Assembly: GCA_014284505.1 (NCBI GenBank)
Contig: JAAFYY010000001.1
Location: forward strand, 1,922,001-1,986,000
Source: Streptacidiphilus sp. 4-A2
GTDB lineage: Bacteria > Actinomycetota > Actinomycetes > Streptomycetales > Streptomycetaceae
Reading direction: 5' to 3'
DNA: 64,000 nucleotides
The notes under the pieces were generated by a model. It searched no databases and was not told the DNA's origin. It saw only the letters and a list, made by a program, of their open reading frames with translations. This document shows positions 1 through 64,000 of the stretch, in pieces (the stretch's first letter is position 1; each line of letters begins with the position of its first letter). A program made the translations under genes and the position numbers.

Positions 1-502
1 CGTTGTGGAAGCCGAGCCGCACCGAGCCGGCGTTGCCCTGGAAGTCCTCCTGGCCGGGGACCGGGACCACGTCCTGCACCAGGGCGCCGGACTTCTCCGG
101 GCGGAAGGCCGCCGGATCGCCGAGCCCGGCCGCGATCATCATCAGCGTCCCGGCCGGGACGGTGGCCCGACGCTGCACCGAGCCCGGCACCGTCGGGGTG
201 CCCGGCAGCGTCTCCTGGTCCACCGGCAGGCCCCGGACCAGCAGGGTGCCGGTGGGGCCGCTGTCCCGGCGGAACCGGAGCAGTTCGCGGCGCACCCCGG
301 CCGGCAGGTCGGACCAGGCGTCGCGGGCGGCGGCGGCCCAGCGCGGATCGTCGATCACCCCTCCGGCGGCGCCCGTCAGCCGCTCGGCGACGGCGTGCAC
401 CCGGATCCGGCTCTCCAGATCGACCGGGACAACCGGGATCTCGGCGTCGCGCTCCAGCCGCGGGGTCGCCCGCGGCTCATAGGTGACTGGCATGGGTGGC
501 AT
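1..502 (-). CDS. AsnO-like Fe(II)/2-oxoglutarate amino acid beta-hydroxylase (3' end outside window)
   Basis: Reading leftward from ATG at 502, one frame stays open to the window edge and gives about 167 residues. It follows the L-asparagine/arginine beta-hydroxylase family (AsnO, VioC). Recognisable blocks are FRRDSGPTGTLLVRGLPVD, GSVQRRATVPAG, AAGLGDPAAFRPEKSGALV and QDVVPVPGQEDFQGNAGSV. The visible part ends at LGFHN, so the first iron-binding His is the last thing seen and its Asp/Glu partner lies outside. Similarity is closer to AsnO of the CDA cluster than to VioC. AGAGGAG sits about 7 bases before the ATG; a second ATG at 493 is possible. It is the last gene of the tailoring operon, 25 bp after the YbaK gene. 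It probably hydroxylates free Asn or Asp before loading, matching the Asn/Asp-type A domain of module 2 (inference). Confidence 0.85.
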   Translation of the reverse strand, partial: MPPMPVTYEPRATPRLERDAEIPVVPVDLESRIRVHAVAERLTGAAGGVIDDPRWAAAARDAWSDLPAGVRRELLRFRRDSGPTGTLLVRGLPVDQETLPGTPTVPGSVQRRATVPAGTLMMIAAGLGDPAAFRPEKSGALVQDVVPVPGQEDFQGNAGSVRLGFHN

Positions 503-527
503 GGTCGTCTCCTCTCTTGTCTCTCGT

Positions 528-1111
528 TCAGGCCGCGGTGGCGGCGGGCGGCGCGGCGGCCGCGGACAGGGCGACCCGGGCGCTGAGCGGGGCCGCGATC
601 TCGCGGTACTCGGGTGTCGGCAGCGCGACCGACAGGTCGAGCCGGGCGGCGTTGAAGTAGATCTCCTCCTGCTCCAGCAGGTCCCGGTCGGCGATCAGGG
701 TGAGCGCCGGGTGGAAGGAGAACGGGATGATGGAGCCGCTGACGCAGCCGGTCAGCCGCTCGGCGGTGACCTGGTCGGCCATGCCGGCGCGGGTGCCGCC
801 GACGCACTCCCGGACGGCGTCCAGGTCGACCCGGCGGTCCCCCTGGACGACGGCCAGGACATAGCGGGACTGCTTGCGGCCCAGGCCGACCCGGATCACC
901 AGCGACTTGGCGGCCTGGTGCAGCGGGTGGCCGCGCAGCCGGCTGGCCGCCTCGGTCTGACCGGCCGGGGATGCTCCAGCAGCCGGTACCGGGCCTGCCC
1001 GGCGGACAGCGCCGCCATCAGCCGGGCATGGCTCGTACTCCCGGTACTGCTGGTGTTCTCGGCGCTGCTCGTGCCCCCGGTACTGCTCGTGTTCTCGGTA
1101 CTAGGCGACAC
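528..1111 (-). CDS. YbaK/EbsC-family aminoacyl-tRNA editing-like protein, frameshifted
   Basis: The GTG start at 1111 overlaps the MbtH stop. The N-terminal part reads HARLMAALSAGQARYRLLEHP. After a missing base near 970 the other frame gives GQTEAASRLRGHPLHQAAK, then SLVIRVGLGRKQSRYVLAVV and GSIIPFSFHPALTLIAD to the stop at 528. This is the YbaK/ProX pattern (Gln-Ala-Lys-Ser, the catalytic-pocket Lys, and the Gly-x-Ile-x-Pro-Phe loop). Such proteins deacylate mischarged tRNAs. Here the gene lies inside an NRPS tailoring operon, so its substrate could instead be a misacylated tRNA formed by a non-proteinogenic amino acid, or an aminoacyl carrier (inference). The first ~25 residues are a Ser/Thr/Asn-rich stretch encoded by short direct repeats, which the family does not normally have. 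Confidence 0.75.
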
Positions 1112-1316
1112 GGTCCATCACCTCGGCGACCGACCGCGGACGCAGATCGGTCCAGTGTTCGGTGATCCACGCCAGGCTCTCCTCGTAGCCGGATTCGGCG
1201 AGCGCGACGTTCCAGCCCGCCGGCACATCGGCGAAGGTGGGCCAGAGGGAGTGCTGTCCCTCGTCGTTGACGAGGACGAGATAGCGGCCCTCGGGGTCCT
1301 CGAAGGGGTTGGCCAT
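1101..1316 (-). CDS. MbtH-like NRPS accessory protein
   Basis: An intact 71-residue protein beginning MANPFEDPEGRYLVLVNDEG with the conserved SLWP, VPAGW and YIxxNW-like region (ITEHWTDLRP). MbtH proteins bind A domains and are needed for their solubility and activity. AAAGGAA lies about 8 bases before the ATG at 1316. The stop overlaps the GTG of the YbaK gene, so the two are probably translationally coupled. It is one of the few genes here with no frameshift. The function is established for the family; which A domains it serves cannot be told. Confidence 0.95.
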   Translation of the reverse strand: MANPFEDPEGRYLVLVNDEGQHSLWPTFADVPAGWNVALAESGYEESLAWITEHWTDLRPRSVAEVMDRVA

Positions 1317-1378
1317 GACCGGTTCCTTTCTGCGACGGAATATGACGTACTGTCAGTTCAGGTGTGTGCGGCCGGTCT

Positions 1379-2379
1379 TCAGGCGCTGCCGGCCAGCATC
1401 GAGTCGTTCTCCTGCCAGGCGTCGGCGCCGTAGACGCCCTGCACCCAGTTGCGGTGGTAGACGGTGTCCAGGTAGCGCTCGCCCAGATCGGGCGAGATGG
1501 CGACGGCGGTCCTGGCGGCGGCTCCGCCGCGCTCGGCCGCGTCCGCCTCCAGCCAGGACAGCGCCCCGGCGACGACGGTGCCGGTCGAGCCGCCGAAGAC
1601 GAACCCCCGGGCGGCGAGCCGGTGGCAGGTGCGGATGGTCTCGGTCTCGGGGATCCGCACCACGTCGTCCACATAGCTCGGGTCGAGCAGCGCCGGCCGC
1701 ACGGCCGAGCCCAGGCCGGGGATCATCCGCGGGCCCTGGGGTCCGCCGAAGGTGATCGAGCCGACGCTGTCCACCGCGACGATCCGCACCCCGGGACGGT
1801 GCTCCCGGAACCAGCGGGCACAGCCCATCAGCGTGCCGGTGGTGCCGGCGCCGACGAAGAGCAGTTCCAGTCCGGGGAAGCGGCGGGCGATGGCGGGGGC
1901 GGTCCACCGGTAAGTGGGCCCGCCAGTTGTCGGCGTTGACGTACTGGTTGAGCCCACAGGTAGCGGCTGTCGCTCGCGCACAGCCGGCGCACCTGCGCCA
2001 GGCGGGCGCCGAGGAAGCCGCCCTCCGGGTCGGGCTCGGTGACCACCTGCACCTCGGCGCCCAGGGCCTCCATCAGCCGACGGGTGGCCAGGTTGCAGCG
2101 GGAGTCGGTGATGCACCGGAAGCGGTAGCCCTTGCTGGCCGCGATCACCGCCAGGGCGACACCGAGGTTGCCCGAGGAGGACTCCACCAGCACTGATCCC
2201 GGGCGCAGCGCCCCGCTGCGTTCGGCGGCGTCGACCATGGCGCGGGCCGCCTTCTGCTTGACCGACCCGGAGAAGTTGAAGCCCTCGCACTTGAGATAGA
2301 GGGAGGTGCCGAGGATGCCGCTGAGGTCGACGAAGAGGTCGTCCTCGTTGTATTCATGTGGGGCCGAGATGATCGGCAT
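1379..2379 (-). CDS. SbnA-like N-(2-amino-2-carboxyethyl)-L-glutamate synthase, PLP enzyme (frameshifted)
   Basis: ATG at 2379 is preceded by GGGAGG. The protein opens MPIISAPHEYNEDDLFVDLS and continues LKCEGFNFSGSVKQKAA, where the Lys of SVKQKAA is the PLP Schiff-base lysine of the cysteine-synthase fold, then SSSGNLGVALAVIAASKGY. Two extra bases near 1922 and 1945 move the frame. Restored, the C-terminal half reads LELLFVGAGTTGTLMGCARW and FVFGGSTGTVVAGAL to the stop at 1379. SbnA condenses O-phospho-L-serine with glutamate. With SbnB it makes L-2,3-diaminopropionate (Dap), as in staphyloferrin B and viomycin biosynthesis (VioB/VioK). It lies 45 bp after the SbnB gene. Ordinary cysteine synthase is unlikely because of the paired SbnB gene. 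Confidence 0.88.
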
Positions 2380-2424
2380 GCGTCCTCCCTGGTCCGCGGT
2401 GGGCGATGGGGTAGGGTCTGCCGC

Positions 2425-3511
2425 TCATCCGTAGCGGCGGGTCTCGTGGAAGAAGCCGTCGACAACAGCCAGTTCGCCCGAGGCGAGCACGCGTTCGTAC
2501 ACGTGTCTGCCGAGGGCGAGGTCCAGCACGCCGAGGCCGAACGGCGAGAACACCACGGTCCGGCCGGCCGGCGGCCGGAGTGCTCCGGTGAGCACGTCGT
2601 GGAGCGTGCCGTCGATGAACTCCCGGTTGCCGACCTGCTGTTCGGCCAGGTGCACCGAGGTGTCGGCCTTCAGGCAGTGCTCCACGTCGTCCACGATGTT
2701 GCAGCTGCGCAGCACCACCGCGGGCGCGAGGTCGCGCAGCGAGACATGCAGCACCAGCGGGTGGTGGTCGAACCAGGAGGGGTCCTCGATGTGCGGGGCG
2801 CCGGCCACGGTGGCGAAGACCACCAGGTCGGACCCGCGGATCAAGCTTCTCCGCGCTGTCGTGCACGACCACGGAGGTGTCCGGGTCCGCGCCGGCCAGG
2901 TAGCCGGCGAAGCCCTCGCGTGCTCCGCCGCCAGGTCGAACACCCCGGTCTCGGTGAACGTCCAGCCGGTTCCGCGCAGGAACTGGTGGATGTAGCGGGC
3001 GATCAGGCCGGTGCCGACGAAGCCGATCCGCGCCGGGCGGCCGCGTCCCGCTCAGCCGGTCCGCGGCCAGTGCCGCCGAGGCGGCCGTGCGCGCGGCGCT
3101 GATGATGGAACTCTCCAGGCAGGCCAGCGGATAGCCGGTGTCGTGGTCGTTGAGGATGAGCACGGCGGAGGCGCGCGGCAGCCCGGACTCCACGTTCTCC
3201 GGGAAACTGGATATCCACTTCAGCCCGTCGGTGCGGACCTCGCCGCCGATGGAGGCCGGGAGGGCGATGATGCGCGCGCTGGGGCGGTCGGGGAAGCGCA
3301 GGAAGTAGGAGGGCGGGTTGACGGTGTCCCCCGCGCCATGGGTGCGGTAGGCGTCCTCGATCAGCCCGACGACCTCCTGGTGCCGGTCTTCGAGTACGCG
3401 GTGGACCTGGGCGCCGGGGATCACGGCGAAGGAGGGGACTTGAGCAGGAGGCACAACTGACTCCTCAGTGCGGTTTTCCAGAACTGGTTCTGATGACAAA
3501 TCAGCTGACAT
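2425..3511 (-). CDS. SbnB-like N-((2S)-2-amino-2-carboxyethyl)-L-glutamate dehydrogenase (frameshifted)
   Basis: ATG at 3511 begins MSADLSSEPVLENRTEESVV, four bases after the SyrP-like gene stop. The ornithine-cyclodeaminase/mu-crystallin fold is clear: RIIALPASIGGEVRTDGLKW, then ILNDHDTGYPLACLESSIIS and ARTAASAALAADRL. After frame shifts near 3050 and 2870 it continues DLVVFATVAGAPHIEDPSW and VVFSPFGLGVLDLALGRHVY. SbnB oxidatively splits the SbnA product to Dap and 2-oxoglutarate using NAD. The 2-oxoglutarate released is also the co-substrate of the two hydroxylases in the operon, a neat but unproved link. Restored length is about 360 residues, normal for the family. Confidence 0.87.
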
Positions 3512-3515
3512 GTGG

Positions 3516-4483
3516 TCAGCCGAGGAGATGGCCGGACAGCCGGACCGGGTCGCCGATGACCACGGCCAGCTCGCGCTCGCCCTCGTAGGGGTCGCGGCCG
3601 TGCGCGGTGCGCAGGTTGTCCACCAGCAGCAGGTCCCCGCGCTGCCAGGACTCACGGCGGGTCGCCAGCCGGTACGCCTCGTTGATGGCGGCGACCTCCT
3701 CCGGCGGGATCGGGGTGCCGTCGCCGTACGTGGTGGTGAACGGCAGGGCGTCCGGGCCGTACACCTCGGTCAGGTAGGCGCGGATCATCGGGTCGAGGGT
3801 GAGTTCGTTGAGGAAGGCCGCCTGGTTGAACCAGACCTCCTCACCGGTGACCGGGTGGGTCACCACCGCGGCCCGGCGCTGGCGGGTGCGCAGCACCTCG
3901 TCCGGCAGCCACTCGAAGCCGATCGCCTCGGCCCGGCAGTAGTCGGCGATCGCCTCGGCCCGCTCGGTGCCGAAGGACTCGCCGAGCGGCACCCCGACCT
4001 CCCGGTAGTTGCGGACCAGCTGCCAGCCCTTGGCCCGGAACCGGGCCACCAGCTCGGGCGGCAGCAGCCGCAGCACCTCGGCGCCGTCGGCGACCACGGT
4101 CGCGCCCCCGTGGAGCGGGGCGGTGAGGCAGCCGATCAGCAGGACCGAGGGATCTCGGCGGCATAGCTCAGCTCGTGATGCAGGCACAGCTGCTCGTCGG
4201 GGGGCCACTCGGTGGCGGACCAGCCGCCGTCCGGGAACTGCCTGCGGGTGGCGAAGCGCTGCTTCTCGTCCATCGGGGTGATGCCGAGCGCCAGGGCGCA
4301 CCGGGTCACCTCCGCGGCTGAGCCGATGCCCAGGCCGCGCAGCAGCACCGCGCCGCGCTCGGCCAGCAGCGCGCGGATCCGGTCACGCTCGGCGATGGCC
4401 CAGCGGGCCCCGGCGCCCCCCGCTCACGCCGTGGGCGTGCTCCACCACGGGGTGGCGTCCTGGAGAAGGGTGGTCACAGTCAC
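3516..4483 (-). CDS. SyrP-like TauD-family Fe(II)/2OG oxygenase, probable aspartyl/amino acid beta-hydroxylase
   Basis: The best start is GTG at 4483, with AAGGAG 5 bases upstream; GTG at 4477 is possible. The early part (VTVTTLLQDATPWW) loses frame near 4425. It resumes as ERGAVLLRGLGIGSAAEV and LCLHHELSYAAEIP, where His-x-Glu supplies two iron ligands. It shifts again near 4150 to VLLIGCLTAPLHGGATVVAD and ends with LLVDNLRTAHGRDPYEGER, holding the distal His and the Arg that binds 2-oxoglutarate. SyrP hydroxylates Asp bound to a carrier domain in syringomycin biosynthesis. A carrier-bound Asp/Asn in module 2, or another residue, could be the target here (inference). A second hydroxylase of a different subfamily lies at the end of the same operon. 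Confidence 0.82.
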
Positions 4484-4589
4484 TGTGTCTCCTTGCTTGG
4501 GTCGCGGTCGGTTCGGTCCGGTCAGTTCGGTGCGATGGGGGGGTGGGTGCAATGGGGAGTGCGTGCAACGGGTGCGATTCGGTCCGGTG
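4484..4589. other. Intergenic spacer with short repeats
   Basis: This gap of about 106 bp lies between the stand-alone NRPS and the SyrP-like gene. It is G-rich, with repeated GGTCCGGT and GGTGCGAT or GTGCAA words, and ends with the AAGGAG ribosome site of the hydroxylase. No ORF or convincing hairpin is seen. The genes on both sides read the same way, so co-transcription is likely. Confidence 0.4.
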
Positions 4590-7073
4590 TCAGCCGGCGG
4601 CTGTGGCCGGCTGCGCCGCGCCGCCGGAGCGCTGCTCCAGCAGCACGGCCAGGTCGGCGAGGACCGGCGTGTCGGTGATGTCCTTGACGGTGACCATCCG
4701 GTCCAGCAGGATCGCCAGCCGGATGGCGGACAGGGAGGTGGCCGAGCCGGAAGAAGTGCGCGTGGCGGTCGATCCGGTCCACCGGCGTCCGCAGGGCCGC
4801 GCCCCAGTGGGCGGCCAGCCGCTGCTCGCCCTCGCTCCAGCCGGCTCCGGGCGCCGGAGCCTCGCCCAGCCCGGCCTCGGCCAGCCGGGTCAGCGCCTTC
4901 TTGTCGGTCTTCCCGTTCGCGGTCACGGCAGCCGCTCCAGCCGGACCAGCCGGGTGGGCACCAGGTACGAGGGCAGCAGCACCTCCAGGACGTCGCGCAC
5001 CTGCTCGGCGTCGGCGGAGCCGCTGAAGAAGCCGACCAGGTGCCGGTCCTCGCCGCTCCCGGCCGTGACGACCGCGCCGTCCCTGACCCCGGGCGCCCGC
5101 AGCAGCCCGTCCTCGATCTCGCCGATCTCGATCCGGAAGCCGCGGATCTTCAGCTGGGCGTCCCTGCGGCCGCCGAACTCCAGCTTGCCCCCGGCCGACC
5201 AGCGGCCGAAGTCGCCGGTGCGGTACAGCCGTTCACCGGGCCGGTGGGGGTCGGCGCAGTACGCCGCCCGGGTCCGCTCCGGATCGTTGACGTAGCCGCG
5301 CCCGACGCAGACCCGGAGAAGACGATCTCCCCCGCGCCCAGCGCACCGGCCGCAGCCACTCGTCCACCACATAGGCCCGGACGTTGCGCACCGGCGGCCC
5401 CAGCGGCACACGCCGGAGTCCGGAGCGCCAGCAGACCTCGTGGTTGGTGTCGTCGCTGGTCTCGGTCAGCCCGTAGGCGTTGACCAGCCGGACCGCGGGG
5501 AAGGCGGCGAACCAGCGCTGCGCCAGCTCCCGCTTGAGCACCTCGCCGGTGGCGGAGACGCAGCTCAGACCGGGCAGCCCGAGCGGGTCGCCGTCCAGGT
5601 AGGCAGCAGCACCTCCAGGTAGGAGGCACCAGCTGGACCACCCCGACCTGTCCGGCCCGGACCACCTCCACAAAGCGGGCGAGTCCGCCACCGCCTCCTG
5701 CTCGACTTCAGCGTGGTCCCGCCGACCAGCAGCGCGGAACCAGTTGCCACAGGGAGATGTCGAAGCACTGCGGGGCGGTCTGCGCCACCACCGTGCCCTC
5801 GGTGACGCCCAGGTCCTCGATCTTGGCCAGCAGGTGGTTGAGGAAGCCGGCGTGCTCGCACATGGCGCCCTTCGGCTCGCCGGTGGAAGCCGGAGGTGAA
5901 GTAGATGTAGGCCAGCTGGTCCGCTCCGACCGGATCCCCGGGTCGTCCTGCCGGCCGTCCCCGGTCAGCATCTCGTCCAGCTGACGCACCGTCACCGGCT
6001 GTTCCGGGCCCAGCTCGCCAGGGCCGGGGCCAGCCCCGGGGCGTTCCCCGGGCCGGTCAGCACCAGCGGGCAGCCGCTGCGCCGCAGCACCGAGGCGATC
6101 CGGACGGCCGGGAAGTTCGGCTCCACCGGCAGATAGACCGCCCCCGCCTTGAACACCCGATGACCGCCGCCAGCCACTCCAGGCTCCGCTCGGCGACCAC
6201 GGCCACCGGCTGCTCCGTCGCGGGCCGTCCTGGCACAGCGCCCAGGCGACCCGGTTGGCCCGCCGGTTCAGCTCGGCATACGTCCAGCTGCGGCCGCCCT
6301 GGACGGCGGCGACCGCGTCCGGGCGCAGCCGCGCCTGCTCCTCGAAGAGCTGGTGGAACCTGCGGTCCGGGAGCTCGCGCACCGGGCCGGCCAACTCATA
6401 GAGCTGGTAATGGAGTTCGGCCTCGGAGAGCAGGCTGCGGGCATGGTGGTCGTGGTCCGGCGCGGTCACCGCCCGGCACAGCGCCCGCAGGAGGTAGCCG
6501 GCGATCCGGTTCACCGCCGCCGGCGTCCAGGGCCCTCCGGCCGGTAGCGCAAGCACCAGCTCCGGGCCGTCCACGGCAAGCCAGAGCAGCACGCCCTCGG
6601 GCAGGTCGCCGGCCGGCGGCAGGCCCCCGGCCGAGGAGAGCACGCTCTCGAACAGGCCCTCGTGCAGACCCGGGCCCGGATGTCCGCGGCGGGCGCGGCG
6701 GCGGCATGCCGCAGCGTCAGCTCCCGGCTCCGCTCAGCCGCCCCGGCCAGTTCCCGCCAGCTGCCGTCGGCCACGGTGATCCGCACCGGCAGCGGCTCGG
6801 CCACCGGCGCTCCGGGCACGGTCGGCAGCCAGCCGGTGACCGTCTCCCGGTCCGCGGTGAGCGCCGCCATCACCTTGGCGTGCGCGGCGAGCAGCAGCGG
6901 CTCGTCCAGCCCGGCCAGCACCCGCTCCGGATCGGCGCCCGGCTCTCGGACGGGCGCGTCGAGCTGTCCGGCCGCGCGGAGCGCGGCAGCCGGCTGCCGC
7001 CTCCCGCGTCCAGGATCCCGTGCCAGTGGCGGCGGCCGCCCGCATCGCCGTCCTGGTCCGTCGCGTCCGTCAC
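4590..7073 (-). CDS. Stand-alone NRPS: C-lobe remnant, adenylation domain, carrier protein (frameshifted)
   Basis: GTG at 7073 has GGAGGT 7 bases upstream. The first ~240 residues (7060-6370) resemble only the C-terminal lobe of a condensation domain, lacking HHxxxDG. They include HAKVMAALTADRETVTGWL and LLLRALCRAV-like segments. The A domain (about 6310-4930) has [49 protein letters not shown] and LKIRGFRIEIGEIEDG. Its specificity residues read approximately D-I-W-Q-S-T-A-D-D-K. Two aspartates at the pocket end would suit a diamino acid such as Dap, whose synthases are encoded downstream (inference). The carrier (4830-4620) restores to HFFRLGGHSLSAIRLAI with the phosphopantetheine Ser, and ends TAAG at 4592. 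It is the obvious trans-loader for the A-less module of the gene before it, as Ramo17 is proposed to act for ramoplanin. Confidence 0.85.
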
Positions 7074-7082
7074 GAGCCTCAC

Positions 7083-7170
7083 CTCCGCCTGGAAACGCCT
7101 GGGAACGTCTTGAACGTCTTTGAACGTCTTGGGAAAACGTCTTGGGAAAACGCCTTGGAAAACGGTCGGT
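7083..7170 (-). repeat. Tandem AACGTCTT-type repeats in the leader of the stand-alone NRPS
   Basis: On the + strand, seven imperfect units of 10-13 bp follow one another. They include ggaaacgcct, gggaacgtct, tgaacgtctt (twice), gggaaaacgtctt, gggaaaacgcctt and ggaaaacgg. They sit directly upstream of the GGAGGT/GTG start at 7073 and downstream of the terminator hairpin of the TE-containing NRPS, which is the expected place for the promoter and leader of the tailoring operon. An activator-binding direct repeat (SARPs bind direct repeats) or a leader structure is possible. The function is inferred from position only. Confidence 0.5.
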
Positions 7171-7304
7171 CCGACGGGTCACCGACCCACCCGGAGTTTC
7201 GAGACCGACCCTAGGGAGGCGGATTATTGTCGGAGTATCGATCGACTTCCGGCCGCGGATACCGCGGCGCCCGGGCCTGCCGTCCGGCTCCGGACACGCC
7301 GAAC

Positions 7305-7329
7305 GGCGGCCTCCCCAGGGGAGGCCGCC
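7305..7329 (-). terminator. Hairpin after the terminal NRPS gene
   Basis: A perfect inverted repeat, GGCGGCCTCCCC, one A, then GGGGAGGCCGCC, lies 41 bp past the stop at 7370. There is no U tract, as is common in high-GC actinomycetes. It separates the NRPS assembly line from the tailoring operon, so the latter needs its own promoter in 7083-7300. Confidence 0.65.
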
Positions 7330-7369
7330 ACAGTGCGCCGGTCAGAGTGCGGTGCTCAGGGTGCGGTGC

Positions 7370-10300
7370 TCAGATCAGGCCGCTGAGCAGCCCGCCGATC
7401 CGCGCCGCCGGTTCCGGCGCCAGCAGGCCCTCGTGGGTCGCGGCCACCTCGTGCATCCGCAGCCCGCCCAGCAGGTAGGGCTCCCAGGACTCCGCGTCGG
7501 CCCACTCACGCACATTCTCGGTGGCCCGGACCAGCACGGTCGGCGCGACCACCGGCTCCGGCTCGGCCGCCTGGAGCAGCCGGACGTTGTTGACCGTCGC
7601 GTCGAGCACCAGCCCGCGCTGCGCGGGGTCCAGATGACGGGTCTCGCCGTCGCTGCGCCCCAGGTAGTCCACCAGCCGGGCACGGACCTCCGCCGGGTCG
7701 TCCGGCAGTTCCTGCGGATCGCCGTGGATGCGGGTATAGGCCTCGTACATGTCGGCCATGACCTGCTGCTCGGACGCCGCCCCGCATCCGGCGGCGACCG
7801 GTAGGAGTCCAGCAGCACCAGCAGGCCCACCTTCTCGCCCTGCCGTTCGAGTTCGGCCGCCAGCGCCTGGGCCAGCCCGCCGCCCAGCGACCAGCCCAGC
7901 AGGTGGTAGGGGCCGACCGGCTGGACGGCGCGCATCCGCTCCACGAAGTCGGCCAGCAGCTCCGGCAGCGACTGCGCGAAGCCGTCGGTGCCGTTCAGGC
8001 CGCGGGTCTGCAGCCCGTACACCGGCTGCTCCGGGTCCAGGCTGCGCAGCAGGCCGGAGTAGCACCAGCTGAGGCCGCCCACCGGGTGCAGGCAGAACAG
8101 CGGCGGCAGCGAGCCGGAGGTGCGCAGCGGCAGCAGCGGCTCGAACCCGCCGGTCCCGCCCTCGCCGTCCAGCCGGCGCAGCAGGGCGGCCGGGTCGGTG
8201 CCTCGAACAGCGCACGCACCGGCAGCTCCGCCCCGAGCACCGGCCCGGCCAGCGCGGTCAGCCTGGACGCGAGCAGCGAGTGGCCGCCCCGGTCGAAGAA
8301 GTTGTCGTCCACGCCGACCTCGGCCACGCCCAGCACCTCGGCGAACAGCTCGCACAGCACCTGCTCGCGGCCGAGCGCGGCGGCCGTCCGGCGACGGCCG
8401 ACTCCGGCGGCGCGGGCAGCGCCTTCAGGTCGGTCTTGCCGCTCGGGGTCAGCGGCAGCTCGGGCAGCGGCACCACCACCGAGGGGACCATGTGGTCGGG
8501 CAGGTCGGCGCGGACCAGCTCGCGCAGTTCCGCCGGGTCGAGCTGCTCCGCGCCGGCACCACATAGCCGACCAGCCTGCGGTCGCCCGGGCGGTCCTCGC
8601 GGACGACGACCGCGGCGGCCGTCACTCCGGGCAGCCCAGCAGCGCGGCCTCCACCTCGCCCGGCTCGATCCGGAAGCCGCGCAGCTTCAGCTGCCCGTCG
8701 GTCCGGCCGAGGAACTCCAGCTGCCCGTCCCGTCGGCCGGCCCAGGTCACCGGTGCGGTACATCCGCGATCCGGCGGGGCCGAACGGGTCCGCCACGAAC
8801 CGGCCCGCGGTCACCGCCGGGCGGTTCAGATAGCCGCGGGCGACCCCGCCCCGGCCAGGAACAGCTCCCCGGGCACGCCCGGCGGCACCTGGCGCAGCCG
8901 CTCGTCCAGCACATACACGCGCACCCCCGGCAGCGGCCGGCCGATCGGCTGCCGGACCGCCCGGAGTCCGGGTCGGTGACCGCGCAGGCCGCCTCGACCG
9001 TGGTCTCGGTCGGTCCGTAGCCGTTGACCAGGCTCCGGCCCCGGCCCCAGCGCTCCACCAGCTGCGGCGAACAGGCCTCGCCGCCCGGTGACCAGCGTCG
9101 TCAGCTCGGGCAGCTCCGCCTCGGGTACCCCGGCCAGCACCGCGGGCGGCATCTGCGCGTGGGTGATCCGGTGTTCGGCCAGGAAGGCCGCCAGCTCCGC
9201 GCCGACCGGCACGCTCTCGGGCACCACCAGGCAGGCCCCGGTGAACAGCCCCATGGCCAGCTCGGAGACCGAGACGTCGAAGCTCGGCGAGACGAACTGG
9301 AGCACCCTGCTGCCCGCGCCCGCGCCGTGCGTGACCACGTGTTTGGCGGTGAGTCCGGCCAGGCCGCGGTGGCTGACCACGACGCCCTTGGGTGTGCCGG
9401 TCGAGCCGGAGGTGTAGATGACATAGGCGGGGTGGTCCGGCAGCAGCGGCGCACTCCGCTCGGCGTCGGTGACGTCGGTGTCGGTGGTCGGGTCCGGGTC
9501 GTCCAGCAGCAGCACCGGCACCCCGGTGCGGGCAGCCCTGCGGCGACCGGGCCGGTGCTGAGGAGAGCGATCGGCGCGGCGTCCGCCAGCATCAGCTCCA
9601 GCCGCCGGGCCGGATAGGCCGGGTCGAGCGGCAGGTAGGCGGCGCCGGTCTTGGCCACCGCCAGCACGGCGGTGACCAGCTCGACCGACCTGGGCAGCGC
9701 GATCGCGACAAAGGTCTCCGGTCCGGCGCCGGCCGCGATCAGCCGTCGGGCCAGCCGGTTGGCGCGGGTGTTCAGCGCGGCGTAGCTGAGGGTCTCGCTG
9801 CCGCACTCCAGCGCCGGGTCGTCCGGCGCGGCCGCCACCCTGGCCTGGAACAGGTCGGGCAGGGTGGCCGGGGCCGGGGCGGGGCGCCCTGCCAGTCGGA
9901 GCCCAGCCATCGCCACTCCTGCTCGGAGAGCAGCTCCAGCGAGCCGATCGGCCGTGTCGGGTCGGCCGCCGCGGCGGCGAGCAGCCGGGCCAGCCGGTCG
10001 GCCACGGCCGCCGCGCCCTCCTGGTCGAACTGCGCGGCGGCGTACTCGACCACCCGCGCAGCCCGGCCGGGGAACCGTCGGCCGCCCGGGTCTCGGCGAT
10101 GCTGAAGGTCAGGTCGAACTTGGCCACCCCCACCCCGAACTCCTCGAAGCCCACGGTCAGCCCGGTCAGCTCCATCTCCGGCTCGGCGTTGTTCTGGAAC
10201 GTCAGCATCACCTGCACCAGCGGGTGGGCGGCCGCCGAACGGACCGGGTTCAGCTCCTCGACCAGGCGCTCGAAGGGCACGTCCTGGTTGGTGTAGGCGG

Positions 10301-12956
10301 CCGAGGTCGCCTCGCGCACCCGCCCCAGCAGCTCCCGGAAGGACGGGTCGCCGGAGGTGTCGGTACGCAGCACCAGGGTGTTGACGAAGAAGCCGACCAG
10401 CTCGTCCAGGGCCGGGTCGGAGCGGCCCGCGACGGCCGCCCCCAGGGGGATGTCCGCCCCCGCGCCCAGGCGGCTGAGCAGCGCCGCGATACCGGTCTGC
10501 ACCACCATGAAGAGCGTCGAGTCGGCCGCCCTGGCCAGCTCCGCGAGTCCGCGGTGCGCGGCGGCGTCCAGGGCGAAGCCGACGGTTCCGCCCCGGTGGT
10601 CGGCCACGGCCGGGCGCGGCCGGTCGCCGGGGAGCTCCAGCAGCTCCGGGGCGCCGTCCAGGACCCGCCGCCAGTAGCCGAGCTGGCGGCCGAGCGGGCT
10701 GTCCTGGTCCCGCTCGTCGCCGAGCTGCTCACGCTGCCACAGCGCATAGTCGGCGTACTGCACCGGCAGCGGCTCCCACTGCGGGGCGGTTCCGGTCCGC
10801 CGGGCGTTGTAGGCGCGGGTGAGGTCCCGCAGCAGCGGGGCCACCGAGCCGCCGTCCCCGGCGATGTGGTGGAGCAGCAGGAGCAGCACATGCTCCTGCG
10901 GGCCGACCCGCAGCACGGTCACCGCAGCGGCGGCTCCGCGGAGAGGTCGAAGGCGTACCGGGAGGCCTCCAGCAGCAGCCCGGCCTGGTCCTGCGGGGTG
11001 GCCTGCACCAGCTCCGGCACCCGGCCCGCCTCCGCCGGGCGCACGAACTGGTAGGGGACGCCCTCGCGTTCGCTGATCACCGTGCGCAGGATCTCGTGCC
11101 GGTCGGTCAGGTCGCCCAGCGCGGCGGTGAGCGCGGCCAGGTCCAGCGAGCCGGTGAGCCGCAGGGGCATCGGGATGTTGTAGTCGGGCTGGCCCTTCCA
11201 TCCGGTGCAGGAACCACAGCCGGCGCTGGGCGTAGGACAGCGGCACCAGTTCGGGCGCGCGACCGGACGCAACGGCTGCTGCTGCGGGCCGCCGTCGGCC
11301 TCGGCCAGCCTGCGGGCCAGCGCCGTGACCGTGGGCGCCTCGAACAGCGCGCGCACCGGCAGCGCCACCTGGAAGACCGCGCGCACCCGCCCGAGCAGTT
11401 TCAGCGCGGACAGCGACTGTCCGCCGATGGCGAAGAAGTCGTCGTCCGGCGCCACCTGCGGCCGCCCCAGCACCTCGGCGAAGAGGCCGCAGAGGATCTC
11501 CTCCCGGGGCCTAGCTCCCGCACCGGCTCCTGGCCCGCAGTGCGGCCTCCCCGCGCTTCCGCGGACCCGGCTTCGGCCCCGGTCGCCGCCGGCCGGGCCG
11601 GGGCGCGGTCGGCGTCGGCGGCCACCGGCACCCGCAGCGCGGCCCGCTCCCCGGCGCGGAACGCCGGAAGCGCGTCCAGTGCGGAGCCGGGCCGCTCGGC
11701 CACGGCCTCCAGCAGCCGGACCACCTGGTCGAGCACGCTCCGCACGACGGTCTCGGAATAGAGGTCCGGACGGTATTCGAGGCGCAGCAGCAGGCGTCGT
11801 CCGGCCAGTCCGGCGATCAGCCGCAGCGGGTAGTGCGCCGCGTCCCAGCCGGACACGCCCGCGACCCGCAGCCCGGCGTACTCGACGGGCGCCGCCTCTC
11901 CGCCGGGGTAGTTCTCGACGGTGACCACCGTGTCGAACAGGTCCCCCGGCCGACCAGCCGTTGCAGGTCGCCGAGGCGCGCGTACTGGTGCCCCAGCAGC
12001 AGCGCCTGCTCGTGCTGGAGCCGGGCCAGGTTGGCGCCCAGGGTGTCCCCCGCTCCAGCCTGACCCGGACCGGGACGGTGTTGATGAACATCCCGACCAT
12101 CGTCTCGACCCGGGCAGCTCCGGCGGGCGTCCGGAGACCACGATCCGAACACCACGTCCGAGCGCCCGGTCAGCTCCGCCAGCACCAGCGCCCACACGCC
12201 CTGGAGCAGGGTGTTGACCGTGACGCCGAACCCCCGGACGCCGCTCAGCAGTTCACCGGTCAGCTGCTCCGGGAGGTCCGCCGCCAGCAGGCCGGGCAGC
12301 ACCGCGGGCCGGTCCTGGCCGGGGTCGGCCACCAGGCTCGGGCCCGGAAGCCCCTCCAGTGCCTGTCGCCAGGCGTCCTTGGTCGCCTCCGGGTCCTGGC
12401 GGCTCAGCCAGCCGAGGTAGTCCCGGTAGGGGGTGACCGGGGGCAGCCCGGAATCGTCCCCGCGGTCGGCGTACAGCGTCAGCAGCTCCCGCTGGAGCTG
12501 CGGCGCGGACCAGCCGTCGATCAGGATGTGATGCGCCGTCATGACCAGCCGGTGGTCGCCCTCCCGAGCCGCAGCAGGGTGAACCGCAGCGCGGCGCGGT
12601 GGCCAGCTCGAACCGGGCCACCCGGTCCGTGGCAAGCAGCTCGGACAGCAGGCGCTCGGCCTCCGCGGCCGGGTGCCGGCCCAGGTCGACCTCCGACCAG
12701 GGCAGCGGCACATTGCGCTGGATCACCTGGATCGGCTCGCCGTTCTTGCGCTGGCGGAAGGCGGCCCGCAGGTTCGGGTGGCGCAGCAGCAGCGCCTCGG
12801 CCGCGCCCCGCAGCCGTCCGGCGTCCAGCGGCCCGCGCAACTCCAGCAGCAGCTGGGTGTTGTACACCTCGGCGTCGGACTCCTCGCTGAGCGTGTGGAA
12901 GAGCAGCCCCTCCTGGAGCGGGGTCAGCGGGAGGATGTCCTCAATGGCGGATGTCT

Positions 12957-12960
<4 letters not shown>
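7370..12960 (-). CDS. NRPS, modules 6-7: C-PCP-C-A-PCP-TE; module 6 lacks an A domain
   Basis: ATG at 12960 overlaps the previous stop (ATGA). It opens [20 protein letters not shown], the acceptor docking and C-domain start typical after an epimerising module. C6 (12930-11720) has [10 protein letters not shown]. It runs through a short Ala/Arg-rich linker directly into a carrier (11510-11330, [20 protein letters not shown]), with no A domain between. C7 (11246-10060) has [17 protein letters not shown]7 (9870-8440) has [20 protein letters not shown] and FDVSVSEL. Its pocket residues read about D-V-S-Q-V-G-G-V-E-K, resembling Trp codes such as DVSSIGAVEK. PCP7 (8380-8180) has [17 protein letters not shown]. 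The TE (8130-7370) has [13 protein letters not shown] and [14 protein letters not shown] with the nucleophile Ser, and His in AATHEGLL. The TE releases or cyclises the peptide. Several single-base frame breaks occur. Confidence 0.9.
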
Positions 12961-28958
<15,998 letters not shown>

Positions 28959-29017
28959 GGGTCTGCCCCTCAGCTCGCTCAACCTGGCTGTGGAACCTAC
29001 GGACCGGGGCTTTCACC

Positions 29018-29045
29018 GCGTTATCGGCGCTCGATATGCCTTCAA
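29018..29045 (-). promoter_or_regulatory. Possible promoter of the NRPS operon in the divergent gap
   Basis: In the 143-bp gap between the two divergent operons (28959-29101), the minus strand reads TTGAAG, 16 bases, TAACGC, a loose sigma-70-like match about 60 bp before the ATG at 28958. The gap is the only AT-richer stretch nearby and must hold promoters for both directions. The exact boxes are a guess. Confidence 0.3.
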
Positions 29046-29101
29046 TAGTCGGGGGCCCTACCTTCCTCAACCACCGCCCTTCGCGGAACCGGAGAGGACT
29101 C

Positions 29102-30131
29102 ATGACCCCTGCCATTCGGATCGAGGATCTGGCCAAGGCCTTCGGGGACACCCCAGCCGTGCGGGGTGTCAGCCTCGACGTCCAGGCCGGCACCGTGCAC
29201 GGACTGCTCGGCCCCAACGGGGCGGGCAAGACCACCATCGTCAGAATGCTGGCCACGCTGGTCCGGCCCGACCAGGGCAGAGCCCTGGTCCACGGCTACG
29301 ACGTGGTCCGCCAGAGCCGCCAGGTACGCGCGCTGATCGGCCTGACCGGCCAGTACGCCTCGGTGGACGAGGACATCTCCGGCTGGGAGAACCTCTACCT
29401 GATCGGGCGCCTGCTGAACCTGTCCCGCGCCGCCGCGCGCACCTCCGCCGACCGGCTGCTGGAACGGTTCCAGCTGACCGAGGCCGGCGGCCGCCGGCCC
29501 GCGGCTACTCCGGCGGCATGCGCCGCCGGCTGGACCTGGCCGCCAGCCTGATCGGCGAGCCCCGGGTGCTCTTCCTGGACGAGCCCACCACCGGCCTGGA
29601 CCCGTCCAGCCGCAAGGCCCTGTGGCAGGAGGTCCGGGGCCTGGCCGCGGAGGGCACCACGGTGCTGCTGACCACCCAGTACATGGAGGAGGCCGAGGCG
29701 CTCGCGGACGAGATCACGGTCATCGACCGGGGCCGGGTGATCGCCGCCGGCACCACCATGGAACTGCGCGAACGCATCGGCGGCCAGGCACTGCGGGTGG
29801 CCCCGCAGCGCCCGGCCGACGTGGGCGCGGTACTCGGCGCGCTCGACCGCGCGGGACTGCGGCCGACCGCGGGTGAGCAGCCCGCGGACGACGAACGGGA
29901 CGACGTCCGGGTCCAGCTGCCCGCCGGGCACGAGAGCGACCGGCTCACCGCCGCGTGGGGGCGCTCGGGGAGTCCGGGATCGCCCTCAACCGGATCGCCA
30001 CCGAACTGCCCAGCCTGGACGACGTCTTCCTGGCCCTCACCGACGTCAGCGCCGTGCGGGCCAGGGACACCGACGGCGGGGCCGCCGCGGCGCCCACCGA
30101 GAGCATGCCCACCACGAGGAGCGCAGCATGA
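29102..30131 (+). CDS. DrrA-type ABC exporter ATPase (frameshifted)
   Basis: ATG at 29102 follows GGAGAGGA. Walker A is [17 protein letters not shown]. The Q-loop region is [20 protein letters not shown]. After a missing base near 29500 come the signature [18 protein letters not shown] and Walker [14 protein letters not shown], then the H-loop-like [15 protein letters not shown]. The C-terminal part shifts once more near 29960 ([15 protein letters not shown]). This is the ATPase of a drug/peptide exporter of the daunorubicin-resistance type. It overlaps the permease start by ATGA. Being divergent from the NRPS genes, it probably exports the product or confers self-resistance. Confidence 0.92.
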
Positions 30132-30924
30132 CCGTCACCGCCGCGGCGCCGCGGCTCGGACCGGCCAGTCCACGCGAGGCCCTGCGCCATTCGCTGGCCA
30201 TCACCCGGCGCAATCTGCTCAAAGTGCGGTCCAGCCCGGGTCAGATCCTGGACGCCGCGCTGATGCCCATCGTCTTCGCGCTGATCTTCACCTATGTCTT
30301 CGGCGGGGCGATCTCCGGCAGCAGCGCCTACCGGCAGTTCCTGATGCCCGGCATCCTGGCGCTGACCACCACCATCACCTCCCGGGCCGCCGGAGTCGGG
30401 CTCAACCTGGACTTCAACAACGGCGTGATGGACCGGTTCCGTTCGCTGCCGATGGCCCGGATCGCGGTCCTGGCCGGCCGCATCCTGGCCGACAGCGTGC
30501 GGATGCTGCTGGGGCTGATCCTGGTCTTCGCGTTCACCCTGCTGATCGGCTTCCGGGTGCACACCGGACCGTTGCAGGCCGCCGCGGCCCTCGCATCGTG
30601 CTGCTCTTCGGCACCGCGCTGTCCTGGCTGCACGCCCTGATCGGGCTGACCGCACGCAGCGTGGAGACCGTGCAGAGCGTCAGCATGCTGGCCATGGTCC
30701 CGCTCCAGTTCGGCAGTTCCATCTTCGTGCCGCCCGGCACCATGCCGCACTGGCTGGAGCTGATCGTCACGCACAACCCGATGACCTCGGTGGTGGATTC
30801 GGCACGGGCGCTGCTGCTGGGCGGCCCGGCCGCCGCCAGCACGGTCACCGCGCTGCTCTGGATACTCGGCATGACCGTGGTCCTGGTTCCGCTGTCGATC
30901 CGTCAATTCCAGCGCAGGGGCTGA
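30128..30924 (+). CDS. DrrB-type ABC-2 permease (frameshifted)
   Basis: ATG at 30128 overlaps the ATPase stop. The protein has the ABC-2 pattern: a cytoplasmic N-terminus with LRHSLAITRRNLLKV, a first membrane segment LMPIVFALIFTYVFGG, then MPGILALTTTITSRAAGVG, FRSLPMARIAVLAGRILAD and further hydrophobic segments. One base is missing near 30590, after which LSWLHALIGLTARSVETV and PHWLELIVTHNPMTSVVDS follow to the stop at 30922. It forms the exporter with the preceding ATPase. Confidence 0.92.
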
Positions 30925-30929
30925 TTTAT

Positions 30930-31753
30930 GTGACTGACACCCGAGCTTCGGCCGGACGCTGGCTGCGGGTGCTGCGCCCGGTGGCGCAGCCCCGGGCCCG
31001 GCTGGTGTGCTTCCCGCACGCCGGGGGCACCGCCGGATTCTTCCGCGACTGGCCGCAGTGGGCCGACCCGCTCACCGAACTGCTGGCGGTGCGCTGTCCG
31101 GGCCGCGAGGACCGGATAGCCGAGCCCTTCGCCGAGCGGATGTCCGAGCTCGCCGAGCCGGTCGCGGACGCGCTGGCGGCACTACCGGAACTGCCCACCG
31201 GCTTCTTCGGCCACAGCATGGGCGCGTCGGTCGCGTACGAGACCGCGCACCGGCTGGCGGACACCGGCCGGGCGCTGCCCCGGCTGCTGGCCGTCTCCGG
31301 CCGCGCGGCCCCGCACCGGCTGCGCCGCACCGGCATCGCCGACCCCGGCACGGGCGACGCGGCGCTGCTGGCCGACGTGCGCCGCCGGGGCGGCCCGCTG
31401 TCGCAGGCGCTGGACGAGCCGGAGCTGCTGGAGCTGGTGCTCCCGGCGATCCGCGCCGACTACCGGCTGCTGGACGCGTACGCCGACGAGGCACGGCTGC
31501 GTCCGCTGCCGCTGGACCTGGTCGCCTACTACGGCGAGCAGGACCCGGACGTCCCGGTCGCCGACGTGGCGGCCTGGGCGGAGGCGGCCGACGGGGAGTC
31601 GCACCTGCTCGGCTACCCCGGTGACCACTTCTACCTGGTGCCGCACACCGCCGAACTGGTCGGCGACCTCTCCCGGCGGCTGACCCGGTCCGCCACCACG
31701 GCCACCCCACCGGACACCCCACCGCACGCGCCACCACGGCTGTGTGCCAATGA
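30930..31753 (+). CDS. Type II (editing) thioesterase
   Basis: GTG at 30930 lies 5 bases after the permease stop. The alpha/beta-hydrolase sequence has LVCFPHAGGTAGFFRDWP near the start and GFFGHSMGASVAYETAH with the nucleophile Ser. It also has AYYGEQDPDVPVADVAAW with the Asp and GYPGDHFYLVPH with the His. RifR/GrsT-type enzymes clear wrongly loaded carrier domains of NRPSs. As sequenced, the frame stays open to 32240 and overlaps the next gene, which is unlikely. In another frame TGA at 31751 ends the reading (RATTAVCQ), so an indel near 31700 is probable. Confidence 0.88.
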
Positions 31754-31773
31754 AAATGACGAGGAGTCAGAAC

Positions 31774-32719
31774 GTGACCGCACCAGCCCCGCTGGTCGAG
31801 GCAGTCGAACTCAGCAAACGCTACGGCAACCGGCTCGCCGTGGACCGGCTCAGCTTCACCCTCAGCCCCGGCAAGGTGACCGGCTTCCTCGGCCCCAACG
31901 GGGCGGGGAAGTCCACCACCATGCGGCTGATCCTCGGCCTGGACCGGCCCGACCACGGCCGCGCCACCATCGGCGGCCGGGCCTACGCCCAGCTGGTCAA
32001 CCCGCTGCGCACGGTCGGTGCGCTGCTGGAGGCCAAGGCCGTGCACAAGGGCCGCAGCGCCCGCAACCATCTGCGCTTCCTCGCCCGCACCCAGGGCCTG
32101 CCGCTCTCCCGGGTGGACCAGGTGCTGGAGCAGGTCGGGCTGGCCGACGCGGGGCCGCAGGCGCGCCGGGGGCTTCTCCCTGGGCATGGGCCAGCGCCTG
32201 GGCATCGCCGCCGCCCTGCTCGGCGACCCGCGGATCCTGATGCTGGACGAACCGGTGAACGGCCTCGACCCGGAGGGCGTGCTCTGGATCCGCAACCTGA
32301 TGAAGTCCCTCGCCGACGAGGGGCGCACGGTCTTTGTGTCCAGCCACATGATGAACGAAATGGCGGTCACCGCCGACCACCTGGTGGTGATCGGCCGCGG
32401 ACGCCTGCTCGCCGACTGCCCCACCGCGGAGTTCATCGAGCGCAATTCGAACCCCGCCGCGCTGGTGCGGACCACCGACCCGGAACGACTGGTCCTGCTG
32501 CTGAACTCGAACGGCGCCGAGGCCGTCAGTGACGGCACCAGCCTGCTCACCGTCAGTGGGATGGCCACCGCCCGGATCGCCCAGCTGGCCGCGTCCGAAC
32601 GCATCGCGATCCACGAACTCACCACGCAGCGGGCCTCGTTGGAAGAGGCCTTCATGCGGATGACGCGTGACAGCGTCGAATACACCGACAGCCACGTCCC
32701 CTCCAGGAGTGCGGCATGA
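31774..32719 (+). CDS. BcrA-type ABC transporter ATPase (frameshifted)
   Basis: The preferred start is GTG at 31774, with GAGGAG 7 bases upstream. The open frame could begin at ATG 31744, but that would overlap the thioesterase. Walker A is [17 protein letters not shown]. After an indel near 32170 come the variant signature FSLGMGQRLGIAAALLGDP and Walker B ILMLDEPVNGLDPEG. The H-loop is VFVSSHMMNEM. The SLGM signature and C-terminal extension match bacitracin-type self-resistance ATPases. It pairs with the following permease by ATGA overlap. Confidence 0.9.
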
Positions 32720-33548
32720 CCACCACCATCGCGCCGGCCTCCCTCCTGCCCGCGGCGAACCGCCCGGCCGGCCCGGGCTCGCTGCTGCGGGCCGAGTGGA
32801 TCAAGATCCGCTCGGTGCGCTCCACGGTGTGGGCACTGGTGCTGATGCTGCTGCTGGCGCGGTCGGCGTCTCGGTGCTGATCTCCGCGGTCACCGCCCAC
32901 AACTGGGCCGGCTCCGGCGCGGCGGCCCGCAGCGGCGTGGCACGCGACCCGATGGGCACCATCTTCGGCGGCATGGGCCTGGCCGAGCTGGTGGCCTGCT
33001 CGCTGGGCGCGCTGGTGGTCACCAGCGAGTACTCCAGCGGCACCATCCGGGCCAGCCTGCTGGCGGTGCCGAAGCGCTGGCCGGTGCTGGCCGCCAAGGC
33101 CGGGGCGTTCGGCCTGGCGACGCTGGCCGTGGGCGAACTGGCTTCCTTCGGCTCCTTCCTGGCCGGGGCGCATCTGCTGCGCCACGACGTCCCGGTGTCC
33201 CTGGGCGACCCGGGCGTGCTGCGGGCGGTCACCGGCGGCGGGCTGTTCCTGGCGGCGATGAGCGTGTTCGCCATGGGGCTGGGCGCCCTGATCCGGCACA
33301 CCGCCGCGGCGGTGACCGGGGTGATCGCCTTTGTGCTGGTGCTCTCCCCGCTGGCCGACAGCCTGCCGGGCCCGGCGGGGCAGCACTTCGCCGCCTATCT
33401 GCCCACCAACGCCGGGCAGTTGGTGCTGTTCGTGCACCAATCCCCGGGTCAGCTGCTGTCGCCGTGGCAGGGGCTGGCGGTGTGCGCGGCCTGGGGCCTG
33501 GGCCTGCTGCTGGTCGCCTCGGTCCTGCTGCGGCGGCGGGACGTCTGA
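32716..33548 (+). CDS. ABC-2 permease of the second exporter (frameshifted)
   Basis: ATG at 32716 (MTTTIAPASLLPAANRPAGP) leads into LLRAEWIKIRSVRSTVWAL, the usual start of BcrB-like permeases. A missing base near 32855 shifts the frame. Then come LAELVACSLGALVVTSEYSS, GTIRASLLAVPKRWPVLAAK, AVTGVIAFVLVLSPLADSL and a last segment GLAVCAAWGLGLLLVASVLL, ending in Arg-rich RRRDV. About six membrane segments are expected. With the preceding ATPase it likely gives immunity to, or exports, the peptide. Confidence 0.88.
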
Positions 33549-33645
33549 CCGACGGCCGGGCACGCCATCGTCCAGCACCCACCACGGTGCGGCCCAATGG
33601 CGTGCGGCCCAACGGCAATGCGGCCCAGGGCGGTGCGATCACGGA

Positions 33646-33676
33646 ACGGCGGCGGGGCAGGGCGCCCCGCCGCCGT
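33646..33676. terminator. Bidirectional hairpin between convergent genes
   Basis: A perfect 13-bp inverted repeat, ACGGCGGCGGGGC, 5-base loop, GCCCCGCCGCCGT, lies 97 bp after the exporter permease and 26 bp after the small convergent membrane-protein gene. There is no U tract. Three imperfect copies of tgcggccca precede it (33590-33630). Position and symmetry suit termination of both operons. Confidence 0.65.
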
Positions 33677-33702
33677 CGGCGTGCGCCCGCCCACCCGCGC
33701 GC

Positions 33703-33923
33703 TCACTCCACCGCGTCCTCCAGCAGCCGCTGGATCGCCACACCCGCGCGTTCACCTCCGCCAGTTCACCACGCACCTCCGACTGGAACTCCGATACCCG
33801 CCGCTCCAGTTCACGCCGTTCGCGGCTGTGCCCCATGGACGCCCAGAACATGCCCGCGACGGCGAGCGTGGTACTGCTCAGCATCACCGCACTCGCGATG
33901 ATGGCACCTCCTGTGGCATCCAC
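33703..33923 (-). CDS. Small membrane-anchored coiled-coil protein, unknown function
   Basis: GTG at 33923 follows GGGAGAAG. The start is MDATGGAIIASAVMLSSTTL, then a membrane segment to about residue 30 (AVAGMFWAS), then a charged helical part SRERRELERRVSEFQSEV. A single indel near 33745 moves the reading to AGVAIQRLLEDAVE and TGA at 33703, about 73 residues. As sequenced, the frame runs on to 33639 with unlikely composition. I do not recognise the family. A one-pass membrane anchor with a cytoplasmic coiled coil is what can be seen. It lies 104 bp downstream of the SARP gene on the same strand and may be co-transcribed. Confidence 0.55.
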
Positions 33924-34026
33924 TGTCTTCTCCCTACCCGCCGCGCCCAGACCGTGAGCCTGTCGCTCCAGGTTTCACGACGTTACGCGCCACAGCGGTC
34001 CGGCAATACCCGGATATCCTCCGTTA

Positions 34027-37000
34027 TTACCGGAGGAATTCCGTAGTATCGGACTCGACCAGCCCAAGGGTGGCAATCACACCGGCCACGCGCGCCTGCC
34101 AGTTCGGCGCACCGATGCGGGTGAAGATCTCCTGCGCCGCCGACAGATACCCGGCGGCCTCCACCAGACCTCCCTGCTTGGCACAGACCTCCCCGAGGGC
34201 CAGTCTGATCTGCCCCTCCACCAGCGGACTGTCGATTCCCACCGCGATGTCCAGCGCGTCGACCAGGGTCCGCTCGGCCTCCTCCAGCGCGCCGGCCTCC
34301 AGCCGGGCCTCGCCCAGCCCGAGCAGGGCGTAGGCCAGCCCGACCGTGTCGGCCTTGTCCCTGACGATCCGGACCACCCGCAGGAAGGCCTCCTGCGCGG
34401 CGTCCAGCATCCCCTTCGCCAGATACGCCCGCGCCAGCCGGTGCAGGCCCATCGCCACGCCCCTGGTCCCGCCCGCGCCGATGGTCTCGGACAGACTGAC
34501 GGCCTCCCGGGCGAACTGCATGGCCTCGTCCGGGTGGCCCAGGTCCAGTTCGATCTGCGCCAGGTTGTTCAGGACATGCGCCTGCGAGGAGTGGTCACCG
34601 ACCCGGCGGAAGGTCTCCCGGGCCTCCTCCAGGCTCACCCGGGCCTTGCCCAGCTGGCCCTGCATCCGGTCGGCGATCGCCAGGTTCCGCAGCGCCAGCG
34701 CCCGGCCGTGCTCCTCCCCCGCGGCCCGGAACAGCTCCAGCGCGCGGAGATGTACTGCTGCGCCGCTTCGAGCCGGCGCAGCCGCAGGTCGACCGCGCCC
34801 AGGCCGTGCAGCATGGCCCCCTGGCCGCGCAGGTTTCCGGCCGCCTCGGCGGCGGCCAGCGCGGTCAGGCAGCTCTTCCGCCAGTCGTCGACGTAGTTGT
34901 GCGTCTCGAACAGCGGCACCATGCACATGGCCAGATCCCAGGCCAGGTCGTCCAGTCCGGAGTCGGCCGCGCCCTCGATCGCCGCCAGCAGCGACAGCCG
35001 CTCGGCCTCGAACCACTCCAGCGGCGACCGCAGCAGCTCGTCCAGCAGTGCCCGGTCCAGCTCCCGGCGCGGCTCGGCGCCGTGGATCACCGAGTAGTCC
35101 CCGCCGTACTCGCGCCGGTGGGCCAGCTCGGCCAGGGTGAGGCAGGTGCGGTAGAAGCGCTCCACCGAATCCCGCCGCTCGGCGGCGGACTCCTGCTCCC
35201 CGGCGCGCTCGCGGGCGTACAGCCGGAGCAGGTTCTGGAAGCGGTAGCGCAGCCGTCCGGTCGCGTCCAGGCCCACCACCTCCAGGGAACTGGGCGTCAC
35301 CAGGTGCTCGATCAGCACCTCCGCGTCCAGCAGCGGTATGTCGAGCAGGGCGGCGGCGGCCCAGTCGGTGAAGTCGGGTACCGGCAGCAGGCCGAGTCTT
35401 CGGTACAGCCGGGAGGCGTCCGAGGGCAGATAGCGGTAGCTGAGCGCCAGGCTGGCCCGGATCTGCGACTCGCCCTGGCTCAGCTCGTCCAGCCGCCGCT
35501 GCTCGTCGTCGAGCCGCGCGACCAGGTGCCGCACCATCCAGTGCGGCTTGGACGCCAGCCGGGCGGCGGCGATCCGCAGGGCCAGCGGCAGCCGGTCGCA
35601 CAGCTCGACCAGCCGCAGCGCGTCACTCCTGGCGGCGGCGATCCGTGCCTCGCCGACGATCCGCCCCAGCAGTTCCAGCGCGTGCGCCGGCGGCAGCAGC
35701 CCCAGGTGCACCCGGGCCTGCGGCGGCCAGGTGACCAGCTGCTCCAGCTGGTCCCGGCTGGTGACCAGCACGCAGCAGCTCTCGCTGCCCGGCAGCAGCG
35801 GCCGGATCTGGGCGAAGGCATGGACGTTGTCCAGCACGATCAGCACCCGGCGATCGGCCAGGACGCTGCGGTAGAGCGCGATCCGGGCCTCCTGCTCGGC
35901 CGGGATGTTGTCGCTGGGCACTCCGAGCGAGCGCAGGAACCGGCTGAGTACCTCGTAGGCCGGGTCGCCTCGTGGTGCTCGTCGTAGCCGCGCAGGTCGG
36001 CGAAGAGCCGGCCGTCGGGGAAGTGCTCCGAGAAGCGGTGCGCCCAGCAGACCGCGAGCCCGGTCTTGCCCACCCGGCCACCCCGCTGACCAGCCCGACC
36101 GCGGGCCCGTCGCCGGACTGCTGCGGGATCAGCAGCGACTCCAGCGCCGCGAGTTCCCGTGCCCGGCCGGTGAACCCGGGTACGTCGGGCGGGAGTTCGG
36201 AGGGGACCACCGGCGCCGTCGGCTGCGGATCGGTGTCCGAGGCCATCAGCAGCGAGGGGTCGTCCCGCAGGATCGCCCGGTGCAGTTCCTGGAGCTCGGG
36301 CCCCGGCTCCATGCCGAGCTCGTCGATCAGCTGCCGGCGGGCGCTGCGGAAGGTCTCCATCGCCTCCGCCCGCCGACCGGCCCGGTACTGGGCGGTCATC
36401 AGGTGGTGCCGCAGCCGCTCGCGCAGCGGATGCTCACGGACCATCACCGAGAGTTCGGGATCAGCTCCTGATGGTTGCCGAGGTCCAGTTGCACGGCGAA
36501 GTAGTCGTCGCAGGCGTTGAGCCGCAACTCCTCCAGCCGCTGGGCCTCGTCCTCGACCAGCCGGCCGCTCACTCCGGCCAGCGCCGGTCCCCGCCACAGC
36601 CCGAGGGCATGCCGGTACGCCTGGGCGGCCTCGGCCGAGCGCGCCTCGGCGACGGCCTGTTCGGCGAGGGCGATCTGCTGGGCGAACTGAGTCGCGTCGA
36701 CGTCATGGCCCTCGGTGTTCAGCAGATATCCGGGGTGCGCGGTGGCGATGATCTCCTCGGCGAATCCTCCGCCTTCAACTGCTTGCGCAGCGCGGCTATG
36801 CAGATGGCCACCTGCGGGGCGGTAACGGCGGCCGTCCCTGCCACACCCCGTCGACCAGGGTGTCCACGGAGACGATTCGTCCGGGATTGAGCAGGCAGCG
36901 CGAGGATCGTCCGTTGCCGCGGCCCGCCGATATTGACTTTTCGCCCTCCACCATGACTGCTAATGGTCCGAGAATCCTGAAAGCGAGCCGGTCCCCACCG

Positions 37001-37080
37001 CTCTCCCCAAACGCTAGACACCTTCCGATTGTTTCTATCACAGAGACATTAGTGCGCGAGGAGGCCGACTCAAAGGGCAT
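34027..37080 (-). CDS. SARP-family activator with NB-ARC and TPR domains, AfsR-like (frameshifted)
   Basis: The order is an OmpR-type winged helix (FRILGPLAVMVEGE, NPGRIVSVDTLVDGVWQGRP), a BTAD domain (RRQLIDELGMEPGPELQELH) and an NB-ARC NTPase. The NTPase has a P-loop restored to about GVAGVGKTGLAVCWAH and Walker B VLIVLDNVH, followed by LLPGSESCCVLVTSRDQLEQ. A long TPR array ends with ARVSLEEARETFRRVGDHSS and AYLAKGMLDAAQEAFLRVV. Restored length is about 1017 residues, like AfsR. The start is uncertain: ATG 37080 has only a weak ribosome site. Indels occur near 36920, 36760, 36460, 36090, 35970 and 34750. It is the likely pathway-specific activator of the NRPS cluster; SARPs bind direct repeats near -35. 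Confidence 0.87.
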
Positions 37081-37851
37081 CACCTTCGAAGAGCCCTTCG
37101 GGAGCAGGTCACGGGTACGGGCGTGGTCGAACCGGGGCGCCATCCGGGGGCACCCCGGGGCGAAACGGAACAGGCGGCATCCGGCAGCGTTCGGGACGGG
37201 GTCGCCACGGCGGGCGGCGGCCGGCGGCGCGCCGGCCGGGCAACGGAACCACGCGGGCCGTCGCGGCGCCCCGCGGCCGCTCCTTCCGGTGGGCGGCCGC
37301 CGGGACCCGAAGCAATCACTGCGGAATCGGGTGTATCCGGGGCGAACCTTTGCCTCCGGATCGCCGTCCCGCCGCCGATTCGACCGTCATCGAATTCGGC
37401 TCGTTCGCGCAAGGCACGTGCGGACGAATACCACCGGGAGACGCCCTCCCCCGCGCCGCGCGACAGCGCCTCGACAACTAACGTCGCCGCAGGTCAGATG
37501 GCATCCACCGGGGCACCTTCGACTGAACCGGGGAAGGCTTCCGGAGATCCGGGCGCGCCATCCCCGGGTCTTCAACATGTCGATGTCCGAGCTTTTCCCT
37601 ATTGTTCACCTTTATCGTTTCTTTACCAGACCTCTTCTGTTCATCTTCTGGTCACCGCCGGTATGGTCATGCCCACTTCAGCACCGCAGATCTTTCCCGG
37701 TCCACGGTGAGCGCGAGCCGCGTTCACCCGCCCGAGCCACTCATGGACGAGGCGCAGGACCGGCTTGCCCGCAGCGCCGCAAACTGCTCCCTGCGCGGCC
37801 GGCAAGGCACCAGCACAGTCAGTGCCCATCTGACGACGACAAGGTGTGACC
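37081..37851. other. Long divergent intergenic region
   Basis: About 770 bp lies between the SARP gene and the glycosyltransferase operon. Open frames here have no family sequence and poor codon bias. The stretch 37575-37650 is AT-rich for this genome (runs such as ttttccctattgttc and atcgtttctttacc) and is a good place for a rightward promoter. I see no RNA gene, hairpin or repeat that I can support. Confidence 0.4.
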
Positions 37852-40349
37852 ATGAGCTCCGTTCTGCCCGGAAACCGGGAGTTGCTCGACCAGGAACTGG
37901 ACGAGGCCCCCTGCTCAACCCGCGATCGGCCGACACCGCGATACCCCCCGAGCACCTGACCGTGGTTCTGCCCACGCGTGACGAACAGCTGACCATCACC
38001 CCGCTGCTGCACCGGCTCAGCGAGCTCTTCCGGGACCAGCCGGTCGAGATCCTGATCGTCGACGACAGCGACACCCCCGACTGCCCGCGGGCGGCCGAGC
38101 AGGCCGCCGACGGGCTCCGCATCCCGGTGCGGATGCTGCACCGGGAACCCGACCCGCGGCGCGGAGGCCTGGCCACCGCGGTCCTTGAGGGATTCCGGCT
38201 CGCCCGCGGCGAGTGGGTGCTGGTGATGGACGCCGACCTGCAGCATCCCCCGGAAGCCGCGGCCGGCCTGGCCGCGGCCGCCCTCGGCCACGACTACGAC
38301 CTCCTGGTCGGCACCCGGTACACGGGCGGCGGCTCGGTGGGCGACGGGCTCGACGGCCCGGTGCGGGTCATGGCCTCACGCGGCGCGACCCGCCTGTGCC
38401 GGCTGCTGTTCCCCAAACGCCTGGCCACCGTGACCGACCCGCTCTCCGGGCTGTTCGCGGTGCGCCGCGCGGCCGTCGACCTGGGGCGGCTCAAGCCGAC
38501 CGGCTTCAAGGTCCTGCTGGAGATCCTGGTACGCCACCCCGAACTGCGGGTGGCCGAGGCCAGCTACCGTTTCGAGCCGCGCGCGGCCGGCGGTTCCAAA
38601 GCCGGTCTCGGCACCGTGATCGACTATCTGCGCCATCTGACCCGGCTGCGGCTGTCCAGGCTCAGCGGCCAGATCCGGCAGGGCGGAAAGCTCTCCTCGT
38701 CCTGGGTGCGGATGCTGGGCTTCGCCGCGGTCGGTGCCACCGGCATCGTGGCGAACAACCTGGCGCTGTGGCTGTTCGTGCACTCCCTCGGGGCCCCCAG
38801 CCTGCTCGGCGCGGCCCTGGCCACCCAGGTCTCCACCTCGTGGAACCTGCTGCTGCTGGAAGCGGTCGTCTACCGCGGACAGGGCCAGGGCCGGCTGCGC
38901 GGCCGCACGGCGCGCTTCTTCGTCCTCAACAATGTGCTGATGCTCGGACGGCTGCCGGTGCTGTGGCTGTTCATGCACCTGGGCGTGGGCCTGCTGACCG
39001 CCAACACGGTCACCCTCGCGCTGCTGTTCCTGCTGCGCTTCCTGATGAGCGACCGGGTGATCTACGGCGTGGGCGGGGAGGGCGGCCGTACGCCGGTCCG
39101 CCTGCTGGTCGACCTCGCCGCCACCACCGCCACGGACGGATCCGCCTCCTCCAAGCGCTCGCGGCACCTGCCCTACCGCTACGACATCGCCGGCGTGGTC
39201 CGCATCGGTTCCCAGATCATGCTGCCCGAGCTGGAGTTCTTCCGGGCCCAGTGGACCGGTGAGGAAGAGCTCGACATGTCGGTCCGGGTCGCCAGCATCG
39301 GCCGGCGCGGGCCGCGGCGGCGGGCCAAGCTCACCGAGCGGGCCGAGACCACGGCCGGCGCGGCCGCGGGCTCACGCGTCCTGGACTACGAGGAGCACCT
39401 CGGCCGGTTCGGCTCGAACTTCCGGATCACCCTCGGGGAGCGGGTGGACATCGAGGTCGGGCCGTTGCTCGCGCGTTCCCCGCACGTCGTGTACACCAAC
39501 ATCGTCGAGGCGCTGCTGCGCTTCGTCATGGTCTCCCGGGACCGGATGCTGCTGCAACTCGGCCTGCGTGGAGATCGACGGACACGGCGTGATGCTCTCC
39601 GCCCTCACCGACACCGGGAAGACCGGAACTGTGCTGCGGCTGCTGCGCGAGCACGGCGGGCGCTTCCTGTCCGACGACATGACCGTCATCGACGCCCAGG
39701 GCAACGCCTACTGCTTCCCCAAGCCGCTGACCATCAGCGCGCACACGCTGCGGGCGGTGCAGGCCGACGACCTGACCCCGCGTGAGTGGCGCAGGCTCCA
39801 GTTGCAGAGCCGGCTGCACTCGAAGTCGGGGCGCTCCTTCGCGGTCGCGCTCAGCCGCTTCAACCTCCCGATCATCGGCATCAACGCGATCGTGCAGCGC
39901 CTGGTCCGCCGCCCAAGTACACCGCGGACCGGCTGGTGGCCTGCGGGTTCGGCGCCGGTGTCCGGGTCGGGGACCTGTTCGTCATCGAGCGCGGCGAACC
40001 GCGGCTGGCGCCGCTCGATCCCGCGGAGACGGCCGACCGGCTGATCACCAACACCGACGACGCCTACGGGTTCCCGCCCTTCGAGAACCTCGCACCCAGC
40101 ATCGCCATCGGCGGGCTCGAATACCCGCAGTTGCGTGAGCGGGAGCGGGAGATCCTGGAGTCGTTCCTGAAGCACAGCCGGGCGCGCGTGCTGGCCTCGA
40201 ACACCTTCGGCTGGGCCGACGAGATCGCCGCACTCGTCCTCGGCGGGGACGACCTGCCCGACGCGCGGGAGGCGGCGCTGCTCGCGGCGCAGGCCGCCGA
40301 TGCCTGGCCCCGGTGGGCGGCGGCGCTGGCGGATCGGCAGACCGCGTGA
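37852..40349 (+). CDS. GT2 glycosyltransferase / GtrA membrane / HprK-like ATP-binding fusion (frameshifted)
   Basis: ATG at 37852 (MSSVLPGNRELLDQELDEAP) is followed by a missing C near 37915. Residues about 35-270 are a dolichol-phosphate-mannose-synthase-like GT2 (VVLPTRDEQLTITPLLHRL, ILIVDDSD, GEWVLVMDADLQHPPE). About 285-410 is a GtrA domain with four membrane segments (MLGFAAVGATGIVANNLALW, TSWNLLLLEAVVYRG). From about 560 on comes an HprK/PqqD-associated kinase-like region. It has P-loop ALTDTGKTGTVLRLL and FLSDDMTVIDAQGNAYCFP, and runs to RWAAALADRQTA at 40349. Indels lie near 39570 and 39915. It probably transfers a sugar to polyprenyl phosphate and flips it. The role of the P-loop domain is unknown. 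The next gene starts inside its stop codon. Confidence 0.8.
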
Positions 40350-41941
40350 CCCTGGAACTCTCCGCATCCGGGACCGCCCGGAAACCCGCTCCACGGACGG
40401 CGGTCGCGGTGGCCCGCTCGGCGGCAGGACGTTTCCTGCCGCCGGGCGCGGTGCTCGCGCTCGCCGCCTGGCTGCGTTTCCGGCAGCTCACCGCGGTCGG
40501 CTTCAACAGCGACGAGGCCGTGTACACCGGCAGTGCCCAGGCGCTGAGCGGTCACACCGGCCTCGAATCGATGTTCCCGGTCTTCCGGGCGCACCCGATC
40601 CTGGTGCAGCTGATCATCGCCCAGGCCCTGCGGATCAGCGACAGCGACTGGTCGGCCCGCGCGGTGACCGCGGGCTTCGGCGTGGTGACGGTAGGGCTGA
40701 CCTACCTGCTCGGCCGCCGGCTCTACGGCAGGGCGACGGGTTGCACCGCCGCCGGGCTGCTGGCCGTGATGCCGTACCACGTGGTGGTGAGCCGGGAGGT
40801 GCTGCTGGACGGGCCGATGACCTGTTTCGGCGTGCTCTGCCTTTACTGCCTGGCCCGCGCCACCGAGGACGCGCCGCGGCGCTGGGCCATGGCGGCGGGC
40901 GCCGCGCTCGGCCTGTCCCCCTGTGCAAGGAGACCTCGGCGGTGTGGGTGGGCAGTGTGTTCGTCTTCGGGGCGATGGGGGCGGCCGGACGGCTGAGGCC
41001 GCGTCAACTACTGCTCGGACTGGTGGTGTTCACGGGGGTCTTCCTCACCTACCCGTTGGCCGTGCGGTTGGCGGGGGCGTCCGGGACCGGTCAGAACTTC
41101 CTGCTCTGGCAGTTGCTGCGACGCGCCAACCACCCGTTCTGGTTCTACTTCAGCACGCTGCCCGGGGCCGTCGGCGTGGCCGTGCTGGTGCTGGCGCTGC
41201 TGGGCCTGGTGCTCCGGCGACGGCTGCTGGGCTGGCGCGAGCGCCTGCTGCTGGCGTGGATCGCGGTCCCGGTGGCGTTCTTCACGCTCTGGCCGGTCAA
41301 GGGCTACCAGTACCTGCTGCCGATCGCCCCGGCCCTGGCCGTGCTGGCTGCGCTGCCGGTGGCCGCGCTCTGGCACGCCCGGAAGCGGCTGGGGATCCGG
41401 CCAGGATCGGCCGCGCCCGGCCGGGCGCGGCGCGGCGCGGCCCTCTGTGCCGGGCCGGCGCTGGCGCTGGTCGCGATGGCGACCCTGCTGGTGCCGACCT
41501 GGCGGCAGACCGACCCCTCGGACTCGACGGCCTTCCTGGCCGGCACCGGCGGTCTGCCCGGCGGACGCGAGGCCGGCCGGTGGATCGCCGCGCACCTGCC
41601 GCACGGCGCCGAACTCCTGGGCAGCGGACCGTCGATCGCGAACGTCCTGGAGTACTACAGCGGCCGCGAGGTGGGCGCTGTCGGTGTCCAGCGATCCGCG
41701 GGACCGCAATCCGGTGTACCGGCCGGTCCCCAACCCGGACCTCGCCGTACGCCGGGGCGAGTACCAGTACCTCGTCTGGGACTCCTACACCGCGGCGCGC
41801 ACGCCGTATTTCGCCTCCGAACTGGAGAAGCTCGTGAACAGGTACCACGGGACGGCCGTCTACACAGGGACGGTCACGGTGGCCACCAAGGCCGGCCCGG
41901 CCCCGGTCCCGGTCATCATCATCTACGAGGTGCATCCGTGA
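40346..41941 (+). CDS. GT39/ArnT-like polytopic glycosyltransferase (frameshifted)
   Basis: GTG at 40346 overlaps the previous TGA. The protein begins VTLELSASGTARKPAP and has a first loop with FNSDEAVYTGSAQALSG, where the acidic pair matches the catalytic loop of lipid-linked sugar transferases. Many hydrophobic segments follow (VTAGFGVVTVGLTYLLGRRL, LLLGLVVFTGVFLTYPLAVR, LLPIAPALAVLAALPVAALW). A C-terminal extracytoplasmic part has AGRWIAAHLPHGAELLGSGP and NVLEYYSGREVGA. Indels occur near 40920 and 41685. It likely uses the polyprenyl-phosphate sugar made by the preceding protein to modify a wall polymer or protein outside the membrane (inference from family and overlap). Confidence 0.82.
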
Positions 41942-43351
41942 ACCGCCTGCCACCCGCGCGCCCGCGCCGACCCGGCTGGTGCCGCCGCGCGGCTCTGACC
42001 GTGTGCGCGGCCCTGCTGCCCGTCGTGGGGCCGACGGGCCTGCTGCCCAGGGCCGACGCCCAGCCCGTGACGACGACCACGCCGATCAAGCACTTCATCT
42101 ATCTGATGCAGGGCCCGCGCAGCTTCGACAACTACTTCGGCACCTATCCCGGGGCCGAGGGCTTCCCGGCCCACGCCTGCCAGAGCGCAGGCAAGGGCCG
42201 CCCCTGCGTCGCACCGCACCCGCTGCACGGCCTGCCCACGGCCGGCCTGCCCGGCACCGACGCGGGCCTGGTCTCGGCGGAGGTGGACGGCGGCCGGATG
42301 GACGGCTTCGTCAGTGCCTACACGGACCAGGGCCGGCCCGGCGCCGACGCCATGGGCTACTACAACGCCACCGACCTGCCGACCGACTGGGCCGCGGCCG
42401 ACCGCTACGTGCTGTTCGACCAGTTCTACTCGGACGCGCAGTACGGCACGGTCGCCAACCGGTCCTACTGGGTCGCGGCGGCCGCCCCGGACGGCGACCG
42501 GCTCCCGTCCGGCGGCTACGGGAACCTGCAGACCATCTTCGACCGGCTCGACGCCGCGGGCATCAGCTGGAAGTTCTACGTGCAGAACTACACCACGAAG
42601 AACACCTCCGCGGGCCCGGCCACCGACGACCAGGCGGCCCGGGTCCCGCTGCTGGACTACCCCGCTTCCTGGACGACCCCGCGCTGCGCGGTCACATCGA
42701 GGACCTCAGCCAGTACTACACGGCCCTCGCCGACGGCAGGCTGCCGGCCGTGGCCTATGTGGCCAGCTCGGGACCGGACGAACGCTCCGCGCACTCGATC
42801 ACGGCCGGACAGCGGCTGATCCAGACCATGGTCAACCAGCTGATGGTCAGCAAGTACTGGGACTCCTCGGCCTTCTTCTGGTCCTACGAGCAGGCCGGCG
42901 GCTGGTACGACCAGAACCCGCCGCCGAAAACCGCCGCGGGCAGCCTCGGCCTGCGGGTTCCGGCGATCCTGGTGAGCCCCTACGCCCGGGTCGGCGCGGT
43001 CGACTCGACGCTCTCCGACCCGGAGAGCGCCCTGCACTTCATCGAACAGAACTGGGGGCTCGCCCCGCTCACCGCACGCGACGCCCACGCGGCCGGCCTC
43101 GCCGGCGCCTTCGACTTCGCTGCCGGGCCGCGGCGGGCGGACCTGCTGCCGGGCCCCGCGTCGGCCCCGGCGCCGCTGTCCGCGGCCGTGGTCCACAGCG
43201 GGACCGCGATCACCCTCTACACCCTGGTCGCGACGCTCTGCGCGGTCCTCCTCGCCACCGCGGCCGCGGCCGCCGGGGTCCGCCGGCTGCGCCGCCGGGA
43301 CGGGGCCGGGGGCCGGCCGGTCCCCGGGCGGACTTCGGGAGACAGCCGTGA
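41938..43351 (+). CDS. Secreted phosphoesterase family protein (PF04185-like), membrane-anchored
   Basis: GTG at 41938 overlaps the previous stop. A signal peptide (RRAALTVCAALLPVVGPTGL) precedes IKHFIYLMQGPRSFDNYFGT, the opening motif of bacterial phospholipase C/acid phosphatase-like phosphoesterases. Further family pieces are QFYSDAQYGTVANRSYWVA, AGISWKFYVQNYT, FFWSYEQAGGWYDQ and LRVPAILVSPYARVGAVDST. A C-terminal membrane segment (TLYTLVATLCAVLLATAAAA) ends in a basic tail. The usual Glu-Asn of the ENRSFD motif is Gly-Pro here. Indels occur near 42660 and 43310; the last frame ends RADFGRQP at 43349. It may cleave a phosphodiester in a surface polymer. Confidence 0.82.
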
Positions 43352-44811
43352 ACAAATGGAAGACCTCCATGGCCGCGGCCAGTGGCGTGCTGGTGGTGCT
43401 GAGCCTGACGGCAGCGGTCACCCCCTACGGGCAGGGCGTCTCCTTCGCCCGGCCGGTGCCGACGGCGTCGGGGCCGGGCAAGCGGCCCACGCCGAGCCCG
43501 GGCGGCTCCGCCCCGGCCGCGCCCACGGGCACGCCCACGCCGTCGCCCACGACATCACCCACGTCATCGCCCACGCCCAGGCCGTCGCCGAGCCCGACCC
43601 GCCCGCATCCGCACAAGAGCTCGCGCCCGCACCCGCACAAGCACCCGCGGCCCCATCCCCACAAGCACCCGCGACCGCACCCCCACAAACATCCGCGGCC
43701 GCACCCCAAGCGCAAGCCCTGGCCGGTCACCCTGGTCCTCAGGACCGTGCCACCGCTGCCCGGCGTGGAATTCAGCCTGGACGGCACCCGGTACACGGTC
43801 GGCCCGCAGGGCACGGTCAGCGTGACCATGGAACACGACCGGACCCCGCACACGCTCGCCGTGCTGAGCACGAACGTCGACCTCGGCAGCCACCACTACG
43901 CGTTCTACCGCTGGACCGGCCAGCCCTGGCCCGACGAGGCGTACCAGCCCACGGTGACCGCGCTGCCCTGGCGCGCCGACCACACGATCGAGGTGTCCTT
44001 CGCCGCCGAGTGCAAGGTGACCCCCTCGTTCACCGACCAGAACGGGCGGGCCATCGCGCCGGCCTCGCTCAGTTCCGTCCAGGTGCAGAGCCAGACCGGC
44101 CAGGACTACCGGCTGCCGCTGAGCGGCGCCGCCTGGCTGCCGTGCACGGCCCCGACGCTCACCCCGTCCGGTCCGCAGAGCCGGCCGGTCAGCTACCGGC
44201 TCAAGGAGCTGGTGTCCGAGGGCGCCAACATCGCCAATGACGGGCAGGAGTCGTTCACCCCGGTCAAGGACGCCCACCCGATCCTGACCGGGTACTACTT
44301 CAACCTGGCGGTGCAGGTCCAGGACGCCTTTCTCGGCGGATCGGCGGGCCGCTCGGTGACGCTGACGCTGCCCGACGGGCGCACGGCGGCCGCGCGGCTC
44401 GATGCCGCAGGACAGGCCTCCTTCGAGCACCTGCCGCGGGCGTCCTACTCGGTCAGCTCGACCGGGGGCGGCGTCGCGATGGCCAAGACCATCCGGCTCT
44501 CCCGGGACGGCACCGTGGCCCTGCGGATGATCAGCGACGACGATCTCGGGCTCGGCCTGCTCTGCCTGCTGCTGTTCCTGCTGGCCCCGTTCACGCCCGC
44601 CGCGGTGCGCGCGGTGCGCCGCCGCGGGACCACGGGCCCCACGCCGGGCGGGGCCGATCCGGGCGGGGCCGATCCGGGCGGGGACCCGGCGGGCCCGGGC
44701 CCCGGGCCCGCACCCGTCGCACCCACCGGCGCCGGACCTGATGCCGAACCCGGCGCCGACAGCGGCGCACCTGCCGACGCACCGCAAGCGGGAACCGAAC
44801 CGAGGAGCTGA
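43348..44811 (+). CDS. Surface protein with His/Pro repeat and single membrane anchor, unknown function
   Basis: An intact 487-residue frame begins at GTG 43348, overlapping the previous stop. A signal segment (MAAASGVLVVLSLTAAVTPY) is followed by a Pro/Thr/Ser-rich spacer. Then comes an array of HPHK units (about residues 86-120). A body with beta-rich, carboxypeptidase-regulatory-like segments follows (VEFSLDGTRYTVGPQGTVSV, SVTLTLPDGRTAAARLDAAG). A membrane segment LGLGLLCLLLFLLAPFTPAA lies near residue 400, and the Gly-Asp-Pro-rich tail is cytoplasmic. The Pro-rich spacer should cross the cell wall. The His array could bind metal (inference). I know no named family. Four-gene overlap ties it to the sugar-polymer operon. 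Confidence 0.75.
   Translation: MNKWKTSMAAASGVLVVLSLTAAVTPYGQGVSFARPVPTASGPGKRPTPSPGGSAPAAPTGTPTPSPTTSPTSSPTPRPSPSPTRPHPHKSSRPHPHKHPRPHPHKHPRPHPHKHPRPHPKRKPWPVTLVLRTVPPLPGVEFSLDGTRYTVGPQGTVSVTMEHDRTPHTLAVLSTNVDLGSHHYAFYRWTGQPWPDEAYQPTVTALPWRADHTIEVSFAAECKVTPSFTDQNGRAIAPASLSSVQVQSQTGQDYRLPLSGAAWLPCTAPTLTPSGPQSRPVSYRLKELVSEGANIANDGQESFTPVKDAHPILTGYYFNLAVQVQDAFLGGSAGRSVTLTLPDGRTAAARLDAAGQASFEHLPRASYSVSSTGGGVAMAKTIRLSRDGTVALRMISDDDLGLGLLCLLLFLLAPFTPAAVRAVRRRGTTGPTPGGADPGGADPGGDPAGPGPGPAPVAPTGAGPDAEPGADSGAPADAPQAGTEPRS
43605..43715 (+). repeat. In-frame tandem repeat encoding HPHK units
   Basis: Four units of about 21-24 bp encode Arg-Pro-His-Pro-His-Lys with His-Pro or Ser-Ser spacers, then a fifth degenerate HPKRK unit. 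Copies differ at third positions, so the array is not a very recent expansion. It is purely coding and not a CRISPR. Confidence 0.85.
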
Positions 44812-44818
44812 CACCACC

Positions 44819-46045
44819 GTGAGTCGCATCGCACCGCACCGGCTGCCCCGACGGGGGCTGTTGTTCCTGGTGATCGCCGCGCTCGGGTTCGCGGCACTGG
44901 CCGCGGGCCTGGCCACCCAGTCCGGCGGGTCCTCCGCGGCACCGCAGAGCTCCGGCTCGTCCACGCCCGGCGAGCTCGCCCCGCTGCCCGGTTCCGTCGC
45001 CTCCAGCGGCAACGCGCTGCCGCTGTTCGCCTACTACTACATCTGGTTCAGCCCGGACTCCTGGCGGCGGGCCAAGCTCGACTACCCACTGCTCGGTGAC
45101 TATTCGAGCAGCAACCCGGCCGTCGTCAAACAGCAGATCGAGTGGGCCAAGGCGGCCGGCATCCAGGGCTTCATCGTGAGCTGGAAGGACACCGCCCTCA
45201 ACGACAGCCGGCTGCAACTGGTGATGCGGATCGCCGCCCAGGAGAACTTCAAACTGGCGATGATCTACCAGGGACTCGATTTCACACGCAAGCCGCTGCC
45301 GGAGGCGGAGGTCGCCAAGGACTTCCGGACGTTCGAGACGACGTACGCGCCCAACCCGGTGTTCTACAAGGTCGGCGGCAAGGCGCTGACGATCTGGAGC
45401 GGCACCTGGGAGTACAGCGCGGCCGACGTGCAGGCCGTCACCAGCCCGCTGCGCGGGAAGCTGCTGGTGCTCAACACCCAGAAGAGCGTGGCCAGTTACA
45501 ACCAGATCGCCGCCTACACCGACGGCGACGCCTACTACTGGTCCTCGGTCGACCCGCAGACCGACAAGGGATATCCGGAGAAGCTCCAGCAGATGGCCGC
45601 GACCGTGCACGCCCACGGCGGCTACTGGATCGCCCCGTTCGCCCCCGGCTTCGACGCCAAGCTGGTCGGCGGCACCGGAACCGTGCCACGCGACAACGCC
45701 CAGGTCCTGCGCACCGAGTACACCGCGGCCGTGGGCTCCTCCCCGGACATGCTCGGCCTGATCAGCTGGAACGAGTTCAGTGAGAACTCGTACATCGAAC
45801 CGTCCAAGGAGTACGGGTACTCCTACCTGGACGCCGTGGCCCAGCTGCGCGGCGCCACGGTCCCGGCCGGACTCCAGGACATCGACTCCAGCGCCCAGTC
45901 CGGGACCCAGGACAGCGCCTGGCCCGACGCGCTGCTGCTCGGCGGCTGCGTCCTGATCTGCGCGGGCGCGGCCGGCTTCGCCGCGGCGGCCCGCGCCGCA
46001 CGCCGCAGGCCAGGCCCTCCGCGGGCCGGCGGGTGGCAGGAGTGA
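44819..46045 (+). CDS. Membrane-anchored glycoside hydrolase family 99/71-like protein
   Basis: GTG at 44819 has GAGGAG 11 bases upstream and lies 7 bases after the previous stop. The N-terminal membrane segment (GLLFLVIAALGFAALAAGLA) is followed by a Ser/Pro linker and a barrel-like domain. It starts PLFAYYYIWFSPDSWRRAKL, then GIQGFIVSWKDTALNDSRLQ, KLAMIYQGLDF, GGYWIAPFAPGFD and LGLISWNEFSENSYIEPS, resembling endo-mannosidase-type GH99 proteins. Glu of WNEFSE and nearby acids are candidate catalytic residues. A second membrane segment (ALLLGGCVLICAGAAGFAAA) and a basic tail end the protein. It may trim the glycan built by the operon. The frame is intact. Confidence 0.75.
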   Translation: MSRIAPHRLPRRGLLFLVIAALGFAALAAGLATQSGGSSAAPQSSGSSTPGELAPLPGSVASSGNALPLFAYYYIWFSPDSWRRAKLDYPLLGDYSSSNPAVVKQQIEWAKAAGIQGFIVSWKDTALNDSRLQLVMRIAAQENFKLAMIYQGLDFTRKPLPEAEVAKDFRTFETTYAPNPVFYKVGGKALTIWSGTWEYSAADVQAVTSPLRGKLLVLNTQKSVASYNQIAAYTDGDAYYWSSVDPQTDKGYPEKLQQMAATVHAHGGYWIAPFAPGFDAKLVGGTGTVPRDNAQVLRTEYTAAVGSSPDMLGLISWNEFSENSYIEPSKEYGYSYLDAVAQLRGATVPAGLQDIDSSAQSGTQDSAWPDALLLGGCVLICAGAAGFAAAARAARRRPGPPRAGGWQE

Positions 46046-46191
46046 TGCCGGCTCACGGCATATGCACAAGACATATCCCCGCGCGACGGCTCCACCGGCT
46101 CCGACGAAGATCAACCGGCGCGGGCGGTCCGGACTCGCCGATAATGGGTTCAACGCCTCAGATGGGTTGAAATCCATCAGCGAGGAGCGAG

Positions 46192-48582
46192 ATGAGCCCG
46201 CTCAGCGACTACGCCGACGACCGGTCGTTCGCCTTCGGATCCCTGGCCGCCGCCGTACTGGACGGTCACGGCACGGTGCTGCGGTGCTCCCGGACGGCGG
46301 CGGACCTGGTGGGGCGCCGGGCCGAGGAGATCTGCGGCCGCCCGGTCCGGGAACTGCTCGCGGACGCGCCGCGCGGAACCACCGGCGGGGCCGGGATCCC
46401 GACGGCGGGAAAGGTACGGCTGCGGCACCCTTCCGGCAGCCCGGTCGAGGTCTCCTTCCGGCTGGTGCCGATGGGGAGCGGCTCCGAAGTACTGGCTCTG
46501 GCAGTGCCCGCACGCGCCGTGGCCGAGCGGGAACAGGGCGTGTCGTTCCTGCGGGCACTGCTCTCCCAGGACCGCATCGGCATCGGCATCCACGACCTGG
46601 ACCTGAGCATCGTGCGGACCAATGTCACGCCCGAGATGTTCGGCGGTCCGTCCGTGCCGCCCGGCAGCCGGCTGCGGGAGGTGCTGCGCCCGGCGGACGC
46701 CGACGCCCTGGAGACGGCGTTGCGGCAGGTCCTGGAGACCGGCGTACCACTGGTCGACACGGTGCAGTGGGTGCGCTCACCGCAGACCCTCGGGGGGCAG
46801 AAGGCCTTCTCGCTGTCGGCCTTCCGGCTGGAGGACGCCCGCGGCAGCCCCGCCGGGGTCGCCGCGGTGTTCACCGACGTCACCGAGCGGCAGCGGGCCC
46901 GCCGCCACCTCGACCTGGTCCATCAGGCCGCCGTACGGGTCGGCGGCTCGCTGAGCGTTGTCCGCACCGCACGGGAGCTGGTGGACATGCTGGTTCCCGC
47001 TCTCGGCGAGCTCGCGTCGGTCGACCTGGCCGAGGCGGTGCTCATCGGTGACGAACCCTCACCACTCATGGGGGGCATGGAACATCACCTGCGCAAGGTC
47101 GCGGTCGCCTCGGTCGACGGCCAGTGGCCCGCCGGTCTGGTCCAGCAGGGCGAGGTTGATTCCCGGCTGCCCGACCTCCCGCTCCTGGTCCACCGCTACA
47201 AGCGCGGCGAGACCACCCGGCTCAGCGCGAGGAGGTGCTCTCCGAACTGGGCGGCGACCCCGGCTGTGCGGTGCTGGTACCGCCCGCCGGGCGTTCGATC
47301 ATGAACGCGCCGCTGTCGCGCGCGCGGCATGGTGCTCGGCGGCCTGTCCGTGTGCGGGGTGAGCGACCCCGCCCCTACACCGCCGAGGACGCGACATACT
47401 GAAGAGATCGCTCGCGCGCGCGCTCGCCCTCGACAACGCCCGCCGCTACACCGCGAGCACCGTACGCCGATGGCCTGCAACAGCGGCTGCTGCCCCCGGC
47501 GACCACCGACACCCTGGCGGCGGAGACCGCGGGGTCTACCGGGCCTAGCGCCCGCGGCGAAGGGCGGAGATCAGCGGCGACTGGTTCGACGTCATCCGCT
47601 GCCCTCGCTGCGCGTCGCCCTGGTCGTCGGCGACGTGGTCGGCCACGGCCTGCACGCGACCGCCACCATGGGCCGGCTGCGCACCGCCATCCAGACCCTC
47701 GCCGACCTCGAACTCGAACCCGACGAACTGTTCACCACATCGAGGACCTGGTCCAGCACCTCAGCGCCAGGCACCGCCGGCCAGCAGGACGCCATCGGCG
47801 CCACCTGCCTGTACGCCGTCTACGACCCGGTCACCCGGCGCTGCGCCCTCGCCAGCGCGGGGCACCCGCCACCGGTCGTCGTCCGCCGGACGGCAGCACC
47901 CACATCGTCCGGATCGCCCGCCCGCCGCTCGCCGTCGGCGGGATGCCGCACGAGACCACGACGATCGACCTGGAGCCCGGCAGCGTCCTGGCCCTCTACA
48001 CCGACGGCCTGATCGAGCGGGGCGACCACGACGCCGACGCCGGGCTGCAACGGCTGCGGACTGCCTGCCCGCGCTGTGCCGCTCCGGGCAGTCGCTGGAG
48101 GAGGTCGGCCGGGCCCTGCTGACCGACTGCGACGGCCGGCCGCCCCCGCGACGACATCGCCCTGCTGCTGGCCCGCACCCGCGCGGTGCCCAGGGAGTCC
48201 ACCGCGAGCTGGGAGTTCCCCGCCGATCCGACCGTGGTCGCGGAGGCCCGCAGTGCGGCCGCCGGCCGGCTCTCCGCCTGGGGCCTGGACGAGCTGGCCT
48301 TCACCACCGAGCTCGTCATCAGCGAGCTTGTCACCAACGCCATCCGCTACGGCGGCGCGCCGATCGGGCTGCGCCTGATCCGGGGCGACGTGCTGGTCTG
48401 CGAGGTCACCGACCCCAGCAACACCCAGCCCAGGCTGCGACGGGCCCGTACCACCGACGAGGGCGGTCGCGGCCTGTTCCTGGTCGCCCAGCTCACCGCC
48501 GCTGGGGCTGCCGGCACGGCCGGGAGGGCAAGACCATCTGGCCGAGCAGCTCATCACCGCACCGCCGGAGCCGCCCGGGTGA
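46192..48582 (+). CDS. PAS-PAS-GAF-SpoIIE phosphatase-HATPase regulator (frameshifted)
   Basis: ATG at 46192 follows GAGGAG. PAS-like domains lie at about residues 10-110 (AAAVLDGHGTVLRCSRTAAD) and 120-235 (QDRIGIGIHDLDLSIVRTN to GVAAVFTDVTERQRA). A GAF region begins near 250. After several indels (47225-47560) the SpoIIE-type PP2C domain shows VALVVGDVVGHGLHATATMG, SAGHPPPVVV and LALYTDGLIERGDHDADAGL. A GHKL anti-sigma kinase-like domain ends the protein (FTTELVISELVTNAIRYGG, CEVTDPSNTQPRLRRA). Such proteins control anti-sigma-factor antagonists in streptomycetes. The end restores to EQLITAPPEPPG, stop at 48580. It stands 147 bp after the surface operon. Confidence 0.83.
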
Positions 48583-48599
48583 CCCGGCCCGCGACGGCG

Positions 48600-49123
48600 T
48601 CAGTCCGCGAACCGCCACCGGGTCGCACCGTAGGGCTCGCGGGTGGCGACGCCGAAGACGGTGCGGATCCGCATCCGGTACAGGTGCCACGGCGGCGGGC
48701 CCGCGCTGGGGGCGCTGAAGGGCGCGGTGAAGGCGTCACCGACCACCTCGGCGGGCCACCCCGCGTCCCGGTAGACGGCCGAGAGCTGCCGCAGCGTGGC
48801 CTCGTCGGTGACCCGCGCGGCCTCGCCCTCGGCCACGAGGTCGATGCCCTCCAGCCGCACCGAGAAGGTGCACGCCGGATTCGCGCCAGATTGCGGGCCT
48901 TGCGGGTGCCGGGGCCGCTGGTGAAGTACACGGCGCCGTCGAGCCACACCGCCCCGACGCCCGCGGCGGAGGGGCGCCCGTCCGGCCGGACCGTCCCCAG
49001 GAAGGAGGTGACGGCCGGGCTCGGCATGGAGGCGGCCAGCGCCTCGTCGGCCCTGCTCCACAGCAGCGGCGGGTTCTCATAGCGGTCGAGGTTGGTCGCC
49101 TCGACGGGTTCTCTGCCGGTCAT
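48600..49123 (-). CDS. Pyridoxamine 5'-phosphate oxidase-like flavin/F420-binding protein
   Basis: ATG at 49123 has AAGGGG 9 bases upstream. The split-barrel fold is recognisable: MPSPAVTSFLGTVRPDGRPS and GAVWLDGAVYFTSGPGTRKA, then after an indel near 48885 CTFSVRLEGIDLVAEGEAAR and WHLYRMRIRTVFGVATREPY. It ends in RWRFAD at 48600. This matches the actinobacterial PNPOx-like families that use FMN, F420 or haem. The substrate is unknown. It is convergent with the SpoIIE gene and divergent from the MFS exporter. Confidence 0.75.
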
Positions 49124-49334
49124 CGTCGCTCACCCCTTCGGGAGGCCGTGCCATCACCCCGGGCCACGGACGACCCGTCCTCCCAAGCTCTCACGGAAGC
49201 CCGGAGCCGCCGCTCAGCGACACAAACCGTCAGCCGGCGGCCCGCCGGCGGAAATGTCCGGGTGCCGGACTCCGGGCCGATCGCCTGCGCCCGAGTCGTC
49301 CCGCTCGCACGACGGGCCCGGTGGCCCGTCGATT

Positions 49335-49432
49335 CCATTGATGCGGGGACCGAATCATTGGGACGATCAATCTATTTGCCCTCGCCCGACTCCCTGGCTA
49401 GCTTCTTGTTGGCACACGGTGGAACCGTAGAG
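49335..49432 (+). promoter_or_regulatory. Promoter and shared 92-bp element upstream of the MFS exporter
   Basis: TTGCCC (49376-49381), 17 bases, TAGCTT (49399-49404) forms a sigma-70-like promoter about 50 bp before the ATG at 49454. The whole stretch, from the half-palindrome CCATTGATGC at 49335 to GGTGGAACCG, reappears with about 85% identity in reverse orientation at 57232-57322, before the radical SAM operon. This argues for a common regulator. The locally encoded LysR protein is the first candidate. Confidence 0.72.
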
Positions 49433-49453
49433 CGTTGCCGAGAGGTTGAGCCC

Positions 49454-50938
49454 ATGGCCAGACATCCCTTACGGAACCAGGACCGCCCGGCAGGTGCCGC
49501 CGAAGACGGCGGCGACCGGTCGCTCCCCACCGAAACCGCGCAGCCGCAGGTACGGAAGGGGCTGGTGCTGGTCACCGCCTGCATGAGCACCTTCCTGGTG
49601 AACCTGGACAACACCGTCGTCAATGTGGCCCTGCCGGACATCCGCGCCCATCTGCATCCCAGCGTTCCGGAGCTGCAGTGGATCCTGGACTCCTACATGC
49701 TGACGCTGGCCTCGCTGCTGGTCCTCAGCGGATCCCTGGCGACCGCTTCGGCCGGCGGCGGGTCTTCCAGTGCGGGCTGCTCGCCTTCGCCGCCGGTTCC
49801 CTGCTCAGCAGTCTGGCCCCGAGCGCGGAGTGGCTGGTGGTGTTCCGGGTGCTCCAGGCGGTCGGGGCCTCCATGCTCAATCCGGTCGGTATGTCCATCA
49901 TCAGCAATGTCTTTGTCGACGCCCAGGAGCGCGCCCGGGCGTTCGGGACCTGGGCGGGGCCGTGGGGCTCGGTATGGCCCTGGGGCCGGTGCTGGGCGGC
50001 CTGCTGGTGCAGGAGTGGGGTGGCGCTCGGTGTTCTGGACCAGCATCCCCATCGCCCTGGCCGTCGCCCTGTGCACGCGGCTGTTCGTGCCGGAAAGCAA
50101 GTCGCCGCACTACCGCAGACCCGATCTGCTCGGTCAGGTGCTGGTGCTCCTGCTGCTGGCCAGCGTGATCTGCGTCATCATCGAGACCCCGGACCTGGGC
50201 CTGTCGTCGCCACTTCCCTTGACCGGCCTGGCAGTTGCCGTGTGCGCCGCGGGTGGCCTGTGGGCTGTCGAGCGGCGCCGCGCGGATCCGCTGATCGACT
50301 TCCGCTTCTTCCGCAGCGTGCCGTTCTCCGCCTCCATGCTGATCGCGGTGCTCAACTACTCGGCCATCGCCGGGTTCCTCTTCCTCAACACCATCTACCT
50401 CCAGGACATCCGCGGCTACAGCCCGCTGAAGGCCGGCCTGTACACCTTGCCGATGGCCCTGGCCACATCCGTCGGGGCGCAGCTGTCGGCGCGTCTGATG
50501 CGGGCGAGCGGCTCCCGGACGGCCCTGATCGTCGCCGGTGCCGCGGTCACCGGCGCCTCAGCGATGATCATGGTCGGGGTCGGCGGCAGCGGATCGGTCC
50601 TGCTGCTCGCCGGATACACCGTGCTGGGCATCGGCTTCGGCGCCGCCAACACCCGGTCAACAACGTCGCGATGGCCGGAATGCCGCGCAGCCAGGCGGGG
50701 GTGGCCGGCGCCATCGCCTCCTCCAGCCGCCAGCTGGGCCAGTCCCTGGGCGTGGCCGTATTCGGCACCCTCCTCGGCACCGGCCTCGCCACCAGCTACA
50801 GCGGCTTCGCGCGGCCGCCCCGGCTGGTTCATCATCGCGGCCACCGGACTGGCCATCATCACCCTGGGCACGATCGCCTCCCGCCGCGCGGCGCAGCGCT
50901 CCGCGCAGCGGGTCGCCGAGGAACTGCACGAGTCGTGA
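49454..50938 (+). CDS. MFS drug exporter, DHA2/EmrB-QacA type, 14 membrane segments (frameshifted)
   Basis: ATG at 49454 follows AGAGG. A 35-residue hydrophilic start leads to VLVTACMSTFLVNLDNTVVN, the typical first segment with the Asn-Asp motif. ELQWILDSYMLTLASLLVLS and, after an indel near 49745, RFGRRRVFQCGLLAFAAGSL (the loop 2-3 motif) follow. Motif C is around MALGPVLGGLLVQEWGWRS, then further helices up to GVAVFGTLLGTGLATSYSGF. It ends ELHES at 50936. Indels also occur near 49960, 50020, 50655 and 50815. It probably exports a small product or intermediate of the adjacent operon, whose promoter shares its element. Confidence 0.9.
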   Translation: MARHPLRNQDRPAGAAEDGGDRSLPTETAQPQVRKGLVLVTACMSTFLVNLDNTVVNVALPDIRAHLHPSVPELQWILDSYMLTLASLLVLSGSLATASAGGGSSSAGCSPSPPVPCSAVWPRARSGWWCSGCSRRSGPPCSIRSVCPSSAMSLSTPRSAPGRSGPGRGRGARYGPGAGAGRPAGAGVGWRSVFWTSIPIALAVALCTRLFVPESKSPHYRRPDLLGQVLVLLLLASVICVIIETPDLGLSSPLPLTGLAVAVCAAGGLWAVERRRADPLIDFRFFRSVPFSASMLIAVLNYSAIAGFLFLNTIYLQDIRGYSPLKAGLYTLPMALATSVGAQLSARLMRASGSRTALIVAGAAVTGASAMIMVGVGGSGSVLLLAGYTVLGIGFGAANTRSTTSRWPECRAARRGWPAPSPPPAASWASPWAWPYSAPSSAPASPPATAASRGRPGWFIIAATGLAIITLGTIASRRAAQRSAQRVAEELHES

Positions 50939-51045
50939 CCGGGGAAGGCGACCGAGCCAGGCAGCAACTGCCTTCGCAGAAACACACGTTGACCCGGGCG
51001 GCCCGGGCGGCCCGGCACATGAGGCAGGCCCGGCCGGTACCGGCC

Positions 51046-51081
51046 GACGTGGTCGGCGGCCACCCGGCCGCCGACCACGTC
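51046..51081. terminator. Strong bidirectional hairpin between MFS and LysR genes
   Basis: A perfect 16-bp stem, GACGTGGTCGGCGGCC, loop ACCC, GGCCGCCGACCACGTC. It lies about 107 bp after the MFS stop and 15 bp beyond the LysR stop, exactly between the convergent genes. There is no U tract. A regulatory palindrome is less likely because no promoter faces it. Confidence 0.72.
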
Positions 51082-51095
51082 AGGTCCGACGCCCG

Positions 51096-51973
51096 CTATG
51101 GCCGGCCGCTCGGGTCGGCGGGCGGCGCCCATGTGCCGACGGCGGCGCGTGCCAGGGCCACGAAGCGCGGCACCAGGGGGTGTCCGCCGCGACGGGGTAG
51201 ACCACATTGAGCGGCACGGGCGGCGCATCCGGAATGGGCAGGTAGGACACAAAGGGGTGGACGTGATGGCGTCCGACGAACTCCGGAGCCAGGCCCATCC
51301 CCTTGTCGGCCGCCACGGCCTCCAGCCATTCGTCGAAGTTGCAGCAGACAACGGAGACCCCGGGCCGGTGGTCCGCCGGCCAGTCGCAGAGGTTGGTGGT
51401 CCCGCTCACCTCGTTGAGGACCAGGTGATGGTCGGCGATCTCGCCCCAGTGGATCTCCTCCCGGGTGGCGAGTGCCGATCTGGTGGACACTGCCGCGATT
51501 CTCTGTTCGTGCAGCAGCGTGACAACTCTGACGCTGGGGGCGTGTATTCGGCCTCTCAGGATCGCCAGGTCGGTCTTGCCGCGGTCCACTCCCGCAAGCT
51601 TGGCATCGTACCGGTGCACACGCACCGACATGCCGGTCTGCTCCTCGAATCTCGCAATGGCCTCCTGCGGCCATCCGGTGGGGAAACCCCAGGCGAAACC
51701 CACACGGAAGGTATCGTCGGCTTCAGGGCGTAATGCCGCGTCTAACCTCGGCAGGACGGCGCAGAGTTGCTCATACAGCTTCTCGCCGGACGAAGTGAGG
51801 GCAACTTGACGCGTGGTCCGCTCCAGCAGGCGCCGGCCGAGAAGTTCCTCCAGACGCCGGATGTTACGGCTGAGAGTTGGCTGTGAGACGTTCATCTGCT
51901 TCGCGGCGCGGGTGAAATGTTTCTCGTCCGCCAAGGCCAGGAACCCGCGCAGGTGGTGCAGTTCGATACTCAT
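51096..51973 (-). CDS. LysR-family transcriptional regulator
   Basis: ATG at 51973 begins MSIELHHLRGFLALADEKHF. The winged helix-turn-helix is clear (FTRAAKQMNVSQPTLSRNIR, RRLEELLGRRLLERTTRQVA). The effector domain has FRVGFAWGFPTGWPQEAIAR and AGVDRGKTDLAILRGRIHAP. An indel near 51165 changes the end; restored it is DTPLVPRFVALARAAVG and stops at 51096. It is separated from the operon upstream by a strong hairpin (52109-52150), so it has its own promoter in 51974-52108. It is the probable regulator of the flanking operon and exporter. Confidence 0.9.
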
Positions 51974-52108
51974 GCAAGCAGGATATGCGCGTCGCCGGGA
52001 CTGAGCGGTGCGGGCCCTCCGGTACATCAACTGGGCTGCGCCATACCGGCGGGACTGTCCGGAGCACTGATTGCGAGCGAACAACCGGAGGAACGGGAAC
52101 GAACCGAC

Positions 52109-52150
52109 GGGGCGGAGCCGGAAGCGCCGCAGCGCCTCCGGCTCCGCCCC
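52109..52150 (-). terminator. Hairpin ending the radical SAM operon
   Basis: GGGGCGGAGCCGGA pairs with TCCGGCTCCGCCCC. The inner GCGC and GCGC also pair around a 4-base loop with one A-C mismatch between, so the stem is about 18 bp. It starts 8 bp past the VOC gene stop. It lies between two leftward genes and marks the end of the five-gene operon. Confidence 0.75.
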
Positions 52151-52157
52151 CGAACCG

Positions 52158-52559
52158 TCAGACCGCGTCCCGCTGGACCAGCTGGAACTGGATTCCGTCG
52201 GAGGTCTCGGGCTGCGTCCAGGCGTTGAGATTCGGACCCACCGGGACAGGTTCGCTGGTGGTCAGCCCGATGCCGAGCGCCCGGACCGCCTCCATGATCT
52301 GCGGCACGTCGTCGACCTCGACACCGATGTGCTCGATCCGGGCCTGGTTGCCGTCGCCGAGCCTGCGCCGCCGGCCCTCCTCGGAGGTGGGCTCGATGAG
52401 CTCGATGCGGCCGTCCCCGCACTGGTAGAACGCGATCCGCACGTTTCGTTCGGGGACTTCCTGCGCCCGCTCCAGCCGCATCCCCAGGCTTTCCAGGAGC
52501 GACCTCGCCTCGTCGATGTCGTCCACTATCACGCCGATGTGGTCGATCCGCTTGAACAT
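52158..52559 (-). CDS. VOC/glyoxalase-fold metal protein, methylmalonyl-CoA epimerase-like
   Basis: An intact 133-residue frame with GGAAGG 6 bases before ATG 52559. Two beta-alpha-beta-beta-beta repeats are visible: MFKRIDHIGVIVDDIDEARS with FYQCGDGRIELIEPT, and ARIEHIGVEVDDVPQIMEAV with TSDGIQFQLVQRD. Metal ligands would be His of DHIGV, Glu of IELIE, His of EHIGV and Gln or Glu near the end. The sequence is nearest methylmalonyl-CoA epimerase-type VOC proteins. With no CoA-related gene around, another isomerisation, dioxygenation or a binding role is possible. Last gene of the operon. Confidence 0.8.
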   Translation of the reverse strand: MFKRIDHIGVIVDDIDEARSLLESLGMRLERAQEVPERNVRIAFYQCGDGRIELIEPTSEEGRRRRLGDGNQARIEHIGVEVDDVPQIMEAVRALGIGLTTSEPVPVGPNLNAWTQPETSDGIQFQLVQRDAV

Positions 52560-52586
52560 GGATGCCTTCCGTTCGCGCCGGTATGT

Positions 52587-53051
52587 CTACACGTACTCTT
52601 TGACAAGTTGGTTGCATTGCTGCCAGCTGCGGCAGGTTCGACATGTTGAGCAGCAGCAGATTCCCGTCCGGACGCCGGTTCTCGAAGTGATGCGCGCACC
52701 AGGCCGGGATGTGCATGACGTCGCCCTCGCTCAGCTCGGTCGCCTCCTCGGTCTCGTCGAATATCACGGTCCCCGCTCCCGACCGGACGAAATACAGGTG
52801 CCACCAGGAGTGCGCGTGCGGGGTGGTGCGGTCGCCGGGGCGGACGACCTGGAAGGTCATCGAGGTGCCCGGGACAATCCGGTGGTCACCGTCGGGCGCG
52901 GCCAGGGTGAGCGTGCCGTATTCCGTGTGCTCGGCTGCTTCGAGTTCCCCGGCCAGGGTCTGCCACTGCCAGACCACCGGGCTGGGCCGGTCCTGCACAT
53001 GGCGCTTGCGGAATTCAGGGTACGGAAAGTGACTCCCGGTCTGTACCGCAT
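52587..53051 (-). CDS. Small cupin-domain protein (frameshifted at both ends)
   Basis: The cupin core is clear: TTPHAHSWWHLYFVRSGAGT (motif 1, two His, no classical Glu at the usual place), then VIFDETEEATELSEGDVMHI and PAWCAHHFENRRPDGNLLLL (motif 2 with His). I prefer ATG 53051, with GGAGGA 4 bases upstream, followed by an indel near 53020. GTG at 53000 in the cupin frame lacks a ribosome site. At the other end an indel near 52620 would give QLVKEYV and TAG at 52587. Otherwise the frame runs through the VOC gene, which is unlikely. It overlaps the end of the flavoprotein gene. It may be an Fe- or Zn-dependent enzyme or a sensor. Confidence 0.7.
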
Positions 53052-54879
53052 GCTCTCCTCCCGGTGACGTCGTGGCGGTGTCGGACGTGCTCGATCAGGT
53101 CGCGCACGCAGATGTCGGCCTCGCGGGTGAACTGCGAGGCCATCCCCTGCCGGGGCAGTGCGTGGGTGTAGAACCGCGGCCCCTCGACGGATAGCCGACC
53201 GCCCAGACGGTGCGCAGCGGTTCGCCGTCCGCCGTGACCGGGCGGCCCACCTCGTCGATGTCTATGCCGCCCGGCTTGAACGAGCCGTTGGTGTAGGGGC
53301 GGACCAGGCCGCGCTGCACGAGCTTCCCGATCAGCGGCGACCGGTCCTGCTCGGGGTGGAACGCGTCGAGGCGGGCGACGACCAGCGCGTCGGCGTGCCG
53401 GACCTCCGGACCGTCCTGGTACTGGGTGCGGATCGCGAACCGCGCCGCGCTCCGGTCCAGGACAACCTGGCTGCCCGGGCCGCCGGCCAGGTCCACGGCC
53501 CCCGCCCTGATCAGCGCGAGCAGCTGATGGTTGCGGTGCCGGGGCGGCCCGAACGAGACGCGGTTCATGACCGGGACGTAGGTCGCGTTGAACGTCCGGT
53601 GGGAGTCCGGGGTGAGCCGGGAGAACTCCACGGCCTCCCGCAGGCTCGCCCGGGTGTCCCGGACCACATCGGTGGCCGCCTTCACCGGACTTGTCGTGTT
53701 GCCCAGCTCCGCCTGCTCCAGGTCGACGGCCACGTGGTCGAGGAAGAACTTCGTGAACGCCTCCTGGCTGGCGAACTCCCGCCCCCGCAGCGGATCGATG
53801 ATGTCCTCCACCGCGCGCCGGTCGTCCGGGGTGAGGTCGTACTCCTCGGGCGGAATGACGCGCTGTTCCTCCGCCATCCGGTAGGCGTAGCCCATCTCCC
53901 GCAGCAGCAGTGGCAGGACCTCTTCCTCGAAGTCGAGCCGGGGGTCGTTGCGCAGTCGCGTCGCCCGTTCCCGCAGGCTGCGCACCGCTTCGGTGGTGAA
54001 GAACCTCGGCCGGTGCTGCCCGGTGAGGCCCTTCTGGTTCACGCCGCGCGCGCTGAACGGCAGGCACTGGCGGGAGAAGAGCTGGATCACCGGCTCACGC
54101 CCCGAGGGGACGTACTCCATCTCCCACCCCGACCCGCGGTACTGTCCACCGCGGCCGACCGTCAGCTCGGAGATGACGTCGTGCGCGGTCAGCCCCAGCC
54201 CCTGGACCGCGACGGTCGAGCCCGGGGCTATCCGCTGGAGCCGTTCGACCGGGTAGGGGTTGGAGCAGTAGACGAGCCAGGGGTTGCGGTCGGCGTGCTC
54301 CTGCACGAACTCCTCGTAGGCGCGGTCCGCCTGGGTGGGGATCCGCTCGCAGTGGCCGGTCGCCAGGAACACGTAGTCGCTGGGGAGGACGAAGCCCTGC
54401 TCCAGGTGGACGGCGAAGCGTCCGCCGGCCCGCGGCTCGATGTCCACCGCCCGGTCGCGGTGGTGCACGACCCGGACCGAGGCCGGCAGCGAGGCGACGG
54501 TCCGGTCGAAGACCCAGCTGAGGTAGCTGCCGAGGATCTGCCGCGGGAGGTAGGTGTGCTCCCCGACCACCCCGCCCGCGTCCGCGCCGGTGGGGTAGAC
54601 CGCTTCGCCGAACTCCCGGTAACCGCTGCGCGCCGCCCACTCGGTGAACGAGGGACCGCCTTCGCCGGCGAACATGGTGACCTGGCTGGCGACGGTGTTG
54701 GTGAGCAGGTGGCCGGGCTGGCGCGCGGAGTGCGCGCCCTGACCGGCGTCGCCCGGGTCGATGAGATGCACGTCCAGCGGGCATCCCTCGGGCAGTTCGG
54801 AGGCGAGATCGGAGATCCGTTGCAGGATGCTCAGGCCACGTGGCCCCATGCCGACGATGGACACCTGGAGGGCCGTCAT
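53015..54879 (-). CDS. FAD/NAD(P)-binding oxidoreductase-like protein
   Basis: ATG at 54879 overlaps the hydrolase stop. The N-terminal dinucleotide fold is VSIVGMGPRGLSILQRISDL. Further pieces are DVHLIDPGDAGQGAHSARQP, YVFLATGHCERIPTQADRAY (second nucleotide strand) and GSTVAVQGLGLTAHDVISEL. The C-terminal part is FKPGGIDIDEVGRPVTADGE and, after an indel near 53195, VEGPRFYTHALPRQGMASQF. At about 615 residues it matches the FAD-NAD(P)-binding family (PF13454) often annotated only generally. No reaction is known for it with an aminomutase. It might oxidise an amine or act as a monooxygenase (inference). Only one clear frame break. Confidence 0.8.
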
Positions 54880-55714
54880 CGGACCGCTCCGCCCACCGCC
54901 GCGGTGACCGCGCTGCCGTCGAGGACGGGCTCGTGCAGGCACACCCAGTCGGGCGCCCCGGCAAGCCGCGGGAACAGCCGTGCCACCTGCGGGTCGTGGC
55001 CCGGGATGATGTGGTCGTCACCGTCGGCCAGGGCCTCGATCGTGTCGTAGCCCTCCACCATCGGGGTGAGCTGGTCGAGGATGGGGAAGGGGCTGCGCAG
55101 CCGGATGTTGGCCCACAGGTGGCTCGCGTCGCTGGCCAGCACGACCCAGCCGCGCGCGGTGGGCACCCGGACCACCTGGGTGCCGGGAGTGTGCCCCGGC
55201 ACCTGATGCACCGTCACTCCGGGCAGTATCTCGGCCTCTCCCCGGTGCAGCACCAGCCGCTCCTCGTAGAGTCCCTGGACGGCCGTGTGCACGTTCACCG
55301 GCTCGAAGGGCTTGCGCACCACGTGGGCGGGCCCGAGAAGCGCAGCTCATCCTCCTGCAGATGGATGCGGGCGGAGGGGAAGCGGTCCAGGTTTCCGGCA
55401 TGGTCGTAGTGCATGTGCGTGATCACGACGTCCGGCACGTCCTCGGCCGCGACACCGAGATCGGCCAGGGCGTCGACCGGGCAGCGGAACACCGTCCTGC
55501 CCCGGCGCAACGCCATCTCCTCCGGGAATCCGGTGTCCACCAGCAGGAAGTGCCGGTCGTTGCGGACCACCCAGAGGTAGAAGTCCATGGGCATGCCGAC
55601 GCCCGGCTCGAACTGCCCCTCGTCGACGAGGAAGTTGTCCCGCCCGGTCCGCTCGGCGTGGGTGCCGAAGCGCAGCGCCAGCACCTCGTACACCGGATGA
55701 GTCTGCTCGGCCAT
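54876..55714 (-). CDS. Metallo-beta-lactamase-fold hydrolase, N-acyl-homoserine-lactonase-like
   Basis: ATG at 55714 lies 5 bases after the radical SAM gene stop. The sequence MAEQTHPVYEVLALRFGTHA leads to FLLVDTGF and VVITHMHYDHAGNLDRFPSA, the HxHxDH dizinc motif. After an indel near 55340 come QVPGHTPGTQVVRVPT (third His), VVLASDASHLWANI (bridging Asp) and DDHIIPGHDPQVARLF (last His). All metal ligands are present. The closest family is AttM/AiiA-type lactonases. The substrate here may be a lactone, lactam or ester derived from the aminomutase product. Confidence 0.83.
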
Positions 55715-55719
55715 GTGCC

Positions 55720-57069
55720 TCACACCCCCACCACGTCGAGCGGCTTGCCGACCAGGGCGGGGACCTCGGCCGACGGCTCGTCCTCGAAGAAGAACCTGCG
55801 CTCGCCGAAGGCCGGGACGAGCTGGTCGAACCAGGTGGCGGCCGGGTCGAACTTCGCATAGAAGGGCCGGCGCACCAGCTCGCCCCGGCGTGCCTGGAGG
55901 AACTGCAGGGCGAACACCTTCTCGCCCCGGATCGTCGGCACACCGTCGATGAGCACCTTGCCCGGGAAGGCGCTCATCGAGGGGCCGCGCACCGTCCGCG
56001 ACAGGCCGGAAACGGACGCGTAGGCCGTGCGGAAGATGTCGTACGCCTCGGTCAGCGGCAGCTCGAAGTAGGAGCGTGCGCCCGTGTCGCGCTCGACGAA
56101 CATGTAGTACGGGATGGCGCCCAGCTTCACGCCCAGGGTCCACAGCTCCCGCCACGCGGCCGGGTCGTCGTTGATGTGCCGCAGCACGGGTGACTGCATG
56201 CGGACCACGGCACCGGTCCCGATGATGCGCCGCAGCGCCTGCTGCGCGATGGCAGGACGCAGCTCGGCCGGGTGGTTGTAGTGGCCCATCAGCGCGAGGT
56301 GCTTTCCGGCGGCCACCACGCGCTCGAACAGGCGCATGAGGTCGTCGGCGTCCGGGTCGCCGGTGAAGCGCTGCGGCCAGTAGCCCACGGCCTTGGTGCC
56401 GATCCGGATGTTCTGGATGTGGCTCAGCTCGGGCGACAGCAGCGGTTCGAGGTACCGCTCCAGGTTCGCCGTCCGCATGATCATGGGGTCGCCCCGGTGA
56501 TCAGGACGTCGGTCACCTCGGGGTGCTGCTTGAGGTAGGCGGCCAGCCCCTCGGCGTCCCGGGCCGCGAAGTGCAGGTCCCCCCCCGACGAACTGCGGCC
56601 AGCGGAAGCAGAACGTGCAGTAGGCGTGGCAGGTCTGCCCCGCACTCGGGAAGAAGAGAACCGTCTCCGCGTACTTGTGCTGGATTCCCGGGACGACCTC
56701 TCCGTCCAGTTCCGGCACATTGTGCGTCAGCTGGCCGGCCGGGTGCGGGTTCATGCGCGAGCGGATCACGTAGATCTGCTTGGCCAGCTGCTGCTTGTCC
56801 CCGGACCGCAGGAGATCCTGGAGGGTGGCGTAGTCGTCCGGGGCCAGCATCGTCCGGTGCGGGAAGTTGAGCCGGAAGATCGGGTCGTCCGGGATGCGGT
56901 CCCAGTCGATGAGCTCGTCCAGTACGTATTGGTTTGTCCTGAACGGAAGCACATGGGAAACCACGTCGACCGCCTCACGGAGGTCGGCCGGAATACGGTC
57001 CCACTGTGGTGCCCGCTGAATCGACGAACGGTTGTAGGGCTTGTACTTGGCAGGGCTTGAACTACCCAT
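55720..57069 (-). CDS. KamA-family radical SAM aminomutase-like enzyme, substrate unknown
   Basis: ATG at 57069 (MGSSSPAKYKPYNRSSIQRA) has GAAGGGGA upstream. The cluster motif is GQTCHAYCTFCFRWPQF (CxxxCxxC). After an indel near 56590 come DVLITG and GDPMIMRTANLERYLEPLLS, then VRMQSPVLRHINDDPAAWRE and IPYYMFVERDTGARSYFELP, as in lysine 2,3-aminomutases. The PLP lysine is probably in FPGKVLIDGVP. The Asp that precedes the PGGGGK motif in true lysine 2,3-aminomutase and binds the substrate epsilon-amine is not seen; the stretch is GPSMSAFPGK. So the substrate is probably not lysine (inference). First gene of the operon, with a leader of about 175 bases. Confidence 0.85.
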   Translation of the reverse strand: MGSSSPAKYKPYNRSSIQRAPQWDRIPADLREAVDVVSHVLPFRTNQYVLDELIDWDRIPDDPIFRLNFPHRTMLAPDDYATLQDLLRSGDKQQLAKQIYVIRSRMNPHPAGQLTHNVPELDGEVVPGIQHKYAETVLFFPSAGQTCHAYCTFCFRWPQFVGGGPALRGPGRRGAGRLPQAAPRGDRRPDHRGDPMIMRTANLERYLEPLLSPELSHIQNIRIGTKAVGYWPQRFTGDPDADDLMRLFERVVAAGKHLALMGHYNHPAELRPAIAQQALRRIIGTGAVVRMQSPVLRHINDDPAAWRELWTLGVKLGAIPYYMFVERDTGARSYFELPLTEAYDIFRTAYASVSGLSRTVRGPSMSAFPGKVLIDGVPTIRGEKVFALQFLQARRGELVRRPFYAKFDPAATWFDQLVPAFGERRFFFEDEPSAEVPALVGKPLDVVGV

Positions 57070-57229
57070 GCAAATTCCCCTTCGAATGGTGGGACCGGGC
57101 ATCGAGGACCGCGACCTGCCACCGGCGCACGGGGCCGTCCGGCCGATCGACGAAGAAGGCCCGTGGACGCGGGGCCTCCGCACATTCCTGTTTCACCGCT
57201 CTCTGCGGACGGACGGAACACGGCTCCGC

Positions 57230-57368
57230 GGTTCCACCGTTCACCAACAAGAAGCTAGCCAGGGAGTCCGGGCGGGGGCAAATAGCTGGATCGCCCCAGT
57301 TATTCGGCCCTCGCATCAATGCGCTGAACCGGCCCGGTAAATAAATCATCTGCCATCTGCATCAATGC
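57230..57368 (-). promoter_or_regulatory. Promoter region of the radical SAM operon with shared element and palindromes
   Basis: On the minus strand TTGCCC (57281-57276), 18 bases, TAGCTT (57257-57252) forms the likely promoter. The surrounding ~92 bp match 49335-49432 in reverse orientation. The palindrome-like word GCATCAATGC occurs at 57313-57322 and again at 57359-57368, 46 bp apart, and in half form at 49335-49344. It is a good operator candidate lying upstream of -35, as for an activator. Confidence 0.72.
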
Positions 57369-57539
57369 GCGGGCAGATACCGGGGTGCGGTCGCCGGGCC
57401 GGGAGCGGTACGCACGCGAAGGTCGGCGCCGGAGCCGCACCCGGCCCGGGGCCGGTCGCCCCGGACCACAGGCGGGCGGGGAGCCGGCCGACGAGCCGCG
57501 CGGGGAGCCGGGCGGGGAGCCGGGCGGGTTCCGCTCCGT
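57369..57539. other. Spacer with short G-rich tandem repeats
   Basis: Between the operon promoter and the WD40 gene stop. At 57477-57532 the + strand repeats cggggagccgg-type units of 11-13 bp. No gene or clear terminator with a closed loop is visible. Confidence 0.4.
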
Positions 57540-59377
57540 CTACCGGAGACGGTCCAGGGCCAGGCCCCAGGCGGTGGAACCGTCGGCGCCGGCCAGGAGC
57601 AGCAGGCCGTCGTGGGTGAGCGCGGCCGCCTGGTAGCGGTACGGGAGCGGTGTGGCGGTCATCCGTCCGGTCGCCAGTGACCACAGGTGCAGCCGCTGGT
57701 CGGACCAGACGACGGCGAGCACCGGACCGGCCTGGGTGTCGGCCAGGGCGAGGGCGAGCGGCAGCGCGGGGCGGGCCTCGACCGGCTGCGGCATGGGTGC
57801 GGCGGTGACGGAGTCCCACAGGCGCACCGTGCCGTCGAGGCCGCCGGTCACCACCAGGGTGGTGGTACCGGGCAGGTCCAGGCAGGCCAGCGCGGCGACC
57901 GGGCCCGTGCATCCGCCGGCTGTGGACCGGCCGGGCGGCGGCGTCCCCGGCAGCCGGCCCGGCGTCCGGCCCGTCGGCGCCGGACAGCGGCCACAGATGG
58001 AGGTACCCGTCGGCGTCCCCGACCGCCGCATGGCGGCTGCCCGCAGCCACCGCGACCGCCCTGGACGGTACCGGGCCCAGCAGCGAGGCATGGTGATGCC
58101 GCATCAGCCGGACGGCGCCGGGCGGCAGCGGAACACCGGCCGCGGGGCTGCCGGTCCCGGCTCGGTGTGGAGCAGACCGTCCCGGTCCAGCAGCAGCAGC
58201 CAGTGCGGGCCGAGTGCGGCCAGGCCCGCGACGTCCGAGACCCGTTCGGTGTCCAGGCGGCGCTGCGCCGCCGGGTGGCCGGGGTCGCGTTCGGTGAGTC
58301 GGCCCAGGAAGTCGGCACTGACCAGCGACACCGCCGCGGGGGCGGTCGGCGGCGCGGGCCGCAGCGTGAGTGCGGCGGCGGGCGCGCCGGGGAGCGACCA
58401 ACGCGCGTCCAGTGGTGCCGGCCGGCCGGGATGGCCAGGAAGTCGGCGAGTCTGGGGTCCTGACCCAGAGCCACGGCGTGCAGCAAGCGCCGCGCGGGCG
58501 CTGACCGGCAGCCCGGCTCGGACAGGGCCGGTGCGGCCTGCTGCCACACCTGGCGCAGCCTCCCGGGCATGTGCAGCGACGGGTCGGCGGTCGCGGCGGT
58601 GATCGCGGTCACCGGGCCGTGGATCAGGTATCCGGGGTCGGCCAGCAGCGCCGCGGCCCGGCCCGGGGCCTGCCCGCGGCCAGGGCCCGGTCCAGCGCGT
58701 CCCGGCAGTCCTCGGCCGTCGCCCGGGACCAGTCGCTGCCGGGCGCGGGATACGCCGGTGCGGAAGGCGTCGCGGACACCGGCTGCGGCTGCGTGGGCGG
58801 CTGCGGCGGCGCGGGCGGCTGGGGCGACGCGGGCGGCTGCGGCGCGGGGCGCTGCGGCAGGTCCACGAGGTGCGTCCCGGCGGCATGCCAGGGGCCCCGC
58901 CCAGCAGGTCCACGCTGTCCGTCTCCACCACGGCGCGGACCTGCGGCAGCGCCAGCAGCGGCCGGAGCGCTCGTCGACCACGGTCCGCGGCCCGGCGGTG
59001 GACTGGGTCGCCCGGTGCCCGGCGCGGTGCAGGTCGGCGAGGAGCAGCAGCACCTGGCGCGGGTCGGCGGCCAGGCGTTCGAGCAGGGCGGGCGGGTCCA
59101 GTGGCCCGTAGCCGAGGTGGCGGCCCAGCTGCCAGCAGAGGGTGCGCACGGTCTGGCCCTCGGCCAGACCCAGGGCGTGGATGTCGGGGCCCTGTCCGGC
59201 GGCGGACCGCGCGAGCAGCCAGGCGAGCAGGGCGCTCTTCCCGCTGCCCGGGCCGCCGGCCACGACGCAGAGCCGGGGTGCGCCGGGCGCGTCGTCGGCG
59301 GCCCAGCGGGCCAGGCTGTGGGCTGCCGCCTCGGGTATGCCGGTGGGAACGGGTGTGGGCCCGGCCGGGTGGCTCAT
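57540..59377 (-). CDS. STAND-like P-loop NTPase with WD40 propeller (frameshifted)
   Basis: ATG at 59377 overlaps the previous stop (ATGA). The N-terminal NTPase has RLCVVAGGPGSGKSALLAWL (Walker A) and QVLLLLADLHRAG (possible Walker B). A Pro/Gln-rich linker follows (PQRPAPQPPASPQPPAPPQP). A helical middle has SLHMPGRLRQVWQQAAPALS. The C-terminal half shows WD40 blades such as VVTGGLDGTVRLWDSVTAAP, WSDQRLHLWSLATGRM and ALTHDGLLLLAGADGSTAWG. Indels are frequent (for example near 58970, 58890, 58660, 58420). It belongs to the toxin-immunity locus by overlap and may sense or scaffold in that system. Its biochemical role is unknown. Confidence 0.75.
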
Positions 59378-60237
59378 CGGCCCTGTTCGGCCTGCGCGGC
59401 GGCCTCGCGCAGCCGGCGCAGGCTGTCGGCGCGCTGCCGCGCGTCGTCCCCGTAGGGGAAGTTGTGGGTCAGCCGGGCGTCCGGGAACTGCTGCTTGAGC
59501 CAGAGCGAGCAGTAGTGGCCGGGAAGGAAGCAGGCCTGGAGCTCGGTGTGGATGCGGGTGACCTGCTGCGGTTGCACCCCTGCCGCCCGGAGCGCCGCCC
59601 AGGTGCGCTGCTCGGCGTGGACGCAGACCGATCCGGCCTGGGAGAGGATCTGGCTCTCGCCGGTCGCTGTGGTGTATTCGAAGGCGGCGTAGCTGCGCTC
59701 GCCGGCGGTGGTGCGGATGTCCTCCAGGACCAGCGGCCACCAGTTGCCGGGGTCGGCGAAAGCGGCCGGGTCGGCGGTGTGCAGCCGCTCGCTGGTGCCG
59801 CGGAAGGCCTGGGCTGCCTCGGCCGGGTCGTCGGTGCGGGTGACCACCTCAAGCAGGAGGTCCAGCTCCAGCAGGCCCGCGGCGAAGGCGGCCGCGGTGG
59901 TGCTGACGAACCGCAGTGGCTCGCGGTAGCCGATCAGCAGGCCCAGCACGGCGCCGTCGGTGCCGACGCAGAGGTCGAAGGCGCGGTCGGAGCCCAGCCG
60001 GGCCCAGGACCGCTGTTCGGGGGCGACGGTGCGGCCGATGAAGTGGGCGTACTCGGCGAGGGCGACGGGTTCCTCGGGGCCGGTGTGGAAGTAGGGCAGC
60101 AGCCGGCCGGGCAGCACCAGGTCCGCGAGCCGCGGCCCGCTGTCCGGGCCGGAGCCGAAGCTGCGGACCCCGGTCCCGCCGAAGCGCTCGGTGAGGCGTT
60201 CGCTGATGCCTGGCGAGGGCTGGGGAGGCGTCGTCAT
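59374..60237 (-). CDS. SUKH-4 domain fused to a deaminase-like C-terminal domain
   Basis: An intact frame from ATG 60237 with AGGAG 9 bases upstream, 287 residues. The first ~150 residues (LADLVLPGRLLPYFHTGP, RLGSDRAFDLCVGTDGAVLG, LRFVSTTAAAFAAGLLELDL) match SUKH-4 immunity proteins. The C-terminal ~110 residues hold VTRIHTELQACFLPGHYCSL and FPDARLTHNFPYG. Here His-Thr-Glu and the paired Cys look like a zinc-dependent nucleic-acid/nucleotide deaminase core. It lies between a SUKH-4 gene and the P-loop/WD40 gene. Whether the deaminase part is active or a decoy cannot be told. Confidence 0.72.
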   Translation of the reverse strand: MTTPPQPSPGISERLTERFGGTGVRSFGSGPDSGPRLADLVLPGRLLPYFHTGPEEPVALAEYAHFIGRTVAPEQRSWARLGSDRAFDLCVGTDGAVLGLLIGYREPLRFVSTTAAAFAAGLLELDLLLEVVTRTDDPAEAAQAFRGTSERLHTADPAAFADPGNWWPLVLEDIRTTAGERSYAAFEYTTATGESQILSQAGSVCVHAEQRTWAALRAAGVQPQQVTRIHTELQACFLPGHYCSLWLKQQFPDARLTHNFPYGDDARQRADSLRRLREAAAQAEQGR

Positions 60238-60337
60238 CCTGGGTTCTCCTGGCTGCCTGGCCGGCACTGGTGCCCGTGCCCGTGCGGAAGAGCGAAAGAG
60301 CGAAAGAGCGGAAGATCGGCTCGGTGGGGAGCGCGGA

Positions 60338-60910
60338 CTACTGGAGTTTGCGCTCCACGTCGGTGAGCACCCGGTGCCAGGCGGAGTCCGGGGAGGCGAG
60401 GGCGGCCGGGTCAATGCCCTCCATCACCGCTTTGAGCCGCTCCTCGGCATCGGGGTCGTAGCTGTCGCCCGCCGCCTCGAAGTCGTAGTTGGGGCGCTCC
60501 TGCTCCAGGGCGACCAGGAAGCAGGCAAGTTCGTCGAGACCGGTGTTGAGCAGGCAGGGCATGGCGCCGCTCTCCGGAATGCAGTAGACGGCGCCGTCCA
60601 GCACGTCGACCGCGACATTGTCGTAGCCGATGCTGCCCACGGTCATCCAGCTCGCGGTCGCCTGCGGAATCCCCGGGTACTTGGCGGCGAGCCTGGTCGC
60701 GCCCTCCGGGCCGACGAGGGTGACCTCGCCCTCCTCCAGCGACTCGTCCAGCTCCAGCCAGCGGCCGTACTGGTTCGGCAGGCCGACCTCGCCGAGGAAG
60801 GCCCGGGTGCGGGGGTGCGGCACCGCGGCGAGTGCCCCGGCGTCCAGGGTGACCAGGTCCTCCTCCCCGAAGACCGATTCCATCAGTTCCCGATCCATCC
60901 GAGAGGTCAT
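60338..60910 (-). CDS. SUKH-4 family immunity protein
   Basis: An intact 190-residue frame from ATG 60910. It reads AFLGEVGLPNQYGRWLELDE, then YPGIPQATASWMTVGSIGYD and VAVDVLDGAVYCIPESGAMP, with LLNTGLDELACFLVALEQE. This is the SUKH/SMI1-KNR4 superfamily layout of SUKH-4 proteins that neutralise polymorphic toxins. It follows the toxin gene by 48 bp, the usual toxin-immunity order. A short gcgaaaga repeat lies in the gap to the next gene (60290-60315). Confidence 0.85.
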   Translation of the reverse strand: MTSRMDRELMESVFGEEDLVTLDAGALAAVPHPRTRAFLGEVGLPNQYGRWLELDESLEEGEVTLVGPEGATRLAAKYPGIPQATASWMTVGSIGYDNVAVDVLDGAVYCIPESGAMPCLLNTGLDELACFLVALEQERPNYDFEAAGDSYDPDAEERLKAVMEGIDPAALASPDSAWHRVLTDVERKLQ

Positions 60911-60958
60911 GCGCCGCTTGTTCCTTCCCCTGGTCCCGTCCGGGCATCATGCCACATA

Positions 60959-61886
60959 TCAGTTCCCCATGAGCGGGCGCAGCGGATGCCTTGAGGGTAT
61001 GCGGACTTGGGGAATGATGCGGTCGAGGTGGTCCTGCATCGCCCTGTTTCCGATTGCCATGTGGACTCGTTTGCTGGAACCGAATTCGACGCTGTGCGAG
61101 ATCTTCGCACCGGCAGCCATTTATTGACCCAGGCCCGCAGTCGCTGCTCCCGCTGCACGGCTCGCGTTCGGTGTAGAGCGCTTTGACGTGGTCTCCGGTG
61201 CCGTTCTGCAGAAAAGGTATGCCGAGGTTCTTCTCGGAATGGTAGGGCCGACTGCTGCGGCCGACCAGGATGAATGAGCGGGCGTCGTCCCCGCTGCCGC
61301 TCCGGCGCGGACCGCCGCGTAGTTGTTGCTGGTGAAGTCCATTTCACCGGTCTTCTTGTTGTACGTGTAGTTGCCGTAGCTCCCGTCCTCGTGGCGGCGA
61401 GCTGGGTGGCCCGGGAGAGCTCGTCGTCGTTGAACGGCACCTGTTCCGAATCCGCCCGGGGCCGTTCGTCCCTGGGGGTGTCGTCGTGGTCCCAGGAATA
61501 CGGGTTGTCCGGGTTCTTGGGGGTCTGCCGACGGCGTCGTGACTGTTGAGATTGAGTGAGTCGCCGAGGATCTCCCGGTCCTCGTCGGTGAGCGCGGCCG
61601 GTCCGTCAGGGGTCAGCCGCTCGATGACCTTGTTGTCCTTCATCCGGTAGACCGGGGTCTCCCCCAGTCCGGCGCGCAGCTCGGCCTGGGTGGGCTGCGG
61701 CTCGTGGATCTGGTGGACATGCTCCACCGTGCTGGACTCGTTGTCGGCGACCTGGTCGGCGATCTGACCGGTCTTGTCCTCGGTGTCCTTGAGGATGTCG
61801 TGGTAGGCGCCGCTGAAGTCCTTGGCCAGGCTCTGCTCGGTCTTCTTGGCGACCTCGTCGAGGGCGTCGGATACGGGGCCGCTCAT
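60959..61886 (-). CDS. Polymorphic toxin with C-terminal nucleic-acid deaminase-like domain (frameshifted)
   Basis: ATG at 61886 overlaps the carrier gene stop. The N-terminal part is charged and helical (MSGPVSDALDEVAKKTEQSL, KDNKVIERLTPDGPAALTDE). After indels near 61530, 61400, 61290 and 61110 the restored C-terminal domain reads SFILVGRSSRPYHSEKNLGI, then HVKALYTEREPCSGSSDCG, WVNKWL, and KISHSVEFGSSKRVHMAIGN to the stop at 60959. His-Ser-Glu and Pro-Cys with a downstream Cys are the deaminase zinc and proton-shuttle motifs of secreted bacterial toxins. It is followed by its SUKH-4 immunity gene. Which base or nucleotide it attacks is unknown. Confidence 0.72.
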
Positions 61887-62604
61887 GTGAAGTCGAGTCC
61901 TGCGATGTTGGCGGACAGGGTGCCGGCGTGGCCCTGGACGGTCTGGGCGTGCTGGGCGAAGGTCTTGGCGTGGGTGCGCAGGACGGTGGGGTCGATGGCG
62001 AAACCGTCGCCGATGCCGTTGCCGGACACCCCGAGCATGTCCTCCAGCGCGGCGTAGGTCATGCCGGACACGGCCTTCTCGACGATGCCGAGCAGGGGGG
62101 TCAGTCCGGCCTGGATGACCTCACCGAGGAGGTACTGGACGAGTTGCTGTTCGAGGAAGTCGACGGCCTGTTCGGCGCCCTCGACCACCAGCGCCTCGGC
62201 GGCCTCGGCCAGGCCGAAGGTGGCCACCGCGGCGGCCTGGTCGGCGACGAAGGACACGGCCATGAGGGTGAGTTCGCCGATGCACTGGAGTTTCAAGGTC
62301 ACGATGTAGTCGGCGGCCGCGTCCAGCGCGCCGGCCAGGGTGCCGCAGGCGGAGAGCAGGTCGCTCATGTGACCCTGGGACAGATGGGCCCATTTCGACA
62401 CCAGCAGGTCGTAGGAGTTGGCCTGGTAGGCGGCGCCCATCGCCTGGACGGTGGCCGTGGCCTGCTGGTGGGTGTCCTCGATACTGCTCGCGAAGGTCCG
62501 CACATGGGTGGCGAACTCACGCACCGTGTCCTCGTTGACCTGGGGCCACTTCACCCGATGAACTGCAGGAACGACACCACCTCACCGGGCAGCTCGATCG
62601 CCAT
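61883..62604 (-). CDS. WXG/ESX-associated carrier-like protein of the toxin locus (one frameshift)
   Basis: I place the start at ATG 62604 (MAIELPGEVVSFLQFIG). One missing G near 62556 then gives VKWPQVNEDTVREFATHVRT. Without it the gene would start at the overlapping GTG 62554. The helical first 100 residues (SSIEDTHQQATATVQAMGAA, LVSKWAHLSQGHMSDLLSAC) resemble WXG100-like heads of toxins delivered by type VII secretion in actinomycetes. A hydrophobic middle (LTLMAVSFVADQAAAVATFG) follows. It ends AGTLSANIAGLDFT at 61883, overlapping the toxin start. Confidence 0.7.
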
Positions 62605-62798
62605 TCCGTACCCCCGTACGTGCTTGCTCCACAGACACCGTCTCGGCAGCACGCTACCAACACCGGCGCTGTCCGCGCCCGTGCCGGATCCGCCCGGCCT
62701 TCGGATCCGCACGTCGTCCGGTGCAACCTTCCGGGCCGGCCGGAGGTGAGTACGGGCAGAGGGACGAACCAGGAAGTGACCAGGGGACCACGAATCGC
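62605..62798. other. Divergent promoter gap between toxin locus and sigma-factor gene
   Basis: These 194 bp must carry promoters for the leftward toxin operon and the rightward ECF sigma gene. No palindrome or convincing -35/-10 pair stands out. On the minus side a G-rich ribosome site (GGGGGTACGGA) precedes the ATG at 62604. Confidence 0.35.
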
Positions 62799-63427
62799 AT
62801 GGCAGTGAATGGAATGACCGCTGCGGCACCACCGAGGGCGGTGACCGACCTGTCGGACCGGGCGATGGACTTCGAGGCATTCGCGGCCGCGCGCTGGCCG
62901 CGACTTGTCCGGACCGCGTACCTGCTGACCGGGGATCACCACGAGGCCGAGGACCTGGTGCAGGCGACGCTGGCGAAGGTCTTCACCGGCTGGTCCCGGA
63001 TCCGTCGTCTGGACGAACCGGACGCCTATGTGCACCGGGCGCTGATCAACAACAACCTGAGCCGGTACCGGCGGCGCCGGGTCCTCCAGTTCCTCACCCC
63101 GGTGCTGCCGGAGCGGGCCGGGGCGGAGCCGGCGGACGGCGGGATCCGCGCCGTCGAGGCGAGGTCGGAGCTGATCCGGGCCCTCACCCAGCTGCCGCCC
63201 GGCAACGGGCGGTGGTGGTGCTGCGGTACTGGGACGACCTGAGCGAGCAGCAGACGGCCGAGGCACTCGGGTGCTCGGTGGGGAATGTGAAGAGCCAGGC
63301 CAGCCGGGGGCTGGCAAAACTGCGCGCCCATCCGGCGCTGGCCGGGTACTCCGGTGGGAGCGGGCCCGGCCGCATGGGCGGCGACGGCATGGACATCAGC
63401 GACAACACGGATGGAGGTGGCAAGTGA
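62799..63427 (+). CDS. ECF sigma factor, SigE-like subfamily (frameshifted)
   Basis: ATG at 62799 (MAVNGMTAAAPPRAV); ATG 62814 is possible. Sigma region 2 is FEAFAAARWPRLVRTAYLLT, GDHHEAEDLVQATLAKVFTG and EPDAYVHRALINNNLSRYRR. After an indel near 63205 region 4 is VVVLRYWDDLSEQQTAEALG and CSVGNVKSQASRGLAKLRAH. This is the SigE-family (50-type) ECF pattern common in streptomycetes. Its stop overlaps the start of the next gene, the usual place for the regulator of such a sigma factor. Confidence 0.9.
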
Positions 63428-64000
63428 GGGACACCGAGGACATGGTGCGCGGCGCCCTGCGCGCCGAGCTGGCCGGGGTCGAGCCGGGCGCATGGCCGGC
63501 CGGGGCCGTCCGCGAGCGGGCGCGGCGCGGCAGCGCGGGCTCCGGGCGGTACGGGCGCTGACCGGCGCGGCGGTGGTGGCCGGGGTCGCCCTCGGCGCGG
63601 GGGCGCTGTCGTCCGGCTGGGGCAGCGGCGGGGAACAGGTCGGCGCGGCGTCGGCGGGTGTCCTGCCGACCGGGACGCCCCCGGCGGTGGTGGCGGTACG
63701 GCCGGGCCAGGAGGTGCAGCTGGGGCAGGGCGACTGGATGTCGCTGACCTCGGACCAGATCTGCACCCACATCGTGGCCGCGTACGGCAACGGCCCGGGC
63801 TGCGGCGGGTACAGCTGGGCGGCGGGGTCGACCGGGATCGCCCTCCAGTACGAGGAAGGCGTCTACCAGCCGGTGTACCACGGCTCGGAGCAGGTGACCC
63901 GGCTGACCGTCGACGTGGACGGAACCACCTACTGGGCCACGCCGGTGGTGCTCGCCGGCGCCCACAGCTACACGACCGGATATGTCCGGGCCCCGCTGCC
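63424..64000 (+). CDS. Membrane-anchored protein partner of the ECF sigma factor (3' end outside window)
   Basis: GTG at 63424 overlaps the sigma stop. The start is VRDTEDMVRGALRAELAGVE. An indel near 63530 then gives LTGAAVVAGVALGAGALSSG, one membrane segment after about 45 cytoplasmic residues. The outside part is VAVRPGQEVQLGQGDWMSLT, CTHIVAAYGNGPGCGGYSW and TRLTVDVDGTTYWATPVVLA, and is still open at the edge. Position and topology suggest an anti-sigma-like or co-regulated surface protein. No zinc-finger anti-sigma motif (HxxxCxxC) is visible. Confidence 0.7.

Follow-up and report, generated by a model that had tools for sequence, protein, structure and literature searches.

A radical SAM aminomutase and flavin N-oxygenase operon in Streptacidiphilus sp. 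4-A2 and its predicted role in an N-oxygenated beta-glutamate pathway

Organization of the operon

The DNA analysed, referred to here as the window, is 64,000 nt from Streptacidiphilus sp. 4-A2 (GCA_014284505.1, contig JAAFYY010000001.1, forward-strand positions 1,922,001-1,986,000), and all coordinates are those of the window. On its reverse strand is a five-gene operon, confirmed as real, encoding a KamA-like radical SAM aminomutase, predicted to be a glutamate 2,3-aminomutase (55720..57069); a metallo-beta-lactamase-fold (MBL) hydrolase (54876..55714); a FAD/NADPH amine N-oxygenase homologue in a separate clade of the aspartate N-hydroxylase family (53015..54879); a cupin with four conserved His (about 52587..53051, both ends being approximate); and a VOC-family protein with conserved His/Glu/His/Gln (52158..52559). 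A gene for a LysR-type regulator is on the same strand (51080..51973), while that for an MFS transporter, judged by its N-terminus to be of the efflux type, is on the forward strand (49454..50938). All seven had been named in a first-pass annotation, which also described the genes as overlapping or closely spaced. Indeed, the radical SAM stop is 5 bases from the MBL gene, the end of which overlaps the start of the flavoprotein gene as ATGA.

Several of the reading frames are frameshifted. In the radical SAM gene, an indel at a G run near 56585 is compensated by a second one, and about 32 residues between them are out of frame. Frameshifts are also present in the genes for the MBL hydrolase (near 55325), the flavoprotein (near 53185), the cupin (at the start and near the end), and the LysR protein (near the C-terminus), with several in the MFS gene. 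Since the genome is 76.5% complete and the orthologues in relatives are intact, these are probably assembly errors.

Downstream of the VOC gene there is a strong hairpin without a T run (52109..52150, reverse strand; -54.7 kcal/mol, z -7.26, 0 of 200 shuffles equally stable), which bears out the earlier description of the end of the operon. An Rfam search of the window gave no match.

A promoter repeat shared by the operon and the MFS gene

The operon promoter/operator (57223..57334, reverse strand) and a second promoter/operator upstream of the MFS gene (49323..49433, forward strand) are two copies of one repeat of 93 bp, with 87% identity. The operon copy has a LysR-type box, ATTG-N11-GAAT, at 57302-57320 followed by CTATTT, and the box of the second copy is at 49337-49355. 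The box with CTATTT occurs twice in the 9.05 Mb genome, before the operon and before the MFS gene, and nowhere else; the reversed pattern, as a control, had 0 matches in the 9.05 Mb. A box of this type is also upstream of the radical SAM gene in three out of four relatives of the same type (L140, L141, and L029, the fourth being L028), and the LysR protein has 76-79% identity to its counterparts in all four. We infer that the LysR protein of the operon binds the shared box.

Both ends of the region marked out by the first-pass annotation (49335..57368) fall on the two repeat copies. A small peptide (MRGPN...) encoded in the repeat was ruled out, as its frame is lost, judged by eye, upstream of the radical SAM gene in L140, L141, L029, and L028.

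The radical SAM enzyme

The best PDB match of the radical SAM protein is the lysine 2,3-aminomutase 2A5H, and residue positions are given by alignment to it. The CX3CX2C motif, the equivalent of Arg134, the PLP-Lys, Arg357, and an Arg at the position of Asp293 are invariant in 103 aligned rows (P0001 and L015 being the same protein) and in a further 6. The motif, the PLP-binding Lys, and the carboxylate-binding Arg are presumed to have the roles assigned to these KamA positions, and Asp293 and Asp330 of lysine 2,3-aminomutase presumably bind the lysine ammonium group. With Asp293 replaced by Arg in 109/109 rows, lysine degradation, the known route raised earlier as a possible explanation, is not borne out. 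Position 330 is Ser, Val, or Ile in an ungapped reading.

Against TIGR00238 (NCBIfam) the L015 orthologue scores 130.7 bits, missing the curated cut-off of 199.2, which would place the protein in a divergent KamA subfamily. None of the NCBIfam aminomutase cut-offs is reached, the glutamate model giving 87.7 against 650 bits. The enzyme looks like an aminomutase of the glutamate type rather than the lysine type. An AlphaFold model was poor (pLDDT 60.6) and was not used.

In the PKS cluster at L178, a radical SAM gene of this type adjoins that of an adenylation enzyme, the closest match of which is 5JJQ (E 6.5e-185), a structure that we take to be IdnL1; there are also a PLP enzyme and a hydrolase with 3WMR, presumably VinJ, as its closest match. 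Adenylation and PLP genes are likewise present in L144, L155, and L156. Identity between the operon enzyme and its L178 counterpart is 49.5%, the former having Ser360 in place of Val; apart from this residue and the variable position 328, the pocket residues listed are common to the operon and starter-cassette enzymes, IdnL4 itself being outside the alignment. These four cassettes suggest that the subfamily is shared with the incednine starter pathway (IdnL4, IdnL3, IdnL1), in which the radical SAM protein IdnL4 is assigned as a glutamate 2,3-aminomutase. Macrolactam starter cassettes with this subfamily are thought to convert L-glutamate to beta-glutamate, and the same step is predicted for the operon. 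According to PMC11284099, beta-glutamate is shown to be an incednine intermediate by feeding and idnL4 to be involved by disruption, while no in vitro activity of IdnL4 was observed; IdnL4 is used as a marker of 3-aminobutyrate starters in PMC10662134. The incednine beta-glutamate is decarboxylated and loaded on the PKS, whereas the operon has no PKS and instead encodes an N-oxygenase, an MBL hydrolase, and a cupin.

The flavoprotein

The flavoprotein is a full-length homologue of the L-aspartate N-hydroxylase of Streptomyces sp. V2 (PDB 8CP2), which we take to be of the CreE/FzmM type. As a homologue of amine N-oxygenases, it leads to the prediction that the metabolite is N-oxygenated. The Arg cluster is common to both: Arg13, Asn62, Arg266, Arg409, Arg412, and Arg416 are kept in 21/21 operon copies and Arg577 in 20/21, the window fragment stopping short of position 577. 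Trp51, Asn413, and Arg276 occur together in 8CP2, in 5 relatives, and in 3 second flavoproteins, whereas none of the 21 operon copies has Trp51, which is changed to His, or Asn413, which is changed to Ala, Glu, Asp, or Gln, and Arg276 is found in 7. The substrate chamber is altered in all 21. According to PMC10404684, the L-aspartate N-hydroxylase does not accept L-glutamate, and N413E abolishes its reaction. As Asn413 is changed in all of the operon copies, acceptance of a dicarboxylate by these enzymes is a prediction only.

In a tree made without L005, the split L069, L008, L010, L013, and L014, a 100/100 branch has 20 operon copies on one side and 9 aspartate-type proteins on the other. 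Another tree gives 95/91 for the 14 operon rows by themselves, with the long-branched relative L005 falling on the operon side. L008, L010, L013, and L014, four of the ten other flavoprotein relatives, were left out of both trees. A second flavoprotein, with residues matching the aspartate enzyme, adjoins the operon in L028, L029, and L141. A scan of the genome contigs with the flavoprotein query found no relative.

MBL, cupin, VOC, and MFS proteins

The Zn ligands of the MBL protein are kept in 35/35 sequences; HxHxDH and the other Zn ligands, like the fold itself, are features that it has in common with the AHL lactonases AidB, AiiA, and AttM. However, its best score against the curated lactonase families is 76.3 bits, where the cut-off is 360, and it sits among genes of biosynthetic type; the lactonase-like role once proposed for it is not upheld. 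The PDB matches of the cupin are gentisate dioxygenases, RemF, and other oxidases or decarboxylases. The VOC or GST partners suggest self-protection.

The N-terminus of the window MFS protein best matches the efflux families LfrA, Tet, and EmrB, whereas the in-operon MFS protein of L015 scores best against uptake families such as PgtP, all below cut-offs. Since the direction of a transporter cannot be read from sequence, export of the product is only likely. Of the first-pass suggestion of an exported metabolite derived from a beta-amino acid, the aminomutase-type operon stands, now with glutamate as the predicted substrate and N-oxygenation predicted, while export is a likelihood.

Distribution and exchange of N-oxygenases

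Beyond what chance would give, the gene order recurs at 9 further loci of Streptomycetaceae (L015, L027-L029, L137-L141; no VOC match in L137), and the operon is conserved in actinobacteria. L015 is from Streptacidiphilus P02-A3a, with the radical SAM gene at 6005-7351 and the flavoprotein gene at 8199-10040 of that locus. The cassette is also present in Streptomyces relatives and in Gram-negatives such as Pantoea and Burkholderia.

A set of 101 radical SAM loci was compared, made up of the best 80 of 592 from a radical SAM alignment scan, 20 places from 19 of 61 matching genomes (5 of the operon type, 15 others), and L015. Two N-oxygenase families were sought nearby: the operon-type flavoprotein was present at 20 loci, an unrelated AurF-type N-oxygenase at 19, both together at 0, and neither at 62, although these counts are not independent because many of the loci, such as the 16 with AurF in Pseudomonas, are near-copies and some are cut by contig ends. 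In the same set, the MBL protein was matched in 34/39 loci with an N-oxygenase versus 0/62 without. AurF, the p-aminobenzoate N-oxygenase (PF11583), belongs to a diiron enzyme family, different in Pfam from the flavoprotein, and is outside this operon. Loci of Pseudomonas and Trinickia that share the radical SAM, MBL, and cupin genes have an AurF-type gene where the operon has that of the flavoprotein.

Proposed pathway and alternatives

The reading preferred here, with a probability of roughly 0.55, is that the operon converts L-glutamate to beta-glutamate and then to an exported N-hydroxy or nitro derivative, both substrate and product being predicted. The aminomutase would shift the amino group by radical SAM/PLP chemistry, and the flavin N-oxygenase would then act on the resulting amine, oxidation of which would yield a hydroxylamine or a nitro group. 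The MBL hydrolase, cupin, and VOC protein probably process this product, which the MFS protein probably exports. Candidate products are 3-(hydroxyamino)glutarate, its cyclic isoxazolidinone, or 3-nitroglutarate. It is more tentatively suggested that such a pathway extends across actinobacteria and beta- and gammaproteobacteria, with either a flavin or a diiron N-oxygenase able to serve as the second step behind a single radical SAM aminomutase.

The same logic might apply to another acidic amino acid, such as 2-aminoadipate or aspartate. From the Arg at position 293 it can be argued only that the side chain is anionic, the flavin entry chamber is unlike that of the aspartate enzyme, and the radical SAM gene of L175 has CoA-ester lyase, MaoC, and CoA-transferase genes around it. 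However, the macrolactam starter cassette, the only context with studied chemistry, points to glutamate, and a different substrate is considered unlikely, if still a serious alternative. With aspartate, the radical SAM step would only swap enantiomers. Pairing of LysR and MFS genes is common in catabolism, L175 looks catabolic, and the uptake-type scores of the L015 MFS protein could fit import of an acidic amino acid for degradation. That the operon is catabolic is nonetheless very improbable, given the efflux-type N-terminus of the window MFS protein, the presence of an N-oxygenase and its replacement by AurF elsewhere, which fit biosynthesis, and the self-protection suggested by the VOC or GST partners.

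Alternatively, the cupin could link the N-oxygenated amine with another nitrogen, so that the product would be a hydrazine or a diazo compound. Formation of N-N bonds by cupins following N-hydroxylation is described in PMC11705231. The hydrazine synthetase (cupin/MetRS-like) pathways are alike in that an N-hydroxylase homologue adjoins a cupin, and on Rhodococcus pDK3 (L176) genes for a cupin, a SidA-type hydroxylase, and a class I tRNA ligase come after that of a radical SAM relative. Among the scanned operon proteins there is no ligase or MetRS-like match, and none of the PDB matches of the cupin is labelled hydrazine synthetase, making N-N bond formation improbable. Least probable is a nitrous acid or 3-nitropropionate route, with aspartate as the substrate of the flavoprotein and nitrosuccinate as the product, for all the family membership of the enzyme and the aspartate-type second flavoproteins beside three of the related operons. 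The residue changes described above, including that at Asn413, speak against it, and an aspartate-type query matches only the operon flavoprotein within the window. The nitrous acid (CreE/CreD) pathway has a nitrosuccinate lyase in its cluster, whereas all six PF00206 lyase matches in the genome are outside the window.

If the glutamate pathway is correct, its products (3-nitroglutarate, 3-hydroxyaminoglutarate, or a cyclic N-O compound) would make up a new family of specialised metabolites that are small and reactive, and an unexplained operon becomes a testable two-step reaction. It predicts a natural beta-amino-acid N-oxygenase altered at residue 413, the one mutated in the aspartate enzyme. 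Uncharacterised N-oxygenated metabolites could also be sought by mining the genomes of Streptomyces, Burkholderia, Pantoea, and Pseudomonas relatives, with a radical SAM aminomutase gene adjoining those for an N-oxygenase, an MBL hydrolase, and a cupin as the handle. In the open-access literature, subscription papers being mostly outside the search, no such pathway was among the matches listed, in keeping with the first-pass statement that no named pathway has this set of genes.

Pantoea clusters are described in PMC7744662, PMC4010436, PMC9641835, and PMC11350110. The B025670 cluster (PMC7744662), which PMC11350110 calls PNP-4, differs from the cassette in its genes, while PNP-3, of 8 genes and 8,487 bp, may be identical to part of L037. 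PNP-3 is reported from Pantoea only, whereas L036 is from Rahnella.

Organization and conservation of the operon

All seven genes proposed in the first-pass annotation are present in the window as described. On the minus strand, the radical SAM (57069–55720), MBL (55714–54876), flavoprotein (54879–53015), cupin and VOC genes are followed by the strong hairpin noted before, at -54.7 kcal/mol (z -7.26), and then by the LysR gene (51973–51080), with the MFS gene (49454–50938, plus strand) convergent to these. There are frameshifts in several genes of the operon region, which are probably assembly errors, since the genome is 76.5% complete and the relatives are intact. Several genes between 46000 and 51300 also appear to be split across frames, which would fit assembly-wide indel errors.

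Conservation across actinobacteria, suggested earlier as a check, is borne out by two types of Streptomycetaceae locus sharing the gene order. Type A (L015, L027, L137, L138, L139) is rSAM-MBL-FAD-cupin-MFS-VOC, with no VOC match in L137; type B (L028, L029, L140, L141 and the window) is rSAM-MBL-FAD-cupin-VOC with LysR and a separate MFS gene. The operon of Streptacidiphilus P02-A3a (L015) is intact, with LuxR- and TetR-type genes upstream, and the window LysR found no match there. Type B LysR proteins are 76–79% identical to that of the window, while their MFS proteins align with its MFS in pieces at 25–38% identity and look non-orthologous to it. Radical SAM relatives at E <= 1e-100 are present in 61 of 394 sampled family genomes, only 7 of which, counting the window's own, reach at least 70% identity.

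A repeated promoter region

The ends of the unit as first annotated coincide with a 93 bp repeat (87% identity) in the promoter regions 5' of the operon (57223–57334, minus strand) and of the MFS gene (49323–49433, plus strand). It contains ATTG-N11-GAAT, a LysR-type T-N11-A motif, and then CTATTT. The pattern ATTSATGCGN6GAATN8-20CTATTT matches the 9.05 Mb genome exactly twice, at these sites, and its reversed control not at all; ATTSATGCGN6GAAT occurs twice in the window against 0.03 expected. Read by eye, the box and its CTATTT precede the radical SAM gene in L029, L140 and L141, are degenerate in L028, and were not seen ahead of the relatives' MFS genes. Because the repeat precedes both operon and MFS gene, and the box was unseen at the latter in relatives, the window transporter gene seems to have been recruited to the regulon through a copied promoter.

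The radical SAM enzyme and its substrate

The sole aminomutase among the PDB matches of the radical SAM protein is lysine 2,3-aminomutase (2A5H). The FeS cysteines, Arg151, Lys367, Arg323 and Arg357 are invariant in 103 aligned rows, in which the one protein of P0001 and L015 is counted twice, and in 6 added sequences. Arg151 corresponds to Arg134 of 2A5H, Lys367, in an ungapped reading, to the PLP-Lys, and Arg323 replaces Asp293. Arginine at the 293-equivalent position would argue for an anionic side chain on the substrate.

In L178 and L181 (Streptomyces sp. NBC_00334 plasmid), L144, L155 and L156, a radical SAM relative lies in a macrolactam-type starter cassette. The NBC_00334 copy, 49.5% identical to that of the window, is among type I PKS genes, and its cassette has an adenylation enzyme nearest 5JJQ, a hydrolase nearest 3WMR (seen in L178, with a relative in L156) and a PLP enzyme whose closest matches are aspartate aminotransferases; adenylation and PLP genes are also found in L144, L155 and L156. 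A review (PMC11284099) describes beta-glutamate as an incednine intermediate derived from L-glutamate, and the radical SAM protein IdnL4 as implicated by disruption, with no activity seen in vitro. Given these cassettes and the incednine route as described there, glutamate is the best guess for the substrate.

Another relative, L175:4014-17168 (Amycolatopsis sp. AA4 plasmid), is flanked by CoA ester lyase, MaoC dehydratase and CoA transferase genes, a neighbourhood that looks catabolic.

The flavoprotein

The operon flavoprotein shares an arginine cluster with L-aspartate N-hydroxylase 8CP2 and is homologous to it over its full length (residues 3–591 for that of L015, E 4.6e-73). Key residues, taken from PMC10404684, were compared across the operon enzymes of 20 loci and of the window, 21 in all, that of L069 being in two pieces. 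Arg13, Asn62, Arg266, Arg409, Arg412 and Arg416 are kept in all 21, and Arg577 in all 20 long enough to include it. Unlike in 8CP2, Trp51 is His and Asn413 is Ala, Glu, Asp or Gln throughout, and Arg276 is present in only 7/21; all three residues are present in 9 non-operon enzymes, including 8CP2. PMC10404684 also reports that N413E abolishes hydroxylation by the aspartate enzyme. A 100/100 branch parts 20 operon flavoproteins from these 9 aspartate-type enzymes, and with the long-branched L005 included the operon rows alone have 95/91 support. With Trp51 and Asn413 replaced in every case and a separate branch, membership of the aspartate N-hydroxylases was rejected; the enzyme probably acts like an amine N-oxygenase on an acidic substrate.

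A second flavoprotein, divergently transcribed and accompanied by an MFS gene, adjoins the operon at L028:7668-9539, L029:7744-9603 and L141:11052-12923; all three, which are among the 9, match the aspartate N-hydroxylase at these residues. About four further sites with aspartate-type relatives are present in the window's genome, all distant from the operon (G000:C4 5976102-5977925, 2645688-2647560, 937757-939619 and 6552389-6554282).

Exchange of the N-oxygenase

The survey of 101 loci, which include the best 80 of 592 radical SAM matches, looked for two N-oxygenase families, this flavoprotein and AurF-type. Within 9 kb, 20/101 have the flavoprotein, 19/101 AurF and 0/101 both, and MBL and cupin matches are found in 34/39 and 31/39 N-oxygenase loci against 0/62 of the remainder for each, counts that represent association and not independent events since the loci were picked by similarity and many are closely related. 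The AurF loci (16 Pseudomonas and 1 Trinickia among Proteobacteria, and 2 Streptomycetaceae) also hold TauD-type and class IV aminotransferase genes. The family assignment, tested on L078, gave a PF11583 match, with 253 bits against the NCBIfam AurF cut-off of 620.

Within the same set, rSAM-MBL-FAD extends beyond Streptomycetaceae to Rahnella, Pantoea, Caballeronia, Burkholderia, Paraburkholderia, Comamonas and Pseudomonas, and three Comamonadaceae loci have rSAM-FAD with no MBL match. VOC matches are confined to Streptomycetaceae loci, and GST-like genes are near 6/20 flavoprotein loci (Proteobacteria) and 10/19 AurF loci; VOC and GST-like proteins may share a protective role against a reactive product. 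The MBL, cupin and VOC proteins themselves look catalytic, because the Zn ligands (35/35), His 78, 80, 84 and 120 (32/32) and His7/Glu53/His77/Gln124 (9/9), respectively, are kept.

Pantoea agglomerans (L037:4034-17197) and Rahnella bruchi (L036) carry a nearly identical 12-gene version that contains ATP-grasp, GST and CMD-family genes along with a second KamA-like enzyme, a similarity across two genera that suggests recent transfer.

Proposed pathway

The best reading is that the radical SAM enzyme would convert L-glutamate to beta-glutamate, which the N-oxygenase would turn into an N-hydroxy or nitro product, to be processed by MBL, cupin and VOC and finally exported. Searches of an open-access library listed no such pathway, an absence that is weak evidence. 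The rivals are a different acidic substrate, nitrosuccinate formation, a catabolic operon, and N-N bond formation, which is kept alive by Rhodococcus plasmid pDK3, on which genes for a cupin, a SidA-type enzyme and a class I tRNA ligase follow that of a radical SAM relative.

That gene run (L176:6965-13759, Rhodococcus sp. DK176) begins with the radical SAM gene, also includes luciferase-like monooxygenase and saccharopine dehydrogenase genes, with its hydroxylase of the SidA/IucD/PvdA kind, and resembles a hydrazine-forming pathway.

Other genes in the window

A SUKH-4 immunity-like protein adjoins a SUKH-4/XOO_2897-like deaminase protein at 59377–60910 (minus strand), with a WD40 protein nearby at 57543–58091. 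The protein at 44741–46042 (plus strand) has Glyco_hydro_71 and Glyco_hydro_99 matches.
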